56,139 bases of DNA from NCBI GenBank assembly GCA_001825035.1, contig MHUO01000006.1:19444-75582 (forward strand), read 5' to 3'. Every line of letters begins with the position of its first letter. The first letter of the stretch is position 1. Made by a program: the position numbers and the translations under genes. Positions 1 to 56,139 of the stretch are shown in pieces. Below the pieces are notes generated by a model. It saw only the letters and a program-made list of their open reading frames with translations. It was not told where the DNA came from and made no database searches. This DNA comes from Candidatus Wildermuthbacteria bacterium RIFOXYD1_FULL_50_12. Its GTDB lineage: Bacteria > Patescibacteriota > Minisyncoccia > Minisyncoccales > UBA10102.

Positions 1-539
1 ACAAGCTTCATTAAGTCCTGTTCGATTTTTATGGGGTCTTTATGGGCGGTCAAGCCGAGCTTTTGAGAAAGTCGCATCACATGGGTGTCCGCGGCTATCC
101 CCTCTTCTTTCTTGCCGTAAGCGTTTCCCAAAATGATAACGGCTGACTTGCGCCCGATGCCGGGCAGTAAAAGTAAGTCCTCCATCGTATCTGGCACTCT
201 GTCCCGGAACTTCTCTTTGATAATTTTCGCCGCTTCCAAAATACTCTTTGCCTTTGCCTTGTAAAATCCAGTTTGCCTCACATCCTGCTCAAACTCTTCT
301 CTGGTCCGCCGGCTGGCGGATGTTTTCATATAATCCTCCAATGTGCGGTACTTTCGAAAGAGCTTTTCGGTAACTTCGTTCACTTTTTTGTCGGTGCACT
401 GGGCGGACAAGCGCACCGCAACCAAAAGTTCCCAAGCATTGGAATACTTGAGAACGATTTTGGCGCGGGGGAACAGCTCCCAAAGCTTCCTCACTATTCG
501 CAGGGCTCTTCGCTTGCGAACTGCGAAGTTGTTTTCCAT
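1..539 (-). CDS. nth: Endonuclease III, C-terminal part outside window
   Basis: Base-excision repair DNA glycosylase/AP lyase that removes oxidised pyrimidines. About 179 codons are visible from the ATG at 537-539, which lies 9 nt after the preceding stop. The reading shows the conserved helix VRLSAQCTDKKVNEV, the helix-hairpin-helix LPGIGRKSA near residues 125-133 with the catalytic Lys, and AADTHVMRL with the catalytic Asp near 151. The C-terminal Cys loop for the 4Fe-4S cluster would lie beyond base 1, so it cannot be checked. A palindromic repeat (305-320) adds a few residues (SASRRT) in frame in a loop before the helix GFYKAKA. Family assignment is secure. Confidence 0.93.
   Translation of the reverse strand, partial: MENNFAVRKRRALRIVRKLWELFPRAKIVLKYSNAWELLVAVRLSAQCTDKKVNEVTEKLFRKYRTLEDYMKTSASRRTREEFEQDVRQTGFYKAKAKSILEAAKIIKEKFRDRVPDTMEDLLLLPGIGRKSAVIILGNAYGKKEEGIAADTHVMRLSQKLGLTAHKDPIKIEQDLMKL
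305..320. repeat. Palindromic element TCCGCC-GGCGGA inside nth
   Basis: The sequence TCCGCCGGCTGGCGGA has 6-bp inverted arms around a 4-nt loop. It is read in frame within nth as extra loop residues. The same arms recur at 56047-56062 inside the group I intron, with a different loop, which marks a dispersed family and not chance GC-rich codons. Confidence 0.6.
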
Positions 540-548
540 TGTGGAAAC

Positions 549-2174
549 CTACTGTTGCATTTGTTGTCGGACTTGTTCTTGAATCGGCTCACAGCCGCAT
601 CCATTCTCATCGTTAAATTCCTGATATCCCGGGATACAATCAAACCTTAACCGCGAACACTCCTCGCGATCTCTGCTCTGATATCTTCTGCCTTCCTCAC
701 ATCCGCAACCTACCGCGTCGGTAAAATGTTTAAACCCAGAATCGCAAGAAAAATCAGCGCGCGTACATTCCTCTCCAATAAACTTATATTCTCTGCACCT
801 GCCTTCATACGCAACCCGCACTTCCGCGCCTCGCTCTGCCATGCAGCGATTGGAATATGTTTTTCCGTCCTCCCCGCATACGGGCGCATATTCCATGGTG
901 CACGCAACCGCCCCTTCGCGCGGCCTCAAAGGAAGCGGCAAGGCCTCAATTCGAGTTCTGATTCGTTCAAGAACTTGCGGCACATCTCTTACGACATCAA
1001 TTCCATGCTCCAAAATGCGAAGAATATTCGTCGTAATAGCTTCCGCCGCCCTCGACAACCCGAAAGCGTTTCTCGGGTTTCCTTCTCCAAGGGCGATTTT
1101 TGCACCCTCAAGATGGCGCTTGGCATTTTCAAGCAGAGTCCGTACCGCTTGGGGAGTTGCGTCTCCGAGCTCTTCAATGCGTTCTTCAATTTTTTGGATG
1201 CGCTCTTCGGCCCTCGCAATCTGTTCCCTTGCCTCTGCTTCAAACTCTTTCCCCTCTTCCACGGTTTCTTCCAATTCCTCACGAGCTTCCTCCAAAACGT
1301 CTGCGGTTCGCTCGGAAACCCGCACCCGTATTTCTTCTAAAATTCTCGTGCGGCCGAGCGCGTTGCCCGGAATCTGCCGCAGAGCTTCTTTTAATCGCTC
1401 AACCCCCTCCTCTCCCTGCTCGGCAAACCGCTCAATGCTCTCTTGGGCGTGTTCCGAAAGATTTATGCGCAATTCTTCAAGCCGTTCCTTTGTCTGTTCC
1501 GGTATGTTCCCGCTCTGCTGGAGACGATCAAGTATCTCGAGTGATCGCACGTATTGTAACGTACTCCCCTTTCCCTGCTCAAAAGCGATTTTGAGCCGTT
1601 CCTGAAATCTCTCCGGCGCGTCTTTCTTGGCAACCTCTCCCAGCGTCTCCTGCACTTTTACCCTGATGTTTTGAATGATGCTTTTTTGCGCATCGTGCTT
1701 TGCCTCCAGCCCCTCAAGGAGCTTTTCATGAACAATCTGCCTCTGGGCGATAGCGTCAAGCAGACGGTCAATGTTGGGGTTCTCCGACGTCTCCCGCAAA
1801 CTTTCGAGGCGCGCGCGCAGTCGCTCCTGCGCGCGCTCATAATTGAGCATTGCCCGGGCAATGCCTCGTTCATTCGCAGGATCTTCTTGGGCAACTTTTT
1901 TTGCTTCCGCCGCTTTTTCGCTTGCGATTTTCAATTCCAGCTCTGTCTTCGCGACCGTATTAAAGGTAAACGCGCGCTGCAAGCCGCGGCCGATTTCTTT
2001 GAAGAAATAAAACGGGTTTGTCGGGAGCAATCCGGGATCCTCCACTCCCAAATCCGCGTTTGTCACCGTTTCTGCCTCCACAACGGCTTCTGTAGTGAGT
2101 TCGGCTTCTTGGGCAAGCGCAGTTCCGACCCCAAGGAAAGAAAGGATAAGAAATGAAGCGAGAAATGTTCTCAT
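549..2174 (-). CDS. Secreted DUF5667 protein with Kazal-type domain
   Basis: A 541-residue exported protein. Residues 1-21 form a signal peptide ending near ALAQ. Residues about 48-95 match the DUF5667 pattern (LPTNPFYFFKEIGRGLQ), common in CPR surface proteins. A long charged coiled-coil region rich in Glu and Arg follows to about 420. Next comes a Kazal-like module (CTMEYAPVCGEDGKTYSNRC, near 430-465), then two short Cys-rich repeats each ending GCGCE. Kazal modules inhibit serine proteases in other organisms; here that is only a suggestion. It probably works outside the cell as an extended coiled-coil stalk. It lies directly upstream of nth. Confidence 0.8.
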   Translation of the reverse strand: MRTFLASFLILSFLGVGTALAQEAELTTEAVVEAETVTNADLGVEDPGLLPTNPFYFFKEIGRGLQRAFTFNTVAKTELELKIASEKAAEAKKVAQEDPANERGIARAMLNYERAQERLRARLESLRETSENPNIDRLLDAIAQRQIVHEKLLEGLEAKHDAQKSIIQNIRVKVQETLGEVAKKDAPERFQERLKIAFEQGKGSTLQYVRSLEILDRLQQSGNIPEQTKERLEELRINLSEHAQESIERFAEQGEEGVERLKEALRQIPGNALGRTRILEEIRVRVSERTADVLEEAREELEETVEEGKEFEAEAREQIARAEERIQKIEERIEELGDATPQAVRTLLENAKRHLEGAKIALGEGNPRNAFGLSRAAEAITTNILRILEHGIDVVRDVPQVLERIRTRIEALPLPLRPREGAVACTMEYAPVCGEDGKTYSNRCMAERGAEVRVAYEGRCREYKFIGEECTRADFSCDSGFKHFTDAVGCGCEEGRRYQSRDREECSRLRFDCIPGYQEFNDENGCGCEPIQEQVRQQMQQ

Positions 2175-2226
2175 AGCGTTTTTATTTATTAATTTATTAT
2201 TTGCTTAACCTAAGTATTTGTTATTT

Positions 2227-3348
2227 TTATAATCGCGCGGGGATCGGTTCTGCTTGGGGTTTTCTGACTTCGAGAGTGAAGCAGGCGCGGCCGATGCCGT
2301 GGTTCCACAGTTCTTCAGAAAACGCACGCGGCTTTTCTTGATATTGCGACGAAGCGGTATCGGTTTCAAATATTGCGCAAAGCTGATACGTATCTTCTGT
2401 AAGAATGATATACTCATAGGGTTCTCCGGTTTTGGGATCGGTAATTGACTGCACATAGTATCTGGCGTCGCGCAAATCCTCCAGAACCTCGGGAAGCTCT
2501 TTGCTGCGCTCCCAATAGCTGTCTATGGCAAAGGTAATCTGCTGGAGGTCGGAAATTCTCCGCTCGTCAAACTGCAAAAGCCGCTGTTGAGCCGGCGTGC
2601 CAACCAACATCAGCCCGTAGAGCACCGTTAAGGCAACGGAAACAACCACAGCGCCGGTGAAAATTTTCGCGGCCATCGGTTTCTCTCCCGCCTGCGCGCG
2701 CGGGGCGCTTGCGGCAAGTTCCCCCTTTTCTTTTTCTTCCCTTTGCAAACTCCACAAATAATACCCGAAAATACTCCCGGTAATTGCCAAAATCGTAAAG
2801 GCCTTAAGCAAAAACCTCGTGGTGAGTTCACCCGACAATAAACTTGCAAGCACCGCAATCAAGTCGCCAATAATAATACCGGCCGCAATCACCAAGGTAA
2901 TGTAGGTGAGCCATTTTGCCACCTTTGACTGGCGCCGCTCCGGATCTTTTGCGGCAGCTTTCGCCAATCGCCACATCATAAACAGATACAGGGGGAAGGC
3001 AATAATCAAAGAGGCGAGCGCCGTGGTGAGGCCGCGCGGGAAGAATCCGCCGTATTGGAGAAGATCGGGCAGGAATTTGTCAATAAACGCGAATACCAAA
3101 ACGCCGAAACTGAACGCGGAAATATACAGGGTAATAAAAGAAATTAGGTAAAGGAAGGCCTCCCGCGCCTGCAGATAGGGTTTGGGCTTGGGCACCGGAA
3201 CCGGGAAAGAAACCTCGGCAAATGCGGCTAACGCTTTTTGCACTTCTTCTGCCTGCCATCCGGCATCCAAAAGCGCCCGCTCTATTAAAGCACGCTCCTG
3301 ACCCTTTCCCAACGCTTCTTTTACAAATGCATAAAGTTCGTTGCTCAT
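2227..3348 (-). CDS. DUF5671-type membrane protein with pilin-like C-terminal domain
   Basis: A 373-residue polytopic membrane protein. The N-terminus (ELYAFVKEALGKGQERALIE...GWQAEEVQKAL) is a short helical module of the kind fused to DUF5671. About four to five membrane segments follow between residues 60 and 200, with another near 230-250. The C-terminal soluble part (RRISDLQQITFAIDSYWER... TDPKTGEPYEYIIL...YQLCAIFET) resembles the globular part of type II pseudopilins seen in many Parcubacteria proteins. Function is unknown. The stop is about 50 nt before the next start, in an AT-rich gap. Confidence 0.7.
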   Translation of the reverse strand: MSNELYAFVKEALGKGQERALIERALLDAGWQAEEVQKALAAFAEVSFPVPVPKPKPYLQAREAFLYLISFITLYISAFSFGVLVFAFIDKFLPDLLQYGGFFPRGLTTALASLIIAFPLYLFMMWRLAKAAAKDPERRQSKVAKWLTYITLVIAAGIIIGDLIAVLASLLSGELTTRFLLKAFTILAITGSIFGYYLWSLQREEKEKGELAASAPRAQAGEKPMAAKIFTGAVVVSVALTVLYGLMLVGTPAQQRLLQFDERRISDLQQITFAIDSYWERSKELPEVLEDLRDARYYVQSITDPKTGEPYEYIILTEDTYQLCAIFETDTASSQYQEKPRAFSEELWNHGIGRACFTLEVRKPQAEPIPARL

Positions 3349-3365
3349 ATATATTTTAAAAGAAG

Positions 3366-4337
3366 TTAGTAACCTCTTTGCTTATCGACTAAATTGGGAA
3401 GGCGCTCACCTGCAAGATACGCCCTCAAGTTTTCACAAAATACCTCAACTGCCCTGTCCATATATTTCTCCGAGATTCCGGATTGGTGGGGAGTAATCAC
3501 CACGTTCTCCATTCCCCATAGAGAGCTCTCCTGGGACAGGGGTTCCTCTTGGAAAACATCAAGCGCGGCTCCGGCTATCATTTTCTGTCTCAGAGCATCA
3601 ATAAGTTCCTGTTCATGCACCACTTTGCCACGGCCGACATTGAGCAATACCGCCGATTGCTTCATTATACGAAATTTTTCCATATCAAACAAATGATGGG
3701 TCTCCTCGGTATAGGGCAAGGTAAGCACCACAAAATCTGCCTGCGGGAGCGCTTTTTTAAGATCTCCTGAGGGGTAAAGCTCGGAAACAAAATCTGGCTT
3801 TTCTTTCCCGGCGCGATCCACCGCGATAACGCGAGCGCCAAAAGCGCTTGCCAGTCGCGCGGTTTCAGAGCCAATGTGCCCTAGTCCTACGATGAGCACC
3901 GTTTTATCCTTGAGCTCCGTGAGTTTGTTGTCCTTCTGCCAGATTTTTCTTTGCTGGCTGATAAAAGAGTCACGCAGTCGCCTCGTGAAAATGAGAAGAA
4001 AGGCAATAATGTGTTCGGCGATCGGCGTTGCGTGAATGCCGGCAACGTTTCCCACGATTACATCTGAATTTCTCACCTCAGGCGTTAAAACGTGCTCCAC
4101 TCCCGCAGAAAAAGAATGAATCCACTTAAGATTTTTCGTGTCCCGTATTTCAGGCAAAGACCAAAGTGTTCCCGCAAGCACATCCGCTCCTTCAAGATGA
4201 CGATTGACTTTCTCCTCGTCATCTGAAGAAACCAAAACAACCTCGCCTTGAGGAACTATGCTTTGTATCTGCTGTACATGTTTTTGGGTAATAACGTGGT
4301 GAAGCCGAGTAGGATCTTGCACCAAAAGAATCTTCAT
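3366..4337 (-). CDS. D-isomer-specific 2-hydroxyacid dehydrogenase
   Basis: NAD(P)-dependent oxidoreductase of about 323 residues that interconverts a 2-keto acid and a D-2-hydroxy acid; the substrate cannot be told. The Rossmann motif GLGHIGSETARLASAFG is followed by an Asp (VIAVDRA), which favours NAD. The catalytic Arg (NVGRGKVV), Glu (FQEEPL) and His (TPHQSG) are all present. I chose the ATG at 4335-4337 (MKILLVQD) because the family starts with this strand. A longer frame to 4412 would overlap the upstream channel gene and has no matching residues. It is probably co-transcribed with the channel gene, 28 nt upstream. Confidence 0.9.
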   Translation of the reverse strand: MKILLVQDPTRLHHVITQKHVQQIQSIVPQGEVVLVSSDDEEKVNRHLEGADVLAGTLWSLPEIRDTKNLKWIHSFSAGVEHVLTPEVRNSDVIVGNVAGIHATPIAEHIIAFLLIFTRRLRDSFISQQRKIWQKDNKLTELKDKTVLIVGLGHIGSETARLASAFGARVIAVDRAGKEKPDFVSELYPSGDLKKALPQADFVVLTLPYTEETHHLFDMEKFRIMKQSAVLLNVGRGKVVHEQELIDALRQKMIAGAALDVFQEEPLSQESSLWGMENVVITPHQSGISEKYMDRAVEVFCENLRAYLAGERLPNLVDKQRGY

Positions 4338-4365
4338 ATCGTTATTGGAACGTATGCATCCGCAT

Positions 4366-5181
4366 TTATCGATGCTTTTCTTCTTCCAAAAGATGTCTGT
4401 GTTTTTTCGCAAATCTTCTCTTGGAGGACTTAAATTCCTCGAGCTCTTGCGCTATCTCTTCCCCAAATATAAGCATCTGGAAAAAACGTCCGAGTGTTAA
4501 AATTGCAAAACTCAGAAAGCCAACTCCAACGATCATCACAAATCCCAAAAAGAGCTTCCCGACGAAAGAAGCAGGAAACGCATTGCCGAATCCAACGGAA
4601 GAAAGCGCGGACATCACCGACCACATTGCATCTTGAATCGTTCGAATCTGAGTTCCTGGAACTCCTTCTTCAATGTGGAATAGAATAATAGAAAAAACAA
4701 TGGTCAGCAGGATAAACGCAACGAAATAAATCTGAAGATTAATCTTGAGAAGTTCCCGAGCGGCTTTTTCTCTTCCGTAACGGTGTTTGATTACGCGCAA
4801 AATTTTCAGCAGTCGAAATAAACGAAACAATCTGAGCAACCGCACGATTCGCAAGGTTTTAAGAAACTGCAAATTGGCCAAAGCGAGAAAGGTAGGAAGG
4901 ATGGCAAGAAGATCGATAATCCCGTAAAAGCTAAAGATATAGGCGCGTTTGCTCGGCGCCAGATAGATGTAAATCAGGTACTCAATGGTGAATACGGCGC
5001 CGATCAAGTATTCAAGCAATGTAAAAATTCCTTGGTACCGCTCGTGAAGCGCTGGATTTGTCTCGAGCAAAACCAAAACAACCGAAGCAATAATAACAAT
5101 CGCAAGGAAATTATTGACAATCCAGAATTTTTTGGAATCGCTCTCCTCAATAAAAATTTTCTGGAGATGTTCCCTCAGCAC
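4366..5181 (-). CDS. Voltage-gated-type K+ channel with SVGFGN filter
   Basis: Six-helix tetrameric cation channel subunit of 271 residues. S1-S3 occupy about 22-105. S4 (about 107-133) carries seven or more Arg/Lys at roughly three-residue spacing (LKTLRIVRLLRLFRLFRLLK), as in voltage sensors. S5 is near 148-170, the pore loop near 182-200 and S6 near 205-235, followed by a charged cytosolic tail. The selectivity filter reads SVGFGN (195-200) instead of the usual TVGYGD; this is the filter of animal hERG channels. It sits between the dehydrogenase and the isomerase, spaced 28 and 9 nt. K+ selectivity is inferred from GFG. Confidence 0.88.
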   Translation of the reverse strand: MLREHLQKIFIEESDSKKFWIVNNFLAIVIIASVVLVLLETNPALHERYQGIFTLLEYLIGAVFTIEYLIYIYLAPSKRAYIFSFYGIIDLLAILPTFLALANLQFLKTLRIVRLLRLFRLFRLLKILRVIKHRYGREKAARELLKINLQIYFVAFILLTIVFSIILFHIEEGVPGTQIRTIQDAMWSVMSALSSVGFGNAFPASFVGKLFLGFVMIVGVGFLSFAILTLGRFFQMLIFGEEIAQELEEFKSSKRRFAKKHRHLLEEEKHR

Positions 5182-5190
5182 CTAAGCAAA

Positions 5191-6195
5191 TTAGCCAATT
5201 AATTTCTTAAACTCTTCAATCATCGGAACCTGTTCTGGGTCGCGATCGTACATCTTTGCGGTGTAAAACGCTGCCCAGTCGGCCGTGAGAATGGAACTAA
5301 AGATTTTATCCAGCATGGATCCCACTCCCAGCGAAACAATCTCTACCTCAAACCCTCTCTCTACAAGCTGCTGTTCCAAAATATCCATCCTCCTGCGAAT
5401 TCGCACGTGGTCCACGGTGTCTACAAGAAATATGAAGTGAAATTTGTCGCAGAGCTCTTTCGTGGGATCGGTCGCGTCGAAAGCACTCATCTCGTTATGG
5501 TTCAGCTCCGGGAATGTGTTAAAGAACGCAGGGATCTTTGCCGTCTCGTTGAACCTAATCTTCCAGTTATAAGCAATTGAGTAATTTTTGTTTGAGGCGT
5601 ATATGATGGGTACTTTCCCACGCAGCATTACAGCCAGTTCCCTTCCTCTCTGCTCAAACATCCCTGCTGTTTCTGCGAGCTGTTCGCCCACCACTGTCGC
5701 TTCCTCTGCAACATCATCCCTTCCTACCATCTTTGCCAATGCTTTAAACGTAAATCCAAGAGCGGAACGCGGCTGAATGTCAGTATCCGGAATTTCAATG
5801 TACGGCACCCCATGCTGATTCGCGCGTATAAGCAGATCGCCGCCCGTTGAAATGGCGGCTATGGGATAGCCGTTTTTTAGCGCCTCTTCAAAAGAGCTCA
5901 GCGCCTCCTCCGTGTTGCCCGAATACGAACTCACGATAATAAGCGTCCGTCTAAGGACGTCGTCGCGCCATCGCGGCAAGCCGTAATCCTGATGCACCGT
6001 AAGATCAAAACCGGGCACGACATTCTGAAAGATGTCTCCCGGCAAGTGAGAGCCGCCCATGCCGCACAAAATATATTTGCCCAAGGCCTTCCATTTCTCG
6101 AAATTTGCGATTTTGGGCTCCCACGCGAACTGCTTGGGAAAATTGCGAATCGCCTCCTCCATTATATTTTTGGTTATAGGTAGAAAAGTATCCAC
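5191..6195 (-). CDS. Bifunctional phosphoglucose/phosphomannose isomerase
   Basis: SIS-domain isomerase of 334 residues interconverting fructose-6-P with glucose-6-P or mannose-6-P, linking glycolysis to sugar-nucleotide synthesis. Visible motifs are CGMGGSHLPGD (phosphate loop), SSYSGNTEEAL (second phosphate-binding loop) and ELNHNEMSAFD with the catalytic Glu and His. Length matches the archaeal/CPR family. The GTG at 6193-6195 is chosen because relatives have about ten residues before the NIMEEAIRNFP helix; the ATG at 6160-6162 is the alternative. The GTG start overlaps the end of a possible 33-residue membrane peptide gene by 22 nt. Confidence 0.9.
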   Translation of the reverse strand: MDTFLPITKNIMEEAIRNFPKQFAWEPKIANFEKWKALGKYILCGMGGSHLPGDIFQNVVPGFDLTVHQDYGLPRWRDDVLRRTLIIVSSYSGNTEEALSSFEEALKNGYPIAAISTGGDLLIRANQHGVPYIEIPDTDIQPRSALGFTFKALAKMVGRDDVAEEATVVGEQLAETAGMFEQRGRELAVMLRGKVPIIYASNKNYSIAYNWKIRFNETAKIPAFFNTFPELNHNEMSAFDATDPTKELCDKFHFIFLVDTVDHVRIRRRMDILEQQLVERGFEVEIVSLGVGSMLDKIFSSILTADWAAFYTAKMYDRDPEQVPMIEEFKKLIG

Positions 6196-6275
6196 CCCGC
6201 CGTAGCCAATCCTACCACGAGCACGATGCCCACGAACTTCCAGTTCGTTTCAGGGTCGTTAAGCGTTAAACGCAT
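6174..6275 (-). CDS. Possible single-pass membrane peptide, 33 residues
   Basis: A small frame starting ATG at 6273-6275 reads MRLTLNDPETNWKFVGIVLV and ends FYL: a short polar start, NWKF, then one hydrophobic helix. The NWKF-plus-helix pattern recurs as the N-terminal anchor of two proteins in the paralog island (for example KTNWKFLAIVIALVV). A good -10 box lies about 50 nt upstream. There is no clear Shine-Dalgarno sequence. It overlaps the isomerase start, so it could also be just leader sequence. Confidence 0.4.
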   Translation of the reverse strand: MRLTLNDPETNWKFVGIVLVVGLATAGWILFYL

Positions 6276-6323
6276 AGTGCGAAAATATGAGTTATATTAT
6301 TATACGTTCAACCTTTGTTTCCT

Positions 6324-6329
6324 ATTATA
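6324..6329 (-). promoter_or_regulatory. Candidate -10 box for the isomerase transcript
   Basis: Read on the minus strand, TATAAT sits in an AT-rich gap between the 418-residue gene and the isomerase. No convincing -35 hexamer lies 16-18 nt upstream, so the site rests on the -10 match and its position alone. Confidence 0.4.
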
Positions 6330-6340
6330 CTATACTCTTT

Positions 6341-7597
6341 TTAGAATCGAATTACACCTTTTTCCATGCCCTCCAGAATGTGCTGTTCAAGCTTTGGATA
6401 GCCGTCCACATACTCGGCGAACAGCCGATTCCACAAGGCCTCGTGCTGGTGGTAGGTAAGGCGCGCCTCCTTGCCTTCTGTCTTATGCGCCACTATCATC
6501 GCATTGTCTTCCAAGTCAAAGCTCACAAGTTGCCTGTTGCCGTTTGGCTTGCCCCTAGCTTGTCGAAGGGGAAAGAATCCAGCTACGGACCAAAAATTGT
6601 CCCAAAATTCAAGGCTGACTTCCTCGTGTTTTTTGCCAAAGGCCACAATATCTTCTTCTGCTTTTCTCCAGTGCATGGCTTCCGGGTTCACGTGCGGCAG
6701 GAACAGCCGCGGATCTTCGGGATTTTCTTTCCATAGATAACGCTGGATAATAAGCCATTTACCCTGAGCGGAGTCGAAGGGTTCGCCCGCTTCGGGCACG
6801 TCGCCGCGCAGGAGAGAGATAAACTTTTGATTAAAATCGGGCAGTTTTGCATATTTTTGGAATAATGTGCTGTAAAAAGCAATCTCGTGAAAATAATGAA
6901 GCAACAAAGCGAAATCCCTCACAAACTTGCCCTTGCCCGACTGCGCAATAGGGTTGAGAAATATAACGCCAAACTCCTTTAAGTGGCTCACGTTGTGGTG
7001 TTTCTTGGCAACGTATTTTTTCGCAACTTCCTCCCATTGCGGTCCCAGCACTTTCAGCTCAATGGGACGGCGCTCAAAATCGTTTGACGTAAACTTAGTA
7101 TAGGCAACCTCAAAGGTCTTATGCATCCACTCGTCGGTTTCCGTGAAGCGCAAAGCGGAAAAAATCTCGGTAATGTCTTCTCTCTTCAGCAATTCGTCTA
7201 TATCTTTATACCCGAGATACCTGAGGATTGCTTCTGGCTCGCGCTCGCGCAAAATCTGCTCGCCGTATTCTTTTTTCAGAAAAAAACCCTCGCTTTCCTT
7301 TGCAATAGTGCGCGCGGCATCCGCCACCTTCTCAAAATCAATGCTGCCGCGATCAATGCCGAGAAACTCGTAGAGTTCTCTGTCGCTTTCTTCCGCTTTT
7401 TTGCCGAGTGCCTCAACTACTTCCTCTGCCGTCGCGCCTCTGCCCAATCCGAGGTCGTCCAGCGCCCGCGCGATCAACTCTTCATTCTGCTGCTCCACCT
7501 TCTCCAAAGCCGGCTCAAACCCCGCTTTCTGCATCGCCCTCTCCAACTCTTCCAAATTCCCTTTCGATATTCCCAAAATCTCCGCAACTTTTTCCAT
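6341..7597 (-). CDS. Unrecognised 418-residue soluble protein with two repeat insertions
   Basis: I do not recognise this protein. It has no signal peptide or membrane segment. The N-terminal third is helical and acidic, with repeated short helices (ISKGNLEELERAMQKAG, LGLGRGATAEEVVEAL). The rest is mixed, with conserved-looking stretches such as HYFHEIAFYSTLFQKYAKLP, LFLPHVNPEAMHWRKAEEDI and TYHQHEALWNRLFAEY. The many His and Trp residues could suggest an active site, but none matches a family I can name. Two copies of a CCTTCGAC-type repeat are read in frame (encoding PFDSAQGK near 6762-6781 and FPLRQARG near 6552-6571). Confidence 0.75.
   Translation of the reverse strand: MEKVAEILGISKGNLEELERAMQKAGFEPALEKVEQQNEELIARALDDLGLGRGATAEEVVEALGKKAEESDRELYEFLGIDRGSIDFEKVADAARTIAKESEGFFLKKEYGEQILREREPEAILRYLGYKDIDELLKREDITEIFSALRFTETDEWMHKTFEVAYTKFTSNDFERRPIELKVLGPQWEEVAKKYVAKKHHNVSHLKEFGVIFLNPIAQSGKGKFVRDFALLLHYFHEIAFYSTLFQKYAKLPDFNQKFISLLRGDVPEAGEPFDSAQGKWLIIQRYLWKENPEDPRLFLPHVNPEAMHWRKAEEDIVAFGKKHEEVSLEFWDNFWSVAGFFPLRQARGKPNGNRQLVSFDLEDNAMIVAHKTEGKEARLTYHQHEALWNRLFAEYVDGYPKLEQHILEGMEKGVIRF
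6552..6571. repeat. CCTTCGAC-type dispersed repeat, copy 1
   Basis: Minus-strand sequence CCCCTTCGACAAGCTAGGGG is a variant of the widespread CCTTCGACAAGCTCAGGG element, with outer arms CCCCT/AGGGG. It is read in frame inside the unrecognised 418-residue gene. Confidence 0.6.
6762..6781. repeat. CCTTCGAC-type dispersed repeat, copy 2
   Basis: Minus-strand sequence CCCTTCGACTCCGCTCAGGG lies in the same gene as copy 1 and encodes FDSAQG in frame. This form is familiar from many environmental genomes as a dispersed short element. Two copies in one gene make chance unlikely. Confidence 0.6.
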
Positions 7598-7610
7598 AGT
7601 CTATATCATC

Positions 7611-8687
7611 TTAATTTACCCTATCCCCCAAAGTACTTTCTAAATATCCCTTGAATACTGCATTTTCTTCTTTTAAATTATTCGAAAAACAAACGTACTC
7701 CAAATATCCATCCCCGCAACCCTCCCAAACCTCGTCCTCCTTGAGTATTGTACAAAATGCGTGAGTTCCGTTTAGGATTGGCCGAGGTGACGGCAAAAAT
7801 GATTTTGCTGCTATAAAGTATTCCTGACCTTCTGGGGAATACAAAATTTTATAACTAGTTCCACCGACACAAGTGCCGCCCGCTCCCCCAGCTGCAAGGA
7901 AAAACTCTTCATGCCCATCGTTATTTACATCCTCAATCTGCTCGAATTCCCCCATCCATTCGACACCGTATCCAAATTCATTAGTATTCGAGAGATGCAA
8001 CCGAAGCTGCGTCTCAATTCTCTCGATATCTACTGTTTGTTTCTCCACAAACCGAAACGTGGAGACGGCTTGGGCATGGGCATTAAAGAAGATGTCTAGC
8101 CGATGATCATCTGAAGTAATAAAATCGTAAAATAATTTCTGATCTTTGCCGTCCAATATCAAAGTTATAACATAGCAATTATTGTCTTTTTCTGTACGAT
8201 ACTCATAACCAAAAGACGGGGGCGTATACGACCATGTTCCTACCTGAAAAGAGATGCCGTCATTTTGTACATTTTCTTGAAACCGATATGTATCTTCCGG
8301 ACTCTCAAAACGTCTGCAAGATCCCTCTTTTGTTGAATATGCGAATAGAAAAATCTGTGCCGCAGTAAGTGGGGTATTGGATAAATATGCTTCTGGAAAT
8401 GTAAGAAAAGTTAGGGAACGACCCAAAGAATCTATACTAGTCTCAAGCAGCAAATCGTTCGGATACATCGCCTCAAACCCATACTCATCATTGTGATAAG
8501 TCTGCCACTCCGAAGTATCAAAATTAGGTTGCTGAATGTTAATACTTTCTGATTGGAGCGCTGGAACTGGCGGCGGCGTTTGCTGTTGTCTCGGCGCTAA
8601 AGCGGACTGCATCTGCCACAGGAAAAGCCCGCCGAAGGCGAAGATGGCCACAACCACTACTATACCAATAACTAACGTTTTGCTCAT
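7611..8687 (-). CDS. Anchored paralog 1 (WQTY domain plus DxNxDG module)
   Basis: A 358-residue protein with an N-terminal membrane helix (about residues 5-25) and an extracytoplasmic body. Around residue 60 it carries the family signature WQTYHNDEYGFEAMYP, seen in four more genes of this window; it resembles PsbP/MOG1-like folds, though I cannot confirm this. The domain ends with VSTFRFVEK. The C-terminal part has DVNNDGHEEFFLAAGG, a Ca-binding-like DxNxDG loop followed by a Cys-containing beta segment (GGTCVGGTSYKI). Its start is 3 nt past the stop of a RelE-like toxin gene. Function unknown; probably a surface protein. Confidence 0.75.
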   Translation of the reverse strand: MSKTLVIGIVVVVAIFAFGGLFLWQMQSALAPRQQQTPPPVPALQSESINIQQPNFDTSEWQTYHNDEYGFEAMYPNDLLLETSIDSLGRSLTFLTFPEAYLSNTPLTAAQIFLFAYSTKEGSCRRFESPEDTYRFQENVQNDGISFQVGTWSYTPPSFGYEYRTEKDNNCYVITLILDGKDQKLFYDFITSDDHRLDIFFNAHAQAVSTFRFVEKQTVDIERIETQLRLHLSNTNEFGYGVEWMGEFEQIEDVNNDGHEEFFLAAGGAGGTCVGGTSYKILYSPEGQEYFIAAKSFLPSPRPILNGTHAFCTILKEDEVWEGCGDGYLEYVCFSNNLKEENAVFKGYLESTLGDRVN

Positions 8688-8690
8688 GCC

Positions 8691-8948
8691 TTATTTATAA
8701 ATCTTATGCGTGCCAATGTCTAAAAATAAAACTTCCCGGCTGGGAAGAAACATGAATTTTATACGGTAAGAATCGCTGACCCAAAACGCCCAAACGCCTG
8801 CGTCTTTTCCGGAAAGTTTGTGGGTCTTTAGACTCAAGTCGAAAGGGTTGGTTCGGAAAATCGCTTCCTTCTCCTTTGCCCGATCCTTTATTCTCTTGGG
8901 AAGCTTGCGATAGCTTCTCTTGAAGCGTTCCGAAACCTGAATTTCCAT
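8691..8948 (-). CDS. RelE/YoeB-like type II toxin
   Basis: An 85-residue basic protein with the RelE-superfamily pattern: N-terminal strand and helix (VSERFKRSYRKLPKRI), a central YRIKFMFL strand and the C-terminal strand VLFLDIGTHKIYK. Family members cleave ribosome-bound mRNA or act on gyrase; which applies here is unknown. The antitoxin gene lies 3 nt upstream in the same direction, the usual order. Confidence 0.8.
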   Translation of the reverse strand: MEIQVSERFKRSYRKLPKRIKDRAKEKEAIFRTNPFDLSLKTHKLSGKDAGVWAFWVSDSYRIKFMFLPSREVLFLDIGTHKIYK

Positions 8949-8951
8949 GCC

Positions 8952-9191
8952 TTAATCCAAATCGCTCAGCGACCTTATTCTTGTGGTCTTTCCTGCCTTA
9001 TATTCTCGCATTCCTTCTCGGAACAATTCGTCCACTTCTTCCGCCTCTTTACCGCTCAAATAGTAAGTAGGCACTGCCTGCTCACAGAGCTTTTTATATT
9101 CCTTTAAGCTCAAAACCACAACCCCTCCCCTTTTCTGGATCTCCTCTTTGGGGACCACAACCGCGTCTTTTACATCGAAATTCTTTGCCAT
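8952..9191 (-). CDS. Antitoxin partner of the RelE-like toxin
   Basis: A 79-residue protein with an N-terminal strand VPKEEIQKRGGVVVLSLKEY resembling a DNA-binding antitoxin fold, then an acidic helix (SGKEAEEVDELFREGMREYK) expected to wrap the toxin. The family is not certain, but the pairing with the next gene is typical. The -10 box ends only 6 nt before the ATG, so the mRNA is probably leaderless. It sits between a PfkB kinase and surface paralog 1. Confidence 0.7.
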   Translation of the reverse strand: MAKNFDVKDAVVVPKEEIQKRGGVVVLSLKEYKKLCEQAVPTYYLSGKEAEEVDELFREGMREYKAGKTTRIRSLSDLD

Positions 9192-9197
9192 AGCTCA

Positions 9198-9203
9198 ATT
9201 ATA
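9198..9203 (-). promoter_or_regulatory. Extended -10 box of the first toxin-antitoxin module
   Basis: Minus-strand TATGCTATAAT is an extended -10 (TG, one base, TATAAT). The hexamer ends 6 nt before the antitoxin ATG, so transcription would begin at or next to the start codon. The box overlaps the last codons of the kinase gene. Confidence 0.65.
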
Positions 9204-10191
9204 GCATAGTTTTCTTTATCTGCAATGTGCCGTATTTTGTGGGAGAATCGGATTTTTTAAGCAAACCTTTGCTGGCGCCCCATTGCGTGAGAACTCCGGT
9301 CGCGTTTGCCGAAGCGAATTGAATGGCGTATTCAATGTCTCCCGGCTTTTTGATGAGCGCCGCGACAAGGCCGGAACCAAAAGCGTCGCCCGCTCCCGTG
9401 CGATCCACCACGCGCTTTAAGGGCAGCACACCCGAGGACCATCTCGTTTTCCCGTCGGAAACTTCCACTCCCTTCGCTCCCCGCGTCATAATCACCAAAC
9501 CCCTCACCCATTTGTCCAATTTTGAAAAAATCTTTTCCCGTTCCTCATACAGTTCTCCCGTTACGTAACTGGCCTCCTCCTGATTGACGATAAACACATC
9601 GATATCATACAAATAGGGCAAAATCCGCTTTTTGTCTTCAAGCTGGGTCTTGCCCGGATTCCACGCGACTTTTATGTTGTTGCGGTCGGCATATCCAATG
9701 ATTTCGGGAACAAGATCTGCCGATTCTCCTCCCAAATGATTAAGATATATCCACTTGGTCTCTGCCAATTTCTTCCATGGAATATCGGACTTGCGCAAAT
9801 GCCATTCGGCGCCCCCGTAAGATAGAATCGTTCTCCCCCTTTTTCCGGTCGTGAGAATAATTGAACAGGCGGTATTGCCTTTCTTGTCAACAATCAAAAA
9901 ATCGCGAGCAATACCCTTTTCTTGAAAATAATCGCGGAGAGAGTGACCTGCAGAATCATCACCCACCACCGTGAGCGCTCCCACTTTCAATCCTTGGTTT
10001 GCAAAAGTGATTGCCGTGTTCACCGCTCCCCCGCCGGTGAAAGATTTGAGATCCTCAATATACAGCTTGGATCCCAAGGACATCGCGAGCGCCTCGCCGG
10101 TCTTAAACACCTTGGTTTTCAGCACTTTGAAATCCCGACTCTGCACAAACACATCTCTCACCGCAGACCCTATTGTGATTACGTCAAACAT
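9199..10191 (-). CDS. PfkB-family carbohydrate/nucleoside kinase
   Basis: A 330-residue ATP-dependent kinase of the ribokinase family. The N-terminal signature GGGAVNTAITFANQGLKVG (about 53-71) binds the sugar. The C-terminal signature DRTGAGDAFGSGLVAAL (about 263-279) holds the catalytic Asp and anion hole. The substrate cannot be read from sequence: a sugar, a sugar phosphate or a nucleoside is possible. It follows the split transketolase by 8 nt in the same direction, which fits a role in pentose or ribose metabolism. Confidence 0.88.
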   Translation of the reverse strand: MFDVITIGSAVRDVFVQSRDFKVLKTKVFKTGEALAMSLGSKLYIEDLKSFTGGGAVNTAITFANQGLKVGALTVVGDDSAGHSLRDYFQEKGIARDFLIVDKKGNTACSIILTTGKRGRTILSYGGAEWHLRKSDIPWKKLAETKWIYLNHLGGESADLVPEIIGYADRNNIKVAWNPGKTQLEDKKRILPYLYDIDVFIVNQEEASYVTGELYEEREKIFSKLDKWVRGLVIMTRGAKGVEVSDGKTRWSSGVLPLKRVVDRTGAGDAFGSGLVAALIKKPGDIEYAIQFASANATGVLTQWGASKGLLKKSDSPTKYGTLQIKKTML

Positions 10192-10199
10192 ACGTTAAC

Positions 10200-11204
10200 T
10201 CATCTCTTACGGCGCAAGGCCCTTTTTACTGCTTGAATAATATACTTTGCAGTGAGACCAAACGCTTCTAAAAGCTCATCGGGTTTTCCCGACTCGCCGT
10301 AGCGATCTTGGACACCGATCATTTCTACTGGCACGGGGAAATTCTTTGCCAACATTTCAACCACCGCGCTTCCCATGCCACCGGCAACCTGATGTTCCTC
10401 CACGGTTACTACCACTCTGGTTTTGCGCACCGAGGCAAGAATCGTTTTTTGATCCAAGGGTTTTATGGTGTGATTGTTAATCACTTCCGCCGAAATCCCC
10501 TGTTTTTGGAGTTTACTTGCGGCGAGTAATGCCTCGTAGAGCAAGGGGCCGCTTGCAATAATTGTTACACCTGCCTGCGCAGGCAGGTCTTTCCCTTGCC
10601 AGAATATCTCTGCTTTTCCGAATTTGAACGGCGTTTTTTCTGTGGTGATTACTGGCGTGGCTTCTCTGGCAAGACGAATGTACACGGGCCATTCAATCTC
10701 TGCCGCGGCGGCGGTTGCTTTCTTTGCTTCAATCGCGTCGCAAGGATATATCACTCGCATATTCGGCATTACGCGCATTAAAGCAATGTCTTCCAACGCC
10801 TGATGAGTGGCGCCATCCGGGCCCACAGAAATTCCGGCGTGAGCTCCTCCGATTTTCACATTGACGTCGTTCAGGGCAATAGTCGTTCGAATCTGCTCAT
10901 TGTTGCGCCCCGGGGAAAATGTTGCGTAAGAAGAAATAAACGGGACTTTTCCAGCCAAAGCCATGCCGGCAGCCAAAGACGCCATATTCTGTTCTGCCAC
11001 GCCAACCTCAACGAATCTTTCCGGAAATTTCTTCTGGAAGTATTCTGACCTCGTTGACTCTGACAAATCCGCGCACAGCACCACCACATTAGGATTCTTT
11101 TCTCCCGCAATAACCAAACCTTCCCCATAACCGTTTCTTGTCGGGGTTTTTTTAACGTCTTTTGCAAAAACCTCTGGCGCCAAATATGCTTTGGGGTTGA
11201 CCAT
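10200..11204 (-). CDS. Transketolase, C-terminal subunit
   Basis: Pyrimidine-binding and C-terminal half of a split transketolase, about 334 residues. Motifs include GVAEQNMASLAAGMALAGKVPF (with the catalytic Glu), the substrate loop HAGISVGPDGATHQALED, and TVEEHQVAGGMGSAV near the end. The ATG at 11202-11204 (MVNPKAYLAPEVF) begins 2 nt after the N-subunit stop; the longer frame upstream lies inside the partner gene. A 20-bp palindrome (10569-10588) adds LPAQAG in frame in the linker before VTIIASGPLLYEAL. With the N-subunit it moves two-carbon units between sugar phosphates. Confidence 0.92.
   Translation of the reverse strand: MVNPKAYLAPEVFAKDVKKTPTRNGYGEGLVIAGEKNPNVVVLCADLSESTRSEYFQKKFPERFVEVGVAEQNMASLAAGMALAGKVPFISSYATFSPGRNNEQIRTTIALNDVNVKIGGAHAGISVGPDGATHQALEDIALMRVMPNMRVIYPCDAIEAKKATAAAAEIEWPVYIRLAREATPVITTEKTPFKFGKAEIFWQGKDLPAQAGVTIIASGPLLYEALLAASKLQKQGISAEVINNHTIKPLDQKTILASVRKTRVVVTVEEHQVAGGMGSAVVEMLAKNFPVPVEMIGVQDRYGESGKPDELLEAFGLTAKYIIQAVKRALRRKR
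10569..10588. repeat. Perfect 20-bp palindrome inside transketolase C-subunit
   Basis: ACCTGCCTGCGCAGGCAGGT is a perfect inverted repeat, read in frame as PAQAG. Near-identical cores occur at 19866-19883, 19962-19979 and 20034-20050 in an unrelated gene. Confidence 0.75.
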
Positions 11205-11206
11205 AT

Positions 11207-12067
11207 TTATTCTCGTATCCCTGTGATCTTTACGCCTATCGCCCTTAATTCGCGAAGGGCGGTTTTTGCTTCTTCGGGTTTTGGCGGCTTTCCATGCCAT
11301 TCAAATTTGTTCTCCATAAAACTCACTCCCTTGCCTGGAATGGTATGCGCGATAATGCAAGTCGGCTTTTCCTGGGTCGCCTTTGCCTGCGAGCAGGCGT
11401 CAATGATTTCTTCAATGTTATGCCCGTCAATTTCTATCACATTCCAGTTGAATGCTTCGTACTTTGCTCGCAAGGGTTCCAAAGGCATTATATCCTCCAC
11501 ATACCCATCAATCTGAATATTATTGCGGTCAATGATTCCCGTGAGATTGTTGAGCTTGTTTTTCCCCGCGAACATCGCGGCTTCCCACGTCTGCCCCGCT
11601 TCCTGCTCTCCGTCTGACATCGCGCAAAACACTCTCCAATTTTTCTTATCAATATACTTTGCCACATACGCCATGCCTGCGGCCTGCGACAAACCAGAGC
11701 CCAAGGGCCCGGATGTAGTTTCAACTCCGGGCAATTTTTTTCTTTCCGGGTGTCCTTGCAATCGAGACCCAAATTTTCTCAAGGTTTTTAACTCCTCAAG
11801 CGGAAAGTAACCAGCCCTTGCCATCGCAGCATATCGGACAGGACAAATGTGCCCATTCGACAAAATCAGGCGATCCCGCTCCTCCCAATCAGGGTTTTTC
11901 GGGTCGTGGTTCATTACCGCGAAATACAGCGCAGTAAATACATCTGCCATGCCCAAAGGCCCAGCTGAATGCCCAGACCCTGCCTCTAAGAGCATCCTTA
12001 TGATATCCTGCCGTATCTCATTTGCGATTTTGTCTAACTCCTGTAGCGAATACTGCTTTTTTGCCAT
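11207..12067 (-). CDS. Transketolase, N-terminal (thiamine-PP binding) subunit
   Basis: About 286 residues carrying the pyrophosphate-binding half. Visible are AGSGHSAGPLGMADVFTALYF, the SGPLGSGLSQAAGMA loop, and SDGEQEAGQTWEAAMFAGKNKLNNLTGIIDRNN, which contains the GDG-like metal/ThDP motif (here SDGE...DRNN). The ATG at 12065-12067 (MAKKQYSLQELDKIAN) fits the family start; a frame to 12106 adds residues with no counterpart. A TATAAT lies about 20 nt upstream. Together with rpe, rpiB and the PfkB kinase nearby it suggests a non-oxidative pentose-phosphate route to nucleotides. Confidence 0.92.
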   Translation of the reverse strand: MAKKQYSLQELDKIANEIRQDIIRMLLEAGSGHSAGPLGMADVFTALYFAVMNHDPKNPDWEERDRLILSNGHICPVRYAAMARAGYFPLEELKTLRKFGSRLQGHPERKKLPGVETTSGPLGSGLSQAAGMAYVAKYIDKKNWRVFCAMSDGEQEAGQTWEAAMFAGKNKLNNLTGIIDRNNIQIDGYVEDIMPLEPLRAKYEAFNWNVIEIDGHNIEEIIDACSQAKATQEKPTCIIAHTIPGKGVSFMENKFEWHGKPPKPEEAKTALRELRAIGVKITGIRE

Positions 12068-12086
12068 AAATGGAATAAGTTCTCCT

Positions 12087-12092
12087 ATTATA
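12087..12092 (-). promoter_or_regulatory. Candidate -10 box before split transketolase
   Basis: Minus-strand TATAAT followed by AGGAGAA, a Shine-Dalgarno-like run that is farther than usual from the ATG at 12067. A short GC hairpin (CTCCCC/GGGGAG, 12099-12116) precedes it but lacks a U-run. No clear -35 was found. Confidence 0.45.
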
Positions 12093-12155
12093 CCAAATCT
12101 CCCCATTTTGGGGGAGGTTAGATATTAACAGATATTCGTCTCTTAGATTGACTTT

Positions 12156-13304
12156 CTATCCTGGACCCCACACATTTTCACCCTCAAATTTCTTATCCCC
12201 TAAGTAATTTCTGAATATTTCATATCTTGGTTCTTCCAAGTTTGGAGAAAAGACAGGTGGTTGGTCAATCAGCATACCACATTCTTGGGGTGATTTTGGT
12301 ACAGACCAATTTGTTCTGAAAAATCTCTCATCGTATTTCTGGCTGTATATGTAAAATTCTATTCTGCATCCGGTGCACGTTCCCCCACACCCAGATGAAG
12401 CCCAGTATACTTCGTCTATTCCATCCTTATCGATATCTATAATTTTGGGTTTCTCGTAAATATGACCAGAAAATCCGTCATTCCACACCTGATGTTTCTC
12501 TTTATCCAAAATATAAACGGTATGGCTTTCTCCGGGGTATTTTTGATCACATACCACCAGCGTCCCCTTGCCCTGCGCATCAACAAGCTGTATTGGAGCG
12601 GTCCAAGCTAAGCTATACTGAGGGTTCTCTCGGCAGACGGAATCGAATGTACTCACAAACCGAAATGTGGAGAGGATCTGGCGGAATAGTTTCCTTGAGG
12701 ATTCTGTGCTTTCAGAAAGAGTCACAAACATTGCTACCGTACCGTCTTTAATGTCGGCTTCAGCTATCGCCTTTTGGCCTTTTCCCCAATCGATAATAAA
12801 ATTAATTTCGTCTCCTTCTAAAATCTCACATCTTTCATTCTCGCGATAGGCGCCGCAGAAAGACACGCCCAGGACTGCGCGGTTTGCAAACGTAAGCGTC
12901 ATAAACGGCTCTCCTTTCTCATCGTTAACTGTAGTACGATCCTCAAATTCAATCGTGTCCCACTTATCAGGATAATCAAATTCAAACCCAAACTCCTCAT
13001 TGCGGTAGGTTTGCCAGGTTGCTGTTTCGTTTGTTCGAGATTCTTTTGGCACGCATATACCTCTTGCGCCAGGAAGAGGATCAATTTTTACGCATTCAGA
13101 ATTATCTGAACATTGCATATCTTCGATGCCTCCGCATTCTATTGCATCAGTAGGTTCTATCTTTTTGTTCGCTTGTTGTAATTCTTCTCTGGGTGCATTC
13201 GCAATTTTCAACAGCAAAATCCCGCCAATCGTGACGGTACCGGCGACAAGCATCACGATAAGAAGCAGTTTGATTTCGGGTTTAAAGTCTTGGAATGGAT
13301 TCAT
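12156..13304 (-). CDS. Anchored paralog 2 (WQTY domain plus DxDxDG module)
   Basis: A 382-residue protein with a membrane helix near residues 11-32 and the signature WQTYRNEEFGFEFDYPDKW near 98-116. The domain ends with ILSTFRFVS. The C-terminal part has DIDKDGIDEVYWASSGCGG, an EF-hand-like loop followed by Cys residues, matching paralog 1 in order and spacing. Its first four bases overlap the end of paralog 3 (13301-13304), so the two are co-transcribed. No enzyme motif is visible; an extracytoplasmic structural or binding role is inferred. Confidence 0.75.
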   Translation of the reverse strand: MNPFQDFKPEIKLLLIVMLVAGTVTIGGILLLKIANAPREELQQANKKIEPTDAIECGGIEDMQCSDNSECVKIDPLPGARGICVPKESRTNETATWQTYRNEEFGFEFDYPDKWDTIEFEDRTTVNDEKGEPFMTLTFANRAVLGVSFCGAYRENERCEILEGDEINFIIDWGKGQKAIAEADIKDGTVAMFVTLSESTESSRKLFRQILSTFRFVSTFDSVCRENPQYSLAWTAPIQLVDAQGKGTLVVCDQKYPGESHTVYILDKEKHQVWNDGFSGHIYEKPKIIDIDKDGIDEVYWASSGCGGTCTGCRIEFYIYSQKYDERFFRTNWSVPKSPQECGMLIDQPPVFSPNLEEPRYEIFRNYLGDKKFEGENVWGPG

Positions 13305-14407
13305 ATTCTAGGGTTTTGCACTTCTTTCGCACAAACAAAATCCGTAGTCGTACGAGGATCGGTCGTCGAACTGGGAGTTTTTTCACCCCTGGTCACATTA
13401 TCGTACTTTCCAACGCAACTATAACAGATGATTGGATCAGGAGACGAACAAACCTTATACGAGCATGGCACATTACTACCACATCCTAGAACTTCCCAAT
13501 TCCATTGAGCTTGAGAAGTTAGTTCCACAAACCGAAACGTGGAGAGGATTTGGTTAAAGATTTCTCTTGAGACAGTAATTCTAGAAAAACGAAAGTATAC
13601 ATCCGACCGACAGAATTCAAGTTCATCTTTTTCGCTGTTTCGTTCAAAAAATAACTTTACATCATCGCCACTAAGATTCGTGTAGTTAGAGCAATCAAAA
13701 TATCCGTCAGGAGCAACGTACATGTTCATTTCGCCCTCCTCTCTAGTTAGGTCGACCCCTTCGGAGCCAAAAGCAAAAATCTGGGGATTAGCGCCAGCGC
13801 GAAATTCTGTTTGTCCCGGCCCTAATCTACCCGGGAAACTACTTTCAATCTTCCAATCTTCCGGATACCTCACCTCAAACCCAAACTCCTCGTTGCGGTA
13901 GGTTTGCCAGGTGGAAATATCAATTTCAAGGGCCTGTTGTTTGCAGGACTGGACAAATAGAGATCCGTATTCTGGATCGTTTCGACTAGGCATTGAATCG
14001 CAAAGATCAGGACGTTTGAGCTTTTTGGCAAGCTCTCGCAAGCATCCATCTTTAGGACTTACACCGCTCGGAAAATGTTCTTCCGATAGGGTAAGGCAGT
14101 AGTCGACATCGCTTTTCGCAACCGCATAATCTATTTTGCAGTATTCGCGGGCTTGGTTAGGTCTCACCCCAAAATCCTGAATGGTATGGTCTTTGTTGAT
14201 TTTATTACAGAGTTCTGGATTATTTGTTTCGATAGCTCTTGCAAATGCTTTTTCGTATGTCCATTCTTCTTGGAATGGGATAAGTGGCTCTCCTGGATGC
14301 ACTTCTTGTCTATATATAACCCATCCCAAAACAAGGATAAGAAGCGAGATTCCTCCGAGTACCGCAACTTTCCAATTTATCTTTACAAAAGGATTGAATA
14401 AAAGCAT
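13301..14407 (-). CDS. Anchored paralog 3 (WQTY domain, Cys-rich flanks)
   Basis: A 368-residue protein. The anchor is KINWKVAVLGGISLLILVLG. Residues about 45-160 form a helical Cys-containing region (NPELCNKINKDHTI, DYCLTLSEEHFPSG, KRPDLCDSMPSRND) resembling repeated units. The signature WQTYRNEEFGFEVRYPEDW follows, then ILSTFRFVE. The last 70 residues are Cys-rich (VLGCGSNVPCSYKVCSS, ICYSCVGKYDN), probably disulfide-bonded outside the cell. It sits 3 nt downstream of a toxin gene and shares a 4-nt overlap with paralog 2. Function unknown. Confidence 0.75.
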   Translation of the reverse strand: MLLFNPFVKINWKVAVLGGISLLILVLGWVIYRQEVHPGEPLIPFQEEWTYEKAFARAIETNNPELCNKINKDHTIQDFGVRPNQAREYCKIDYAVAKSDVDYCLTLSEEHFPSGVSPKDGCLRELAKKLKRPDLCDSMPSRNDPEYGSLFVQSCKQQALEIDISTWQTYRNEEFGFEVRYPEDWKIESSFPGRLGPGQTEFRAGANPQIFAFGSEGVDLTREEGEMNMYVAPDGYFDCSNYTNLSGDDVKLFFERNSEKDELEFCRSDVYFRFSRITVSREIFNQILSTFRFVELTSQAQWNWEVLGCGSNVPCSYKVCSSPDPIICYSCVGKYDNVTRGEKTPSSTTDPRTTTDFVCAKEVQNPRI

Positions 14408-14410
14408 GCC

Positions 14411-14662
14411 TTAGAACTTTTTATACGTTTTCTCTGAACGACGCTCGATTGCTAAAATAAAAATATCCGCATCGGTCTTGCGATAGATAATGCGGATGTC
14501 GCCTTTGCGGACACGAAAAATATCATCTCGTTCTTTTAGTCTCTTTATATCCAAACCCTCAAATTGCTCTTGTGTAATTTTCCTTAAAATCGCTCGCGTT
14601 GCCTTGCGTTCTTTTGGCGTGAGTTTCCGCAACGCCTTTTCAGTCTTGTCCATAAAAATCAA
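14411..14662 (-). CDS. RelE/ParE-superfamily toxin, second module
   Basis: An 83-residue basic protein with DIFRVRKGDIRIIYRKTDADI and the C-terminal AIERRSEKTYKKF, the core strand and basic tail of RelE-like mRNA interferases. The ATG at 14660-14662 overlaps the antitoxin stop by 4 nt; MDKTEKALRKL three codons later is an alternative start. Not closely similar to the toxin at 8691-8948, so the two modules are not a recent duplication. Confidence 0.82.
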   Translation of the reverse strand: MIFMDKTEKALRKLTPKERKATRAILRKITQEQFEGLDIKRLKERDDIFRVRKGDIRIIYRKTDADIFILAIERRSEKTYKKF

Positions 14663-14871
14663 AGGCGAGAGAGCAGTTCCTTTATCGGCACCCCGCCCTT
14701 CCGGATCTTGGTGAAATCAACTACTTCTTCCCATTCTCCTCCCTCGACAGGAGAAATACGAAAAAGCGGTTTGGAGCGCCGCATCACAACCAAACTTTCC
14801 CCCCGTTTCACCCGGGCTGTATATTTCTCAATGTTCTGCCGCAATTCTTTTAAACCAATAATATGTTCCAT
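14659..14871 (-). CDS. Phd/YefM-like antitoxin
   Basis: A 70-residue protein starting MEHIIGLKELRQNIEKYTARV and continuing KRGESLVVMRRSKPLFRISP, the classic Phd/YefM DNA-binding fold, with a C-terminal region for toxin binding. I place the start at the ATG 14869-14871: a longer frame uses a TTG that lies inside the -35 box. Such antitoxins repress their own promoter, and a near-perfect 22-bp palindrome covers this promoter. Confidence 0.85.
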   Translation of the reverse strand: MEHIIGLKELRQNIEKYTARVKRGESLVVMRRSKPLFRISPVEGGEWEEVVDFTKIRKGGVPIKELLSRL

Positions 14872-14878
14872 ATACTTT

Positions 14879-14907
14879 AAGTTTACCTTAAGATAAACTT
14901 TAGTCAA
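14879..14907 (-). promoter_or_regulatory. Toxin-antitoxin promoter with palindromic operator
   Basis: On the minus strand TTGACT (14902-14907), a 16-nt spacer and TAAACT (14880-14885) form a promoter. A 22-bp near-palindrome, arms AAGTTTA and TAAACTT around CTTAAG, fills 14879-14900, covering spacer and -10. That is where an autorepressing antitoxin should bind. The predicted transcription start is next to the ATG at 14871, so the mRNA would be leaderless. Confidence 0.75.
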
Positions 14908-14917
14908 TCCCCCCCCC

Positions 14918-14959
14918 TTATTCTGTAAACCGAAATGCGGAGAGAATGACGAGCAAGAT
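14918..14959 (-). pseudogene. Remnant of a WQTY-family C-terminal motif
   Basis: Just past the stop of paralog 4, one frame reads ILLVILSAFRFTE then stop, the degraded end of the ILSTFRFVE motif shared by the paralogs. At DNA level the stretch AAACCGAAATGCGGAGAG (plus strand) nearly matches the corresponding stretch in paralogs 1-3. It is followed by a run of C and the antitoxin promoter, so it probably marks an old recombination or insertion boundary. Confidence 0.6.
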
Positions 14960-14966
14960 GTATGTA

Positions 14967-16640
14967 CTACAGATTAAAGAATGGGGAATCGCGCAAAAAT
15001 TCTATCTCTTGCGGCAGCAATCCAACTCCCGGGTAATTCCCGTGCCATTGCATAATGCTTTGGTCAGCATATTGCTCTCCGGGATGGGGAAGCCCGAATG
15101 CATGGCCGAGTTCATGGGCAGGGGTTCCCTTCGGGACTCCTCCGCCGCACTGCCATCCTGAACTATACACACAGGGAATACCCCACTCATTAGGAACGCC
15201 GGAAATCGGTTCCAACACCCAATCGCTCACCACCGCCCATCCGCAACTGTTTCCGTCTGAATTCGCGCCCGCGTATCCTCCGCCTCCTGCGCCAAAAACC
15301 AGATACGCCGTATCTGCCGCCCAGCAAGGTCCCCCCGCGTAATACGCCGCCGCTCCACCATAAATAGCTTCATTCATGTACTGGGCCCAGTTGCCTTCAA
15401 ACAGAGAAAGATTGTTTATGCATTCCTGACGGGGATTCTCTCCGCAACGCATTTCAAGATAATTCCGAAATGGATGACGTATTACCTCAAGCGGAACCAT
15501 CTGAAAGGTAGCGCCTACCTGGTCAAAATACCACTGCCGAAGTTCCGCAAGGTATCCTTGCACCGCGGTTTCATACAAGGGAATCATTGCTTTGTCCGCC
15601 GGATACACCAAGTATGGCTTCACGATAAAAACCATCGGCTCCTCGATTTGAGTAACAACCGGCTCCCGTTCCTCTTCTTGGGAGTTCTGCTTTTTGACAT
15701 TATTTGTCTCCTGCGAAAGAGTTTGGACTTCTGTTTGCCTATCTTGCATCCCCTCTGATTCTATAAACCGAAAAGTGGAAAGGATTTGGCGGAAAAATGA
15801 TTTCACATCCCGGCTTGGCGAATGTAAAATATCAATTACAACCATCCCGCCTTCTGATTTCAGAATTTCGGCTCTCGATCTAGTGAGAGCGCCTTCCGTT
15901 TCAATATCCCAGTCAATGAGAAATTCTACATTATCAAAGGTGAATCTCTCGCAACGAGAATCGTTTGGATACGCTTCGCAATAACTTATTCCTCTTGCAT
16001 CGAGCGTACTTTGTGAAATATATCCAAACTGTAAAAAATAACTCTCCCCTGTCAGCTTGCCCAAAAAAGAAGTATACGCTTCTCCCGTATTCTTTTGCAA
16101 AACCAGAACAGATGGAAATTTCACCTCAAAGCCGAAGTCCTCGTTGCGGTAGGTCTGCCAGTTTATAGTTTCGGCTGTTTTTAATTCAACTTCTGAAATA
16201 GTCCAGATTTTTCCTTCACCAGGAATTGGCTGGATTAAAGTCACGACATACGTTTTATCCTCATGCTTTACGTCAGTAGAAAATTCATTTATGCTTTTGC
16301 CGAATTCTGCTTGGATGGAGGTATCGGGAGTATCTAAAGTTTCAAGGTCTTTTTCAGGATCAAATCCATACTGCGCGATTTCAGCTCTTAAAACCATAAT
16401 CGGATTTAATCTCCATGGCTGATGACCTTCGTCTACCGAAGATTGAATTCCGCTTATCAAGTTATAGTTTATTTCCACCTGGCCTATTTTAATCTCATTT
16501 TTTGCTTCGTTTTGAATATCTAATTTAGGTAGATTTGCACTTTCATCTTGCAAGGACAGTAAAACCCCTCCTCCGACGATAACAACTAGAGCAATTACAA
16601 TTGCAAGAAATTTCCAGTTTGTTTTGGCGGAGAGATCCAT
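14967..16640 (-). CDS. Anchored paralog 4 with metzincin-like metalloprotease domain
   Basis: A 557-residue protein. The anchor is KTNWKFLAIVIALVVIVGGG; the signature WQTYRNEDFGFEVKFPS lies near 167-183 and ILSTFRFIE near 290. The C-terminal 230 residues form a zinc protease domain: HELGHAFGLPHP matches the metzincin HExxHxxGxxH motif, and SIMQW about 10 residues later is a plausible Met-turn. A Gly/Ala/Tyr-rich stretch with Cys pairs precedes the active site. The protease would face outside, tethered to the membrane. This is the only paralog with an evident enzyme domain. The exact peptidase family is not assigned. Confidence 0.85.
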   Translation of the reverse strand: MDLSAKTNWKFLAIVIALVVIVGGGVLLSLQDESANLPKLDIQNEAKNEIKIGQVEINYNLISGIQSSVDEGHQPWRLNPIMVLRAEIAQYGFDPEKDLETLDTPDTSIQAEFGKSINEFSTDVKHEDKTYVVTLIQPIPGEGKIWTISEVELKTAETINWQTYRNEDFGFEVKFPSVLVLQKNTGEAYTSFLGKLTGESYFLQFGYISQSTLDARGISYCEAYPNDSRCERFTFDNVEFLIDWDIETEGALTRSRAEILKSEGGMVVIDILHSPSRDVKSFFRQILSTFRFIESEGMQDRQTEVQTLSQETNNVKKQNSQEEEREPVVTQIEEPMVFIVKPYLVYPADKAMIPLYETAVQGYLAELRQWYFDQVGATFQMVPLEVIRHPFRNYLEMRCGENPRQECINNLSLFEGNWAQYMNEAIYGGAAAYYAGGPCWAADTAYLVFGAGGGGYAGANSDGNSCGWAVVSDWVLEPISGVPNEWGIPCVYSSGWQCGGGVPKGTPAHELGHAFGLPHPGEQYADQSIMQWHGNYPGVGLLPQEIEFLRDSPFFNL

Positions 16641-16652
16641 AGCGTCTTCTAG

Positions 16653-18365
16653 TTACTGAACATTTAATACGCCTGGCTCTTTCTGTAAAATTTCATCAAT
16701 ACTTTCTGAAAGATATTTATTTTGAGTAACTCCCGCCGGAATCTTTACGTATTCCTCTCCATTCCAATCATAGAGATAGAACTGTAACCTACGCGCACAG
16801 CCGCAACAATAATCTGAAGGATTTTCTGACCAGCGACTATCTACCGTGATAATTCTAGTGGCCGAGCCATTTTCTCCGGCAAATTTAAATGGCCAACCCT
16901 GACAGCCTGAAGCAATCATCAAGGGCCCTTCTATTATCGAAAATCTATCGACTTGCCAAACAAGAAGATATAGCTGTTCCGTATAACCTGAGCCCATGGC
17001 ATAAGATATGCCGGTTATAGCAATTGCGTTTCTTCCGTCGCCCCAAAAATCAGATACGAATCTAGCGGAATCAACTTCATTCCGACCAGCAAAAGTGTAG
17101 CCAAACTCTTCTTGGAGGCAATCTTCGGTACCAGAAAAAACTTTTAGCATAATTGGCTTGGATCTTTCTCCAACGCTACTAATTTCTCTGTAGATTCCAA
17201 CGATTTCACTTGTTTGGTCTTTATTCAGATCGATTTCGAATTCCAGATTGTAAGCTTGCTCATTCCCTCCCCAATCGTTTTTGGCAAGTTCGTAGCCAAA
17301 GAAATCTGTCGGTGAACAAACTCCGATCTTATCTATAAATTGGAATGAGGAAATGATCCGTTCAAAAATTTGGTCAAAAGAAGCAGCTTTTGGATCATTT
17401 TCCCAATATGCACCAAAAACTTTTACAAAGCCACCTGTGGGATAGCTAAATCTCTTTGTGGTGTAGACAATATTAATATTGTTCGCAAGCTGAATGGTTG
17501 TTTTCCCCTCAAAACTCTTAGGCTCTGATGCTCGAGCAAAAGTAACCCATGCATTACCTTTTGGAGGAATTCCGCCAACGCTGGTACCTGGAATCGAGCC
17601 AATAATTCCTGGAATATACTCAGATTTATCAACAGTGGCGATCTCTGTGACAGGAGTATCTTTCCCAAAAGCGAAATCATAATCACGAGTAATCTTCCAA
17701 TCTTTCGGATACCTCACCTCAAACCCGTACTCCTCATTGCGGTAGGTTTGCCAGGTGGAGGTATCGATAGAGATCTTCTCAGTGTTTTGATTCGCAATTG
17801 CAATACCGCCTTCCACGAAATTGATCTCAACTTTCAGTTTCTCTCCTTCCTTTATTGAAATGGGAACGCATCCAAAGAAACGAACCGGAGCTTCGCCAGC
17901 CTGCTGCTGCGTGGCATTTGTGAGACAGAGCATAAACTCTCCTTCTTCCGAAATGATCGAGAACCTTCCAGATGAATTTAAAGAAGAAGACGCAATAATA
18001 TATTGGGAGGCGACTTCTTCTGAAATACCTCCCTGGAGATACCCAACGCTCTCCTCCGGAGTCGGTAGCTCAAATTCCTGAAGAAAAGACGCGAGGCGAT
18101 TTGCTGGGAATGTCACAAGAGCGCCTTGTGTTTGCGGAAAGTCGGGAATCGTCGCAATGTCGTTTTTATAGGTTACGTTGCCTTCGACAATACCTTGGCC
18201 GGGCAAAACAGCGGACGTAGGAGCGGGTGTTAGAGCGACTGGAGGAGTTTGAGCGACTGGTTCTGGCTGCATGGTCTTCAACAACAAGACCCCGGCAACG
18301 AGGATAACGGCAACGAGTGCCACGATGAAGAATAATTTGATTTCGAATTTGAAGTCGTGAAACAT
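16653..18365 (-). CDS. Anchored paralog 5 (WQTY domain, long C-terminal region)
   Basis: About 570 residues from the ATG at 18363-18365 (MFHDFKFEIKLFFIVALVAV); a longer frame would run into rpe. The anchor helix resembles that of paralog 2. Residues about 55-195 are a beta-rich domain with GNVTYKNDIATIPDFPQTQG, then WQTYRNEEYGFEVRYPKDW and a degenerate ISSFQFIDK. The C-terminal part contains two DxNxD-like segments (DLNKDQTSEIVGIYRE, DFWGDGRNAIAITG) and DYCCGCARRLQFYLYDW, echoing the Cys motif of paralog 2. It starts 2 nt after the rpe stop, so it shares that transcript. Function unknown. Confidence 0.75.
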   Translation of the reverse strand: MFHDFKFEIKLFFIVALVAVILVAGVLLLKTMQPEPVAQTPPVALTPAPTSAVLPGQGIVEGNVTYKNDIATIPDFPQTQGALVTFPANRLASFLQEFELPTPEESVGYLQGGISEEVASQYIIASSSLNSSGRFSIISEEGEFMLCLTNATQQQAGEAPVRFFGCVPISIKEGEKLKVEINFVEGGIAIANQNTEKISIDTSTWQTYRNEEYGFEVRYPKDWKITRDYDFAFGKDTPVTEIATVDKSEYIPGIIGSIPGTSVGGIPPKGNAWVTFARASEPKSFEGKTTIQLANNINIVYTTKRFSYPTGGFVKVFGAYWENDPKAASFDQIFERIISSFQFIDKIGVCSPTDFFGYELAKNDWGGNEQAYNLEFEIDLNKDQTSEIVGIYREISSVGERSKPIMLKVFSGTEDCLQEEFGYTFAGRNEVDSARFVSDFWGDGRNAIAITGISYAMGSGYTEQLYLLVWQVDRFSIIEGPLMIASGCQGWPFKFAGENGSATRIITVDSRWSENPSDYCCGCARRLQFYLYDWNGEEYVKIPAGVTQNKYLSESIDEILQKEPGVLNVQ

Positions 18366-18367
18366 GA

Positions 18368-19000
18368 TTATGAAATCATCTCTTCTAGATGCTTGAGGGC
18401 GGCCACGGGATCTGAAGTTTTCATCACGGCGCTGCCGGCACACGCGTAATCAACGCCGGCACCAAACGCTTGTTTCACTGTCTGTTCATTGATCCCCCCA
18501 TCGATACCTATCAAAACATCTTGTTTGAGTCGCCGAATTTCAGAAACTTTTGAAAGGACGTCTGGAATAAATTCCTGCTGCTGAAATCCAGGATTCACGC
18601 CCATCACGAGCAACGCATCGAGCTTTTCAATGTAGGACGCAAGTTTTAAAGCCGGGGTTGGCGGATTCACGGCAATTTCTTTTTGAAAACCGTACTCTTC
18701 CATTTTTTGGAGAACGACTTCGGGGCTATCGACTGCCTCCGCATGAAAGATGACGCGCTTGGCTCCGATGCCGCTGCAATCCTCCAAATATTTTTCGGGA
18801 TGCTCCACCATCAGGTGGATTTCCAGATGAAAAAATTGGGCAGCTTCCCCCAATTCAAATAAGTTCGCTGAGGTATTGGGCACGAATTTCCCGTCCATAA
18901 TATCAATGTGCAGCCATTTTGTGTGCCCCTTGAGAATCTCCATGTTTTCGCGAAGCTCTTCGGGATTTGCGGTCAGGATGGCAGGAATAATCCTCTGCAT
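18368..19000 (-). CDS. rpe: Ribulose-phosphate 3-epimerase
   Basis: A 210-residue TIM-barrel enzyme converting ribulose-5-P to xylulose-5-P. Metal and catalytic motifs are present: LHIDIMDGKFVPN (His and Asp), LEIHLMVEHPEKYL, ALLVMGVNPGFQQQEFIP and IGIDGGINEQTVKQAFGAGVDYACAGSAV. Length is normal. It begins 1 nt after the rpiB stop, so the two are co-transcribed. Confidence 0.95.
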   Translation of the reverse strand: MQRIIPAILTANPEELRENMEILKGHTKWLHIDIMDGKFVPNTSANLFELGEAAQFFHLEIHLMVEHPEKYLEDCSGIGAKRVIFHAEAVDSPEVVLQKMEEYGFQKEIAVNPPTPALKLASYIEKLDALLVMGVNPGFQQQEFIPDVLSKVSEIRRLKQDVLIGIDGGINEQTVKQAFGAGVDYACAGSAVMKTSDPVAALKHLEEMIS

Positions 19001-19001
19001 A

Positions 19002-19457
19002 TCAAGCTTGTTCTTCCATATCTTTTATTTTCTTAAGCCGCCGCTCGTGACGGCCTCCGTCAAAGGACGTACGAAGCCATAGATCAACGGCCCTCAGAGC
19101 TAACTCCTTGCTGAGAAAACGCGCGCCGAGAGAAAGCAGATTGGAATCGTTATGCCGTCGCGAAAGCTCTATGATCTCAAGAGATCCTCCGTAATAGTGG
19201 GCGGCGTACACCCCTTTCACCTTGTTTGCGACAATTGCCTCTCCTTGCCCAGAACCCCCCAATACGATGCCGCGATTGCGTTCCGGGTCTTCCGCTACTT
19301 TTCGGGCTGCGGGAATCACGAAATCCGGATAGTCGTCGTCTGGCTCATACGCAAAAGATCCTATATCTTCTATCTCAAAATCTCGCTCTTTCAAATATGC
19401 CTTAATCTGTTCTTTTAGCTCAAATCCGGCATGATCAGATGCAAGATAAATTTTCAT
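19002..19457 (-). CDS. rpiB: Ribose-5-phosphate isomerase B
   Basis: A 151-residue RpiB/LacAB-family isomerase interconverting ribose-5-P and ribulose-5-P. It shows ASDHAGFELKEQI, the anion loop GGSGQGEAIVANK and SRRHNDSNLLSLGARFL. The loop has Glu in GSGQGE and lacks the active-site Cys of the E. coli enzyme, as in the mycobacterial GSGNGE form, where Glu is the base. A TATAAT ends 6 nt before the ATG, so the rpiB-rpe-paralog 5 mRNA is probably leaderless. Confidence 0.94.
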   Translation of the reverse strand: MKIYLASDHAGFELKEQIKAYLKERDFEIEDIGSFAYEPDDDYPDFVIPAARKVAEDPERNRGIVLGGSGQGEAIVANKVKGVYAAHYYGGSLEIIELSRRHNDSNLLSLGARFLSKELALRAVDLWLRTSFDGGRHERRLKKIKDMEEQA

Positions 19458-19463
19458 TCCCCC

Positions 19464-19469
19464 ATTATA
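19464..19469 (-). promoter_or_regulatory. -10 box of rpiB operon
   Basis: Minus-strand GGATATAAT ends 6 nt before the rpiB ATG. No strong -35 is seen. The same GGATATAAT precedes the efflux adaptor gene (29193-29198), so it may be a local promoter style. Confidence 0.55.
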
Positions 19470-19535
19470 TCCGAAATTCTTGCAAAAGCATAGCTAAAAT
19501 GCTTAAGTTAAACAAGCAGAAAGGGGGCGAGTGAT

Positions 19536-19706
19536 ATGGTGAGGATTTTTTGGACCATTTTCCTAACGGTGCTCATCCTCTTCCTCATTTTAAGCATTCT
19601 TGATATCCTCATTTTTACGCTCTACGTGGCAAGCGCGGTCTCCCTTATGGTGATCCCTGCATATCTACTCTACCGTACCATTCGGTGGTTTATCCGCCGA
19701 CGATAA
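19536..19706 (+). CDS. Small two-helix membrane protein
   Basis: A 56-residue frame with ATG at 19536-19538, preceded by a good Shine-Dalgarno sequence (AAGGGGGCG, about 9 nt upstream). It reads as two hydrophobic helices, the first with FLTVLILFLILSILDILIF, and a basic C-terminus (RTIRWFIRRR). It is the only gene on this strand in the first 48 kb and has its own strong terminator directly at the stop codon, which supports it being real. Function unknown. Confidence 0.7.
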   Translation: MVRIFWTIFLTVLILFLILSILDILIFTLYVASAVSLMVIPAYLLYRTIRWFIRRR

Positions 19707-19738
19707 AGGCGCCGGCACTGCGTGCTGGCGCCTTCCCT
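19704..19738 (+). terminator. Terminator of the small membrane protein gene
   Basis: A 13-bp stem, AAGGCGCCGGCAC pairing with GTGCTGGCGCCTT (one G-T pair) around a TGC loop, begins at the stop codon and is followed by CCCTTTTAT. It may also stop minus-strand transcription arriving from the barrel-protein gene. Confidence 0.8.
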
Positions 19739-19762
19739 TTTATGCATTCTTCCCGAAGACCT

Positions 19763-21634
19763 CTATCGAGAAAAGCGCAAAAACCTGTATATCCCAAATC
19801 CAAAAATAAGCGCAGCGGCAAAGAGGAGAAGCATATTGCTTCGGATAAAACCGAGGGTATTAGCTCCTGCCTGCGCAGGCAGGCCTGCCGCGACTTCCGC
19901 CCGAAGCGCTTGCGACCTGGTCTCTTCAACACCGACAACAAGCGAAGCAGCGAACTCGGTTTGCCCGCCTGCGCGGGCAGGCTCATTTTCGCCCTGCTCT
20001 TCCGTTTCTTGCGCAAGCGCTTCCTGAATTTGTCCGCCTGCGCGGGCGAGCTCGTCTTGCGCTTGCTGTGCGGCAAGCGAAGCAAGCTGGCGCTCAATTT
20101 CTCTCGCTTCTTCCTCAACGCGCAAAAGTTCCGCTTGAATCTCCCGCAGAAGCTCTTGGCGAGACGCCCCCTCTCTCTGCCCTTCCGTGAAAATCTCTTC
20201 TTCCCCAACCATCTGCGGAGACGAACTCACGTTGCTCATGTTACTTCCGACTGTGCTCTCCGTCTGCTCCTGCGCCGACTCTTGGTCCTGAAAAACTGAA
20301 ATTGAATAAACCGGAAAACTCTTACCGCTCAAGGCAATCACCGCGTCTGGGGTGGCGCCTTTGTTGTTCCACTCGGAAGTCCCGGGCGCTACCCACCAGA
20401 ACCCGCCGTCCTCGTCCTGCAGTGAAAGAAGGTGCTCAATCGGATTTTCTGGGCTCTTTGTCCAAGCTGTCGGATCCTCCCCAAGCTTATGAATCGCCAT
20501 GATAACCCATGCATCGCTATTGCCATCCGAGTCCGTACCGAATGGGCTTTGAGGGTCGTAGGGAAACCCGCCGTCCAGATTCTGCGCTTCTTTCAAATAC
20601 TGCCTTGCCAGCTGTATAGCGTTGTCGGTTTCCGTCATACCGGTCTCCAGCAAAGCCATAATGGCGGCTGCCGTGTCGTTTGTGTCGCTCGTGCCTCCCG
20701 CGTCCCATGCCCAGCCGCCATCCGCATTCTGATCCTGCAAAAGGAACGCTTTTGAATTTTGGATAACAGGATCGCTTGCGGGCACTCCAGCGGACCGCAA
20801 CGCGAGAATCCCCCAGATATCGTCGTTCAAAAGCGAGGGGTCGCCGAGCTGCGTATCGTCAGTAAAACTCTTCAGTTTCTCCACAAAATCCTCTTCAGGA
20901 AAGGTTCGCGGATCCTGGCCAGTTGCCGTTATCGCGAGTATCGGCTTTGCGTAGGAAATGGCGCTGTCGCCAAAAAACGTCTTGAGAAAAGAGATGTCTG
21001 CGCTTTGTCCCACAGCTATGAACGCCATTACAATATCTGGCGAGAGTTCCTGATTCTGAAGAAACGCTACTGCTTTTACGAGAACCACATTTATATCAAC
21101 AACCGGCGCAGGATCACTCCCTCCCGAGCCGCCGCTGCCGTTTCCCCCACTCCCACCGGCTTCCTCGCTGTCTTCATCCTCGTTTGCATCGTCGCTCTCA
21201 TCATCCTGAATGCCCTCTCCCTCCTCTTCGGACTCTCCCACTCCCTCTTCCTCTTGATTCTCCTGCTCTTCCTCCTCCAACTCCTCCTGTCCTTCTTCTA
21301 CTACCTCTTCCTCATCCTCTTCCAAAAGCTCAACATTGACCCACGCGCATCCCTGTTCTTTAATGTCTTGCAATCGCTTCTGGCCGATGCCAGATACGCT
21401 AATCAAGTCATCGACCGACCCAAAGGGTCTTCCTTCAATAATCCTCTCAGCGATAGTCGGACCCACTCCCGGCAATAGTTTGAGATCTTCCTTGCTCGCT
21501 GTGTTGATTTCAATAGAGTTCGGCTCGCAGACCGACTCTTCCGCGTATGCCCCGCCGCTGGAAAGTAAAAGCACAAAGATTGCGGTACAGGTACATACGA
21601 AAAAGCGTTTGCGCAAATTAGTTTGCTTTTTCAT
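19763..21634 (-). CDS. Anchored ComEA-HhH / prenyltransferase-barrel protein
   Basis: About 623 residues. A signal peptide ends near GGAYAEES. A ComEA-type helix-hairpin-helix follows (IEINTASKEDLKLLPGVGP). Then come an extremely acidic linker, a Gly/Ser spacer, and an alpha/alpha barrel with prenyltransferase/squalene-cyclase-like repeats (LLQDQNADGGWAWDAGG, AQNLDGGFPYDP, LQDEDGGFWWVAPG). A coiled coil, a C-terminal membrane helix and basic residues end the protein. The barrel is of the kind found in transcobalamin and intrinsic factor. It overlaps the DUF4430 gene by 17 nt, sharing a cobalamin-riboswitch transcript, so cobalamin capture is inferred. Three palindromic repeats lie in frame near the C-terminus. 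The ATG at 21632-21634 is preferred over a TTG 12 nt earlier. Confidence 0.8.
   Translation of the reverse strand: MKKQTNLRKRFFVCTCTAIFVLLLSSGGAYAEESVCEPNSIEINTASKEDLKLLPGVGPTIAERIIEGRPFGSVDDLISVSGIGQKRLQDIKEQGCAWVNVELLEEDEEEVVEEGQEELEEEEQENQEEEGVGESEEEGEGIQDDESDDANEDEDSEEAGGSGGNGSGGSGGSDPAPVVDINVVLVKAVAFLQNQELSPDIVMAFIAVGQSADISFLKTFFGDSAISYAKPILAITATGQDPRTFPEEDFVEKLKSFTDDTQLGDPSLLNDDIWGILALRSAGVPASDPVIQNSKAFLLQDQNADGGWAWDAGGTSDTNDTAAAIMALLETGMTETDNAIQLARQYLKEAQNLDGGFPYDPQSPFGTDSDGNSDAWVIMAIHKLGEDPTAWTKSPENPIEHLLSLQDEDGGFWWVAPGTSEWNNKGATPDAVIALSGKSFPVYSISVFQDQESAQEQTESTVGSNMSNVSSSPQMVGEEEIFTEGQREGASRQELLREIQAELLRVEEEAREIERQLASLAAQQAQDELARAGGQIQEALAQETEEQGENEPARAGGQTEFAASLVVGVEETRSQALRAEVAAGLPAQAGANTLGFIRSNMLLLFAAALIFGFGIYRFLRFSR
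19866..19883. repeat. GC palindrome in barrel-protein gene, copy 1
   Basis: CCTGCCTGCGCAGGCAGG, a perfect 18-bp palindrome, encodes LPAQAG in frame. Its core equals that at 10569-10588. Confidence 0.75.
19962..19979. repeat. GC palindrome in barrel-protein gene, copy 2
   Basis: TGCCCGCCTGCGCGGGCA has 7-bp arms around CTGC and encodes PARAGG in frame. It is a variant of copy 1. Confidence 0.65.
20034..20050. repeat. GC palindrome in barrel-protein gene, copy 3
   Basis: CCGCCTGCGCGGGCGAG, a less perfect copy of the same element, encodes LARAGG in frame. Three copies within 190 bases alter the tail between coiled coil and membrane anchor. Confidence 0.6.
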
Positions 21635-22172
21635 ATCTCCATTCAATAATATCGTTAGGTTGTACTATGTATTGCGAAGCGCCGACCGAAGCTGTCTCGC
21701 CGTTTATATAATAAATCCAATACGTCCTCTCTTTGGGATTTTGGACAAGACCGTTTATCTCTTCCACGAAAAATCCCAGCCCAGGAAACTGTTTCCCCTT
21801 AAAAGAAAAACCGCGGCTATCCTGCAGGAACTTCATAAGCTCCAGGGCCGTGGTGCCCTCCGAAACCCACGCTTCATACTCGTGTCCAGCCACAACAAGC
21901 ATTGTGTAGACCGGGCCGAGCTTCTCTTGCGCAAGTTCTTCAGTCCTGCTTCCATCCTCCGCAAAAACGGCTTGCTCAGGCGCCTCTGTCTTATCTACGA
22001 ATTCTGCAGTTTTCTCTTCTCTATCATCGCCGGCAACCAAGCGAAACGTCTCACTTTCTTCATGGACAACGGGGGGTATAGTATTTCCGCTTAAAAACGA
22101 CGCTGCACCCAGCGCAAAGCCAAAAGATCCTCCTGTCGCAAGCAAAATAATAAGAAACTTTCGCGTTTTCAT
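21618..22172 (-). CDS. DUF4430 (transcobalamin-like C-terminal domain) protein
   Basis: About 184 residues from the ATG at 22170-22172 (MKTRKFLIILLATGGSFGF), with a signal peptide or anchor. The C-terminal 95 residues match DUF4430: YEAWVSEGTTALELMKFLQD, KQFPGLGFFVEEINGLVQNP, TYWIYYINGETASVGAS and PNDIIEWRYEK. In transcobalamin this fold follows the alpha barrel and closes over cobalamin; here the barrel is encoded in the next gene, overlapping by 17 nt. A cobalamin riboswitch and terminator lie just upstream. Surface cobalamin binding is inferred from these two facts; DUF4430 alone also occurs in adhesion proteins. Confidence 0.85.
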   Translation of the reverse strand: MKTRKFLIILLATGGSFGFALGAASFLSGNTIPPVVHEESETFRLVAGDDREEKTAEFVDKTEAPEQAVFAEDGSRTEELAQEKLGPVYTMLVVAGHEYEAWVSEGTTALELMKFLQDSRGFSFKGKQFPGLGFFVEEINGLVQNPKERTYWIYYINGETASVGASQYIVQPNDIIEWRYEKAN

Positions 22173-22176
22173 AGAG

Positions 22177-22204
22177 AAACAAAAATCTCCTGGGGGCAGG
22201 AGAT
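22177..22204 (-). terminator. Riboswitch expression-platform terminator
   Basis: Minus strand: ATCTCCTG, loop CCCC, CAGGAGAT, then TTTTGTTT. The 8-bp perfect stem ends a few bases before the DUF4430 start codon. An intrinsic terminator between an aptamer and its gene fits transcriptional OFF control by the ligand. Confidence 0.85.
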
Positions 22205-22382
22205 GCACGCTTCGCAAAATTCGGCATGCGGTTAAAGCTAGCGTGAACCCCGCTCCCCCTCTCGAGAAGCGATAATTCAATGGCTATAAGGTAATGGTGA
22301 GTCGACCGGGCTTTAACCGTTCCGGGGGAGCACAGGATTTACGCCTGTTTCCTCTCACGATTATCGTTTTGGAAGAACGTTA
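22205..22382 (-). ncRNA. Compact cobalamin riboswitch (Cbl-II-like)
   Basis: The leader RNA carries the conserved core GAGAGGAAACAGGCGTAAAT followed by CCTGTGCTCCCCCGGAACGG. P3 is GTGAG (22354-22358) with CTCAC (22297-22301). P5 is ACAGG (22344-22348) with CCTGT (22332-22336) closing the GCGTAAATC loop. P6 is CCGG (22322-22325) with CCGG (22306-22309) around AACGGTTAAAG. The AACGGTTA segment and short P6 resemble the compact env8-type class. Peripheral helices of the long class are missing. Two crossing long-range helices link core and downstream region: GCTCCCCC (22324-22331) with GGGGGAGC (22252-22259), and CGGTTAAAGC (22310-22319) with GCTTTAACCG (22229-22238). These are likely switching elements. 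Confidence 0.87.
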
Positions 22383-22388
22383 TAATTC

Positions 22389-22417
22389 TTTGTATCTTCC
22401 CTCTGCCCCTCAGTCAA
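22389..22417 (-). promoter_or_regulatory. Promoter of the cobalamin-responsive operon
   Basis: TTGACT (22412-22417), a 17-nt spacer and TACAAA (22389-22394) on the minus strand lie just after the mgtC stop. The predicted start near 22382 places the whole aptamer in the leader, so the operon is transcribed separately from mgtC. Confidence 0.7.
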
Positions 22418-22422
22418 GCATA

Positions 22423-22923
22423 CTATATCTGGCCTCTTGTGGATTTCTTTTGCTCGCCATCCTGCTCTTGTCTTTTCCGTATCCATTGCTCTTCTGCTTT
22501 GCGTAAACTCGCCAAGACAAAGAGAGCAAGGAAAGAAGCGATTACGGCAATCCAGTAAAGCTGGAAGCCGACTGCGGCTCCAATGCCAGCTGCCACCCAC
22601 ACGCCGGCTGCCGTGGTCGCTCCTGCTACGTATGGATCACGAAAAATAATAATGCCCGTGCCCAAAAAGCCAATACCCATTGCCACCGCTTGCAAAATGC
22701 GGGTGGGGTCGAAAGTAGTATAACCCATTGCCGAAAACTGTTCCATTACCTGTGCTGCTACCACCACGAAAAGCGCAGCTCCCAGCGAGACGAGCGCGTA
22801 CGTTCTCATGCCGGCTTCCTTACGCCGCAGCTCTCTTTCCAATCCCACGAACGCTCCAAGCAAAACGGCCAAAAGAAGCTGAAGAAATGTCTGAGAAGGA
22901 AAGGTGCCGAAAAAATTCTCCAT
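22423..22923 (-). CDS. MgtC/SapB family membrane protein
   Basis: A 166-residue protein with about four membrane segments and the MgtC motifs LLGAFVGLERELRRKEAGMRTYALVS and MGIGFLGTGIIIF, then GATTAAGVWVAAGIGAAVGF. The family is linked to Mg2+ homeostasis and, in pathogens, control of ATP synthase; the exact role here is unknown. The C-terminal tail is polar and short, without the ACT-like domain of Salmonella MgtC. It stops just before the promoter of the cobalamin operon. Confidence 0.9.
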   Translation of the reverse strand: MENFFGTFPSQTFLQLLLAVLLGAFVGLERELRRKEAGMRTYALVSLGAALFVVVAAQVMEQFSAMGYTTFDPTRILQAVAMGIGFLGTGIIIFRDPYVAGATTAAGVWVAAGIGAAVGFQLYWIAVIASFLALFVLASLRKAEEQWIRKRQEQDGEQKKSTRGQI

Positions 22924-23013
22924 GTCTTTTCTCTATAGTACAGGAAAACAAACGTTTACCCAATAGTTCTTTTATCCACAAGGTTCCAAGAAGGCACTAC
23001 GTTTCCTGGCACG

Positions 23014-24678
23014 TTAATTTTCGGAAATAATGTGCTCAAGTGCGTATCGCATACTTGCCCCGACTTTCTTGCCCGGATTGAATATGCCTTCGGGATCAAA
23101 CACCTTCTTCGTTTCCTCAAAGAGTTTATACACTTTGGCTCCATACATATCTTTAAGGTACGGGCTGCGAATAAGGCCGTCGTTATGCTCGCCGGTGAAA
23201 GAGCCCTTGTACTTGAAAATCAGCGGGTGCACCTTCTCCATCAATTCGGGGATAATTTCTTTGATTTTGGGCTCGCGCATATCCATCAAAGGGATGATGT
23301 GGAAGTTTCCGTCTCCCACGTGGCCCGCTACGGTGTACGTCATATATTTTGCGTAGGGTTTGAGAATCTCCTGGAGCCGAGGGAAAAACTCAGGCAAATA
23401 TTCTGGCGCAACGGCAAAGTCATCGATAAAAGGCACGGTGCGCCTGTTCTTCGCATGCTCATGGAGGAGCTTAAAGCTCTCGCGCCTCACCGTAAAGTAT
23501 TTCTGCACTTCTTTCTGGCTCCTTGTGATGCGAGTGTCCAACCCAAGGTCCTGTAAAGTTGCCTCGGCCTCGACGGCCTGCTTTCTCGTTTCCTTCTCAT
23601 CGTCTCCGGCAAACTCGGCAAAAAGGACAAGCTTGGGCATTCCCCCCGTAATAAACATCTTGAACTCGGGCAAAAACTGCCACGCGAGAGAAAGTATATT
23701 ACCCTTAAGCAAGCGGATAAATCCCGGTAAAAAGCGTAGGGCGAGTTTGAGCGTTTCGTCGTCGTACGATTCAAAACTTTCCGGCCCACATTCCAGTATC
23801 CGCTCCACGATAGTCGGTAAAGGTTTCAGATCCTTGAGGAATATCACGAGAAGTGTCGAATAAGGATGCGGGCGTACGAGGCGGAACGTAATTTCGGTAA
23901 TAATGCCGAGCGTGCCTTGAGAGCCGACAAGCACTTTCGTGAGATCAAATATTTCCTTCTCTCTATCCCACACATCCCATAAGGCATACCCCGCAGAATT
24001 TTTGGAGACGCGCGGCCTTGCCCTCTGCAAGAGAGCAAAATTCTTATCTATAATCGCGAACATCTTCCGGTATATCTCGCCCTCCAGTCCTTTGAGCGTC
24101 ATTTTCTTTTTGAACTCAGCTTTCTGAAGGGGTTTTAGCGTGTACTCGTTGCCGTCCCGAAGCATTACTTTCAGCTCCTGCACGAATTTTTCCGTTTTTC
24201 CGTACCGCAAACTGTTTTCTCCCCCTCCACTGTTTGCCACCATGCCGCCGAGCGCGCATATCTCGCGGGAGGCGGGATAAGACGGCAAAATCAATCCTTT
24301 CTGAAGGGTCTTTTTCTCAAAATCGCGGTAATACATTCCTGGCTGCGCCACAGCGTACCCCTCCTCGCTGTTCAGTTTTTTGAGTTCTTTGAGTTTATTG
24401 AAATGCTTAGTGAACACCACCACGATTGACTCTGACAGAGGCCCGCCCGACATACAGGTGCCGGCCGAACGAGCAGTCAGGGAAACGTCGCGGCCACGGG
24501 CGCGTTCTCTTGCCGCAAACGCAACGAGCTTTTTTACATCCTGTGCGTCCTTGGGGAATACCACTGCCCGCGGCCGCAATTCAAAAATACTGTAATCCCT
24601 ACTGTAATCCTTGAGCGTTTTGTCGTCGTCCCGAACTTCACCTTTTACCAATTTTTGCAGTTCTTCCCGCAATATCAT
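23014..24678 (-). CDS. FAD-linked oxidase, GlcD/D-lactate dehydrogenase-like
   Basis: A 554-residue flavoprotein. The N-terminal FAD-binding PCMH domain shows RPRAVVFPKDAQDVKKLVAF, then TARSAGTCMSGGPLSESIVV and GSQGTLGIITEITFRLV. The FAD-oxidase C-terminal domain shows HVGDGNFHIIPLMDM and TGEHNDGLIRSPYL, the substrate/metal His region. Such enzymes oxidise glycolate, D-lactate or other 2-hydroxy acids to a membrane or protein acceptor. A link with the 2-hydroxyacid dehydrogenase at 3366-4337 is possible but unproven. The -10 box ends 6 nt before the ATG, indicating a leaderless mRNA. Confidence 0.88.
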   Translation of the reverse strand: MILREELQKLVKGEVRDDDKTLKDYSRDYSIFELRPRAVVFPKDAQDVKKLVAFAARERARGRDVSLTARSAGTCMSGGPLSESIVVVFTKHFNKLKELKKLNSEEGYAVAQPGMYYRDFEKKTLQKGLILPSYPASREICALGGMVANSGGGENSLRYGKTEKFVQELKVMLRDGNEYTLKPLQKAEFKKKMTLKGLEGEIYRKMFAIIDKNFALLQRARPRVSKNSAGYALWDVWDREKEIFDLTKVLVGSQGTLGIITEITFRLVRPHPYSTLLVIFLKDLKPLPTIVERILECGPESFESYDDETLKLALRFLPGFIRLLKGNILSLAWQFLPEFKMFITGGMPKLVLFAEFAGDDEKETRKQAVEAEATLQDLGLDTRITRSQKEVQKYFTVRRESFKLLHEHAKNRRTVPFIDDFAVAPEYLPEFFPRLQEILKPYAKYMTYTVAGHVGDGNFHIIPLMDMREPKIKEIIPELMEKVHPLIFKYKGSFTGEHNDGLIRSPYLKDMYGAKVYKLFEETKKVFDPEGIFNPGKKVGASMRYALEHIISEN

Positions 24679-24684
24679 TGCTTC

Positions 24685-24712
24685 ATTGTACTTTATTGGT
24701 CAAACAATTCAA
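24685..24712 (-). promoter_or_regulatory. Promoter of the FAD-linked oxidase
   Basis: TTGAAT (24707-24712), 16 nt and TACAAT (24685-24690) on the minus strand; the -10 ends 6 nt before the ATG at 24678. The -35 overlaps the last codons of prmC. Confidence 0.65.
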
Positions 24713-25518
24713 TTCTGCACTACGAAATACCGCCATCTGGCGTACTGGTCTTTTTCAAAACGCCATTTTCTATATCTATATTGCTTCAGTAGTTTTTCTA
24801 CCGCGGTTTTTTGCGGAGAGTCAAACTCCATCCAGAGTTCTCCTCCTTCCTTAAGATAGTTTTTTGCTTGCTGGAGAAACGGGCGAATATAGAGTAAGCC
24901 GTCTTTTCCGCCGAACACAGCGCTTGCGGGTTCGTGTTCCAATACCGACTTTTGCACGCACGCCCTTCTCTCCTCTGCCACATACGGCGGGTTCGCAAGA
25001 ATGTAGTCGTATTTATCTCGCACCTTTGAAAAAATATTGGACTGAATCACCCGGTATCGCTGATTAGAAATTTCATTCAATTTCGCATTTATTTGAATTT
25101 GTTTGAGAAACTTTTTTTCTTTTTCCGCAAAATCAACCGTCGCCCACGGCATATGTTTTAAAACTGCAATTCCGACGCAACCAGAACCAGCAAATAGATC
25201 AAGGCATCTCGTGTGAGTGCCGCGACTTTTCCGCAGACGCGAGGGTCCACTCCGGAGGAGGGGTAAAGCGCCAGGAAAAGTCGCGGCACGAGCATCTTGA
25301 AGAAATTTTTCGGTCCAGTACTCGGTTTCGGGACGCGGAATCAAGGGCTTTTGCGACAAATCAATTTTGCAACCCAAAAATTCCACCCACCCAATCACGT
25401 AGTCAATATGCTCACCCTTCTCAAGGCGAGCTATATCTTTCTCCGCCGCTTCCGTCCTCTTCCCTCCATGTTTCTCCTCCAAAAGCCACCGAATTTCGTT
25501 TTGTAAATTCCTTCTCAT
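24709..25518 (-). CDS. prmC: Release-factor glutamine methyltransferase with repeat insertion
   Basis: SAM-dependent PrmC/HemK enzyme that methylates the GGQ glutamine of release factors. N-terminal: EKGEHIDYVIGWVEFLGCKI and IPRPETEYW. Catalytic domain: LDLFAGSGCVGIAVLK (SAM site) and the substrate motif NPPYVAEE. Between IPRPETEYWTEKFLQ and the SAM motif lie about 30 extra residues (AATFPGALPLLRSGPSRLRK and neighbours) encoded by a 73-base element with 16-bp inverted ends (25217-25289). The frame stays open, and all catalytic motifs follow, so the gene is probably functional. The ATG at 25516-25518 has GGAGTGGG upstream. Confidence 0.9.
   Translation of the reverse strand: MRRNLQNEIRWLLEEKHGGKRTEAAEKDIARLEKGEHIDYVIGWVEFLGCKIDLSQKPLIPRPETEYWTEKFLQDARAATFPGALPLLRSGPSRLRKSRGTHTRCLDLFAGSGCVGIAVLKHMPWATVDFAEKEKKFLKQIQINAKLNEISNQRYRVIQSNIFSKVRDKYDYILANPPYVAEERRACVQKSVLEHEPASAVFGGKDGLLYIRPFLQQAKNYLKEGGELWMEFDSPQKTAVEKLLKQYRYRKWRFEKDQYARWRYFVVQN
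25217..25289. repeat. 73-base inverted-repeat element inside prmC
   Basis: Perfect 16-bp arms, GTGCCGCGACTTTTCC (25217-25232) and its complement (25274-25289), enclose 41 bases that contain CTCCGGAG. It is read through in frame in prmC, just before the SAM-binding motif. Sequence and size differ from the PAQAG and CCTTCGAC elements, so it is a separate family. Confidence 0.8.
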
Positions 25519-25596
25519 CGTCCCACTCCAACTTTGAATCAGAGAAACTCGGCCATTTCCCCATTATATCCAACTTCTTTCTAGGCGCCAATTCAC

Positions 25597-26841
25597 CTAC
25601 TCATATCGCAGAGCTTCAATAGGGCTTTTCTTTGAAGCTTGGCGCGCTGGGTAGATACCAAACACAAATCCCACAGCAGTTGACACTCCCACGCCAAGCA
25701 CCACCGCGGAAATCGGGAACACAAATGTCCAGTCGGACGAAAAGGTAGCTTGCACAATAAGAGAGGCTCCGAAGGCAAGCACTCCCCCGATGGTAATGCC
25801 GATAACGCCACCGATGCCGGTGAGAATTATAGCTTCTAAAAGAAATTGCAACAAAATATCTTTTTGCGTGGCGCCCAACGCTTTACGCAATCCAATTTCT
25901 CTGGTGCGTTCCGTTACGGAAACCAGCATAATATTCATAACCCCTATCCCTCCCACTACTAACGCAATAGCAACAACCGAAGACAGAAACAACGTAAGCG
26001 CCCCGATGATAACTTGCACTTGCTCCACCAGTGCCTGCTGGGTAACCACAAAAAAGTCGTCGTCTTTTGGATCTGCGATATTGTGCGTCTCGCGTAGCGT
26101 CGCTTCAATATCGTTCACCGTGCGCGGAACTACTCCTGGACTTTCCGCCTTTACAATAATCTCGTGGTAATAGTCAATTCCCAACAGGTACAATTGTGCT
26201 GTGGTATAAGGAACAATAACGAGCTCGTCAAAATTAAAAAACCCGACTTGCCCCTTTTTGGGGAATACTCCAACCACACGAAACTTTCTATTCTTGATAG
26301 CGATGTTCTGGCCGAGCGCGTCTGAAAGCCCGAACAATTCCTCTTTTACCTTCGCCCCTATCACAGCCACATTCGCATTCTGCCGGATATCCGCATCATC
26401 AAACGTAACTCCATCCTGCACATACACCTGAAACGCCTCGCTGAAAAAATCCACCGATCCCCCGATAATGCTGGGCTGATATGTTTCTCCCTCATAAGAA
26501 ACGCTCCCAGGCACAACCAAGGTTGGCATCACTTCCACGATATGGGGTGCGTTTTCTTTTCGGCTTAACGCTTCCACATCGCGATTTTTCAGAGAATTGG
26601 CGAACAACGTGCTCCCAAAATCGCTGGGGCCGGAAGGTTCTTTTCCCGGTCGAATAACAATGGTTTCGGCACCTAACCCGCCTATTTGGTTCAAAATAAG
26701 AGATTCTGCGCCACTCCCCAGCGCCATCATTAAGATGATGGCAGAAATCCCAATAACAATTCCTAACACGGTGAGTGCTGAACGCGATTTCGTCGCCTGC
26801 AATCCCTTAAGGGCGGTTGTAATGCTGTCTTGAAGTGTCAT
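25597..26841 (-). CDS. MacB-like ABC transporter permease
   Basis: A 414-residue permease with the MacB/LolC layout: N-terminal membrane helix (ALTVLGIVIGISAIILMMAL), a periplasmic MacB core domain (about 55-280), then three helices, with the FtsX signature TERTREIGLRKALGATQKDI between the second and third. It uses mechanotransmission to work with a cell-surface or periplasmic partner. The ATPase gene lies 26 nt upstream and the HlyD-like adaptor before that, so this is a complete three-part export set. Substrate unknown (peptides, lipoproteins or antibiotics are typical). Confidence 0.92.
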   Translation of the reverse strand: MTLQDSITTALKGLQATKSRSALTVLGIVIGISAIILMMALGSGAESLILNQIGGLGAETIVIRPGKEPSGPSDFGSTLFANSLKNRDVEALSRKENAPHIVEVMPTLVVPGSVSYEGETYQPSIIGGSVDFFSEAFQVYVQDGVTFDDADIRQNANVAVIGAKVKEELFGLSDALGQNIAIKNRKFRVVGVFPKKGQVGFFNFDELVIVPYTTAQLYLLGIDYYHEIIVKAESPGVVPRTVNDIEATLRETHNIADPKDDDFFVVTQQALVEQVQVIIGALTLFLSSVVAIALVVGGIGVMNIMLVSVTERTREIGLRKALGATQKDILLQFLLEAIILTGIGGVIGITIGGVLAFGASLIVQATFSSDWTFVFPISAVVLGVGVSTAVGFVFGIYPARQASKKSPIEALRYE

Positions 26842-26867
26842 AGTTCAACATTGTTCACCATGTGGTA

Positions 26868-27578
26868 CTATTTTACGAAGGAATCATGCGCTCGCCTTCT
26901 CTGATTCACGCCGTTGTCGCCCTCAACTTTCCCATCGAGAATATGCACAATGCGCTTTGCGGTTTCTGCCGTGTAGGTTTCGTGCGTAATAAGCAAAATG
27001 GTATGACCGTGTTTTTCGTTTAAATCTTCCAAAATTTCCATAATGATTTTCCCCGACGCGGAGTCGAGGTTTCCTGTTGGTTCGTCTGCGAAAATAACCT
27101 CGGGCTTGTTCACCAGAGCCCGGGCAATGGCAACACGTTGCTTCTCGCCTCCCGACAGTTCGGAAGAAAGGTGGCCAAGCCGGTGGGATAACCCTACGGC
27201 TTCAATTGCCTCTTTTGCCATTTGTTCGCGTAGGGATGGTCTCGTGCTCGAATACAGCAAAGGGAGCATAACATTTTCCAGCACGGTCGCGCGCGGCAGT
27301 AAATTAAAGGCCTGAAAAACAAAGCCCATCTTTTGGTTTCTGATATGGGCTAATTCTTCGTCTGAATAATCGTCGATGGTTTTCCCTTCGAATCGGTAGG
27401 TTCCTTTGGTGTGCCGGTCGAGGAATCCCAATATATGAAGGACGGTGGATTTCCCCGAACCCGACGGCCCCATAATGGCTACGAAATCTCCTTTTTCAAT
27501 ACGAAATGATATACCACGAAGCGCCTGCGTGCCGTCGTCGTACGTTTTTTCCACGTTTTCCAGTTCAATAAGCGCCAT
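26868..27578 (-). CDS. MacB/LolD-type ABC ATPase
   Basis: A 236-residue nucleotide-binding subunit. Walker A is GPSGSGKST, the signature is [15 protein letters not shown], Walker B is [12 protein letters not shown] with its catalytic Glu, and the switch His is in LLITHE. It couples ATP hydrolysis to the permease at 25597-26841. It starts 3 nt after the adaptor stop. Confidence 0.95.
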
Positions 27579-27581
27579 ATA

Positions 27582-29126
27582 CTAACTGCCTTCCTGCAAG
27601 AAAACGATAACTTTATCGCCCTCTTCTATTCCGCTAAGAATTTCGATGTTCCCGTCCGAACCCTGCAAACCAGTTTCCACTTCAACGCGCTCTATGGCCT
27701 CTCCGCGTAAAACTCTCACGTATTTTTTTCCGTCTTCTCGTATAAGCGCTCGCTGCGGTAAGGCAATCACATTATCTTTTTTGGCGCTCTGAATATTGAT
27801 GTTTGCGGTCATGCCAGAGTGAATACGTGGATCTGCTTTCGTGAATTGCAGGGTTATTTTATAGGTAGGAACACCTTCAATAACAATTTCCGCAGGATCA
27901 ACCTTTGTAACCGTGGTTTGGAATACTTCGTCGTGCCCGTAGGCGTCGAGAGTCAACAGAGCCGAATTCCCTCTTTGCAATTTCGCAATGTCGGCCTCAG
28001 GCACGTTTGCCTCAACCTCATATTCAGCTTCCGAGATTATCGTAAGAACAGAACTGTTTGCCAACACGGTTTCCCCTACCCTGATATCACGTTTTGCCAA
28101 CACAGCGTCCATGGGGGCCACAATAGAATACCTGGCAAGATTATCTTGCGCCTCTTGCAAGTCAATTTCTCGCTGTCGCACCGTCAATTCTTGGGAAGCA
28201 ATGGAGAGCGGATAATTCTCCTGTGAATCTTGCTGGCTGTTTATTGCAGTGGTAACGGCAAGTAAATCAGTAACGTAACCACTGATGGTGGCGCTGTGAG
28301 TGGTGAGGCTGGCGATATGTTCATCAATAGCTGCTTGTTTGCTGTGGACGGTGCTGTCTACAAGAATCTCATTCTGAAAAGAACGGATCACATCTCTCCC
28401 CACTTTCACCATATCTGCGGTGTGGACGGCGAGAGCATAGCCAGACTGGATTGCTTTCTGGCGTGCCTCTCCTGTTCCCCGTTGAGCTGCCTGATACTCG
28501 GAGAACCCTTGTTGATACAGCGTTTCTGCCGTTTCGTACATACGTTCGAGGCGCGACGCAACGGCAGATTTATCGGTATAGTCAGCATAGTATCGGATGT
28601 TGTTCTCACTCTCACCCGCAAGGCTAGTACCAAAATAAATACTGTCCAGATCATCCAGTAGAGTTTGATATTCATCGTAGAAATTCGCCAAAATAGCGAG
28701 GCCGTCTTCAAGGCTTTCGTTGAGCGTATCTCCACGCAGAAACTGCGCGTACTCGAGCTGTGTTTTTTCTAAATTCACCCTCGCAATTTCCAGCTGCACC
28801 TCCGCGTTACGAACTTCTGTTTGTGCGTCTTTCGTGTCCAACTGCGCCAGAAGCTCCCCGGCCCTTACCCGCTCACCAACATCTGTCAGAATTCTGCTGA
28901 CCGTTCCAGTCCTCTCAAACGCGAGTTCCACGCGCTCAGCGGGCTTCACGCTTCCCGTAACTATCACCTCCTGCGCAAGGTTTTTACGTTCAGCCACGGT
29001 AAAATCATAATCGGGCGCGCTCCCGCCTCGCTGCAATATAAAAAATCCAGCAGCTAATCCGACCAAAACCAGCAACAAAACAACGCCCTTTCGCTTTTTA
29101 ATTTTCTGCCATGTTTTTCGAAACAT
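27582..29126 (-). CDS. HlyD/MacA-like membrane fusion protein
   Basis: About 514 residues from the ATG at 29124-29126 (MFRKTWQKIKKRKGVVLLLV), with an N-terminal anchor. A biotinyl-lipoyl-like half (VSRILTDVGERVRAGELLAQLD) is followed by an unusually long coiled-coil hairpin of about 250 residues, the second lipoyl half (YSIVAPMDAVLAKRDIRVGETV) and beta-barrel domains (ALLTLDAYGHDEVFQTTVTKV). In a cell without an outer membrane it would link the permease to extracellular steps. A GGATATAAT box at 29193-29198 could be its promoter; a frame to 29165 lacks conserved residues. Confidence 0.9.
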   Translation of the reverse strand: MFRKTWQKIKKRKGVVLLLVLVGLAAGFFILQRGGSAPDYDFTVAERKNLAQEVIVTGSVKPAERVELAFERTGTVSRILTDVGERVRAGELLAQLDTKDAQTEVRNAEVQLEIARVNLEKTQLEYAQFLRGDTLNESLEDGLAILANFYDEYQTLLDDLDSIYFGTSLAGESENNIRYYADYTDKSAVASRLERMYETAETLYQQGFSEYQAAQRGTGEARQKAIQSGYALAVHTADMVKVGRDVIRSFQNEILVDSTVHSKQAAIDEHIASLTTHSATISGYVTDLLAVTTAINSQQDSQENYPLSIASQELTVRQREIDLQEAQDNLARYSIVAPMDAVLAKRDIRVGETVLANSSVLTIISEAEYEVEANVPEADIAKLQRGNSALLTLDAYGHDEVFQTTVTKVDPAEIVIEGVPTYKITLQFTKADPRIHSGMTANINIQSAKKDNVIALPQRALIREDGKKYVRVLRGEAIERVEVETGLQGSDGNIEILSGIEEGDKVIVFLQEGS

Positions 29127-29257
29127 ACGCGGTTTAATTCTACCACAAACTCCCATTTTTTCCATGGCGTCTATTCTAGCTACTCGTTCTTCATTATATC
29201 CGAATTCCGAATATCAAAATGTCAGCTTCAAAGCAATCCTTTCGGGCCATTTTCCCG

Positions 29258-31027
29258 TTAATGAAGCTCGTACTCGCTGAGAAGTTTTCTGTTCCCTTCA
29301 ATCTGATATCGCAGCAATTCGGCATACAAACCTGGCCGGCGCGCCAATTCTTTCGGGTTTCCTTGGTCGACAATCTTTCCGTCGTCCAACACCACGATAC
29401 GATCAACATTCTGAATAGTTGAAAAACGGTGGGCGATGATAATAACCAACCGATCCTCAAAAAGCTTCTCTAAGGCATCCTGAACTAAACGCTCGGATTT
29501 GGAATCCAAACTGCTCGTCGCTTCGTCTAAAATCAAAATTGGCTTATCGTGCAAAATTGCCCGCGCGATCTGAATACGCTGTTTTTGCCCGCCCGACAGT
29601 TTTACTCCGCGCTCGCCTACTCGTGCATCCAATCCGCCCTTAAACATTGACACAAACTCGTACGCATTCGCCTGTTTGAGCGCCTCAATAATATGTTCTT
29701 CGGGAGCATCTTTCGCCCCATAGGCAACGTTCTCTCGAATCGTTGAGGAAAACAGTTCCGTATCTTGGAACACCAACGCCATATGCGCTCGTACCCAAGA
29801 GTGATCGGCCTCTGTATAGCTTTTGTCCGACAGTAGCAATTGCCCGCTCGTCGGCTCATAGAGCTTAAGAATAAGGTTCACCAGAGTTGTTTTGCCGGCT
29901 CCCGAGTGCCCTACCAAAGCAACAACCTCTTGTTTGTCTAAGATAAGGTTCACGTCTGTCAGTACAGACGGGCCGTCCTCATAGGCGAACGTAATGTGAT
30001 CAAGCTGGATTTTCGGTTCTCTTAGTAATGGCAGGCCCTCCTGCGTTTGAAAAACCTCAGAGCCCGAAAGCTCCAGCACCTCAAAGAATGCTTTGGAATC
30101 TGCCTCAGCACGCTGTATCTGCTCCAAAATATAGCTCATCCCAAAGAGCGGCCACCGCAGCTGATTCAACAGCTGAATAACCAACACCATCTCTCCCAGT
30201 GACAACTCTCCCAAAAACGTTTTCCGAAAAACAATGAAGAGAATCGTCACGACGGCAATCTCCAACCCAAACTCTCGGATAAAATTAAGAATGTGGTATT
30301 GGGTTGATTGCCGGTCGTACAGCGTATTAATAGTTTTATATTCATCAGAAACATAACCCCACTCTCGCTTTTGCGTATTATAGGTTTTTACCAGTTTGAT
30401 ATTGCTGATCACTTCCTGAGTGCGACCGCGGCTGGCATCTTCATGAACATTTTTCTCTGCTTGAATCTTGCCCCACTTGTGTGAGGAATAACTTGAGATG
30501 CCAATGTACACGGGGAACACTGCCAGAGCCAGCAAGGCAATCCCCCAGTCAAAATACGCGAGCACCGCAATTGCAAACACCGCCTGCAACAGGGAAGGCA
30601 TAATAAAGTTTGTCGCTCCCCCGACAAACTCACGAATGGAGATAATGCCCCGATTGAGCTGGTTTACGATTTTCCCTGAAATTTCAGAATCAAAGTACCG
30701 TTGAGGTAGCGTAAAAATTTTCCGGTAGTAAATCTCAGTCAGGTATCGGCCAAGACGTGAAGCGATATGATCCCCCAAACGCTGGCTGACGGTATTGATG
30801 GCTACCAAACCAATGTTAATCGCGAGAATCAACGCAAACAAAAACAGTAGCCGCTCGTAATTTCCCGTGCCCCCACTTATCTGCTGGGCCAACTCATCAA
30901 CCACAAACTTCAGCGTTACGGGCGTGGCTTGCTGCAGAATCGCCTGAATCGTAATCAATACACAAGCTATCGCAATCCACTTGTGCTGCGGCTTTGAAAG
31001 CTTAATTATCTTGAAAATACTACTCAT
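29258..31027 (-). CDS. MsbA-like ABC exporter (fused permease-ATPase)
   Basis: A 589-residue half-transporter. Six membrane helices occupy about 15-310 (ABC type-1 exporter fold). The ATPase domain has Walker A GHSGAGKTT, signature KLSGGQKQRIQIARAIL, Walker B PILILDEATSSLD and the H-loop IIIAHRFSTIQ. Members export lipids, peptides or drugs as homo- or heterodimers; no partner gene is adjacent. A 17-bp palindrome lies 5-21 nt before the ATG and could be an operator. Confidence 0.93.
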   Translation of the reverse strand: MSSIFKIIKLSKPQHKWIAIACVLITIQAILQQATPVTLKFVVDELAQQISGGTGNYERLLFLFALILAINIGLVAINTVSQRLGDHIASRLGRYLTEIYYRKIFTLPQRYFDSEISGKIVNQLNRGIISIREFVGGATNFIMPSLLQAVFAIAVLAYFDWGIALLALAVFPVYIGISSYSSHKWGKIQAEKNVHEDASRGRTQEVISNIKLVKTYNTQKREWGYVSDEYKTINTLYDRQSTQYHILNFIREFGLEIAVVTILFIVFRKTFLGELSLGEMVLVIQLLNQLRWPLFGMSYILEQIQRAEADSKAFFEVLELSGSEVFQTQEGLPLLREPKIQLDHITFAYEDGPSVLTDVNLILDKQEVVALVGHSGAGKTTLVNLILKLYEPTSGQLLLSDKSYTEADHSWVRAHMALVFQDTELFSSTIRENVAYGAKDAPEEHIIEALKQANAYEFVSMFKGGLDARVGERGVKLSGGQKQRIQIARAILHDKPILILDEATSSLDSKSERLVQDALEKLFEDRLVIIIAHRFSTIQNVDRIVVLDDGKIVDQGNPKELARRPGLYAELLRYQIEGNRKLLSEYELH

Positions 31028-31032
31028 AAATA

Positions 31033-31049
31033 TTGGTAGATTCTACCAA
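31033..31049. promoter_or_regulatory. 17-bp palindrome upstream of ABC exporter
   Basis: TTGGTAGATTCTACCAA has perfect 8-bp arms about one central base. It sits immediately upstream of the exporter start codon and downstream of the copper operon terminator. Position and symmetry suggest a repressor site; no regulator gene adjoins it. Confidence 0.5.
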
Positions 31050-31054
31050 CTTTC

Positions 31055-31081
31055 AACTCGAAAAACCACTCGTGGTGAGTT
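31055..31081 (-). terminator. Terminator after the copper operon
   Basis: Minus strand: ACCAC, GA, GTGGT, then TTTTTC, with extra outer pairing AACTC/GAGTT. It follows the CopB-type ATPase stop by about 35 nt. Confidence 0.6.
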
Positions 31082-31115
31082 TATTTAAACTATGTGTGGT
31101 GAATTCAGAAGACGA

Positions 31116-33293
31116 TTAGAGTTTCTTGCGGCGGAGGAGAGTGGCGTTGACGGCGACAATTACGGTGGAGGCAGACATAAAAATGGCGGCAAGCGCCGGC
31201 TCCAAAACAATTCCTTTAAAGTAAAGGACTCCTGCGGCCAGGGGCAGAGCCACCAGATTGTATCCCGTTGCCCAAAACAGATTCTGCAGCATTTTACTAA
31301 ACGTGAGTTTCGACAAGTGAATGATTTTAGGAATGTCGCGCGGGTCGTTTTTTACCAGAATAATCCCAGCTGATTCAATTGCCACGTTGGTGCCGGCTCC
31401 AATAGCAATGCCCAAGTCCGCCTGCGTTAAAGCTGGGGCGTCGTTTACGCCATCGCCCACGAAAGCAACGCGCACTCCCCGCGCTTGCAGCGCTTTTACT
31501 TTTTCAGCTTTTTGGTCCGGCAAAACTCTCGCAAAATACTCATCAATCCCGAGTTCTCCGGCGACCCATTTGGCAACATCTTCCGAATCGCCGGTAACCA
31601 TAGCAACTCTCATGCCCTGCGCGTGGAGCATGTCTGCTGCCTCCCTTGATTCCTCTCGAATAACATCGGCTAAAGCGATGGCTCCTGCCAGCCGATTCCC
31701 TGCGAGAACATATACGACTGTTTTGCCCTGAGCTTCCAACTCGGCAATTTTGGAAGCGAGAATTTCTTCAAGGCGCGCGCCCCGTTCCCTGAGCAATACA
31801 TCGCTTCCCACCAGCACTTCTTGCCCGTCAACAGAACCCTTTGCGCCTTTCCCGGGTATGCGCTGAAAGTCCTGCGCGTTCACCAATTGAATTTTCTTGT
31901 CCTGCGCATGGCTCACGATTGCTTTTGCTATAGCATGTTCTGAATGCCGATTCACCGAAGCTCCCAGCCGCAAAATCTCATCCTCCTTGAAGCCCTGTGA
32001 CTGGAGAACCGCGTCTACTCCAAACTCACCCTTGGTAAGCGTGCCTGTCTTATCAAATAGCACAACGTCAACGTTGCGCGCGGCCTCCAAGGCTAGCCGC
32101 TGCTTTACGAGAAATCCATTCTGAGCCGCAAGATTGGTAGAAATGGAAGCTACAAGAGGCACTGCTAAACCCAACGCATGCGGACAGGCAATCACGAGCA
32201 CCGCGACAAGACGCGCTACTGCAAATGCCGCCTCTTGATCGCTAAACAGCAGCCAAGCAAGAAGAGTACTGACTCCACCGGTCACGGCGACAACCGTAAG
32301 ATAGAACGCGGCGCGGTCAGAAAGCATCTGAAGGCGTGACTTGGACGCTGCAGCTTCTTGCACCAAGCGCATCACTCCAGCCAGAAAGGTGTTTTCCCCT
32401 ATTTTGAGCACTTCTACCTCCAAACTTCCGTCTCCGTTACTGGTTCCCGCAATCACTTCGGCGCCCGGATTCTTGGCCACGAGCTTTGACTCTCCGGTAA
32501 CGATGGATTCATTGAGTTCTGACTTACCCTTAAGAACCTTCCCGTCCGCAGGAACTTTTGCTCCCGGCTTTACCAACATCACATCCCCTACCTTGAGCTC
32601 GGATATTTGGACCGTCTTCGTTCCGTTTTCAACCACAAGTTCTGCAGTATCAGGCAGGAGCTTTGCCAGCTCCCGCAGCGCTCCCCGCGCCCCTTGCACT
32701 GCTTTCATTTCAAGCCAATGGCCCAAAAGCATAATCGTCACCAATGTCGCAAGTTCCCAAAAAAGCGGTTTTGCGTTCGCGAAGACGGCGTAGACGCTCC
32801 AGAGATAGGCAGCGGTAACAGCAAGCGCAATGAGCGTCATCATACCAGGCAGGCGCGCCTTGAGTTCTCTGGCAGCTCCCATCAAAAACACCCATCCCCC
32901 GTAGAAAAACACGGCAGATCCCAGAAGTAATTGAAGGTACCCGGATCCGAAAAAACGCGGGGCTTCCCATCCCAAAAAGAGTTTGGGCAATTCAGAATAC
33001 GCGAGAATAGGAACGGTCAAAGCCAAACTCACCCAGAATTTGCGGAAAAACATCTGAGTGGAATGCCCCTCGTGTTTACCTGCCCCGTGGTCGGCGTGAG
33101 CCGACTTTACGGGGTCGTGCGTCTCGTGATTTTTCTCTTTACTCTTTTCACCCGGCACTAAATTCATCCCGCACTCCGGGCACATCCCGGGGCTTTCCCT
33201 ACGCACTTCAGGATGCATCGGACACGTATAGACGACCCCAACTTGACCCCCACGATTATCGCCGTGATTTTTATGGCCCTTACAACAGTTCAT
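31116..33293 (-). CDS. copB: CopB-type copper-translocating P-type ATPase
   Basis: A 725-residue P1B ATPase. The N-terminus has a Cys-pair metal module (YTCPMHPEVRRESPGMCPEC), then a His-rich stretch (HETHDPVKSAHADHG) in place of a CxxC domain. The transport site is IACPHALGLAVP, the CPH form of the CopB class (Cu+ or Cu2+ efflux). Also present are the phosphorylation motif DKTGTLTKGE, TGES, HP-loop SEHAIAKAI and GDGVNDAPAL. It is the last gene of an eight-gene run starting with csoR, so copper induction is expected. Confidence 0.94.
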   Translation of the reverse strand: MNCCKGHKNHGDNRGGQVGVVYTCPMHPEVRRESPGMCPECGMNLVPGEKSKEKNHETHDPVKSAHADHGAGKHEGHSTQMFFRKFWVSLALTVPILAYSELPKLFLGWEAPRFFGSGYLQLLLGSAVFFYGGWVFLMGAARELKARLPGMMTLIALAVTAAYLWSVYAVFANAKPLFWELATLVTIMLLGHWLEMKAVQGARGALRELAKLLPDTAELVVENGTKTVQISELKVGDVMLVKPGAKVPADGKVLKGKSELNESIVTGESKLVAKNPGAEVIAGTSNGDGSLEVEVLKIGENTFLAGVMRLVQEAAASKSRLQMLSDRAAFYLTVVAVTGGVSTLLAWLLFSDQEAAFAVARLVAVLVIACPHALGLAVPLVASISTNLAAQNGFLVKQRLALEAARNVDVVLFDKTGTLTKGEFGVDAVLQSQGFKEDEILRLGASVNRHSEHAIAKAIVSHAQDKKIQLVNAQDFQRIPGKGAKGSVDGQEVLVGSDVLLRERGARLEEILASKIAELEAQGKTVVYVLAGNRLAGAIALADVIREESREAADMLHAQGMRVAMVTGDSEDVAKWVAGELGIDEYFARVLPDQKAEKVKALQARGVRVAFVGDGVNDAPALTQADLGIAIGAGTNVAIESAGIILVKNDPRDIPKIIHLSKLTFSKMLQNLFWATGYNLVALPLAAGVLYFKGIVLEPALAAIFMSASTVIVAVNATLLRRKKL

Positions 33294-33317
33294 ACTTTTT
33301 TCATTATTTCATGCCAT

Positions 33318-33971
33318 TTACAGTGTATCGTTGTTTTGTACGGTTAGCTTTGCAATTTCTGTCCATAATTGGTCGTTGTGGATTCCCATATAGGAATCAT
33401 CAGAAACATATCTCACAGTCCCTTCTTTGTCGATCACGACATAGGTATGCCCGGGATAGACGCCGGGGTGCATGGAAGAGGGAACTGAAAGAGCGCCGAA
33501 TTTCTTTGAGACGGAAGCTCCGCTGTCAAAAACCACCAACGCTTCTGCCAGCTCTGGCATTTTACTGACTGCTTGCTGCCAATCTCGCGGCGAGTCAATA
33601 ACCACGGAAAGAACCACGATGTCATCGCTTTTGAACCGATTGTCTTGGCTAAAGGCAACAATTTGATTCCAGCACGCCGGGTAGCACATCAATCCTTCAT
33701 TAAAAAAGAGGATGACGTTTTTGCCGCGCAGACCGTCCGGTGAATAGGCATTGCCATCGCGATCAACGAGAGAAAAATCGGGCGTCTGTTCATTCACCAA
33801 GCTCTCAAGATATTCAAGCGAAACATTTTGTCCCGCATTCGGATGATGGGGGTCGGCCGCGATATTGTCTGGAGCGTCCTCTCTGTTCTTGCCGCCGAAG
33901 TAAAGCAGCGCAGCCACAAGCGCGATGACTCCTACGATTGATAGAATTGTCTTTGCATTATTTTTCTTCAT
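33318..33971 (-). CDS. Membrane-anchored peroxiredoxin-like protein
   Basis: A 217-residue thioredoxin-fold protein with an N-terminal anchor (ILSIVGVIALVAALLYFGG) and an AhpC/TSA-like domain: TPDFSLVDRDGNAYSPDGLRG, then FFNEGLMCYPACWNQIVAF with the redox Cys pair C-x3-C, and HTYVVIDKEGTVRYV. The CYPAC arrangement is not the usual CxxC of TlpA/ResA. It overlaps the CcdA-like gene by 14 nt; that membrane protein probably keeps it reduced. A role in thiol repair or copper handling outside the membrane is inferred. Confidence 0.8.
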   Translation of the reverse strand: MKKNNAKTILSIVGVIALVAALLYFGGKNREDAPDNIAADPHHPNAGQNVSLEYLESLVNEQTPDFSLVDRDGNAYSPDGLRGKNVILFFNEGLMCYPACWNQIVAFSQDNRFKSDDIVVLSVVIDSPRDWQQAVSKMPELAEALVVFDSGASVSKKFGALSVPSSMHPGVYPGHTYVVIDKEGTVRYVSDDSYMGIHNDQLWTEIAKLTVQNNDTL

Positions 33972-34830
33972 GTTTTTCTTTTTTTAATTGATTAATGAAT
34001 GACCTACCAATGAGGACAATCGCTACGATAAGTAACGCTGCCCACACATATTCAGGCACAACCTTTATAAAAGCGCTTGCCGAATTTAAAACTTTTGTCA
34101 GAAAGATATTGATGTTTACCTGGTATTCGGAATGAACGAAAAGGCGGTTGGTGATCGCCAAGTACCCAATCAGCGTTCCCATTGCGAGAAAAGTGATACC
34201 AGAGATGGCCTCGGAAATCGTGATGCTGATTTTTTTGCTTCCCAGCGAGTATCCAATCGGCCTCTGAAACGTCTTATTGAATTTCTGCGTAAAATTGATC
34301 TTATCCAAAAAGAAGGAAATGAGGAACAACGGCGCGACCATACCAAATACATAGCTTAAAGTGTAAAGCCCTCCCCACGCCATTGACCCTGGCAGCGCCG
34401 CCAGGGTCAGGACGCCGGCCAATACCGGTGCGCAGCAAGTCGTCGCTATTCCCGAAAAAAATCCAAGGACAAACACAGAAAGAGCATTATGCCTTTTCAA
34501 TGACGGATTAACTCTGTAGGGCAGAGAAAAATGCTTGCCGGTGAGAAGAATGAACCCCAACAAAACCAGAAAGGCGGCGCCGACAAGGAAGATGGCATTA
34601 TGATACTGGCTGAATATCCTGCCGAGCGCCGCGGCCCCTAATCCTATCGGAAGAAACACCGCAAGAATCCCCAAGAAAAATATAAATGTCATCAAGAACA
34701 CTTTATACCTTTCCCGAAAGATGGAAGCGAAATACGTCGGCAGAAGAACGGTGATACAACAGGGGGCAAAAAGAGCCGCAACTCCGGCTACGAACGCCGC
34801 GATTAATGATGCACTTAATAGCAATTCCAT
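33958..34830 (-). CDS. CcdA/DsbD-like thiol transporter
   Basis: A 290-residue membrane protein with about six to eight helices. Conserved Cys pairs lie in the first helix (AALFAPCCITVLLPTYF) and in the fourth (SGIATTCCAPVLAGVLTLAA), as in CcdA/DsbD-type proteins that pass electrons from cytosolic thioredoxin to the outside. Both motifs have adjacent Cys (CC), a variation seen in copper-linked relatives. The C-terminal 90 residues hold extra helices. The anchored redoxin encoded next, with overlap, is its likely partner. Confidence 0.8.
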   Translation of the reverse strand: MELLLSASLIAAFVAGVAALFAPCCITVLLPTYFASIFRERYKVFLMTFIFFLGILAVFLPIGLGAAALGRIFSQYHNAIFLVGAAFLVLLGFILLTGKHFSLPYRVNPSLKRHNALSVFVLGFFSGIATTCCAPVLAGVLTLAALPGSMAWGGLYTLSYVFGMVAPLFLISFFLDKINFTQKFNKTFQRPIGYSLGSKKISITISEAISGITFLAMGTLIGYLAITNRLFVHSEYQVNINIFLTKVLNSASAFIKVVPEYVWAALLIVAIVLIGRSFINQLKKEKHEEK

Positions 34831-34831
34831 G

Positions 34832-35311
34832 TTATTGAATCAGCCAAGTAAAATTTCGTTCTTGAATGCCGCCCACCCCAAAAATCTTGAGCGTTATTGA
34901 TTCTGACAAGGGCGATACGGGATTGAATCTCAGTATTCCGCTCCGATGATGCCCCCCGGGCGCCTGCCTGCCGGCAGGCAGGAATCCCTCCTCCCAGGCA
35001 ATCGGCATATATTCATTTCCTTTATCGTCGAGGAGGACTGCAGTTTTTGTGAGGTCGGCAGTCAGTTCTTCAGAGTGAGTATCCAGAACGATAGTAAAAT
35101 TCCATTCCCTATTAGAAAAATCCTGGGGCGTTACCGTAATGTTTACAACGCCCTCACTATTTGTTTGCGGTTCCAAGTTAGAAATTTGAGTTGCAGATTC
35201 GGCTGGTGCCGGCGATTGCGTTTCTTGTTCTTTATTCGGTTTATTATTTAGGAACCACAGTCCGATGACTAAAACCCCTCCAAGGATAATTATCGACAGG
35301 TAGAATCTCAT
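34832..35311 (-). CDS. Anchored protein of the copper operon, with repeat insertion
   Basis: A 159-residue protein with an N-terminal helix (FYLSIIILGGVLVIGLWFL) and a beta-rich body (VVNITVTPQDFSNREWNFTI, DLTKTAVLLDDKGNEYMPIAW). The fold looks like an immunoglobulin-like domain. A perfect 20-bp palindrome adds LPAGRQ in frame between AWEEGF and APGGHHRSGILRF. It overlaps the preceding gene by 4 nt. No metal ligand set is obvious. Function unknown. Confidence 0.7.
   Translation of the reverse strand: MRFYLSIIILGGVLVIGLWFLNNKPNKEQETQSPAPAESATQISNLEPQTNSEGVVNITVTPQDFSNREWNFTIVLDTHSEELTADLTKTAVLLDDKGNEYMPIAWEEGFLPAGRQAPGGHHRSGILRFNPVSPLSESITLKIFGVGGIQERNFTWLIQ
34963..34982. repeat. Perfect 20-bp palindrome in copper-operon gene
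   Basis: CCTGCCTGCCGGCAGGCAGG is fully self-complementary and encodes LPAGRQ in frame. It is related to the CCTGCCTGCGCAGGCAGG family but has a CCGG centre. Confidence 0.75.
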
Positions 35312-35736
35312 AGGCGTTGGAATATAATGACCTTCCGGCCGATGTAAATTATGCCCGCGATGTTAAAAATCAACCCAATCCAAAACAACTGAATTTGATA
35401 CTGACCCACCAAACTGACAATTCCGGTGATCCCAATAATGGGCAGGATATTCACGAGATAATGCCCGCAGCAAGAAAGCATAGCCGCGGTGGAAGTAGTC
35501 CCAGAAACAGCCAGAACGCTACCAGAACTATTTTTCTGATGAACAGCGTTTCTAAGGTAAGTATAAAGTCCGATTTGAACTCCAAAACCAGCCGCCAGAG
35601 GAACGATAAAGTACCAGAATCTGCTAAACTGGCTCAGGGCAAAGGGTCGACCGGAAATGAAACTAACCACGGAGAAATACACGACCAGCAAAGCAGCCGC
35701 GCCAATCACCCCATTGATTGTGGCTCTAAAAACCAT
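35308..35736 (-). CDS. Four-helix membrane protein of the copper operon
   Basis: A 142-residue membrane protein with about four helices. A Cys pair plus His lies in a membrane-proximal segment (STAAMLSCCGHYLVNILPI), suggesting metal or thiol chemistry. It overlaps the following gene by 4 nt and starts 3 nt after the TRASH-like gene. I cannot name the family. Confidence 0.72.
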   Translation of the reverse strand: MVFRATINGVIGAAALLVVYFSVVSFISGRPFALSQFSRFWYFIVPLAAGFGVQIGLYTYLRNAVHQKNSSGSVLAVSGTTSTAAMLSCCGHYLVNILPIIGITGIVSLVGQYQIQLFWIGLIFNIAGIIYIGRKVIIFQRL

Positions 35737-35739
35737 GAT

Positions 35740-35910
35740 CTAATGACAACTTCCTCCCCGCGGTTTTGACTGCTCTTTTGCCAAGCTCTTGCGATATTCT
35801 TCTTTACAGTTTTCGGAGCAAAATTCTTTGCCGTATCCTTCAAGATATTCTTTCTCTCTGTCGAGTTCCATCTTACAAATAGGACATTTTTTCTTGAAAA
35901 TATTGAACAT
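35740..35910 (-). CDS. TRASH/YHS-like small metal-binding protein
   Basis: A 56-residue protein starting ATG at 35908-35910. It shows KKKCPICKMELDRE, then YGKEFCSENCKEEYRK and ends GGSCH. The spacing CxxC...FCSxxCxxxY matches TRASH/YHS domains, which bind copper or other soft metals and act as chaperones or sensors. The final Cys-His may add a ligand. It sits second-third in the csoR operon, which fits intracellular copper trafficking. Confidence 0.82.
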   Translation of the reverse strand: MFNIFKKKCPICKMELDREKEYLEGYGKEFCSENCKEEYRKSLAKEQSKPRGGSCH

Positions 35911-35924
35911 GATCTATATGAGGG

Positions 35925-36134
35925 CTACTTTCTCTCCTGCTTTAGATACACAAGAGTGCATACAAGAGCGGAGATACCAATGAGCGTAAGCACTACTGCG
36001 TCAAAGTAGAGGTGTTGCTGGGAAAATCCCAAAACAGCCCCGTTTTCACCGGCAACCCACGCTCCAACGAGCGCAAGCCCGCCCAAAATACCGAATGCTC
36101 CACCCAGGAAATGCATGGCTGATGATTTTTTCAT
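35925..36134 (-). CDS. Two-helix membrane protein of the copper operon
   Basis: A 69-residue protein with two predicted helices (LGGAFGILGGLALVGAWVAG and LTLIGISALVCTLVYL), 21 nt after csoR. No recognisable family. Its place between csoR and the TRASH-like gene suggests a part in copper resistance. Confidence 0.65.
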   Translation of the reverse strand: MKKSSAMHFLGGAFGILGGLALVGAWVAGENGAVLGFSQQHLYFDAVVLTLIGISALVCTLVYLKQERK

Positions 36135-36155
36135 ATTATATCGTATGGAAATACC

Positions 36156-36431
36156 TTATATTTTTGACCTTTTCGACAACTTATAAATTTCCAGGATCTC
36201 TTTTGTTGATTTTGATTCCTTGCCGGATTTTATCTGCTCGACAACATGGGTGGAGAGATGGTTTTCTAAAATGAGGTCTTCCACGCTCGAAAGCGCCTGT
36301 TTCACCGCAAGCGACTGTCGCAATATGTCTATGCAATATTCGTCCTCTTCTATCATTCTCTGGAGACCACGAATCTGGCCCTCCAGAATTTTTAATCGCC
36401 GGATAGCTTTTTGCTTCAAGTTTTGCTTCAT
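36156..36431 (-). CDS. csoR: CsoR-family copper-sensing repressor
   Basis: A 91-residue all-helical DUF156 repressor from the ATG at 36429-36431 (MKQNLKQKAIRRLKILEGQI). The Cu(I) ligand pattern fits: EYCIDILRQ gives the first Cys, and ENHLSTHV gives the His; the second position usually Cys four residues on (HxxxC) is here Thr-His-Val, so the ligand set is Cys-His plus possibly another His. The longer frame upstream crosses the operator and is not coding. Copper release of CsoR would open the operon that starts with its own gene. Confidence 0.9.
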   Translation of the reverse strand: MKQNLKQKAIRRLKILEGQIRGLQRMIEEDEYCIDILRQSLAVKQALSSVEDLILENHLSTHVVEQIKSGKESKSTKEILEIYKLSKRSKI

Positions 36432-36440
36432 ACTATCTCC

Positions 36441-36469
36441 AGTATACCCCCAGGGGGTATTCCTGTCAA
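36441..36469 (-). promoter_or_regulatory. CsoR-controlled promoter and operator
   Basis: TTGACA (36464-36469), 17 nt, TATACT (36441-36446) on the minus strand is close to consensus. The spacer and -10 are covered by a perfect 17-bp palindrome, ATACCCCCAGGGGGTAT (36444-36460), of the GC-rich type bound by CsoR. Transcription would start about 3-4 nt before the csoR ATG, with GGAG as a very close Shine-Dalgarno. Confidence 0.9.
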
Positions 36470-36472
36470 CCC

Positions 36473-37381
36473 CTACACTCCGCAGCTGCCGCCTCCCTGA
36501 AATTGGATCGGCTGTACTTCGGCAAGAATCCGTTGATAACCCTGCGCGCTTGAGTACGCAGCTCCCAACACTTCTCTTGCGCTTACCTTGTCCCACGCGA
36601 TGCCACGGTTTGCAAAGTATTGCGCGATCGTAAGGTAGGTATCGGGAAACCAGTACGAATTTACCTGAAGCGCAGCCCGATACATTTCTTCTTCTGAAAC
36701 TCCCTGCGAAGCCATCAATTCAAGAAGCCCAAGCATTGCCATGCCATGGTTGCAGTCGGGGAAATAGGTTGAGTTCCCGCAGCAGGGGCGATAGATGTTG
36801 TTTGCCACGCGCTCCACAAGCGCCTGCTGTTCTCTCGACAAAACAACAAACGCATGCTTGCTATAGTGATCCATCGCATCCCCCCGAGACAACGTCCATC
36901 CGCCCGTAGAGGCGAATCTGCCAGCGTCCCCGCCGTATTGCGGACTTACCATCGGCCCTTCTTTAAGAATTGGGTTGTCGTTTGCCAATCCAAGCGCCCA
37001 GAGAAGATTCAAAAGCGCGCCCGCATTTTGGCTGTTGATAGTCAAGTACCCGTTGTCCTTGCCCTCCAGGAGAGCCCGCTCTTCGTCTGTCAACCCCCCT
37101 CTCTGCCCATAGAGCGCGAGGAACTTTTCTTTTTCTATTACTCCGGCTTCTGTCATCTGCGAACCCAAACGACCCCACACAACCGGAAGCACGACTCCGT
37201 CTGAAGGAAGCACAGCTTCCTCCAAAACAACTTCTCCCGGCTCCAAACTGTCATTTTTGGAATCAGGCGAACTGACCAGCGCCCCCGTTATGAGGAATCC
37301 CGCTAGAAACAAGGCAACAACCTGCCACGTCCGGCCGGCGCTGTGTTTCTTGGATTCTTCTTTATTTTCTTCCATACCCAA
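36473..37381 (-). CDS. Cys-motif membrane-anchored protein near copper operon
   Basis: A 302-residue protein with one N-terminal helix (WQVVALFLAGFLITGALVS). The body is helical, with the striking motif YRPCCGNSTYFPDCNHGMAM followed by LGLLELMASQG, and ends in GGGSCGV. The CC...C...H set plus C-terminal Cys could bind metal or form redox disulfides. I know of no assigned function. Its stop lies just beyond the CsoR promoter, so it belongs to the upstream transcript, which also encodes DUF411-like and other Cys-containing proteins. Confidence 0.72.
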   Translation of the reverse strand: MGMEENKEESKKHSAGRTWQVVALFLAGFLITGALVSSPDSKNDSLEPGEVVLEEAVLPSDGVVLPVVWGRLGSQMTEAGVIEKEKFLALYGQRGGLTDEERALLEGKDNGYLTINSQNAGALLNLLWALGLANDNPILKEGPMVSPQYGGDAGRFASTGGWTLSRGDAMDHYSKHAFVVLSREQQALVERVANNIYRPCCGNSTYFPDCNHGMAMLGLLELMASQGVSEEEMYRAALQVNSYWFPDTYLTIAQYFANRGIAWDKVSAREVLGAAYSSAQGYQRILAEVQPIQFQGGGSCGV

Positions 37382-37396
37382 TGCGTTACTTTGATA

Positions 37397-37837
37397 TTAC
37401 CACTTTTTGCAGCAGGCAAGGAGGCGACCAAATATCTCTCCTGCTTTTTTGTTTGCGCGGGAGAGAAACAGCGCGCCGAATGCCAGCCAGAGCGCGAGAA
37501 GAAACAGAAAGGGATAGAGAAACTCGGACGCGCCGGCAACAAGGAGATATGCCCCGAAGGTAGCTGAAAGAAGAAACGGAAGCCGGAACGCAAGAAAACG
37601 TTCCGGAACCCTCTTTTCCAGCAGGTAGTACCCGCCCACAACGCTCTGCCCCATAAGCAAGGCGATGAGCAAGGACTCCTTAAACGCCCCCAGCCAATAC
37701 AGCACCAGCAAGCCCAACCATGTTACGCTCACGCTCGCGCAGATAACGCAGAAATCCTTCCTAATCAACCCCTTTAGGACCAGCAGGGATGCGAACAAAC
37801 TTACGATTGCAGCGAACGCGATAAAGAGAGAATTCAT
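37397..37837 (-). CDS. Membrane protein with CVIC motif, VKOR-like
   Basis: A 146-residue protein of about four to five helices. IRKDFCVICASVSVTWLGLL places a C-x2-C at the start of a helix, as in vitamin K epoxide reductase-type disulfide-forming enzymes. The C-terminus ends LLACCKKW. The second periplasmic Cys pair of full VKOR is not seen, so the assignment is tentative. It overlaps the upstream gene by 4 nt. Confidence 0.6.
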   Translation of the reverse strand: MNSLFIAFAAIVSLFASLLVLKGLIRKDFCVICASVSVTWLGLLVLYWLGAFKESLLIALLMGQSVVGGYYLLEKRVPERFLAFRLPFLLSATFGAYLLVAGASEFLYPFLFLLALWLAFGALFLSRANKKAGEIFGRLLACCKKW

Positions 37838-38361
37838 AAGGCAAGTTCCGCGACAAGGGAAGCCACGAGAAGCAGAAAAAACGTAATCGCGAGGCCTTGA
37901 TAAGGCATTGCCTTCCCTCTGCGGAGAGCAGTAACTCTTTTGCTTACCTCAGGGGAAACAAGCACGATGAAAGCTCCCGCAATGCTTCCCAGCAGGAAAA
38001 GATTGAGCAAATAGACGTTGTGCAGCAGCGTTCCGTACTCACCCGCAAAGGCAACGTACCAAGAGGTATACTCCTGGAACAACGGAAGAAGCGGAATGAT
38101 CGTGGAGGCGAATATTCCTCCTGCGATAATCTGCGTTTGCAGAGGAATAAAGCTCCTCCGGATATTCCTCGCAAGCCACCAGCCCATAGAAAGAGCGGCG
38201 GCTCCCAAGAAAATGCCGATGACGATTGAGCTCACTCCCAGCCATGCGGCAATCCCTCCTGCCGCCGCGGCTCCCGCGGTGCACAAAGGGCAGTGCGCCG
38301 CTGCCCCCGCGGGAGCTACCATAAAACCCAACGCAAGCATCGCAACAATAACATTTTTCAT
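37834..38361 (-). CDS. Membrane protein with AHCPLCTAG motif
   Basis: A 175-residue protein with a signal-like first helix ending in APAGAAAHCPLCTAGAAAAG, then about five helices (WLGVSSIVIGIFLGAAALSM, and others). The exposed CxxC next to a His right after the first helix suggests metal or redox chemistry. Found between the broken DUF411 gene (4 nt upstream) and the VKOR-like gene. Function unknown. Confidence 0.7.
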   Translation of the reverse strand: MKNVIVAMLALGFMVAPAGAAAHCPLCTAGAAAAGGIAAWLGVSSIVIGIFLGAAALSMGWWLARNIRRSFIPLQTQIIAGGIFASTIIPLLPLFQEYTSWYVAFAGEYGTLLHNVYLLNLFLLGSIAGAFIVLVSPEVSKRVTALRRGKAMPYQGLAITFFLLLVASLVAELAL

Positions 38362-38365
38362 GGTG

Positions 38366-38833
38366 CTACATCTCCATAAAGACGCTGTACGATCCGTCTT
38401 TCTCTAGGGCGTACACGGTCCAAGTTTCAATTTTGTTCCCCCCCATGCCCGGGCTTCCCTGCGGCATGCCAGGGAGCGCAATTCCCTTAATATTGGGACG
38501 TTACTTGAGCAGTTTTGCAATCGCTTCAACTGGCATATGGCCTTCCACGACGTAGCCCTCAACAAGTGTTGTGTGACAACTTCTCAAGTCCTGCGGAATT
38601 CCATATTCCGCTTTCACGGCAGATATATCGAGGACCCTCTCGCGCTCTACCTGAAATCCTGAGCGCTCAAGATACGCAGCATGGTTCCCGCAGCAGCCGC
38701 ACGTGGGATCGTACAGAACAGTCGCCTGCGCATCTTGAACGAGAGCGGGCTTTGAGCTACCGGTAGTAAAAACATACACTCCCGCAACCACGACCAAGAG
38801 AACAATGCCCCCAGTAATAATGTTTCGTTTCAT
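38366..38833 (-). pseudogene. DUF411 protein gene interrupted by in-frame TAA
   Basis: Residues 1-110 read an anchored DUF411 protein: helix, then VLYDPTCGCCGNHAAYLE, and CHTTLVEGYVVEGHMPVEAI ending KLLK and TAA (38501-38503). In the same frame the conserved tail continues at once: RPNIKGIALPGMPQGSPGM, then ETWTVYALEKDGSYSVFMEM to TAG at 38366-38368. Relatives have Glu at the interrupted position, so a single GAA-to-TAA change explains it. The truncated product keeps the CxCC metal motif but loses the GMPxGSPGM segment. DUF411 proteins are linked to copper or metal handling. A sequence error is the main alternative. Confidence 0.85.
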
Positions 38834-38934
38834 ATAATTATGTTATGGATATACCAAGAACGCCTCCAAAGAGAAGCGCGAGAAGAGCGCAAGAACAAAG
38901 CCGCTGACCGAGCGGTAATCTCCCTGCACTCTTT

Positions 38935-39351
38935 TCACAAAGGAGGACTGTGCCGCTTCAGAGAGAACCAATGCAAAAGCCATCTTGCGCCAGAACATTG
39001 CTGGCTCCGACATCGCTGAACGGCAACCAGGGAGGGAGCAAATGCGAAACCTGCAGACGAGGCAATTACGAACACCGCAAGCACCAAAAACGCAGAAGCA
39101 ACCTTTATCGTTATGGTTGCTGCCAAGAGGAATTTTAAGCTTCCCATGTGAAAAGCGATAAAGGCGGCGAGATCTTGGAGAGCCGGACAGGGAACTCCAA
39201 ACGAAAGAAAGGCAACACAAACATTCTCACCCGTGGATTCTGCGTGGGAGGGTTCTGCTCCGGTTACTTTCGTAAATCCAAAAAGTGCCAAAAATACGAA
39301 CCCAATGACGATAAATGTTACGAATACCCGTTTGACCATTGCAGTTTTCAT
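38935..39351 (-). CDS. Small membrane protein of the Cys-rich cluster
   Basis: A 138-residue protein with an N-terminal signal or anchor (VFVTFIVIGFVFLALFGF), a short Cys-containing exposed loop (GENVCVAFLSFGVPCPALQD), AAFIAFHMGSLKFLL and a second helix pair. The C-terminus HWFSLKRHSPPL resembles the WLALHENSP end of a CPR family with a similar layout, so this frame is preferred over an overlapping one. The start overlaps the DoxX stop by 4 nt. Function unknown. Confidence 0.65.
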   Translation of the reverse strand: MKTAMVKRVFVTFIVIGFVFLALFGFTKVTGAEPSHAESTGENVCVAFLSFGVPCPALQDLAAFIAFHMGSLKFLLAATITIKVASAFLVLAVFVIASSAGFAFAPSLVAVQRCRSQQCSGARWLLHWFSLKRHSPPL

Positions 39352-39791
39352 GCGAGCCGGGGGAATTTTTTGCCAAGGCCGAATATCTTCCCTGCGTCGC
39401 TGGCGGCCAGCAGCAGCAACGCGAGAGCGTAGATGATGTGCTCGTCTACGATGTAGCTGTGTTCTCCAACGTTGGGGAATTCAAGTATAGGAAGATAGTA
39501 TAAAACCATCATCAGGGCTCCCAAAATTCCCGCCCATCTCACAAACACCCCAAGCAGCAATGCGGCTCCCAGAAGCGTAAGCCCCCACTCGTTTAAGAAA
39601 TTGGTAATGGGAAGCATCTCTGGCGTCGCCAGCCATTGGTAGAAACCGGAAAATGTCTTTGCGTTCTGCAGATAGCCGCCAGCCGACCATGCAGGATTAA
39701 GCACTTTTGTGATGCCCGCGTAAAACAGCAGCCACCCTATCGAGATACGCAGGAGAAACAACAGAAAATCTTTTTTAAGCACTTTTATCAT
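39348..39791 (-). CDS. DoxX family membrane protein
   Basis: A 147-residue four-helix protein. It carries LLRISIGWLLFYAGITKVLN, a typical DoxX start, and LLGAALLLGVFVRWAGILGA. Members occur in thiosulfate:quinone oxidoreductase and in thiol-stress complexes. Its position in a run of Cys-containing membrane proteins suggests redox balance at the membrane, but partners are not proven. Confidence 0.85.
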   Translation of the reverse strand: MIKVLKKDFLLFLLRISIGWLLFYAGITKVLNPAWSAGGYLQNAKTFSGFYQWLATPEMLPITNFLNEWGLTLLGAALLLGVFVRWAGILGALMMVLYYLPILEFPNVGEHSYIVDEHIIYALALLLLAASDAGKIFGLGKKFPRLA

Positions 39792-39831
39792 ATAAGCGTT
39801 ATCTGATGAATTTATTATTATACCCCCTTAA

Positions 39832-40302
39832 TCAATACAACACAAGCATAAGAAAAACAATGCCCCACCAGCCAAAGAAAGAAATGGCAGCCGCAATTCC
39901 AGCTATTTTCGTGAACTTCCGCATTCGTTCCGTGCGTTGGTACCATTCTGAAGCTAACGCTTTAAACTTTGGGGTAACCCACATATTAAGAAATATTCCG
40001 TTGAGAAACACCACAAACACCAATCCCATTTTGAGCTGAAAGACAAAGACGCTCTCCAACCTCCACCTGGGAAGAAAAAGAAGGAGGCCGCTTCCGGAGA
40101 GCATCATAAACCCTATCCATACTTGCAGAGAAAGCAGCGGAGCCACGCGCGCAACGAGAGGAGCGGCTTTTGGATGAAACTTAAGCCACGCGAGAAGAAT
40201 ATCGATTGCCGTTACAGCACCCACTGCCACAATTGCACCTGCTATATGAAAAAACCGAATCCACCGGTCGTAAGCAAAGAGGAAAGAGAAATCGGATTCC
40301 AT
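39832..40302 (-). CDS. Four-helix membrane protein, CopD/DUF2269-like
   Basis: A 156-residue protein with four helices. RWIRFFHIAGAIVAVGAVTA has the early His of CopD-like and DUF2269 proteins, and MWVTPKFKALASEWYQRTER precedes the last helix. Similarity to copper-uptake CopD is only by pattern. It begins 3 nt after the stop of a 36-residue peptide gene, so the two are translated together. Confidence 0.6.
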   Translation of the reverse strand: MESDFSFLFAYDRWIRFFHIAGAIVAVGAVTAIDILLAWLKFHPKAAPLVARVAPLLSLQVWIGFMMLSGSGLLLFLPRWRLESVFVFQLKMGLVFVVFLNGIFLNMWVTPKFKALASEWYQRTERMRKFTKIAGIAAAISFFGWWGIVFLMLVLY

Positions 40303-40305
40303 ACA

Positions 40306-40416
40306 TCAGGCATCGTTATCTTTCCGGGACAGGAATTCCTGCGAAATGGTATGGGCTGCAAAGGCGGCAGCTCCCAAAAATATGAGAATCGCGAATATAA
40401 TAATAAGCCCGTACAT
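40306..40416 (-). CDS. 36-residue membrane peptide
   Basis: ATG at 40414-40416; reads MYGLIIIFAILIFLGAAAFA followed by AHTISQEFLSRKDNDA. One helix and a polar tail. Spacing of 9 nt from the gene before and 3 nt to the gene after supports a real cistron in the run. Function unknown. Confidence 0.55.
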   Translation of the reverse strand: MYGLIIIFAILIFLGAAAFAAHTISQEFLSRKDNDA

Positions 40417-40425
40417 CGCTTGCGT

Positions 40426-40740
40426 CTACAATGCTTCTGTTTGCGGCTTTACGGCCCGTCGTCGAGATTTTCGCTTGGGAAGAAACGCGCCAATAACTCC
40501 GCTAATGAGATCTTTGAAGTCAATCACCCGCCTGCCCTCTTTTTTCACGAAACGGCGCAGGTCTTCTGCGTCCGCAAGAATGCGATCTGCCTCTTCCCGG
40601 AGGCATCTGCTCACGTGGCGCACATCCCGGAGAATCAGAATAAATTGAAAAAGCGCCGCCACAAGCGCCACGGTAATAATCACCACCGCGACAGAAGTAA
40701 TGAAAAAGAAAATATCTTCCCGGACAAGCGTATCTATCAT
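40426..40740 (-). CDS. Single-pass membrane protein with basic tail
   Basis: A 104-residue protein: a helix (ITSVAVVIITVALVAALFQF), a charged coiled-coil-like segment (LREEADRILADAEDLRRFVK) and a basic C-terminus (PKRKSRRRAVKP). The layout resembles DUF948-like proteins. Function unknown. Confidence 0.6.
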   Translation of the reverse strand: MIDTLVREDIFFFITSVAVVIITVALVAALFQFILILRDVRHVSRCLREEADRILADAEDLRRFVKKEGRRVIDFKDLISGVIGAFLPKRKSRRRAVKPQTEAL

Positions 40741-40776
40741 ACTATAATATGCTCAGTATACATCAGGAAGAACGCG

Positions 40777-41670
40777 TTAATCAAATATATACAAAAGATA
40801 CTGGTTGATTGCTTCTTGCCCCAGATCGTAAAAATGCTTGCCTTGCTCATGGAGAAACGCGGCAAGCCGCACCCCCACGAACCGCCAGTGCCACGGCTCA
40901 AAGATATAGTAGGGATTGCCTTCGGGATACGAAAGCACGAATCCGTACTGGTAGGCGTTTTGCGAGAGCCACTCGTAAGCCCTCGTATCTTCAAACCCCA
41001 AAAACACGGCTCCTATTTCCGGCGTCGTAAAATCAGCTGTTGTGCCGAGCTGGTGTTCTGAGTACCCCTGCTCAGCGGAAAATTGGTTCGCTCCCCTGCC
41101 GAATACGACATTATATTGCGAGTTTACTCGTGACTGCTCGTATGCGGAGCGATACGCGCTCACGATCTTTAAATCCACGTTGGCGGAAGCCGCCGTGTTT
41201 ATCATATTCTCCAAATGCGGCTGCACGTCCGCGTGAATAAGCTGCTGGTCGTTTGAGTTATAGAGATATCTCTCCTGAATGGGCGCAAGGTTAGAAGGCA
41301 CGTAGTTCTCGCTCAAAAAATACGTGCGCGAATACTTTTGCAAAAGTTCCCGATCCGTACCTTGCAACTGCTGGAGTATACCAACAACGCCGGTGATTTC
41401 TTCAATCTGCCGGCTGAACGCGTCCATTTTCGCTTGCTCTGAATAGAATGCATCCAAGAGCACGCTATTCTCCTGCTTTGCTGAGGCCAGCTGCTGCTCC
41501 AGCTCTTCAACGCGGCTTTCCGACTCTGCTAATTTCAGGCGGGTTTGCTCAAATTCCGTGCGCACCACCACATAATAATACGCGCCAAACGCAAGTAAGA
41601 GGAGCACTGAAATTGCCGCGATGCCGTTTGAAAGATTTTTCACTTCTTCTCGCGTAAACGCCATAGGCAT
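40777..41670 (-). CDS. M15-family D-Ala-D-Ala carboxypeptidase (VanY-like)
   Basis: A 297-residue exported peptidase that trims peptidoglycan stem peptides. An anchor helix (16-36) and coiled coil (40-80) precede the catalytic domain. Zinc ligands are in SEHQLGTTADF (His and Asp) and EPWHWRFVG (His), with the catalytic Glu two residues before it. The LKIVSAYRS motif of VanY/DdcY enzymes is present. The start at 41668-41670 or the Met two codons later are both possible. Confidence 0.93.
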   Translation of the reverse strand: MPMAFTREEVKNLSNGIAAISVLLLLAFGAYYYVVVRTEFEQTRLKLAESESRVEELEQQLASAKQENSVLLDAFYSEQAKMDAFSRQIEEITGVVGILQQLQGTDRELLQKYSRTYFLSENYVPSNLAPIQERYLYNSNDQQLIHADVQPHLENMINTAASANVDLKIVSAYRSAYEQSRVNSQYNVVFGRGANQFSAEQGYSEHQLGTTADFTTPEIGAVFLGFEDTRAYEWLSQNAYQYGFVLSYPEGNPYYIFEPWHWRFVGVRLAAFLHEQGKHFYDLGQEAINQYLLYIFD

Positions 41671-41714
41671 AGTGTATCACACCTGCCGACTTCCTGCCAA
41701 AAGGGACGAGAAGG

Positions 41715-42188
41715 CTAAGAATTCAACTGCCAGATTGCGAGATTAAGATACGCGGCAAATCCCGCCCAAAGGATATACGGCACCAGCAAGTACGCGGCCG
41801 CCCTGCTCACGTTCCAAAATTGCCACACGGTCGCCAAAATCGCAAGAAACAGTGCGGCAATTCCCACAAGCCCAAGCAACGGTTCTCTCAGGCCAAAAAA
41901 TAGGTACGACCACAAAACGTTCAGTGTCAACTGAAAGAAAAACACACCGAGCGTCGCGCATTGGCATTCTTCTTTCGTCCGCTTTCTCCACACAAGATAC
42001 AGAGAAATGCCCATCAAGGTATAGAGCACAAACCACACCGGACCAAACACCCAACCGGGCGGAGTCAAAGCGGACTTGGCAAGCTGTTCATACCATCCGG
42101 GGATAGCGGGCGCCGTAAAAACGGAGCCGATAAGCCCCGCGCTCTGGCACACTCCAATCGCAAAAACAAGTTTCAGAATTTCCTTCAT
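41715..42188 (-). CDS. TspO/MBR family protein
   Basis: A 157-residue five-helix membrane protein from the ATG at 42186-42188 (MKEILKLVFAIGVCQSAGLI). Motifs: WYEQLAKSALTPPGWVFGPVW and the end PYILWAGFAAYLNLAIWQLN. TspO proteins bind porphyrins and are tied to stress and tetrapyrrole turnover. A longer frame upstream runs through a large hairpin and is not supported. Tetrapyrrole binding may touch cobalamin or heme scavenging, but that is speculation. Confidence 0.93.
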   Translation of the reverse strand: MKEILKLVFAIGVCQSAGLIGSVFTAPAIPGWYEQLAKSALTPPGWVFGPVWFVLYTLMGISLYLVWRKRTKEECQCATLGVFFFQLTLNVLWSYLFFGLREPLLGLVGIAALFLAILATVWQFWNVSRAAAYLLVPYILWAGFAAYLNLAIWQLNS

Positions 42189-42227
42189 TGCCGTATTGTA
42201 CCACTTTTCGATTCTGGCCAGCACAAA

Positions 42228-42281
42228 GCCCCGCGGACCTCGCAGAACCAAGCCATGCTTGATCGCGAGGTAACGCGGGGC
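42228..42281. repeat. 54-base hairpin between protease gene and tspO
   Basis: Nested arms pair as GCCCCGCG/CGCGGGGC, CCTCGC/GCGAGG and AAGC/GCTT. It lies 16 nt past the protease stop. The minus strand continues CTTTGTG, a weak U-run, so it could end the protease transcript; its size and GC content also suit a mobile palindromic element. Confidence 0.65.
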
Positions 42282-42296
42282 GGGCTAACAAAGTCG

Positions 42297-43451
42297 CTAT
42301 GGTATCGAAGCGGTGGAAAGGATTTTTTGTATCGTGGCCGAGGACACTGCAAAGCCAAGTCCTTCGGCCGTCTTCCAAGATGCAATGCCAGCAACCTTCC
42401 CATCGAGAGTGAGGACCGGTCCCCCTGAGTTCCCGCTGTTAATTGGGGCGTCGAGTTGCAGCAAGTTTGTGCAACGGCGACAGAAAGCCCAAGGATCCAA
42501 GCTTAAATTGTTGCGGCTTAACCCGCTGATAATTCCTTTGGATATGCTTCGCTCATAACCAAGCGGGTGGCCGATGACCAAAATATCTTGACCCCTGCGG
42601 AGATCTGACGGCTCCGCAAGGAGTAACGGTTCTGCCTCGAGTGGCCGCTCAAGCCATACGAGAGCGAAATCCTGGTCTTGATTTTCCAGAACAACCTTCC
42701 CTCTGACGACTTGACCCTCTAACGTTCTAACCGAGACGTCGCCCGCGGCGGCGTGGTAAACAGTAATGATATACCGACGCTCCGCGCCGTAGAGGAAGCC
42801 AGCTCCCATAGTTCCTGCGCCAAAGACCGTAACGACACTCGGCACAGTTTTAGCATAGAGATCACTCGCCCCCTCAAGGATCTGCTGGGTTAGCGCGCCG
42901 AGCCGTCGATTGGTCTCGCCGAGATTCTCCTGCGTCCGCTGCATCTCGCCGCGAACCTCCCGAAGATTCTCGGCATTCTCCTCCCCGAACCCATCCATGC
43001 GCTTGGCGAGCACGGACATTCTACGCTCCAAGTTATCATCGCGCTGATTACTATTCCGTGCCATCTGCTCCAGTCCCGCATCTTGCGAAGCAACCGCTCT
43101 CTGCAAGTCCAGAGCTAAGAGAGCCAAATCTGCCTTGGGCTTTTGGTTCTCCTGCTCGAGATGCAGGTTTTCTTTGCGGAGTTCCAGAATCTCTCCGCGG
43201 AGAACGTTCTCCGCGTTCGTGAGTCGCGTCTCGGTTTGGCGCCACAGCGCCGCCGTCGCGCGGTCTTGTCCCTCGTCTCTCGAAACCACGGTGTCCGAGA
43301 GTGAGGAAAGCTCCTGACGAAGCTCCAAGTTCTGCTGACGGAGTTCCTGGAACTTGTCGCGGAGCGTCAGTCCCGCTCTGCTCACCACTCCGAGAATGAG
43401 AACTACCACCACAACCAGAGCCACCAAGACCGCCTTCCTTTGAAAGAACAT
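42297..43451 (-). CDS. Membrane-anchored trypsin-like (HtrA-like) serine protease
   Basis: About 384 residues from the ATG at 43449-43451, with AGGAGGGG 5-12 nt upstream. The anchor is VLVALVVVVVLILGVVSRAG, then a coiled coil of about 150 residues. The protease domain has the triad: His in YIITVYHAAAGD, Asp in NQDQDFALVWLE and Ser in NSGNSGGPVLTLDG. No PDZ domain follows. The His context (VYHAA) differs from the common TAxH. Transcribed from its own consensus-like promoter. Probably degrades or trims proteins outside the membrane. Confidence 0.9.
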   Translation of the reverse strand: MFFQRKAVLVALVVVVVLILGVVSRAGLTLRDKFQELRQQNLELRQELSSLSDTVVSRDEGQDRATAALWRQTETRLTNAENVLRGEILELRKENLHLEQENQKPKADLALLALDLQRAVASQDAGLEQMARNSNQRDDNLERRMSVLAKRMDGFGEENAENLREVRGEMQRTQENLGETNRRLGALTQQILEGASDLYAKTVPSVVTVFGAGTMGAGFLYGAERRYIITVYHAAAGDVSVRTLEGQVVRGKVVLENQDQDFALVWLERPLEAEPLLLAEPSDLRRGQDILVIGHPLGYERSISKGIISGLSRNNLSLDPWAFCRRCTNLLQLDAPINSGNSGGPVLTLDGKVAGIASWKTAEGLGFAVSSATIQKILSTASIP

Positions 43452-43482
43452 CTGACCCCTCCTCTTAAGAGATCGCACCTGC

Positions 43483-43511
43483 CTTGTACAACAAAAAAGC
43501 CCCTCTGTCAA
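43483..43511 (-). promoter_or_regulatory. Promoter of the anchored serine protease
   Basis: TTGACA (43506-43511), 17 nt and TACAAG (43483-43488) on the minus strand. The leader of about 25 nt contains the palindrome CTCTTAAGAG beside a strong Shine-Dalgarno sequence. Confidence 0.75.
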
Positions 43512-43551
43512 CGAGAAAAGAGTATACGCGCAAACTGGCGCGCTTCTCCCC

Positions 43552-44280
43552 TCACGGACGCACGACCATGCGCGAGATGAGTTCAAACGCTTCTTGCGCG
43601 TTGTCCACCAAGTGGTAAATCTCCAAATCCTGCTTGCCCACCGCTCCCCGTCTGGTATAGAGTTCGTGTTCAATCCACAAGAGCAAAGGAGTCCAGTATT
43701 CTCTGTCCACGAGAATAATGGGAATGGGCTTTATCTTTTTTGTCTGCACAAGCGTGACAAGTTCAAACATTTCGTCCAGCGTGCCAAATCCCCCCGGGAA
43801 AAAAATATACACGTCCGAGGCAAAGGCGAGCATCACTTTGCGAATAAAAAAGTAGTACAGAGCGACCGATTCTTTCACGTACGGATTCGTCTGCTGTTCG
43901 CGGGGCAATTGAATATTTATGGCCGCCGACCTCCCACCCGCCTCCACGGCTCCCTTGTTTGCCGCCTCCATAATGCCCGGCCCCCCGCCCGTAATAACGG
44001 CAAATCCGTCTTTGGCGAGCAGAGAGGCAAGCAGAACCGCTTCTTTATACATCCGGTCGCTCGGCTTTGCGCGGGAACTCCCGAACACGCTGACGGCCAA
44101 ACCAAAATCGCGCAGAAAATGAAACCCGCGCTGGAACTCTTCTACGATCTTTTGCATGCGTTCATGCTCAATGCCTTCCGGCACTGCCTCCAGCGCCTCT
44201 TCAATGCGCGGACCCGTAAAGCAAATCTGATTTGATTTACGCTTGAGCTGCGGTTTCTTTTTTTGGTTTTGGCTTGACAT
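43552..44280 (-). CDS. LOG-family nucleotide phosphoribohydrolase
   Basis: A 242-residue Rossmann-type protein with the LOG motifs VITGGGPGIMEAANKGA and PGGFGTLDEMFE. Such enzymes cleave cytokinin-like or other nucleoside 5-prime monophosphates; they were once called lysine decarboxylases. A basic, disordered first 20 residues is unusual. The start lies within the end of the bactofilin-like gene (44-nt overlap). Confidence 0.9.
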   Translation of the reverse strand: MSSQNQKKKPQLKRKSNQICFTGPRIEEALEAVPEGIEHERMQKIVEEFQRGFHFLRDFGLAVSVFGSSRAKPSDRMYKEAVLLASLLAKDGFAVITGGGPGIMEAANKGAVEAGGRSAAINIQLPREQQTNPYVKESVALYYFFIRKVMLAFASDVYIFFPGGFGTLDEMFELVTLVQTKKIKPIPIILVDREYWTPLLLWIEHELYTRRGAVGKQDLEIYHLVDNAQEAFELISRMVVRP

Positions 44281-45319
44281 AGATTTCTTTTACCGTTTCT
44301 GCCGCGGCCCCCAATCCAAAAAGCATGGCTCCAAACGACACAAGCCATCCTACCACAGGAATAAGAATGAGCAAAGAATAGACAGCGAGGCCGAGCACGA
44401 ATGCCAGCCCCTGCCTCTCTTCTCTATTCTTACGGACAGAGAACCGGTCCAACAAAAATTGCCCGAGAAAGAGCATCACAAAGATCCTCGAAGTGTACAG
44501 CAGAAGCGAAGACACGAACAACAGCAAAAAGCCGAGCGGAATGCCCACAATGGTAATAATCAAAATGCCAAACAGCAGAGGAATAAACAGTAAAGCAGTG
44601 ATCCCCGTGGTAAGCGAGCGCCATTTGGCAGCTTGAAGTGTGTGAACCGTGGCCCGCGAAAAGCCGGGGAAAAACCGAATGAGCAGAAAGCCGAGCAAAA
44701 GCGTGGTGAAAAAGCTTGAAAGGCCGAGAACCGGTTTCACCCAGCGCGTTGCGGGCTCTATGATTTTGCCAACTCTGCCCGTAAGTTGCTGGGGCGATTT
44801 TCGCTCCTGCACACCGAGCACCACAGCTCCTTCATCAATCTGCGCCTCTTTGTTGCTCCAATAGGTAAAATCGCCTTCAATGCGCGCTCTCCCAGTGAGG
44901 CCGATATTCTCTACCGCGGCCTCCACGTCGCCCGCTACGACGTTTGCGAGCGTGAAGTTTCTTCCAGCGACGCGCACCTCTTTGCCAACGGGCGAGGAAA
45001 GAAACACATTCGCTCCTCCAATAACCACCCCGCCCTGCACCCGCGCCTCATCCGTGAACGTTACATTCACACCAGCTATCGTGGCGTTCCGCCCAATGGT
45101 GCCAGACACTACCACTTCTCCTCCGGCCGCGCGCACGTTTTGCGTAACTTCTCCTGCAATATGCACAACGCCGCCGAGCGCGAGCAGATCGCCCTCCACG
45201 CGGCCGTCAATGAAAACCTGTCCACCAACCGCGTACACATCGCCCAGCACAGTGCCGGAAATTCTTACCACTTCGGCTACGGCGCCGTAATCCTGATCCA
45301 CCACCTCGCCTTCCGCCAC
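44237..45319 (-). CDS. Bactofilin-like polymer domain plus membrane domain
   Basis: A 360-residue frame starting GTG at 45317-45319. The first 160 residues are a right-handed beta-helix of the bactofilin/polymer-forming kind (ISGTVLGDVYAVGGQVFIDG, VEGDLLALGGVVHIAGEVTQ). The rest has about four to five helices (FFTTLLLGFLLIRFFPGFS, GILIITIVGIPLGFLLLF). Relatives carry a signal peptide; here one exists in another frame directly upstream (45319-45426), sharing one base with this GTG. A frameshift is therefore likely, and this frame may be translated only weakly or by coupling. Confidence 0.82.
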   Translation of the reverse strand: MAEGEVVDQDYGAVAEVVRISGTVLGDVYAVGGQVFIDGRVEGDLLALGGVVHIAGEVTQNVRAAGGEVVVSGTIGRNATIAGVNVTFTDEARVQGGVVIGGANVFLSSPVGKEVRVAGRNFTLANVVAGDVEAAVENIGLTGRARIEGDFTYWSNKEAQIDEGAVVLGVQERKSPQQLTGRVGKIIEPATRWVKPVLGLSSFFTTLLLGFLLIRFFPGFSRATVHTLQAAKWRSLTTGITALLFIPLLFGILIITIVGIPLGFLLLFVSSLLLYTSRIFVMLFLGQFLLDRFSVRKNREERQGLAFVLGLAVYSLLILIPVVGWLVSFGAMLFGLGAAAETVKEIYVKPKPKKETAAQA

Positions 45320-45426
45320 TATCTTCCAGCCCCGCTCTCTCCTTGCGCCCCAATCCAGTCCGGCGCGAAAAACACAAAAAATCCCGCCGCCGCGCTCACC
45401 AGCACAAAAACAGCGACAAACTTCAT
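45319..45426 (-). CDS. Signal-peptide fragment of the bactofilin-like gene
   Basis: ATG at 45424-45426 reads a clear signal peptide, MKFVAVFVLVSAAAGFFVFF, then APDWIGAQGESGAGR and TAG. The stop overlaps the GTG of the next frame by one base. Adding one base (or removing two) near 45322 would join SGAGK to IVAEGEVVDQDYG and give an ordinary exported beta-helix protein. Confidence 0.7.
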   Translation of the reverse strand: MKFVAVFVLVSAAAGFFVFFAPDWIGAQGESGAGR

Positions 45427-45443
45427 AGAATAGGACTATGTAT

Positions 45444-45578
45444 TTAAGATTTTGGGGTGAGGTGCTCTGCGCGCTTTGCCAAATGCTGGTTGCGCACCAC
45501 TTTGCGAGCGATAAAAGAAGAGGGCGTGCGATACGCCGGCCTTCCCTTTTTATTCCCCACCTTCGCGTAATTTTTCAT
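45444..45578 (-). CDS. Possible 44-residue basic peptide
   Basis: ATG at 45576-45578; reads MKNYAKVGNKKGRPAYRTPS then SSFIARKVVRNQHLAKRAEH to a TAA at 45444-45446. It is strongly basic, like small ribosome- or nucleic-acid-binding proteins, but no family is recognised and the Shine-Dalgarno is weak. A GC hairpin lies within it, so the region may instead be a non-coding terminator region. Confidence 0.3.
   Translation of the reverse strand: MKNYAKVGNKKGRPAYRTPSSFIARKVVRNQHLAKRAEHLTPKS
45517..45551. terminator. Possible bidirectional terminator
   Basis: GAAG and GGCGT pair with ACGCC and CTTC around GCGAT. Both sides are followed by T-rich sequence (CCCTTTTTATT on plus, TTCTTTTATC on minus). 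It would end the SIMPL gene transcript. It conflicts with the possible 44-residue peptide. Confidence 0.45.
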
Positions 45579-45695
45579 CCCGTACGAAGCAGATCGCGAT
45601 CAGCGCGATTCTGCGAGTTATTGTTGTTTATCATCGCCTGATTATCTATTGGATACTACTATCCCCCAAGAAGCGATCGCGGCTTCGTACGGGAT
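45577..45695. repeat. 14-bp inverted repeats around 91 bases
   Basis: ATCCCGTACGAAGC (45577-45590) and its exact complement (45682-45695) bracket 91 bases between the SIMPL and bactofilin-like genes. A further CGCGATC match lies just inside each arm, offset by a few bases. There is no transposase. It may be a small mobile element, a stem of a structured RNA, or an attachment-like site. Confidence 0.55.
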
Positions 45696-45704
45696 TCATA
45701 CCGC

Positions 45705-46493
45705 CTACCTAATTTCGTAAGTGAGCGTTACGGAGATCTTCACGTCTTGGGAGCCGGGTTCTATAGTTGGAACGGGCGCCGGGGCAGGAGTGGTTCCACC
45801 CAAACCCAAATCGGCCCGTTCGTATACCGGATAATAGGGATAAGACTCGCCTTCCTGCAGAGAAATAAGACGGCCGAGTCGGAAACCACCCGCCCTTGCC
45901 ATCGCCCTCGCCTTTTCCTGCGCCTTCTGAATGGCTTGGCTGCGGGCTTCCTGCTGCACCGCTTCAGGATCGTCAACGGTAAAGAAGAGCTGAGACACCG
46001 AATTTGCTCCCTGTTCCACGACACCCGACAAGAGCGCGCCGACTTTGGAAAAGTCGCGCGCTTTCACCTGCACGGTTTGCCGAATCGCGTACCCAACGAT
46101 TTCGGAGGGCGGACACGCGACCGCCTCTCCTCCGAGGGACCGAGGGCAGGAAAACGACTGATAGCGCGGCTCAAGCGAAAATTGTTGGGTCTTTATATCC
46201 TTGTCTTCCACGCCCTGCTTCTTGAGGAAAGCGATGGCGCTGTTTACTTTTTCCACGTTTTGCGTTTGCAAGGTCGCGATATTCATGCCGCCCTGCGTAA
46301 TCACGCTAAAACTAAACTGGGCGATATCCGGAATCGCCACTGCCTCTCCTTCCGCAGAAACCGAAAATGTTCGGTAAGCTCCCGGCCCCACCGATTTTGA
46401 ATATGCAGATACATATACCAATGTGGCGTAGGCGAAGAACGCAACGCCCACAATCACGGCCACTCCGATGAGATCTTTGAAACGACTGTTCAT
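45705..46493 (-). CDS. SIMPL (DUF541) domain protein
   Basis: A 262-residue exported or anchored protein. A first helix (VAVIVGVAFFAYATLVYVSA) is followed by the SIMPL domain: FSVSAEGEAVAIPDIAQFSF, SAIAFLKKQGVEDKDIKTQQ and KAQEKARAMARAGGFRLG. SIMPL proteins are periplasmic or surface proteins with unclear roles, some linked to oxidative stress. An insertion with two Cys (FSCPRSLGGEAVACPPSE) is unusual and could form a disulfide. Confidence 0.88.
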   Translation of the reverse strand: MNSRFKDLIGVAVIVGVAFFAYATLVYVSAYSKSVGPGAYRTFSVSAEGEAVAIPDIAQFSFSVITQGGMNIATLQTQNVEKVNSAIAFLKKQGVEDKDIKTQQFSLEPRYQSFSCPRSLGGEAVACPPSEIVGYAIRQTVQVKARDFSKVGALLSGVVEQGANSVSQLFFTVDDPEAVQQEARSQAIQKAQEKARAMARAGGFRLGRLISLQEGESYPYYPVYERADLGLGGTTPAPAPVPTIEPGSQDVKISVTLTYEIR

Positions 46494-46526
46494 AGAATGA
46501 ATACATTATGTTTATTATGCACTTTC

Positions 46527-46555
46527 ATTATAACTGAAGAGCGGCCGTTGAGCAA
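46527..46555 (-). promoter_or_regulatory. Promoter of the SIMPL gene
   Basis: TTGCTC (46550-46555), 17 nt and TATAAT (46527-46532) on the minus strand, in the gap after the ZIP gene. The leader would be about 25-30 nt. Confidence 0.6.
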
Positions 46556-46560
46556 AATTC

Positions 46561-47304
46561 CTATTCAAGAAAGGCAAACAGCCACATGACGACCAAACCG
46601 CCAAAGAACACGAGGAAGAGAGCAACGGTTTTTGCGGGGTCGCGCTCTTTTCTGAATTCCGGAACAAAATCAGAAGCCCCGATGTAGAGAAAAATTCCGA
46701 CGGCAAAAAGCAGGACGAACGGAATCCACTGGATGAACAGATCTTGAACCAAGAACCCCGCAATCACTCCCAAAAGTATGGAGGTTGCGGAAAGAAAGTT
46801 CAAAATAAGCGCCCGCGTCCTGGAAAATCCGGCGTACAGCAAAACGCCAAACTCAGCTATTTCCTCCGGGATTTCGTGCAGAGCTATTGCCGCTGCCGTG
46901 ATAAATCCTAACTTTGCGTCCACCAGAAAAGCGGCCACGAGAATAATGCCGTCAATGAAATTGTGCACGAAATCTCCCGCCAAACTCAAAATACCCAGTT
47001 CTTGCGGATTGTGTCCGGTATCGCGCTCGGTGGCGTGATGAAGGTGAAGGAGTTTTTCGCCCGCGTAAAGCAACGCAAAGCCGATTATTGGGAACAAAAA
47101 CGCGCTCTCAGGAAGTTCTTCTTCCAGTGCTTCCGGAAGAAAGTGCAAAAACGCGGTTCCCAAGAGAGTTGCCGCTGCCAAGGCGACCAAAAAAATGGTG
47201 AGGTTGCGCAGAAAGCGATCCCTCGTAAGCAAAAGCAGGGCGCCGGAAAACGAAAGCGCGCTTATAAACGCGGCGCTCGCTATGGTATAGAGAAATACAT
47301 TCAT
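46561..47304 (-). CDS. ZIP-family metal transporter
   Basis: A 247-residue eight-helix transporter for Zn2+ or related divalent ions. Helix 4 has HNFIDGIILVAAF and helix 5 HEIPEEIAEFGVLLYAG, the two metal-binding signatures of the family. A His-containing loop (LLHLHHATERDTGHN) follows helix 3. The direction is usually into the cytosol. It stands as a likely single gene between the aldolase and SIMPL. Confidence 0.93.
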   Translation of the reverse strand: MNVFLYTIASAAFISALSFSGALLLLTRDRFLRNLTIFLVALAAATLLGTAFLHFLPEALEEELPESAFLFPIIGFALLYAGEKLLHLHHATERDTGHNPQELGILSLAGDFVHNFIDGIILVAAFLVDAKLGFITAAAIALHEIPEEIAEFGVLLYAGFSRTRALILNFLSATSILLGVIAGFLVQDLFIQWIPFVLLFAVGIFLYIGASDFVPEFRKERDPAKTVALFLVFFGGLVVMWLFAFLE

Positions 47305-47341
47305 ACGTTGAATATCCTACGCTTGTTATTTGCCACAATTG

Positions 47342-48175
47342 TCAAACACGAAAAGCGATCTGGGAGATTTTACGGAAACGAGAAGGGACGGTCTCGTTTA
47401 AAAACTTCTCTTGCTCCTCGCCTCGAAACTCCATAACTTCCTGCCACACAGCGCGGCCGGCCAAAAAGCCGCGAGCTCCGTTTTCGACAGACGTTTGCAG
47501 TTCTTTTGCGAATTGCTCAAATGAGACGCCGCGCGTCAGGAGAATCCACGGAGTATCTGCCGCAAGCTCGGTTATCTCTTTCGCGAGCTCCGCGCTTCCC
47601 GGAAATTCCAACTTCCATACGTCGGGCTTCACGCCCCTCGCCAACAACATGCGCATTGCCTGAAGCGTTGCCTCTCCCGCGCTCGCGGAATCTCTCGTTT
47701 TCCCATAAGTGACAACTTCCAAAAATAAGGGGATATTTTGGCCGCGGCTGGCCTCCAGCGCCGTTTTCGCCACATCTATTTGATGTTCTGCCGATTTGCC
47801 TTGAGGATCAAAATACAAAAGCAGTTTCGTCCCCGAAGCTCCCCACTCTTTGAGCTGTTTTGCTTCATACTGCAGTTTTGAATAGCGATCTCCCTCCCGC
47901 TCCTCGTACCCTGATTCTTCAAGAGACAAGATATACGGAGTGCCATCCTGCTCTCCAAGCGCTTTTTTATATGCGGGCAGGCCGAAAATGGGATCCAATA
48001 AAACTCCGCTGAACTGGTCTTTGAGCGATCTTAAAATGCGCTCCTTCAGCCCGATTACTTGAACGTCCTGCACCGCGCCGGGATCTCCGGGATTGAGCAG
48101 TTTCTTTAAACTCCCCCGATGATCCAAGGCAAGCATCAAATATTTCCCTTGCCGCGCAAAAATTGAGGTATCCAT
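47342..48175 (-). CDS. LacD-like class I aldolase
   Basis: A 277-residue TIM-barrel protein resembling tagatose-1,6-bisphosphate aldolase. It shows LMLALDHRGSLKKLL near the N-terminus, TKLLLYFDPQGKS, and KPDVWKLEFPGSAELAKEI with the likely Schiff-base Lys. FLAGRAVWQEVMEF matches the phosphate-binding end. Which sugar bisphosphate it cleaves is unknown. It is divergent from the GH130 operon, separated by about 40 nt. Confidence 0.82.
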   Translation of the reverse strand: MDTSIFARQGKYLMLALDHRGSLKKLLNPGDPGAVQDVQVIGLKERILRSLKDQFSGVLLDPIFGLPAYKKALGEQDGTPYILSLEESGYEEREGDRYSKLQYEAKQLKEWGASGTKLLLYFDPQGKSAEHQIDVAKTALEASRGQNIPLFLEVVTYGKTRDSASAGEATLQAMRMLLARGVKPDVWKLEFPGSAELAKEITELAADTPWILLTRGVSFEQFAKELQTSVENGARGFLAGRAVWQEVMEFRGEEQEKFLNETVPSRFRKISQIAFRV

Positions 48176-48194
48176 ACTTTCCTTTATAACTCAT

Positions 48195-48205
48195 TATGCT
48201 ACAAT
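48195..48205 (+). promoter_or_regulatory. Extended -10 box of the GH130 operon
   Basis: TATGCTACAAT is an extended -10 (TG, one base, TACAAT at 48200-48205). It ends 8 nt before the ATG at 48214, giving a leaderless or nearly leaderless mRNA. The same TATGCTA-type box precedes the first antitoxin gene. Confidence 0.6.
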
Positions 48206-48213
48206 ACGACAAT

Positions 48214-49254
48214 ATGGTTCAGGTGCAAAAACTCGGCGTTGTGCTGGAGCCGACCGAACATCTCTTTGAACGTCTTGCCGTGCTCAATCCGGGCACGTGG
48301 CAGGAGGGGAACACCACTCACATGTTTTACCGCGCGCTGGATGAAGACCACTGTTCCACCGTCGGATACGCCAAACTCGAAGGGCCCATGAATGTGGTGG
48401 AACGCTGGGAGAAACCCATCCTACTGGGCACGCATCCTTATGAACATAAAGGGATGGAAGATCCGCGCATCGTGAAAATAGAAAATACCTTCTACCTGTT
48501 TTATGTCGCGCACGACGGAAAAAATGCTGTGACCGCGTACGCGACGAGCAAGGACCTACGCTCCTTTGAGAAAAAGGGAATCATCAGCCCCAAGATCGCT
48601 TACCGCGAGTTTGACGCGCTCAACGACGAGCTTCAGCTCAAAGACGCCTACTCTTTTTTCGCTTCCTACTACCAAGAAGAAGCGGGCATAGACGTTCTCC
48701 TGTGGCATAAAGACGTGTTCCCCTTTCCGCGCAAAATCCGGGGGAAATACGTCTTGATGCACCGAATCCTGCCCGACATTCAAATTGCGTTCTGTGACAA
48801 CTTTGAACAGCTCCAGCAAGAGGAATATTGGCGGGAAGAACTCAGGAAACTTCCGGAGCACGTTATTTTGGAGAATAAGCACTGGTTTGAATCGCGAAGC
48901 ATCGGAGGGGGATGCACCCCCATAGAAACGGATGAGGGCTGGGTTATTATCTTCCATACGGTAGAAGCGAGAAACGAAGGAAGAGTGTATCATGCGTGCG
49001 CCGCGCTTTTAGACAAGGAAAATCCTTTAAAGGTAATTGGCCGACTCCACGAACCCTTATTCTCGCCCACGGAAGAATGGGAGAAAGAAGGATTTGTTTC
49101 AAATGTTGTCTTCCCCACCGGTACCGCCCTTTTTGAAGACACGCTTTACGTATATTACGGGGCGGCGGACGCGAGAATTGCCGTTGCTTCTCTTAGCCTT
49201 TCTGAGCTTCTGACCGAAATGAAAGATCCCACGAAAAGACACCACGGCTCATGA
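48214..49254 (+). CDS. GH130-family mannoside phosphorylase-like protein
   Basis: About 346 residues of five-bladed beta-propeller. HKGMEDPRIVKIENTFYLFYVAHDG holds the conserved GxEDPR motif and RSIGGGCTPIETDEGWVIIF a later blade. GH130 enzymes phosphorolyse or hydrolyse beta-mannosides. The catalytic Asp of the family is in EDPR. I favour the ATG at 48214 because the ATG at 48196 overlaps the -10 box. The stop overlaps the next start by 4 nt. Confidence 0.9.
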   Translation: MVQVQKLGVVLEPTEHLFERLAVLNPGTWQEGNTTHMFYRALDEDHCSTVGYAKLEGPMNVVERWEKPILLGTHPYEHKGMEDPRIVKIENTFYLFYVAHDGKNAVTAYATSKDLRSFEKKGIISPKIAYREFDALNDELQLKDAYSFFASYYQEEAGIDVLLWHKDVFPFPRKIRGKYVLMHRILPDIQIAFCDNFEQLQQEEYWREELRKLPEHVILENKHWFESRSIGGGCTPIETDEGWVIIFHTVEARNEGRVYHACAALLDKENPLKVIGRLHEPLFSPTEEWEKEGFVSNVVFPTGTALFEDTLYVYYGAADARIAVASLSLSELLTEMKDPTKRHHGS

Positions 49255-51449
49255 TCCCCAATAGATCGCGCTTCATTCTCTATCTCTCCACCTACCCTCC
49301 CCGCGAATGCGGCATTGCCACGTTTACCAAAGATTTGGCTGAAGCGGTTCAGCGAAAGTACAATCCGGCGTTAAAACCCAGAATTCTTGCCATAAACAAC
49401 GATATTACCGACATCTTCGCCTACGACCGGCATGTCGCACGGCAGATGTACGCGGGAAACATTGAGGACTACACCGCCTTGGCGCAAGAGCTCAACGAGA
49501 CGTCCGAGGTAAAGCTTGTCCATATTCAGCACGAATTCGGCATTTTCGGCGGTAACTGGAGCGACTACCTCATTCCTTTTTTCCAGACGATTCAAAAACC
49601 CGTCATCATTACCCTCCATACCGTCCTTCCCAAACCCGACAAAACTCTCCTGCGGGTGGTCAGATTCATGCTCCAGCACTGTCAAGCGGTTATCGTGATG
49701 AACGAATTTGCCCGTCAGATACTCATAAAAGAATACGGAGCTTCAGAAGAACGCATCGCGGTGATTCCGCACGGCATCCCTTACGTTTCATCTCCCAACG
49801 GCCGGCAGGAAAAGCAGCGCATAGGCCTGGAAAATCATCTGGTGCTTTCCACCTTTGGCCTTTTGAGCCCGGGAAAGGGCATTGAATACGCTTTGCGCGC
49901 ACTCCCTCCGGTTGCAAAACGCCACCCAAACTTACTCTATCTCATTATCGGAGTTACCCACCCCATCGTCCGGAAAGCGGCGGGCGAAACATATCGCAAT
50001 TTTCTCCAGCACGAAGTCAAACGGCTGGGTCTTTCTTCCCATGTGCGATTTTACAATAAGTATCTTACGGAAGAAGAAATTACCGGTCTCTTGAGGAGCA
50101 CGGACATTTATCTTTCCCCCTCCATTGACCGCAATCAATCCTCAAGCGGCACCCTTTCTTACGCTTTGGGCTGCGGCACACCCGTAATCAGCACCGACTC
50201 CCTCTACGCCCGCAGTTTGGTCACGCCCGAGATGGGCGTGCTCGTGAAGCCCAAAAAACCAAAGGCCATTACCGAGGCACTCATGGAGCTGTGCCGCGAC
50301 CCCCAACGCATAGCCGAAATGGGCAAAACCGCGTTCGCGCAAACGCGGCATATGACGTGGCCGAACGTGGCCCTCGGCCATTTCAACCTCTATCAAAAAT
50401 TTGTCCGCCTGGAGGACGAGCAAAAGGTTCCCGAACTCTCCCTGCGACACCTCAAAAAGCTCACCGACGACTTTGGCATTATCCAATTTGCGAAGCACAC
50501 GAAGCCCGACCTGCACTATGGATACGCAACGGACGACAACGCGAGAGCGCTTATCGTAACAACCCAGGCGCTCGCGCATCTTGGAGAGAATTCAGAAATC
50601 CTTGCGCTCGCCAAGCGCTACCTCAAATTCATCTCGCGCATGCAACGTCCGAGCGGAACCTTCGCCAATCTCGTGAACGGCAAACGCAAAATTATGCGCC
50701 AGCAGCCGAGCGAAGACGCGCAGGGGCGAGCACTGTGGGCGCTCGGCTATCTTATAAGTCAAGACACCCTTCCCCGCGAGATGCGAAAAGAGGCCGAACG
50801 GATGTTCCGCAAGGCGACCCCAGCCATTCGCGAACTCGCTTCCCCGCGTGCAATTGCCTTTGCGATCCTCGGTTTCTTCTGGTACACGAAATCAAAGGCG
50901 AGCGTGCGCCACACTCGTCTGCTGCGCGAACTTGCGGACAAACAAATTGCCAGCTACCTGCAAGCCGCGGGAGAGGATTGGCTTTGGTTTGAACAAGCTC
51001 TTACATATTCTAACAGCAAGCTTCCCGAATCCCTCTTTTACGCGTATCTCGCGACCAAGAAAAAGTCATACCTCCAAGTTGCGGAAAAAACTTTGGATTT
51101 CCTCATTGATATTACGTTTGAGAAAGGGTACTTTGCTCCCATCGGACAAAACGGCTGGTATCTCCGGAGCGGAAAGCGCGCGTACTTTGACCAGCAGCCG
51201 GAAGACGCCTCTTCCATGGTGCAAACGCTGGCTGTCGCTTGGCGCATTACGGGCAAAACGAAATATCGCAAACTCGCACTGGACACTTTTCAATGGTTTT
51301 TGGGGAAAAACCATTTAAATCAAATGGTGTACGATGAAGTAACGGGCGGCTGCTACGACGGCCTCGGCCAGCACACGCTCAACCTCAATCAAGGAGCCGA
51401 GTCCACCATTTCGTATCTTTTGGCCCGCCTCGCAATAGAAGAACTATGA
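49251..51449 (+). CDS. GT4 glycosyltransferase fused to alpha/alpha barrel
   Basis: A 732-residue two-domain protein. Residues 1-385 are a GT4 transferase: YLSTYPPRECGIATFTKDLA, LVHIQHEFGIFGGNWSDYLI, TFGLLSPGKGIEYALRALPP and the donor-site segment DRNQSSSGTLSYALGCGTPV. Residues about 400-732 form an (alpha/alpha)6 barrel of the glycosidase or epimerase kind (GYATDDNARALIVTTQALAH, EDASSMVQTLAVAWRITGK, GAESTISYLLARL). With GH130 before and another barrel glycosidase after, each overlapping by 4 nt, the operon probably builds and recycles a mannose-containing glycan. Donor and acceptor are unknown. Confidence 0.88.
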   Translation: MIPNRSRFILYLSTYPPRECGIATFTKDLAEAVQRKYNPALKPRILAINNDITDIFAYDRHVARQMYAGNIEDYTALAQELNETSEVKLVHIQHEFGIFGGNWSDYLIPFFQTIQKPVIITLHTVLPKPDKTLLRVVRFMLQHCQAVIVMNEFARQILIKEYGASEERIAVIPHGIPYVSSPNGRQEKQRIGLENHLVLSTFGLLSPGKGIEYALRALPPVAKRHPNLLYLIIGVTHPIVRKAAGETYRNFLQHEVKRLGLSSHVRFYNKYLTEEEITGLLRSTDIYLSPSIDRNQSSSGTLSYALGCGTPVISTDSLYARSLVTPEMGVLVKPKKPKAITEALMELCRDPQRIAEMGKTAFAQTRHMTWPNVALGHFNLYQKFVRLEDEQKVPELSLRHLKKLTDDFGIIQFAKHTKPDLHYGYATDDNARALIVTTQALAHLGENSEILALAKRYLKFISRMQRPSGTFANLVNGKRKIMRQQPSEDAQGRALWALGYLISQDTLPREMRKEAERMFRKATPAIRELASPRAIAFAILGFFWYTKSKASVRHTRLLRELADKQIASYLQAAGEDWLWFEQALTYSNSKLPESLFYAYLATKKKSYLQVAEKTLDFLIDITFEKGYFAPIGQNGWYLRSGKRAYFDQQPEDASSMVQTLAVAWRITGKTKYRKLALDTFQWFLGKNHLNQMVYDEVTGGCYDGLGQHTLNLNQGAESTISYLLARLAIEEL

Positions 51450-52585
51450 TTGAACAGGCAAAAGAAAAGGCAATTGAAGTACTGAAGCGCTGCGCCAAGC
51501 CCAAAGGTTTCTACGCTTCTGGATTGCCCAGAGGGTACCAAGCCCTGTGGGCGCGCGACAGCATGGTAACCTCGCTCGGCGCTTCACTGATGGGGACGAT
51601 ATTTCAGGCGCCTTTCCAAAAAAGCTTAAAACTTTTGAGCGAACACCAATCCGAGCTCGGCCAAATCCCCAATGCCGTAGGCAGCTATAATAGAGAACGC
51701 AAATCAGATGTTACCTTTAACTCCATTGACTCTTCGCTTTGGTACCTGATCGGGCATCAGGTATATGCAAAAGCGTACAAGGGCCAATCGCTTCTTCAAA
51801 AACAAAAAAAGAATATTGAAAAAGCACTCCTTTGGCTGCAATATCAAGACCCGAACGAAGACAAGCTTTTGGTGCAGCAACCCACGATGGACTGGCAGGA
51901 CGCGTTTCCCCACAAATATGGAAGAGTTCTCAATGCCCAAGCGCTTTATTATGCGGTGCTACAACTGTATGGCAAAACGGAACTGGCTGGTCGCATACGA
52001 GGCGTGGTCAACGGGGAAATTGAGCAATATCTTTCCCTATACGACAAAAAACTCGGATATTATCTGCCGTGGATTTGGAAAAATCACAACGGGGACCGCG
52101 AACAGGGAGAATGGTTTGACACGCTCGGCAATCTTTTGGCAATCGTAACCGGCCTTGCCACGAGCGAAATCGCCCAATCTATCCTGCGGCATGTGGAAGA
52201 AAAACAAATCAACAAGCCCTATCCCTGCCGCGCCATTGATCCTCCGCTGGAACCCGGCGGTAAAGAATGGCATTCCTATTTTGAAAAGTGCGACGCAAAA
52301 ACTCCTTACCACTATTCAAATGCCGGAGTTTGGCCGTTCATCGGCGGCTTTTATGCCGCGGCCCTCGTAAGGGCAGGGCAACACAAAAAAGCTTCGCAGG
52401 AGCTGGAACTGCTGGCAGAAGCAAATCGAAAACGGAAAGACAAGGGAGAATGGGGTTTTCAGGAGTGGCTGCACGGCAAAACCGGTGAAGCCATAGGCAA
52501 TTCAGAGCCCTACCAAGCGTGGTCCGCAGGCATGTACTTGTTTGCCGCAGAATGCGTCTCTCACCAATCCGTCCCCTACTTTTGA
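51446..52585 (+). CDS. Alpha/alpha-barrel glycoside hydrolase
   Basis: A 379-residue (alpha/alpha)6 barrel protein resembling GDE/GH63-like glucosidases: YQALWARDSMVTSLGASLMG (acid residue in ARDS), TFNSIDSSLWYLIGHQVY, PTMDWQDAFPHKYGR, and at the end FQEWLHGKTGEAIGN then YQAWSAGMYLFA. The E in EWLHG is a candidate base. The substrate is unknown. Its start overlaps the GT4 stop (ATGA). Confidence 0.82.
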   Translation: MIEQAKEKAIEVLKRCAKPKGFYASGLPRGYQALWARDSMVTSLGASLMGTIFQAPFQKSLKLLSEHQSELGQIPNAVGSYNRERKSDVTFNSIDSSLWYLIGHQVYAKAYKGQSLLQKQKKNIEKALLWLQYQDPNEDKLLVQQPTMDWQDAFPHKYGRVLNAQALYYAVLQLYGKTELAGRIRGVVNGEIEQYLSLYDKKLGYYLPWIWKNHNGDREQGEWFDTLGNLLAIVTGLATSEIAQSILRHVEEKQINKPYPCRAIDPPLEPGGKEWHSYFEKCDAKTPYHYSNAGVWPFIGGFYAAALVRAGQHKKASQELELLAEANRKRKDKGEWGFQEWLHGKTGEAIGNSEPYQAWSAGMYLFAAECVSHQSVPYF

Positions 52586-52605
52586 GAGGCATGTACTCGC
52601 CTCTC
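52584..52605. terminator. Hairpin between convergent operons
   Basis: GAGAGGC, ATGTACTC, GCCTCTC lies exactly between the stops of the + strand glycosidase and the minus-strand GT4 gene. The following U-run is weak (TTCTA) on plus, so termination may be modest in both directions. Confidence 0.55.
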
Positions 52606-52607
52606 TT

Positions 52608-53753
52608 CTACGAAAGCTGTAGGCGATCTTTGATCGTAGCAGTCATTTGGGCGGCGAGCTTGCGGTAATCAAAGTTCTGCACGGCGCGCTCGCGGGCGAG
52701 GCGGCCCATTTCAGCTCTCCTTTCCGTATTCGTCAGCAGCAAAAACAGATATTCTGCCAGCTCGTCTACGTCCGCCCGGTAGGCGAAGGTCTTGGGTTCA
52801 TCAAACACAATGCGTCCCTGCTTTTTGAACCCCATATCGGGATAAATGATCTCGCTTTCCAAATCAACCGTCTCTGCGACGCGCGCTAAAAACCCGGTTT
52901 TTCCGTGCACGATTGTTTCTTTCGGCCCCATAGCGTCAATGGACACCACCGGAATACCGCACGCCTGAGCTTCCACCTGAATCATGCCGTATCCCTCAAG
53001 CCGACTGGGCGCCGCGTAAATATCTGCCGCGTTCAGCAAAAACGGCATAAACTCGCGCGAATAAGAGCCCGCCGCAAACACAATTTTCTTTCTGTCCAAG
53101 CCGAGCTCTTCAATGAGCTCCACCTCCTCGTCTGAGTGGTCGCGCTCATTTTCTTCTTCCCAGGACTTGCAAACATATTTCCATTTGGCAAACTCCCGGT
53201 CTATTTTTGCCAAAGCCCGAAATACTTCCTGCGCGCCTTTTGAAGTTACGTCTCCCCCAACGGTCAGAATCATTTTCTCGTCTTCTGCCACCCCGAGCAT
53301 CTTCCGTATATGGGAAACGCGCGGATCACTCTTGGAAATGGGTCTGAAAAAATCCGGCTCTACTCCTATGTGGGCCACCGCAAAATTTTTCGTGTCCACG
53401 CCGTCTCTCGCGTAGGTCTGGCGCACCCAGTCGGACGTTACAAACGCAAGAGGCAGGCCCCCGATTAAATCGTGGTAGTTGGCAACCCACCCGTCCGCCA
53501 CCAGCCAAGGCACAGGGGTTATTCCGAATTTTTGCGGATGTAAAATGAGCTCTGGCGCATATCCCCAAAAGCCGACGCCTATAGCCACATCCGGCCGAAA
53601 TGTTTTATAAAGCCATTCCTTCTGTACGTCAGACCGCCAGTGGCAAGGCATCACCTCTTCGCCGTTCTTCTTCAGGGCGCGATATAGCATATCGCCCTGC
53701 AAGCTTAAGCCGTCGGTCTCAACAGGATGCGCATACAACACCGCCGATTTCAT
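52608..53753 (-). CDS. GT4-family glycosyltransferase
   Basis: A 381-residue GT-B enzyme. The C-terminal domain shows MILTVGGDVTSKGAQEVFRA and the donor site SRLEGYGMIQVEAQACGIPV. The N-terminal half (YAHPVETDGLSLQGDMLYRA) matches no specific subfamily I know. The start overlaps the PIG-L deacetylase stop by 4 nt, so transferase and deacetylase probably act in sequence on one glycan. This resembles the GlcNAc-transferase plus deacetylase pair of low-molecular thiol or GPI-like pathways; substrates are unknown. Confidence 0.87.
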   Translation of the reverse strand: MKSAVLYAHPVETDGLSLQGDMLYRALKKNGEEVMPCHWRSDVQKEWLYKTFRPDVAIGVGFWGYAPELILHPQKFGITPVPWLVADGWVANYHDLIGGLPLAFVTSDWVRQTYARDGVDTKNFAVAHIGVEPDFFRPISKSDPRVSHIRKMLGVAEDEKMILTVGGDVTSKGAQEVFRALAKIDREFAKWKYVCKSWEEENERDHSDEEVELIEELGLDRKKIVFAAGSYSREFMPFLLNAADIYAAPSRLEGYGMIQVEAQACGIPVVSIDAMGPKETIVHGKTGFLARVAETVDLESEIIYPDMGFKKQGRIVFDEPKTFAYRADVDELAEYLFLLLTNTERRAEMGRLARERAVQNFDYRKLAAQMTATIKDRLQLS

Positions 53754-54355
53754 ACGTATTTGGAAAACGTCTCTATTGGAGCACAGCTGCGGTTTTCAAA
53801 GCTCTGCGCTTCAAATCCATAAAGCTCCTTCATGATACCTCTCTTTGCCCGCCATTCTTTTGCCGATAGCTCCACTGCGCGCGGAACATTTTCTTGCGGT
53901 ATGGCAACCTTTTTCTTTTCATCAAGGCGGTAAGCGAAAAAGAATGCTGTTCTGGCTTTCAGCTCCCCTGTCTTGAGCATTTCTTTAACCGCGTGGTGTG
54001 TTCCCTTGTGCCGAGGATGGCCGTATTCGCCATTCGCCCCGTGTGTAAAAACAACGTCCCACTTTTTTTCAGGAAGTTCTTTTCGGAGAATGTTTTGTAT
54101 CGCGGAGATGCTCTCTTGAATACTCATAACCCCCTCGTCCTCCAGATCGCAAATCAAACCGCTTGCGCCATAGTGCTTTGCCACGCGCTTAAATTTTGGC
54201 ATACGGTCCGGATCCGATTTCAGGCAAAGCGCAACTAAGGTCCATTGTACTTTTTTGTGCCGCGCTATAGTGCCGCCCATCCAAATCGTTTCGTCGTCAG
54301 GATGCGCCACGATTACAAGCACCCGCGCCCCCTCATCTAACTTGAGCCGCTCCAT
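53750..54355 (-). CDS. PIG-L/LmbE-family deacetylase
   Basis: A 201-residue zinc deacetylase, with VIVAHPDDETIWMGGTIARH (His-Asp-Asp metal site) and GEYGHPRHKGTHHAVKEM (third ligand His). It removes acetyl groups from N-acetylglucosamine-like sugars. It overlaps both neighbours, GT4 downstream (4 nt) and the nucleotidyltransferase upstream (23 nt), so one transcript carries all three. Confidence 0.92.
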   Translation of the reverse strand: MERLKLDEGARVLVIVAHPDDETIWMGGTIARHKKVQWTLVALCLKSDPDRMPKFKRVAKHYGASGLICDLEDEGVMSIQESISAIQNILRKELPEKKWDVVFTHGANGEYGHPRHKGTHHAVKEMLKTGELKARTAFFFAYRLDEKKKVAIPQENVPRAVELSAKEWRAKRGIMKELYGFEAQSFENRSCAPIETFSKYV

Positions 54356-54842
54356 GACAATCCCTATACTTTTTGCCCGAACCGCAGTGGCAGGGCACGC
54401 CTCCTATAAAATTTTCCGAAAGCCACGAGCTCGACTGCACCTTCCCCCCGCGTCCCACGTTAAACACCATTTTGCATCCGATTTCGTTGCATAAGGCAAC
54501 TTCGGGAATATTGTCTTCCTTCCGGTCGCCGCCGTTGGCAAAAATGTGCGGACGGAGCTCCGAAAGCTCCTGATACACGCTCATATCCGCGGGGTCTTGC
54601 GGATGTTTGGTGATCACGACGCGATCCACCACGGTCAGGGACTGCAAAATCTCCGCCCGTTCTTCTTGGGGCATAAACACATAACCCTTTTTCTTCAAGA
54701 GCCAGTTGTCGTTGTTCAAAATAACGATAAGCTCGTCGCCCAATGCCTTGGCTTCCTGGAAAAGCCGCACGTGACCAATGTGCAAAGGGTCAAACCCCCC
54801 ACTCACCGCAACGACAATGCGTTCTACCGATGTCTCGTCCAT
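54333..54842 (-). CDS. Cytidylyltransferase-like enzyme with SEC-C tail
   Basis: A 169-residue protein. Residues 10-140 are a nucleotidyltransferase of the RfaE/TagD kind: VSGGFDPLHIGHVRLFQEAK with the HxGH motif. The tail GVPCHCGSGKKYRDCHG is a SEC-C zinc motif (usually PCPCGSGKKYKKCC), with His in place of two residues. That motif occurs in SecA and proteins near ribosomes; a fusion to this enzyme is unusual. A TGT-TAGAAT extended -10 lies 9 nt upstream of the ATG. Confidence 0.88.
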   Translation of the reverse strand: MDETSVERIVVAVSGGFDPLHIGHVRLFQEAKALGDELIVILNNDNWLLKKKGYVFMPQEERAEILQSLTVVDRVVITKHPQDPADMSVYQELSELRPHIFANGGDRKEDNIPEVALCNEIGCKMVFNVGRGGKVQSSSWLSENFIGGVPCHCGSGKKYRDCHGAAQVR

Positions 54843-54948
54843 AGATACGTCATTCTAACAGAGCTTTCCAAAAATGGAAGAGCCCCTGCCGTTTCAACGG
54901 TTCGCCTCAAGAATGCTTTCGTCAATCATAACGCAATGAAAAGGAGTT

Positions 54949-55374
54949 TCAGGAGAGAAAAAGATACTGAAACGTCACCAGCAAAAGAGCGAAAAGCGTG
55001 AGAACCGTTGCCCCTCTCTGGGGCATGCCCCAGCCGGCTTTTTCAAAGAATTTTTTGATTATCATGTGCCGATACTTTCTTGCTTCACTCAGCTTCTCTC
55101 CTTTCGCAATCTGCTCAAGAGTGGTGAGAATGCAGACCAATTCGTACCGCTTGGTAAACAGCATTAAAATCGCTCCCCAAATCATCTGGTGGATTACGAC
55201 TCCCCACGTAAAGAAAAAATGGAAGGAAATCTTGCTCGTCCAAAGAGTGGGGGGCACGAAAAAGAGGCCAACCCAAAGAGCGCCTATCAAAAAATGAATT
55301 CCGAAAATGATGCGGGCAAGCCGAGCTCGCAGCTTTGTATGGTAATACCTGCTAACTTTCTTGACCGGGTTCAT
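54949..55374 (-). CDS. Four-helix membrane protein of unknown function
   Basis: A 141-residue protein with a basic start and about four helices (IIFGIHFLIGALWVGLFFVP, WGVVIHQMIWGAILMLFT, ATVLTLFALLLVTFQYLFL). A charged cytosolic segment (EQIAKGEKLSEARKYRHM) lies between helices. No family recognised. A TGC-TAAAAT extended -10 is visible 14 nt upstream of the ATG. Confidence 0.65.
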   Translation of the reverse strand: MNPVKKVSRYYHTKLRARLARIIFGIHFLIGALWVGLFFVPPTLWTSKISFHFFFTWGVVIHQMIWGAILMLFTKRYELVCILTTLEQIAKGEKLSEARKYRHMIIKKFFEKAGWGMPQRGATVLTLFALLLVTFQYLFLS

Positions 55375-55452
55375 GGTGCGACTATTTTATTTTAGCACAT
55401 CTCGAGAATAAAAAACAAGTCGCCCGAAGTTCTCCAGGGCAACACCCCTCTC

Positions 55453-55481
55453 TTGAATTCCTCTTCTCAGCTTGCTATACT
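55453..55481 (+). promoter_or_regulatory. Promoter of the tRNA-Asn gene
   Basis: TTGAAT (55453-55458), 17 nt and TATACT (55476-55481) place transcription start about 4 nt before the tRNA 5-prime end. Confidence 0.75.
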
Positions 55482-55556
55482 GTTCGTGTATTCCGGTGTA
55501 GCGCAGCGGTAGCGCAGGGGACTGTACATTAAAAGCCGTTCGTATGGTATACTTAT

Positions 55557-55910
55557 ATGTGTATGCCAGACAAACGCAAATATGCCGACCGCGCTGAGTA
55601 TTTGAAGAGAGCTGTTGCAAAAAGAAGGAGAAAGCTTCGGGAAATGGCCATCAAATACAAGGGCGGGGAATGTATTCTCTGTGGATATAGTAAATGTAAT
55701 TGGGCATTTGATCTTCATCATATACATGGTGAAGACAAAGGGTTTGGGTTGTCTGCCGATGGTCTTACTCGTTCGTGGGAAAAGACTAGAGAGGAAGCAG
55801 ATAAGTGCATACTTGTATGCGCCAACTGTCACAGGGAAATACATGCTGGCATAGTGCAGCTTCCAAGAGAAATCTTGGATGAAAAACGAGGTGAATTGCG
55901 GGAAACCTAA
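55557..55910 (+). CDS. HNH homing endonuclease of the intron
   Basis: A 117-residue HNH nuclease. Basic N-terminal helix (residues 11-35), then zinc-Cys pairs and catalytic motif: GGECILCGYSKCNWAFDLHH, HIHGEDKG, and CILVCANCHREIHAG. It would cut intronless tRNA-Asn alleles to spread the intron. The ATG at 55557 or that at 55563 may start it. The last 17-18 codons, to the TAA at 55908, overlap P1, P2 and P4 of the ribozyme, so protein and RNA share sequence. Confidence 0.92.
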   Translation: MCMPDKRKYADRAEYLKRAVAKRRRKLREMAIKYKGGECILCGYSKCNWAFDLHHIHGEDKGFGLSADGLTRSWEKTREEADKCILVCANCHREIHAGIVQLPREILDEKRGELRET

Positions 55911-56046
55911 GTTACTCCGCTGGAGAATAAGGTAATCCGCAGCCAAGCCCTTTCCTAGTTTTATGCGAGAAAGGGAAGGTTCAGAGACTATCCTATAAAG
56001 GAGTACTGTCCACCAACAGGTGGATGGGAAGCGCCTCGCATCCTAA

Positions 56047-56062
56047 TCCGCCATCTGGCGGA
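56047..56062. repeat. TCCGCC-GGCGGA palindrome inside intron
   Basis: TCCGCCATCTGGCGGA, extended by flanking CATCC/GGATG, forms a hairpin between P8 and P7 of the intron. It has the same arms as the element in nth. Confidence 0.65.
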
Positions 56063-56139
56063 AGGATGATGAAATAGTCCATCCCTTTATGAAAATAGAG
56101 GTCTGATGTAATCCCTTGGTCGTAGGTTCGAATCCTACC

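Follow-up and report, generated by a model that had tools for sequence, protein, structure and literature searches.

A predicted cobalamin riboswitch, two transcobalamin-like surface proteins and a candidate route for vitamin B12 into a Patescibacterium

By what route could a bacterium with a reduced genome obtain the vitamin B12 that its DNA synthesis requires? The question is raised by two overlapping genes and their leader in a stretch of 56,139 nucleotides (hereafter the window) from contig MHUO01000006.1 of Candidatus Wildermuthbacteria bacterium RIFOXYD1_FULL_50_12, which an initial annotation, made from the letters alone, had described as a cobalamin riboswitch controlling a transcobalamin-like protein split over two genes. 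The suspicion that the host is a CPR cell was borne out, since its genome (G000) measures 0.68 Mb and its closest named relatives are Patescibacteria. The class II ribonucleotide reductase that had been suggested as the consumer of B12 is encoded there (NrdJ, TIGR02504, 637.6 bits against a cut-off of 399.95) and is the sole ribonucleotide reductase of the genome, PF02867 matching one locus only; it is highly probable that DNA synthesis in the host depends on B12 through this enzyme. A genome search, which the annotation had proposed for B12 uptake genes, gave no family match to BtuF, BtuC or BacA in the host, and CobS likewise had no match there. EcfT/CbiQ (PF02361) is absent from the host genome and from 97 of the 100 genomes searched. 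Very probably, the host is unable to make B12 itself.

The leader proved to be a predicted cobalamin riboswitch, as first proposed. The Rfam covariance search aligned the complete RF01689 model (positions 1-81) with a score of 37.4 bits against a gathering threshold of 36.5 (E = 2.7e-5 over the window; Table 1). Taken alone this score barely exceeds the threshold, and it is conservation in relatives that backs the aptamer call: of 18 relatives with an RF01689 match, 16 have it upstream of a DUF4430 or toroid gene. Matches in G036 (23.6 bits, within coding sequence) and in G005 (preceding an unrelated acidic protein) were left out as support. The leader had also been credited with a terminator and a promoter, and of these the terminator stood. 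Of 16 homologous leaders, 13 have such a terminator hairpin, where dinucleotide shuffles predict 2.0; with a stricter requirement of at least four G-C pairs, the figures are 6 of 16 and 0.5. The 3' arm of the hairpin also contains AGGAG. The promoter scan returned a number of sites equal to chance and none directly upstream of the aptamer; a candidate, TTGACT-17-TACAAA, is legible by eye only. Two stretches within the expression platform are complementary to parts of the aptamer, GGGGGAGC to its loop L5 and GCUUUAACCG to its core, CGGUUAAAGC. The kissing pairing between L5 and the downstream segment reaches 9 bp in G000 and its close relative G016, the other leaders mostly not exceeding shuffles, and I tentatively suggest that L5 may pair with the expression platform in these two genomes only. 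In the minimum-energy fold of the window leader, a 10-bp anti-aptamer helix forms alongside the terminator; no such helix was seen by eye in G016, and no antiterminator was identified in the leader. What is confirmed at the level of sequence is a predicted cobalamin riboswitch, above threshold, with a terminator before a B12-related gene. It would act as an OFF switch.

Table 1. Positions of the predicted features of the locus within the window.
Feature	Position	Strand	Basis or remark
AdoCbl-II (RF01689) cobalamin riboswitch aptamer	22370-22292	-	cmscan against Rfam
Expression-platform segment	22226..22275	-	complementarity to aptamer parts
Intrinsic terminator hairpin ATCTCCTGCCCCCAGGAGAT, then U-run TTTTG	22204-22185	-	12 nt 5' of the gene 1 ATG
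Gene 1 (P0001), DUF4430 transcobalamin-type beta-grasp protein, exported/N-anchored, 184 aa	22172-21618	-	PF14478
Gene 2 (P0002), membrane-anchored alpha/alpha toroid protein, 623 aa	21634-19763	-	PF12836, PF13243, TM prediction

The gene behind the riboswitch encodes a DUF4430 protein, in agreement with the initial annotation (PF14478, 65 bits against a cut-off of 23.8), with an N-terminal hydrophobic segment according to TM prediction. In a phmmer search of the PDB, it matched human transcobalamin-1 (haptocorrin; E = 0.0011). A plasmid search with the same protein gave zero matches. The second gene overlaps the first by 17 nt, and its product was rightly expected to be exported and tethered, a signal peptide and a C-terminal TM segment both being predicted.

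Does this pair represent a single transcobalamin divided between two genes? In most relatives toroid and DUF4430 are joined in one chain, and in seven of them (L051, L063, L071, L072, L073, L078, L079) the toroid comes first, as in animal transcobalamin; with its two genes, the window lacks this single-chain, toroid-first architecture. A solo DUF4430 gene is also conserved in most relatives, and P0001 is 45-56% identical to the products of these genes (E from 1e-21 to 1e-39), whereas its alignments with toroid-fused DUF4430 are short and do not exceed 40% identity (best E 4e-6). Because P0001 is orthologous to the solo genes, and not to the fused domain, the reading as a transcobalamin split by gene fission was rejected. 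The relatives' counterpart of gene 2 usually carries its own N-terminal DUF4430, at the place where a ComEA-like helix-hairpin-helix (HhH) is found here; the second DUF4430 has been lost or replaced in the window. An AF2 model of one fused relative (L140) has a confident toroid, with pLDDT mostly above 90, and a poor beta domain of low pLDDT, so that no cobalamin pocket could be shown with it. Foldseek with this model found haptocorrin and transcobalamin among its matches, but with an rmsd of about 21 Å.

The product of gene 2 runs from the signal peptide through the HhH domain (residues 40-93; PF12836, 54 bits; ComEA TIGR01259, 45.9 bits), which the initial annotation had missed, an acidic linker, the toroid (about residues 180-440) and a coiled coil to the TM segment. 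The proposed likeness of this barrel to that of transcobalamin holds at the level of fold but fails at the level of sequence, where the toroid is nearer to squalene-hopene cyclase repeats (SQHop/prenyltransferase type; PF13243, 36.7 bits). With squalene-hopene cyclases as its best sequence matches, the toroid could be taken for an exported terpene cyclase or prenyltransferase-like enzyme, but despite the PF13243 match the DxDD motif of class II terpene cyclase catalysis occurs nowhere in P0002, the protein is predicted to be exported and membrane-anchored, it stands under predicted cobalamin-riboswitch control, and its relatives are fused to DUF4430. A cyclase is hardly credible here and was rejected for the missing DxDD. 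The HhH domain invites a different reading, in which the HhH-plus-toroid product of gene 2 serves as a DNA receptor like ComEA or as a scaffold linked to the wall, has only its operon in common with B12 capture, and leaves it to the solo DUF4430 protein to hand B12 to the membrane; it fits with this that in many distant Patescibacteria a solo DUF4430 gene adjoins a gene for the membrane protein DUF6580, with the toroid absent. However, the HhH domain is confined to the host genome among the loci examined, the toroid being the conserved part; DUF4430 is fused to that toroid in most relatives; and the riboswitch lies immediately 5' of toroid-first genes in G007, G038, G056 and G060. I consider so passive a role of gene 2 improbable, and favor a joint role of both proteins in B12 capture.

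What, then, would carry the captured ligand across the membrane? This step was missing from the initial annotation because the candidate lies on another contig, where the host has an nrdR-nrdJ-ATR-DUF6580 operon. The ATR is a PduO-type cobalamin adenosyltransferase (PF01923) whose gene slightly overlaps that of DUF6580, a membrane protein family (PF20221) of which the papers searched make no mention. DUF4430 and DUF6580 co-occur across 100 genomes (30/31 versus 5/69, Fisher p = 3e-19), as they do outside the window's own family (12/12 versus 2/63, p = 3e-12). At 45 of 74 DUF6580 loci from GTDB, a gene for DUF4430, NrdJ, toroid or ATR lies no more than three genes away on the same strand, and the family is linked to adenosyltransferases of two unrelated types. 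Outside Patescibacteria, DUF6580 comes after TonB (BtuB-like) receptors, BtuF or a DUF4465 protein; in other phyla its neighbours under cobalamin riboswitches are genes for BtuB-like receptors, for BtuF or for the BtuH family, such a riboswitch lying upstream in 7 of the 13 non-Patescibacterial loci. The DUF6580 profile had a single match in the PDB, 6FNP chain A (ECF-CbrT, a B12 S-component; E = 1.7e-4). Foldseek with the AF2 model (pLDDT 91.9) placed BtuM with hydroxocobalamin at the top, RibU next and the S-components ThiT and PanT lower; the BtuM match has a probability of 1.00 and a TM score of 0.52-0.56, but a weak E-value (0.1). Profile and model together point to an S-component relationship.

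For the majority of prokaryotes, according to the BtuM paper (PMC6072759), the proteins that take B12 across the membrane have yet to be identified. Because DUF6580 is linked to nrdJ, ATRs, transcobalamin-like proteins, BtuB-like receptors, BtuF and cobalamin riboswitches, and matches CbrT in sequence and BtuM in fold, a function can be predicted for this unnamed family, and herein lies the larger consequence of the analysis. DUF6580 is probably a solitary S-component-type B12 permease in Patescibacteria and many other B12 scavengers without BtuCD or ECF; in Patescibacteria, transcobalamin-like surface proteins under riboswitch control would load it directly, and it would supply adenosyltransferase and NrdJ, making up a complete minimal B12 pathway. 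Against solitary transport stand the facts that CbrT without its ECF module supports no growth (PMC5997447) and that BtuM requires an invariant axial-ligand Cys (PMC6072759), a residue with no invariant or near-invariant equivalent in 73 DUF6580 sequences. The cargo could also be wider, the pair capturing corrinoids generally (cobinamide, pseudo-B12 and other cobamides that a host or neighbouring cells release) instead of cobalamin specifically, with a salvage chemistry that differs from simple B12 import. ECF-CbrT does import cobinamide besides cobalamin (PMC5997447), and one DUF6580 operon (L197) includes a Diphthami_syn_2/DUF71 gene, of a family tied to B12 salvage (PMC3541065). But NrdJ and ATR need a complete cobamide, and since the genome has no CobS match, the usual way of completing cobinamide would be closed; a general corrinoid system is unlikely.

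The operon is very likely a cobalamin-repressible system for surface capture of vitamin B12, with import by DUF6580 and use by NrdJ downstream, and I read the whole as a B12 scavenging pathway that feeds NrdJ without ECF. At low intracellular cobalamin the leader would permit transcription, and the two exported proteins would be made. I infer that each protein binds the ligand and that the DUF4430 beta-grasp protein and the membrane-anchored toroid protein would form a complex, jointly clamping a corrinoid at the cell surface as in transcobalamin. The corrinoid would be handed over to DUF6580, acting as a lone membrane protein of S-component type, and imported without ECF module or BtuCD; the PduO-type enzyme would adenosylate it and NrdJ would use the product. 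When cobalamin is abundant, the aptamer would be bound, the terminator would form and the binders would be switched off. Counted for this reading are the conservation of the riboswitch, the match of DUF4430 to transcobalamin-1, the fused relatives, NrdJ in the same genome, the nrdJ-ATR-DUF6580 operon, the co-occurrence of DUF4430 and DUF6580, the DUF6580 neighbourhoods, and the CbrT and BtuM matches. Counted against it, besides the points on CbrT and on the Cys of BtuM made above and the weak E-value of the BtuM match, are the nearness of the toroid sequence to terpene cyclases, the poor beta domain in the model of the fused relative, an HhH domain unique to the window among the loci examined, and the lack of an identified antiterminator. 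The riboswitch and the pair of proteins indicate, in genomic terms, a way in which Patescibacteria with reduced genomes could get a cofactor needed for DNA synthesis.

Riboswitch and toroid/DUF4430 pair are of known kinds, found here in an under-studied group; among the papers searched, none mentions Patescibacteria together with a cobalamin riboswitch. Animal transcobalamin, intrinsic factor and haptocorrin share with the pair the alpha/alpha toroid, the beta-grasp domain (with the sequence match of DUF4430 given above) and export, whereas the window has two chains, a toroid alike in fold only, a membrane anchor, an added HhH domain and riboswitch control. That no B12 uptake gene was known in this form, as the initial annotation had it, was too strong a statement: Burroughs et al. 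2007 (PMC1796856) had described bacterial toroid+SLBB proteins in both domain orders, encoded in operons that hold a second SLBB gene, a paralogue, as well, and had predicted B12 scavenging for them, so that toroid plus DUF4430 as a bacterial B12 binder is a prediction of that year. Signal peptides and hosts without B12 synthesis are further likenesses to these transcobalamin-clade proteins, but theirs were reported with CbiO/CbiQ-like transporter genes, whereas the window's genome, with no CbiQ/EcfT match, has DUF6580 instead; riboswitches, unmentioned in that work, are represented here by one. The nrdJ-cbrS-cbrT-pduO cluster of Lactobacillus delbrueckii (ECF-CbrT; PMC5997447) likewise brings together NrdJ, a PduO-type ATR and a small membrane protein of S-component fold; the DUF6580 profile matches CbrT, but CbrT needs an ECF module and none was found in the window's genome. 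BtuM (PMC6072759), a B12 importer of S-component-like kind that stands alone where the ECF module is missing, is in this respect what DUF6580 is predicted to be, and it is the top fold match of DUF6580; it differs in having no detectable sequence match to DUF6580 and in its invariant Cys. Finally, the BtuG surface lipoproteins of Bacteroides (PMC6143338), although another type of protein and partners of BtuB in the outer membrane, have in common with the pair described here a riboswitch-controlled capture of B12 at the cell surface.

The operon begins with a leader that an Rfam search assigned to RF01689, the AdoCbl-II riboswitch, at 37.4 bits against a gathering threshold of 36.5. Since this score is marginal, conservation among relatives was tested: RF01689 matches at E<=0.01 occur in 18 of 100 relatives, and in 16 of these 18 a gene for DUF4430 (PF14478, a transcobalamin-type beta-grasp) and/or a toroid lies downstream, which upholds the cobalamin riboswitch of the initial annotation. 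The exceptions are G036, whose weak match falls within coding sequence, and G005, where an RF01689-like leader with a terminator precedes the gene of an unrelated 614-aa acidic protein. No NrdJ, DUF4430 or DUF6580 matches were found in the G005 genome, and its leader reads as an orphan or relic riboswitch. A hairpin and U-run terminator follows the aptamer in 13 of the 16 leaders (2.0 expected from dinucleotide shuffles), mostly 5-14 nt upstream of the start codon; a promoter scan gave no support to the promoter also proposed ahead of the aptamer. The window's aptamer core has its complement in a decamer further downstream, and this anti-aptamer is favoured over the aptamer by about 13-15 kcal/mol in nearest-neighbour energies that leave out ligand and tertiary contacts; both folds retain the terminator. 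Because of the riboswitch class and the terminator, the switch is inferred to be an OFF switch.

Coordinates of the features discussed (window positions unless a contig is named)
Feature	Position	Strand	Remark
Cobalamin aptamer	22370-22292	-	First element of operon
Terminator	22204-22185	-	Between aptamer and gene 1
Gene 1 (DUF4430, P0001)	22172-21618	-	Downstream of terminator
Gene 2 (toroid, P0002)	21634-19763	-	17-nt overlap with gene 1
Operon nrdR, nrdJ, PduO-type adenosyltransferase (157 bits), DUF6580 (148 bits)	G000:C8:6451-10479 (L110)		
RF01689-like leader of G005	G005:C7:82245-82349 (L080)		
GC-rich palindromes (GCCTGCGC[A/G]GGC)	19869-20047		Within gene 2 coding sequence (LPAQAG/ARAGG segments)
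Same palindromes	10573-10584		Within transketolase coding sequence
Group I intron	55839-56101	+	RF00028, 101.6 bits; adjoins HNH-like ORF
HNH-like ORF	55557-55910	+	
Run of exported proteins	7611-18443	-	At least 5 paralogues; common (T/S)WQTYRNEEFGFEVRYP-type segment
One such paralogue	14967-16640	-	Metalloprotease-like HExxH end
Exported protein	549-2174	-	Kazal-type inhibitor domain (PF00050, 43.7 bits), unusual for a Patescibacterium
Heavy-metal P-type ATPase with HMBD, DsbD-like protein, probable CsoR-type regulator	31116-36596	-	Metal-resistance cluster

The palindrome count in the window is not significant. A second group I intron lies among the tRNA genes of locus L128.

Gene 1 encodes a DUF4430 protein (65 bits) that retrieves human transcobalamin-1 from the PDB in a plain phmmer search (E=0.0011). 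The gene 2 product opens with a signal peptide and a ComEA-like HhH, continues through an acidic linker into a toroid that bears QW-like repeats, and has a TM segment at its C-terminus; squalene-hopene cyclases are nearest to its toroid by sequence, and the DxDD motif is absent from it. A fold search with a relative's toroid hit haptocorrin and transcobalamin just as it hit terpene cyclases and farnesyltransferase, so that fold alone is no proof of a B12 role, which is indicated by context. The two genes had been read as a transcobalamin split in two. In the window's family, however, the usual arrangement is a solo DUF4430 gene overlapped by a second gene encoding DUF4430-toroid-TM, and P0001 shares 45-56% identity with the solo proteins and resembles the fused domains only weakly. 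The split reading is therefore abandoned: the window and genome G016 lack the DUF4430 of gene 2, whose place the HhH occupies in the window, alone among the loci examined. Gene pairs lacking a fused DUF4430 are likewise present in Ca. Magasanikbacteria (L134) and Levyibacteriota (L148). Seven relatives encode a single protein that runs toroid-DUF4430, as in animals, frequently alongside a solo DUF4430 gene. A conserved gene directly 3' of the toroid-DUF4430 gene encodes a small protein of about 170-200 aa that is exported and anchored by a TM segment (L051, L056, L063, L071, L072, L073, L078, L079); the two tested had no Pfam match, and the protein may be a third member of the surface complex.

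The genome (676,968 bp, 98.8% complete) bears out a class II ribonucleotide reductase as consumer, NrdJ (637.6 bits) being its single ribonucleotide reductase. Family searches of it gave no match to BtuF, BtuC, EcfT/CbiQ, SbmA/BacA or CobS. The nrdJ operon, on contig C8 of this genome (G000), ends in slightly overlapping genes for the adenosyltransferase and DUF6580 (PF20221), a membrane protein that is probably a B12 importer. In relatives G001, G002 and G012 (L127, L111) and in G008 and G009, NrdJ frames reach about 1,200-1,300 aa. Their TIGR02504 match is broken beyond profile position ~282 or ~153, and in-frame inteins at two different sites are the probable cause.

In 12 relative loci, DUF4430/toroid genes have DUF6580 as their conserved neighbour. 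Across 100 genomes DUF6580 and DUF4430 occur together (30 of 31 versus 5 of 69, p=3e-19), and do so outside the window's family too (12/12 versus 2/63, p=3e-12); neither test accounts for relatedness inside the order, though the genomes outside the family span >40 families. At least 585 relatives turned up in a genome-wide scan, and 80 of them were kept. Of the 74 loci where the ORF was clear, 45 carry a DUF4430, NrdJ, toroid or adenosyltransferase gene no more than three genes away and in the same orientation. Neighbours were also tested in Bacteroidetes, Verrucomicrobia, Deltaproteobacteria and Ignavibacteriae, where TonB receptors lie upstream of DUF6580 (L146, L185, L189, L194, L197, L203, L207), accompanied by BtuF-type genes (L146, L197) and a DUF71-family gene (L197); a gene for DUF4465, the BtuH family, occurs in L176. 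An RF00174 riboswitch precedes the DUF6580 operon in 7 of 13 non-Patescibacterial loci, which matched no other Rfam family; Patescibacterial loci carry RF01689 (L161, L187), RF01482 (L135, L140) or RF00174 (L164, L195).

The AF2 model of DUF6580 (pLDDT 91.9, pTM 0.85) has BtuM with hydroxocobalamin as its best fold match (probability 1.00, TM 0.52/0.56, E 0.1), with the S-components RibU (probability 0.97), ThiT and PanT following among the better-scoring hits. The single PDB match of the DUF6580 profile is 6fnp_A, from ECF-CbrT, a demonstrated B12 transporter encoded in the cluster nrdJ-cbrS-cbrT-pduO (PMC5997447). Profile and predicted fold thus point independently to kinship with B12 S-components. 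The literature searched contains no paper naming DUF6580, which may be published under another name.

In the favoured scheme, B12 would be captured at the cell surface by the DUF4430 and toroid proteins, passed on to DUF6580, adenosylated and used by NrdJ, with feedback on the operon through the riboswitch. Scavenging of B12 by bacterial toroid/SLBB proteins was predicted by Burroughs et al. 2007 (PMC1796856), who noted that such operons often hold a second paralogous SLBB gene and usually lie beside CbiO/CbiQ-type transporter genes; to that extent the claim that no B12 uptake gene was known in this form goes too far. The novel elements are the Patescibacterial setting with a riboswitch, the absence of CbiQ/EcfT, the HhH variant and the DUF6580 assignment.
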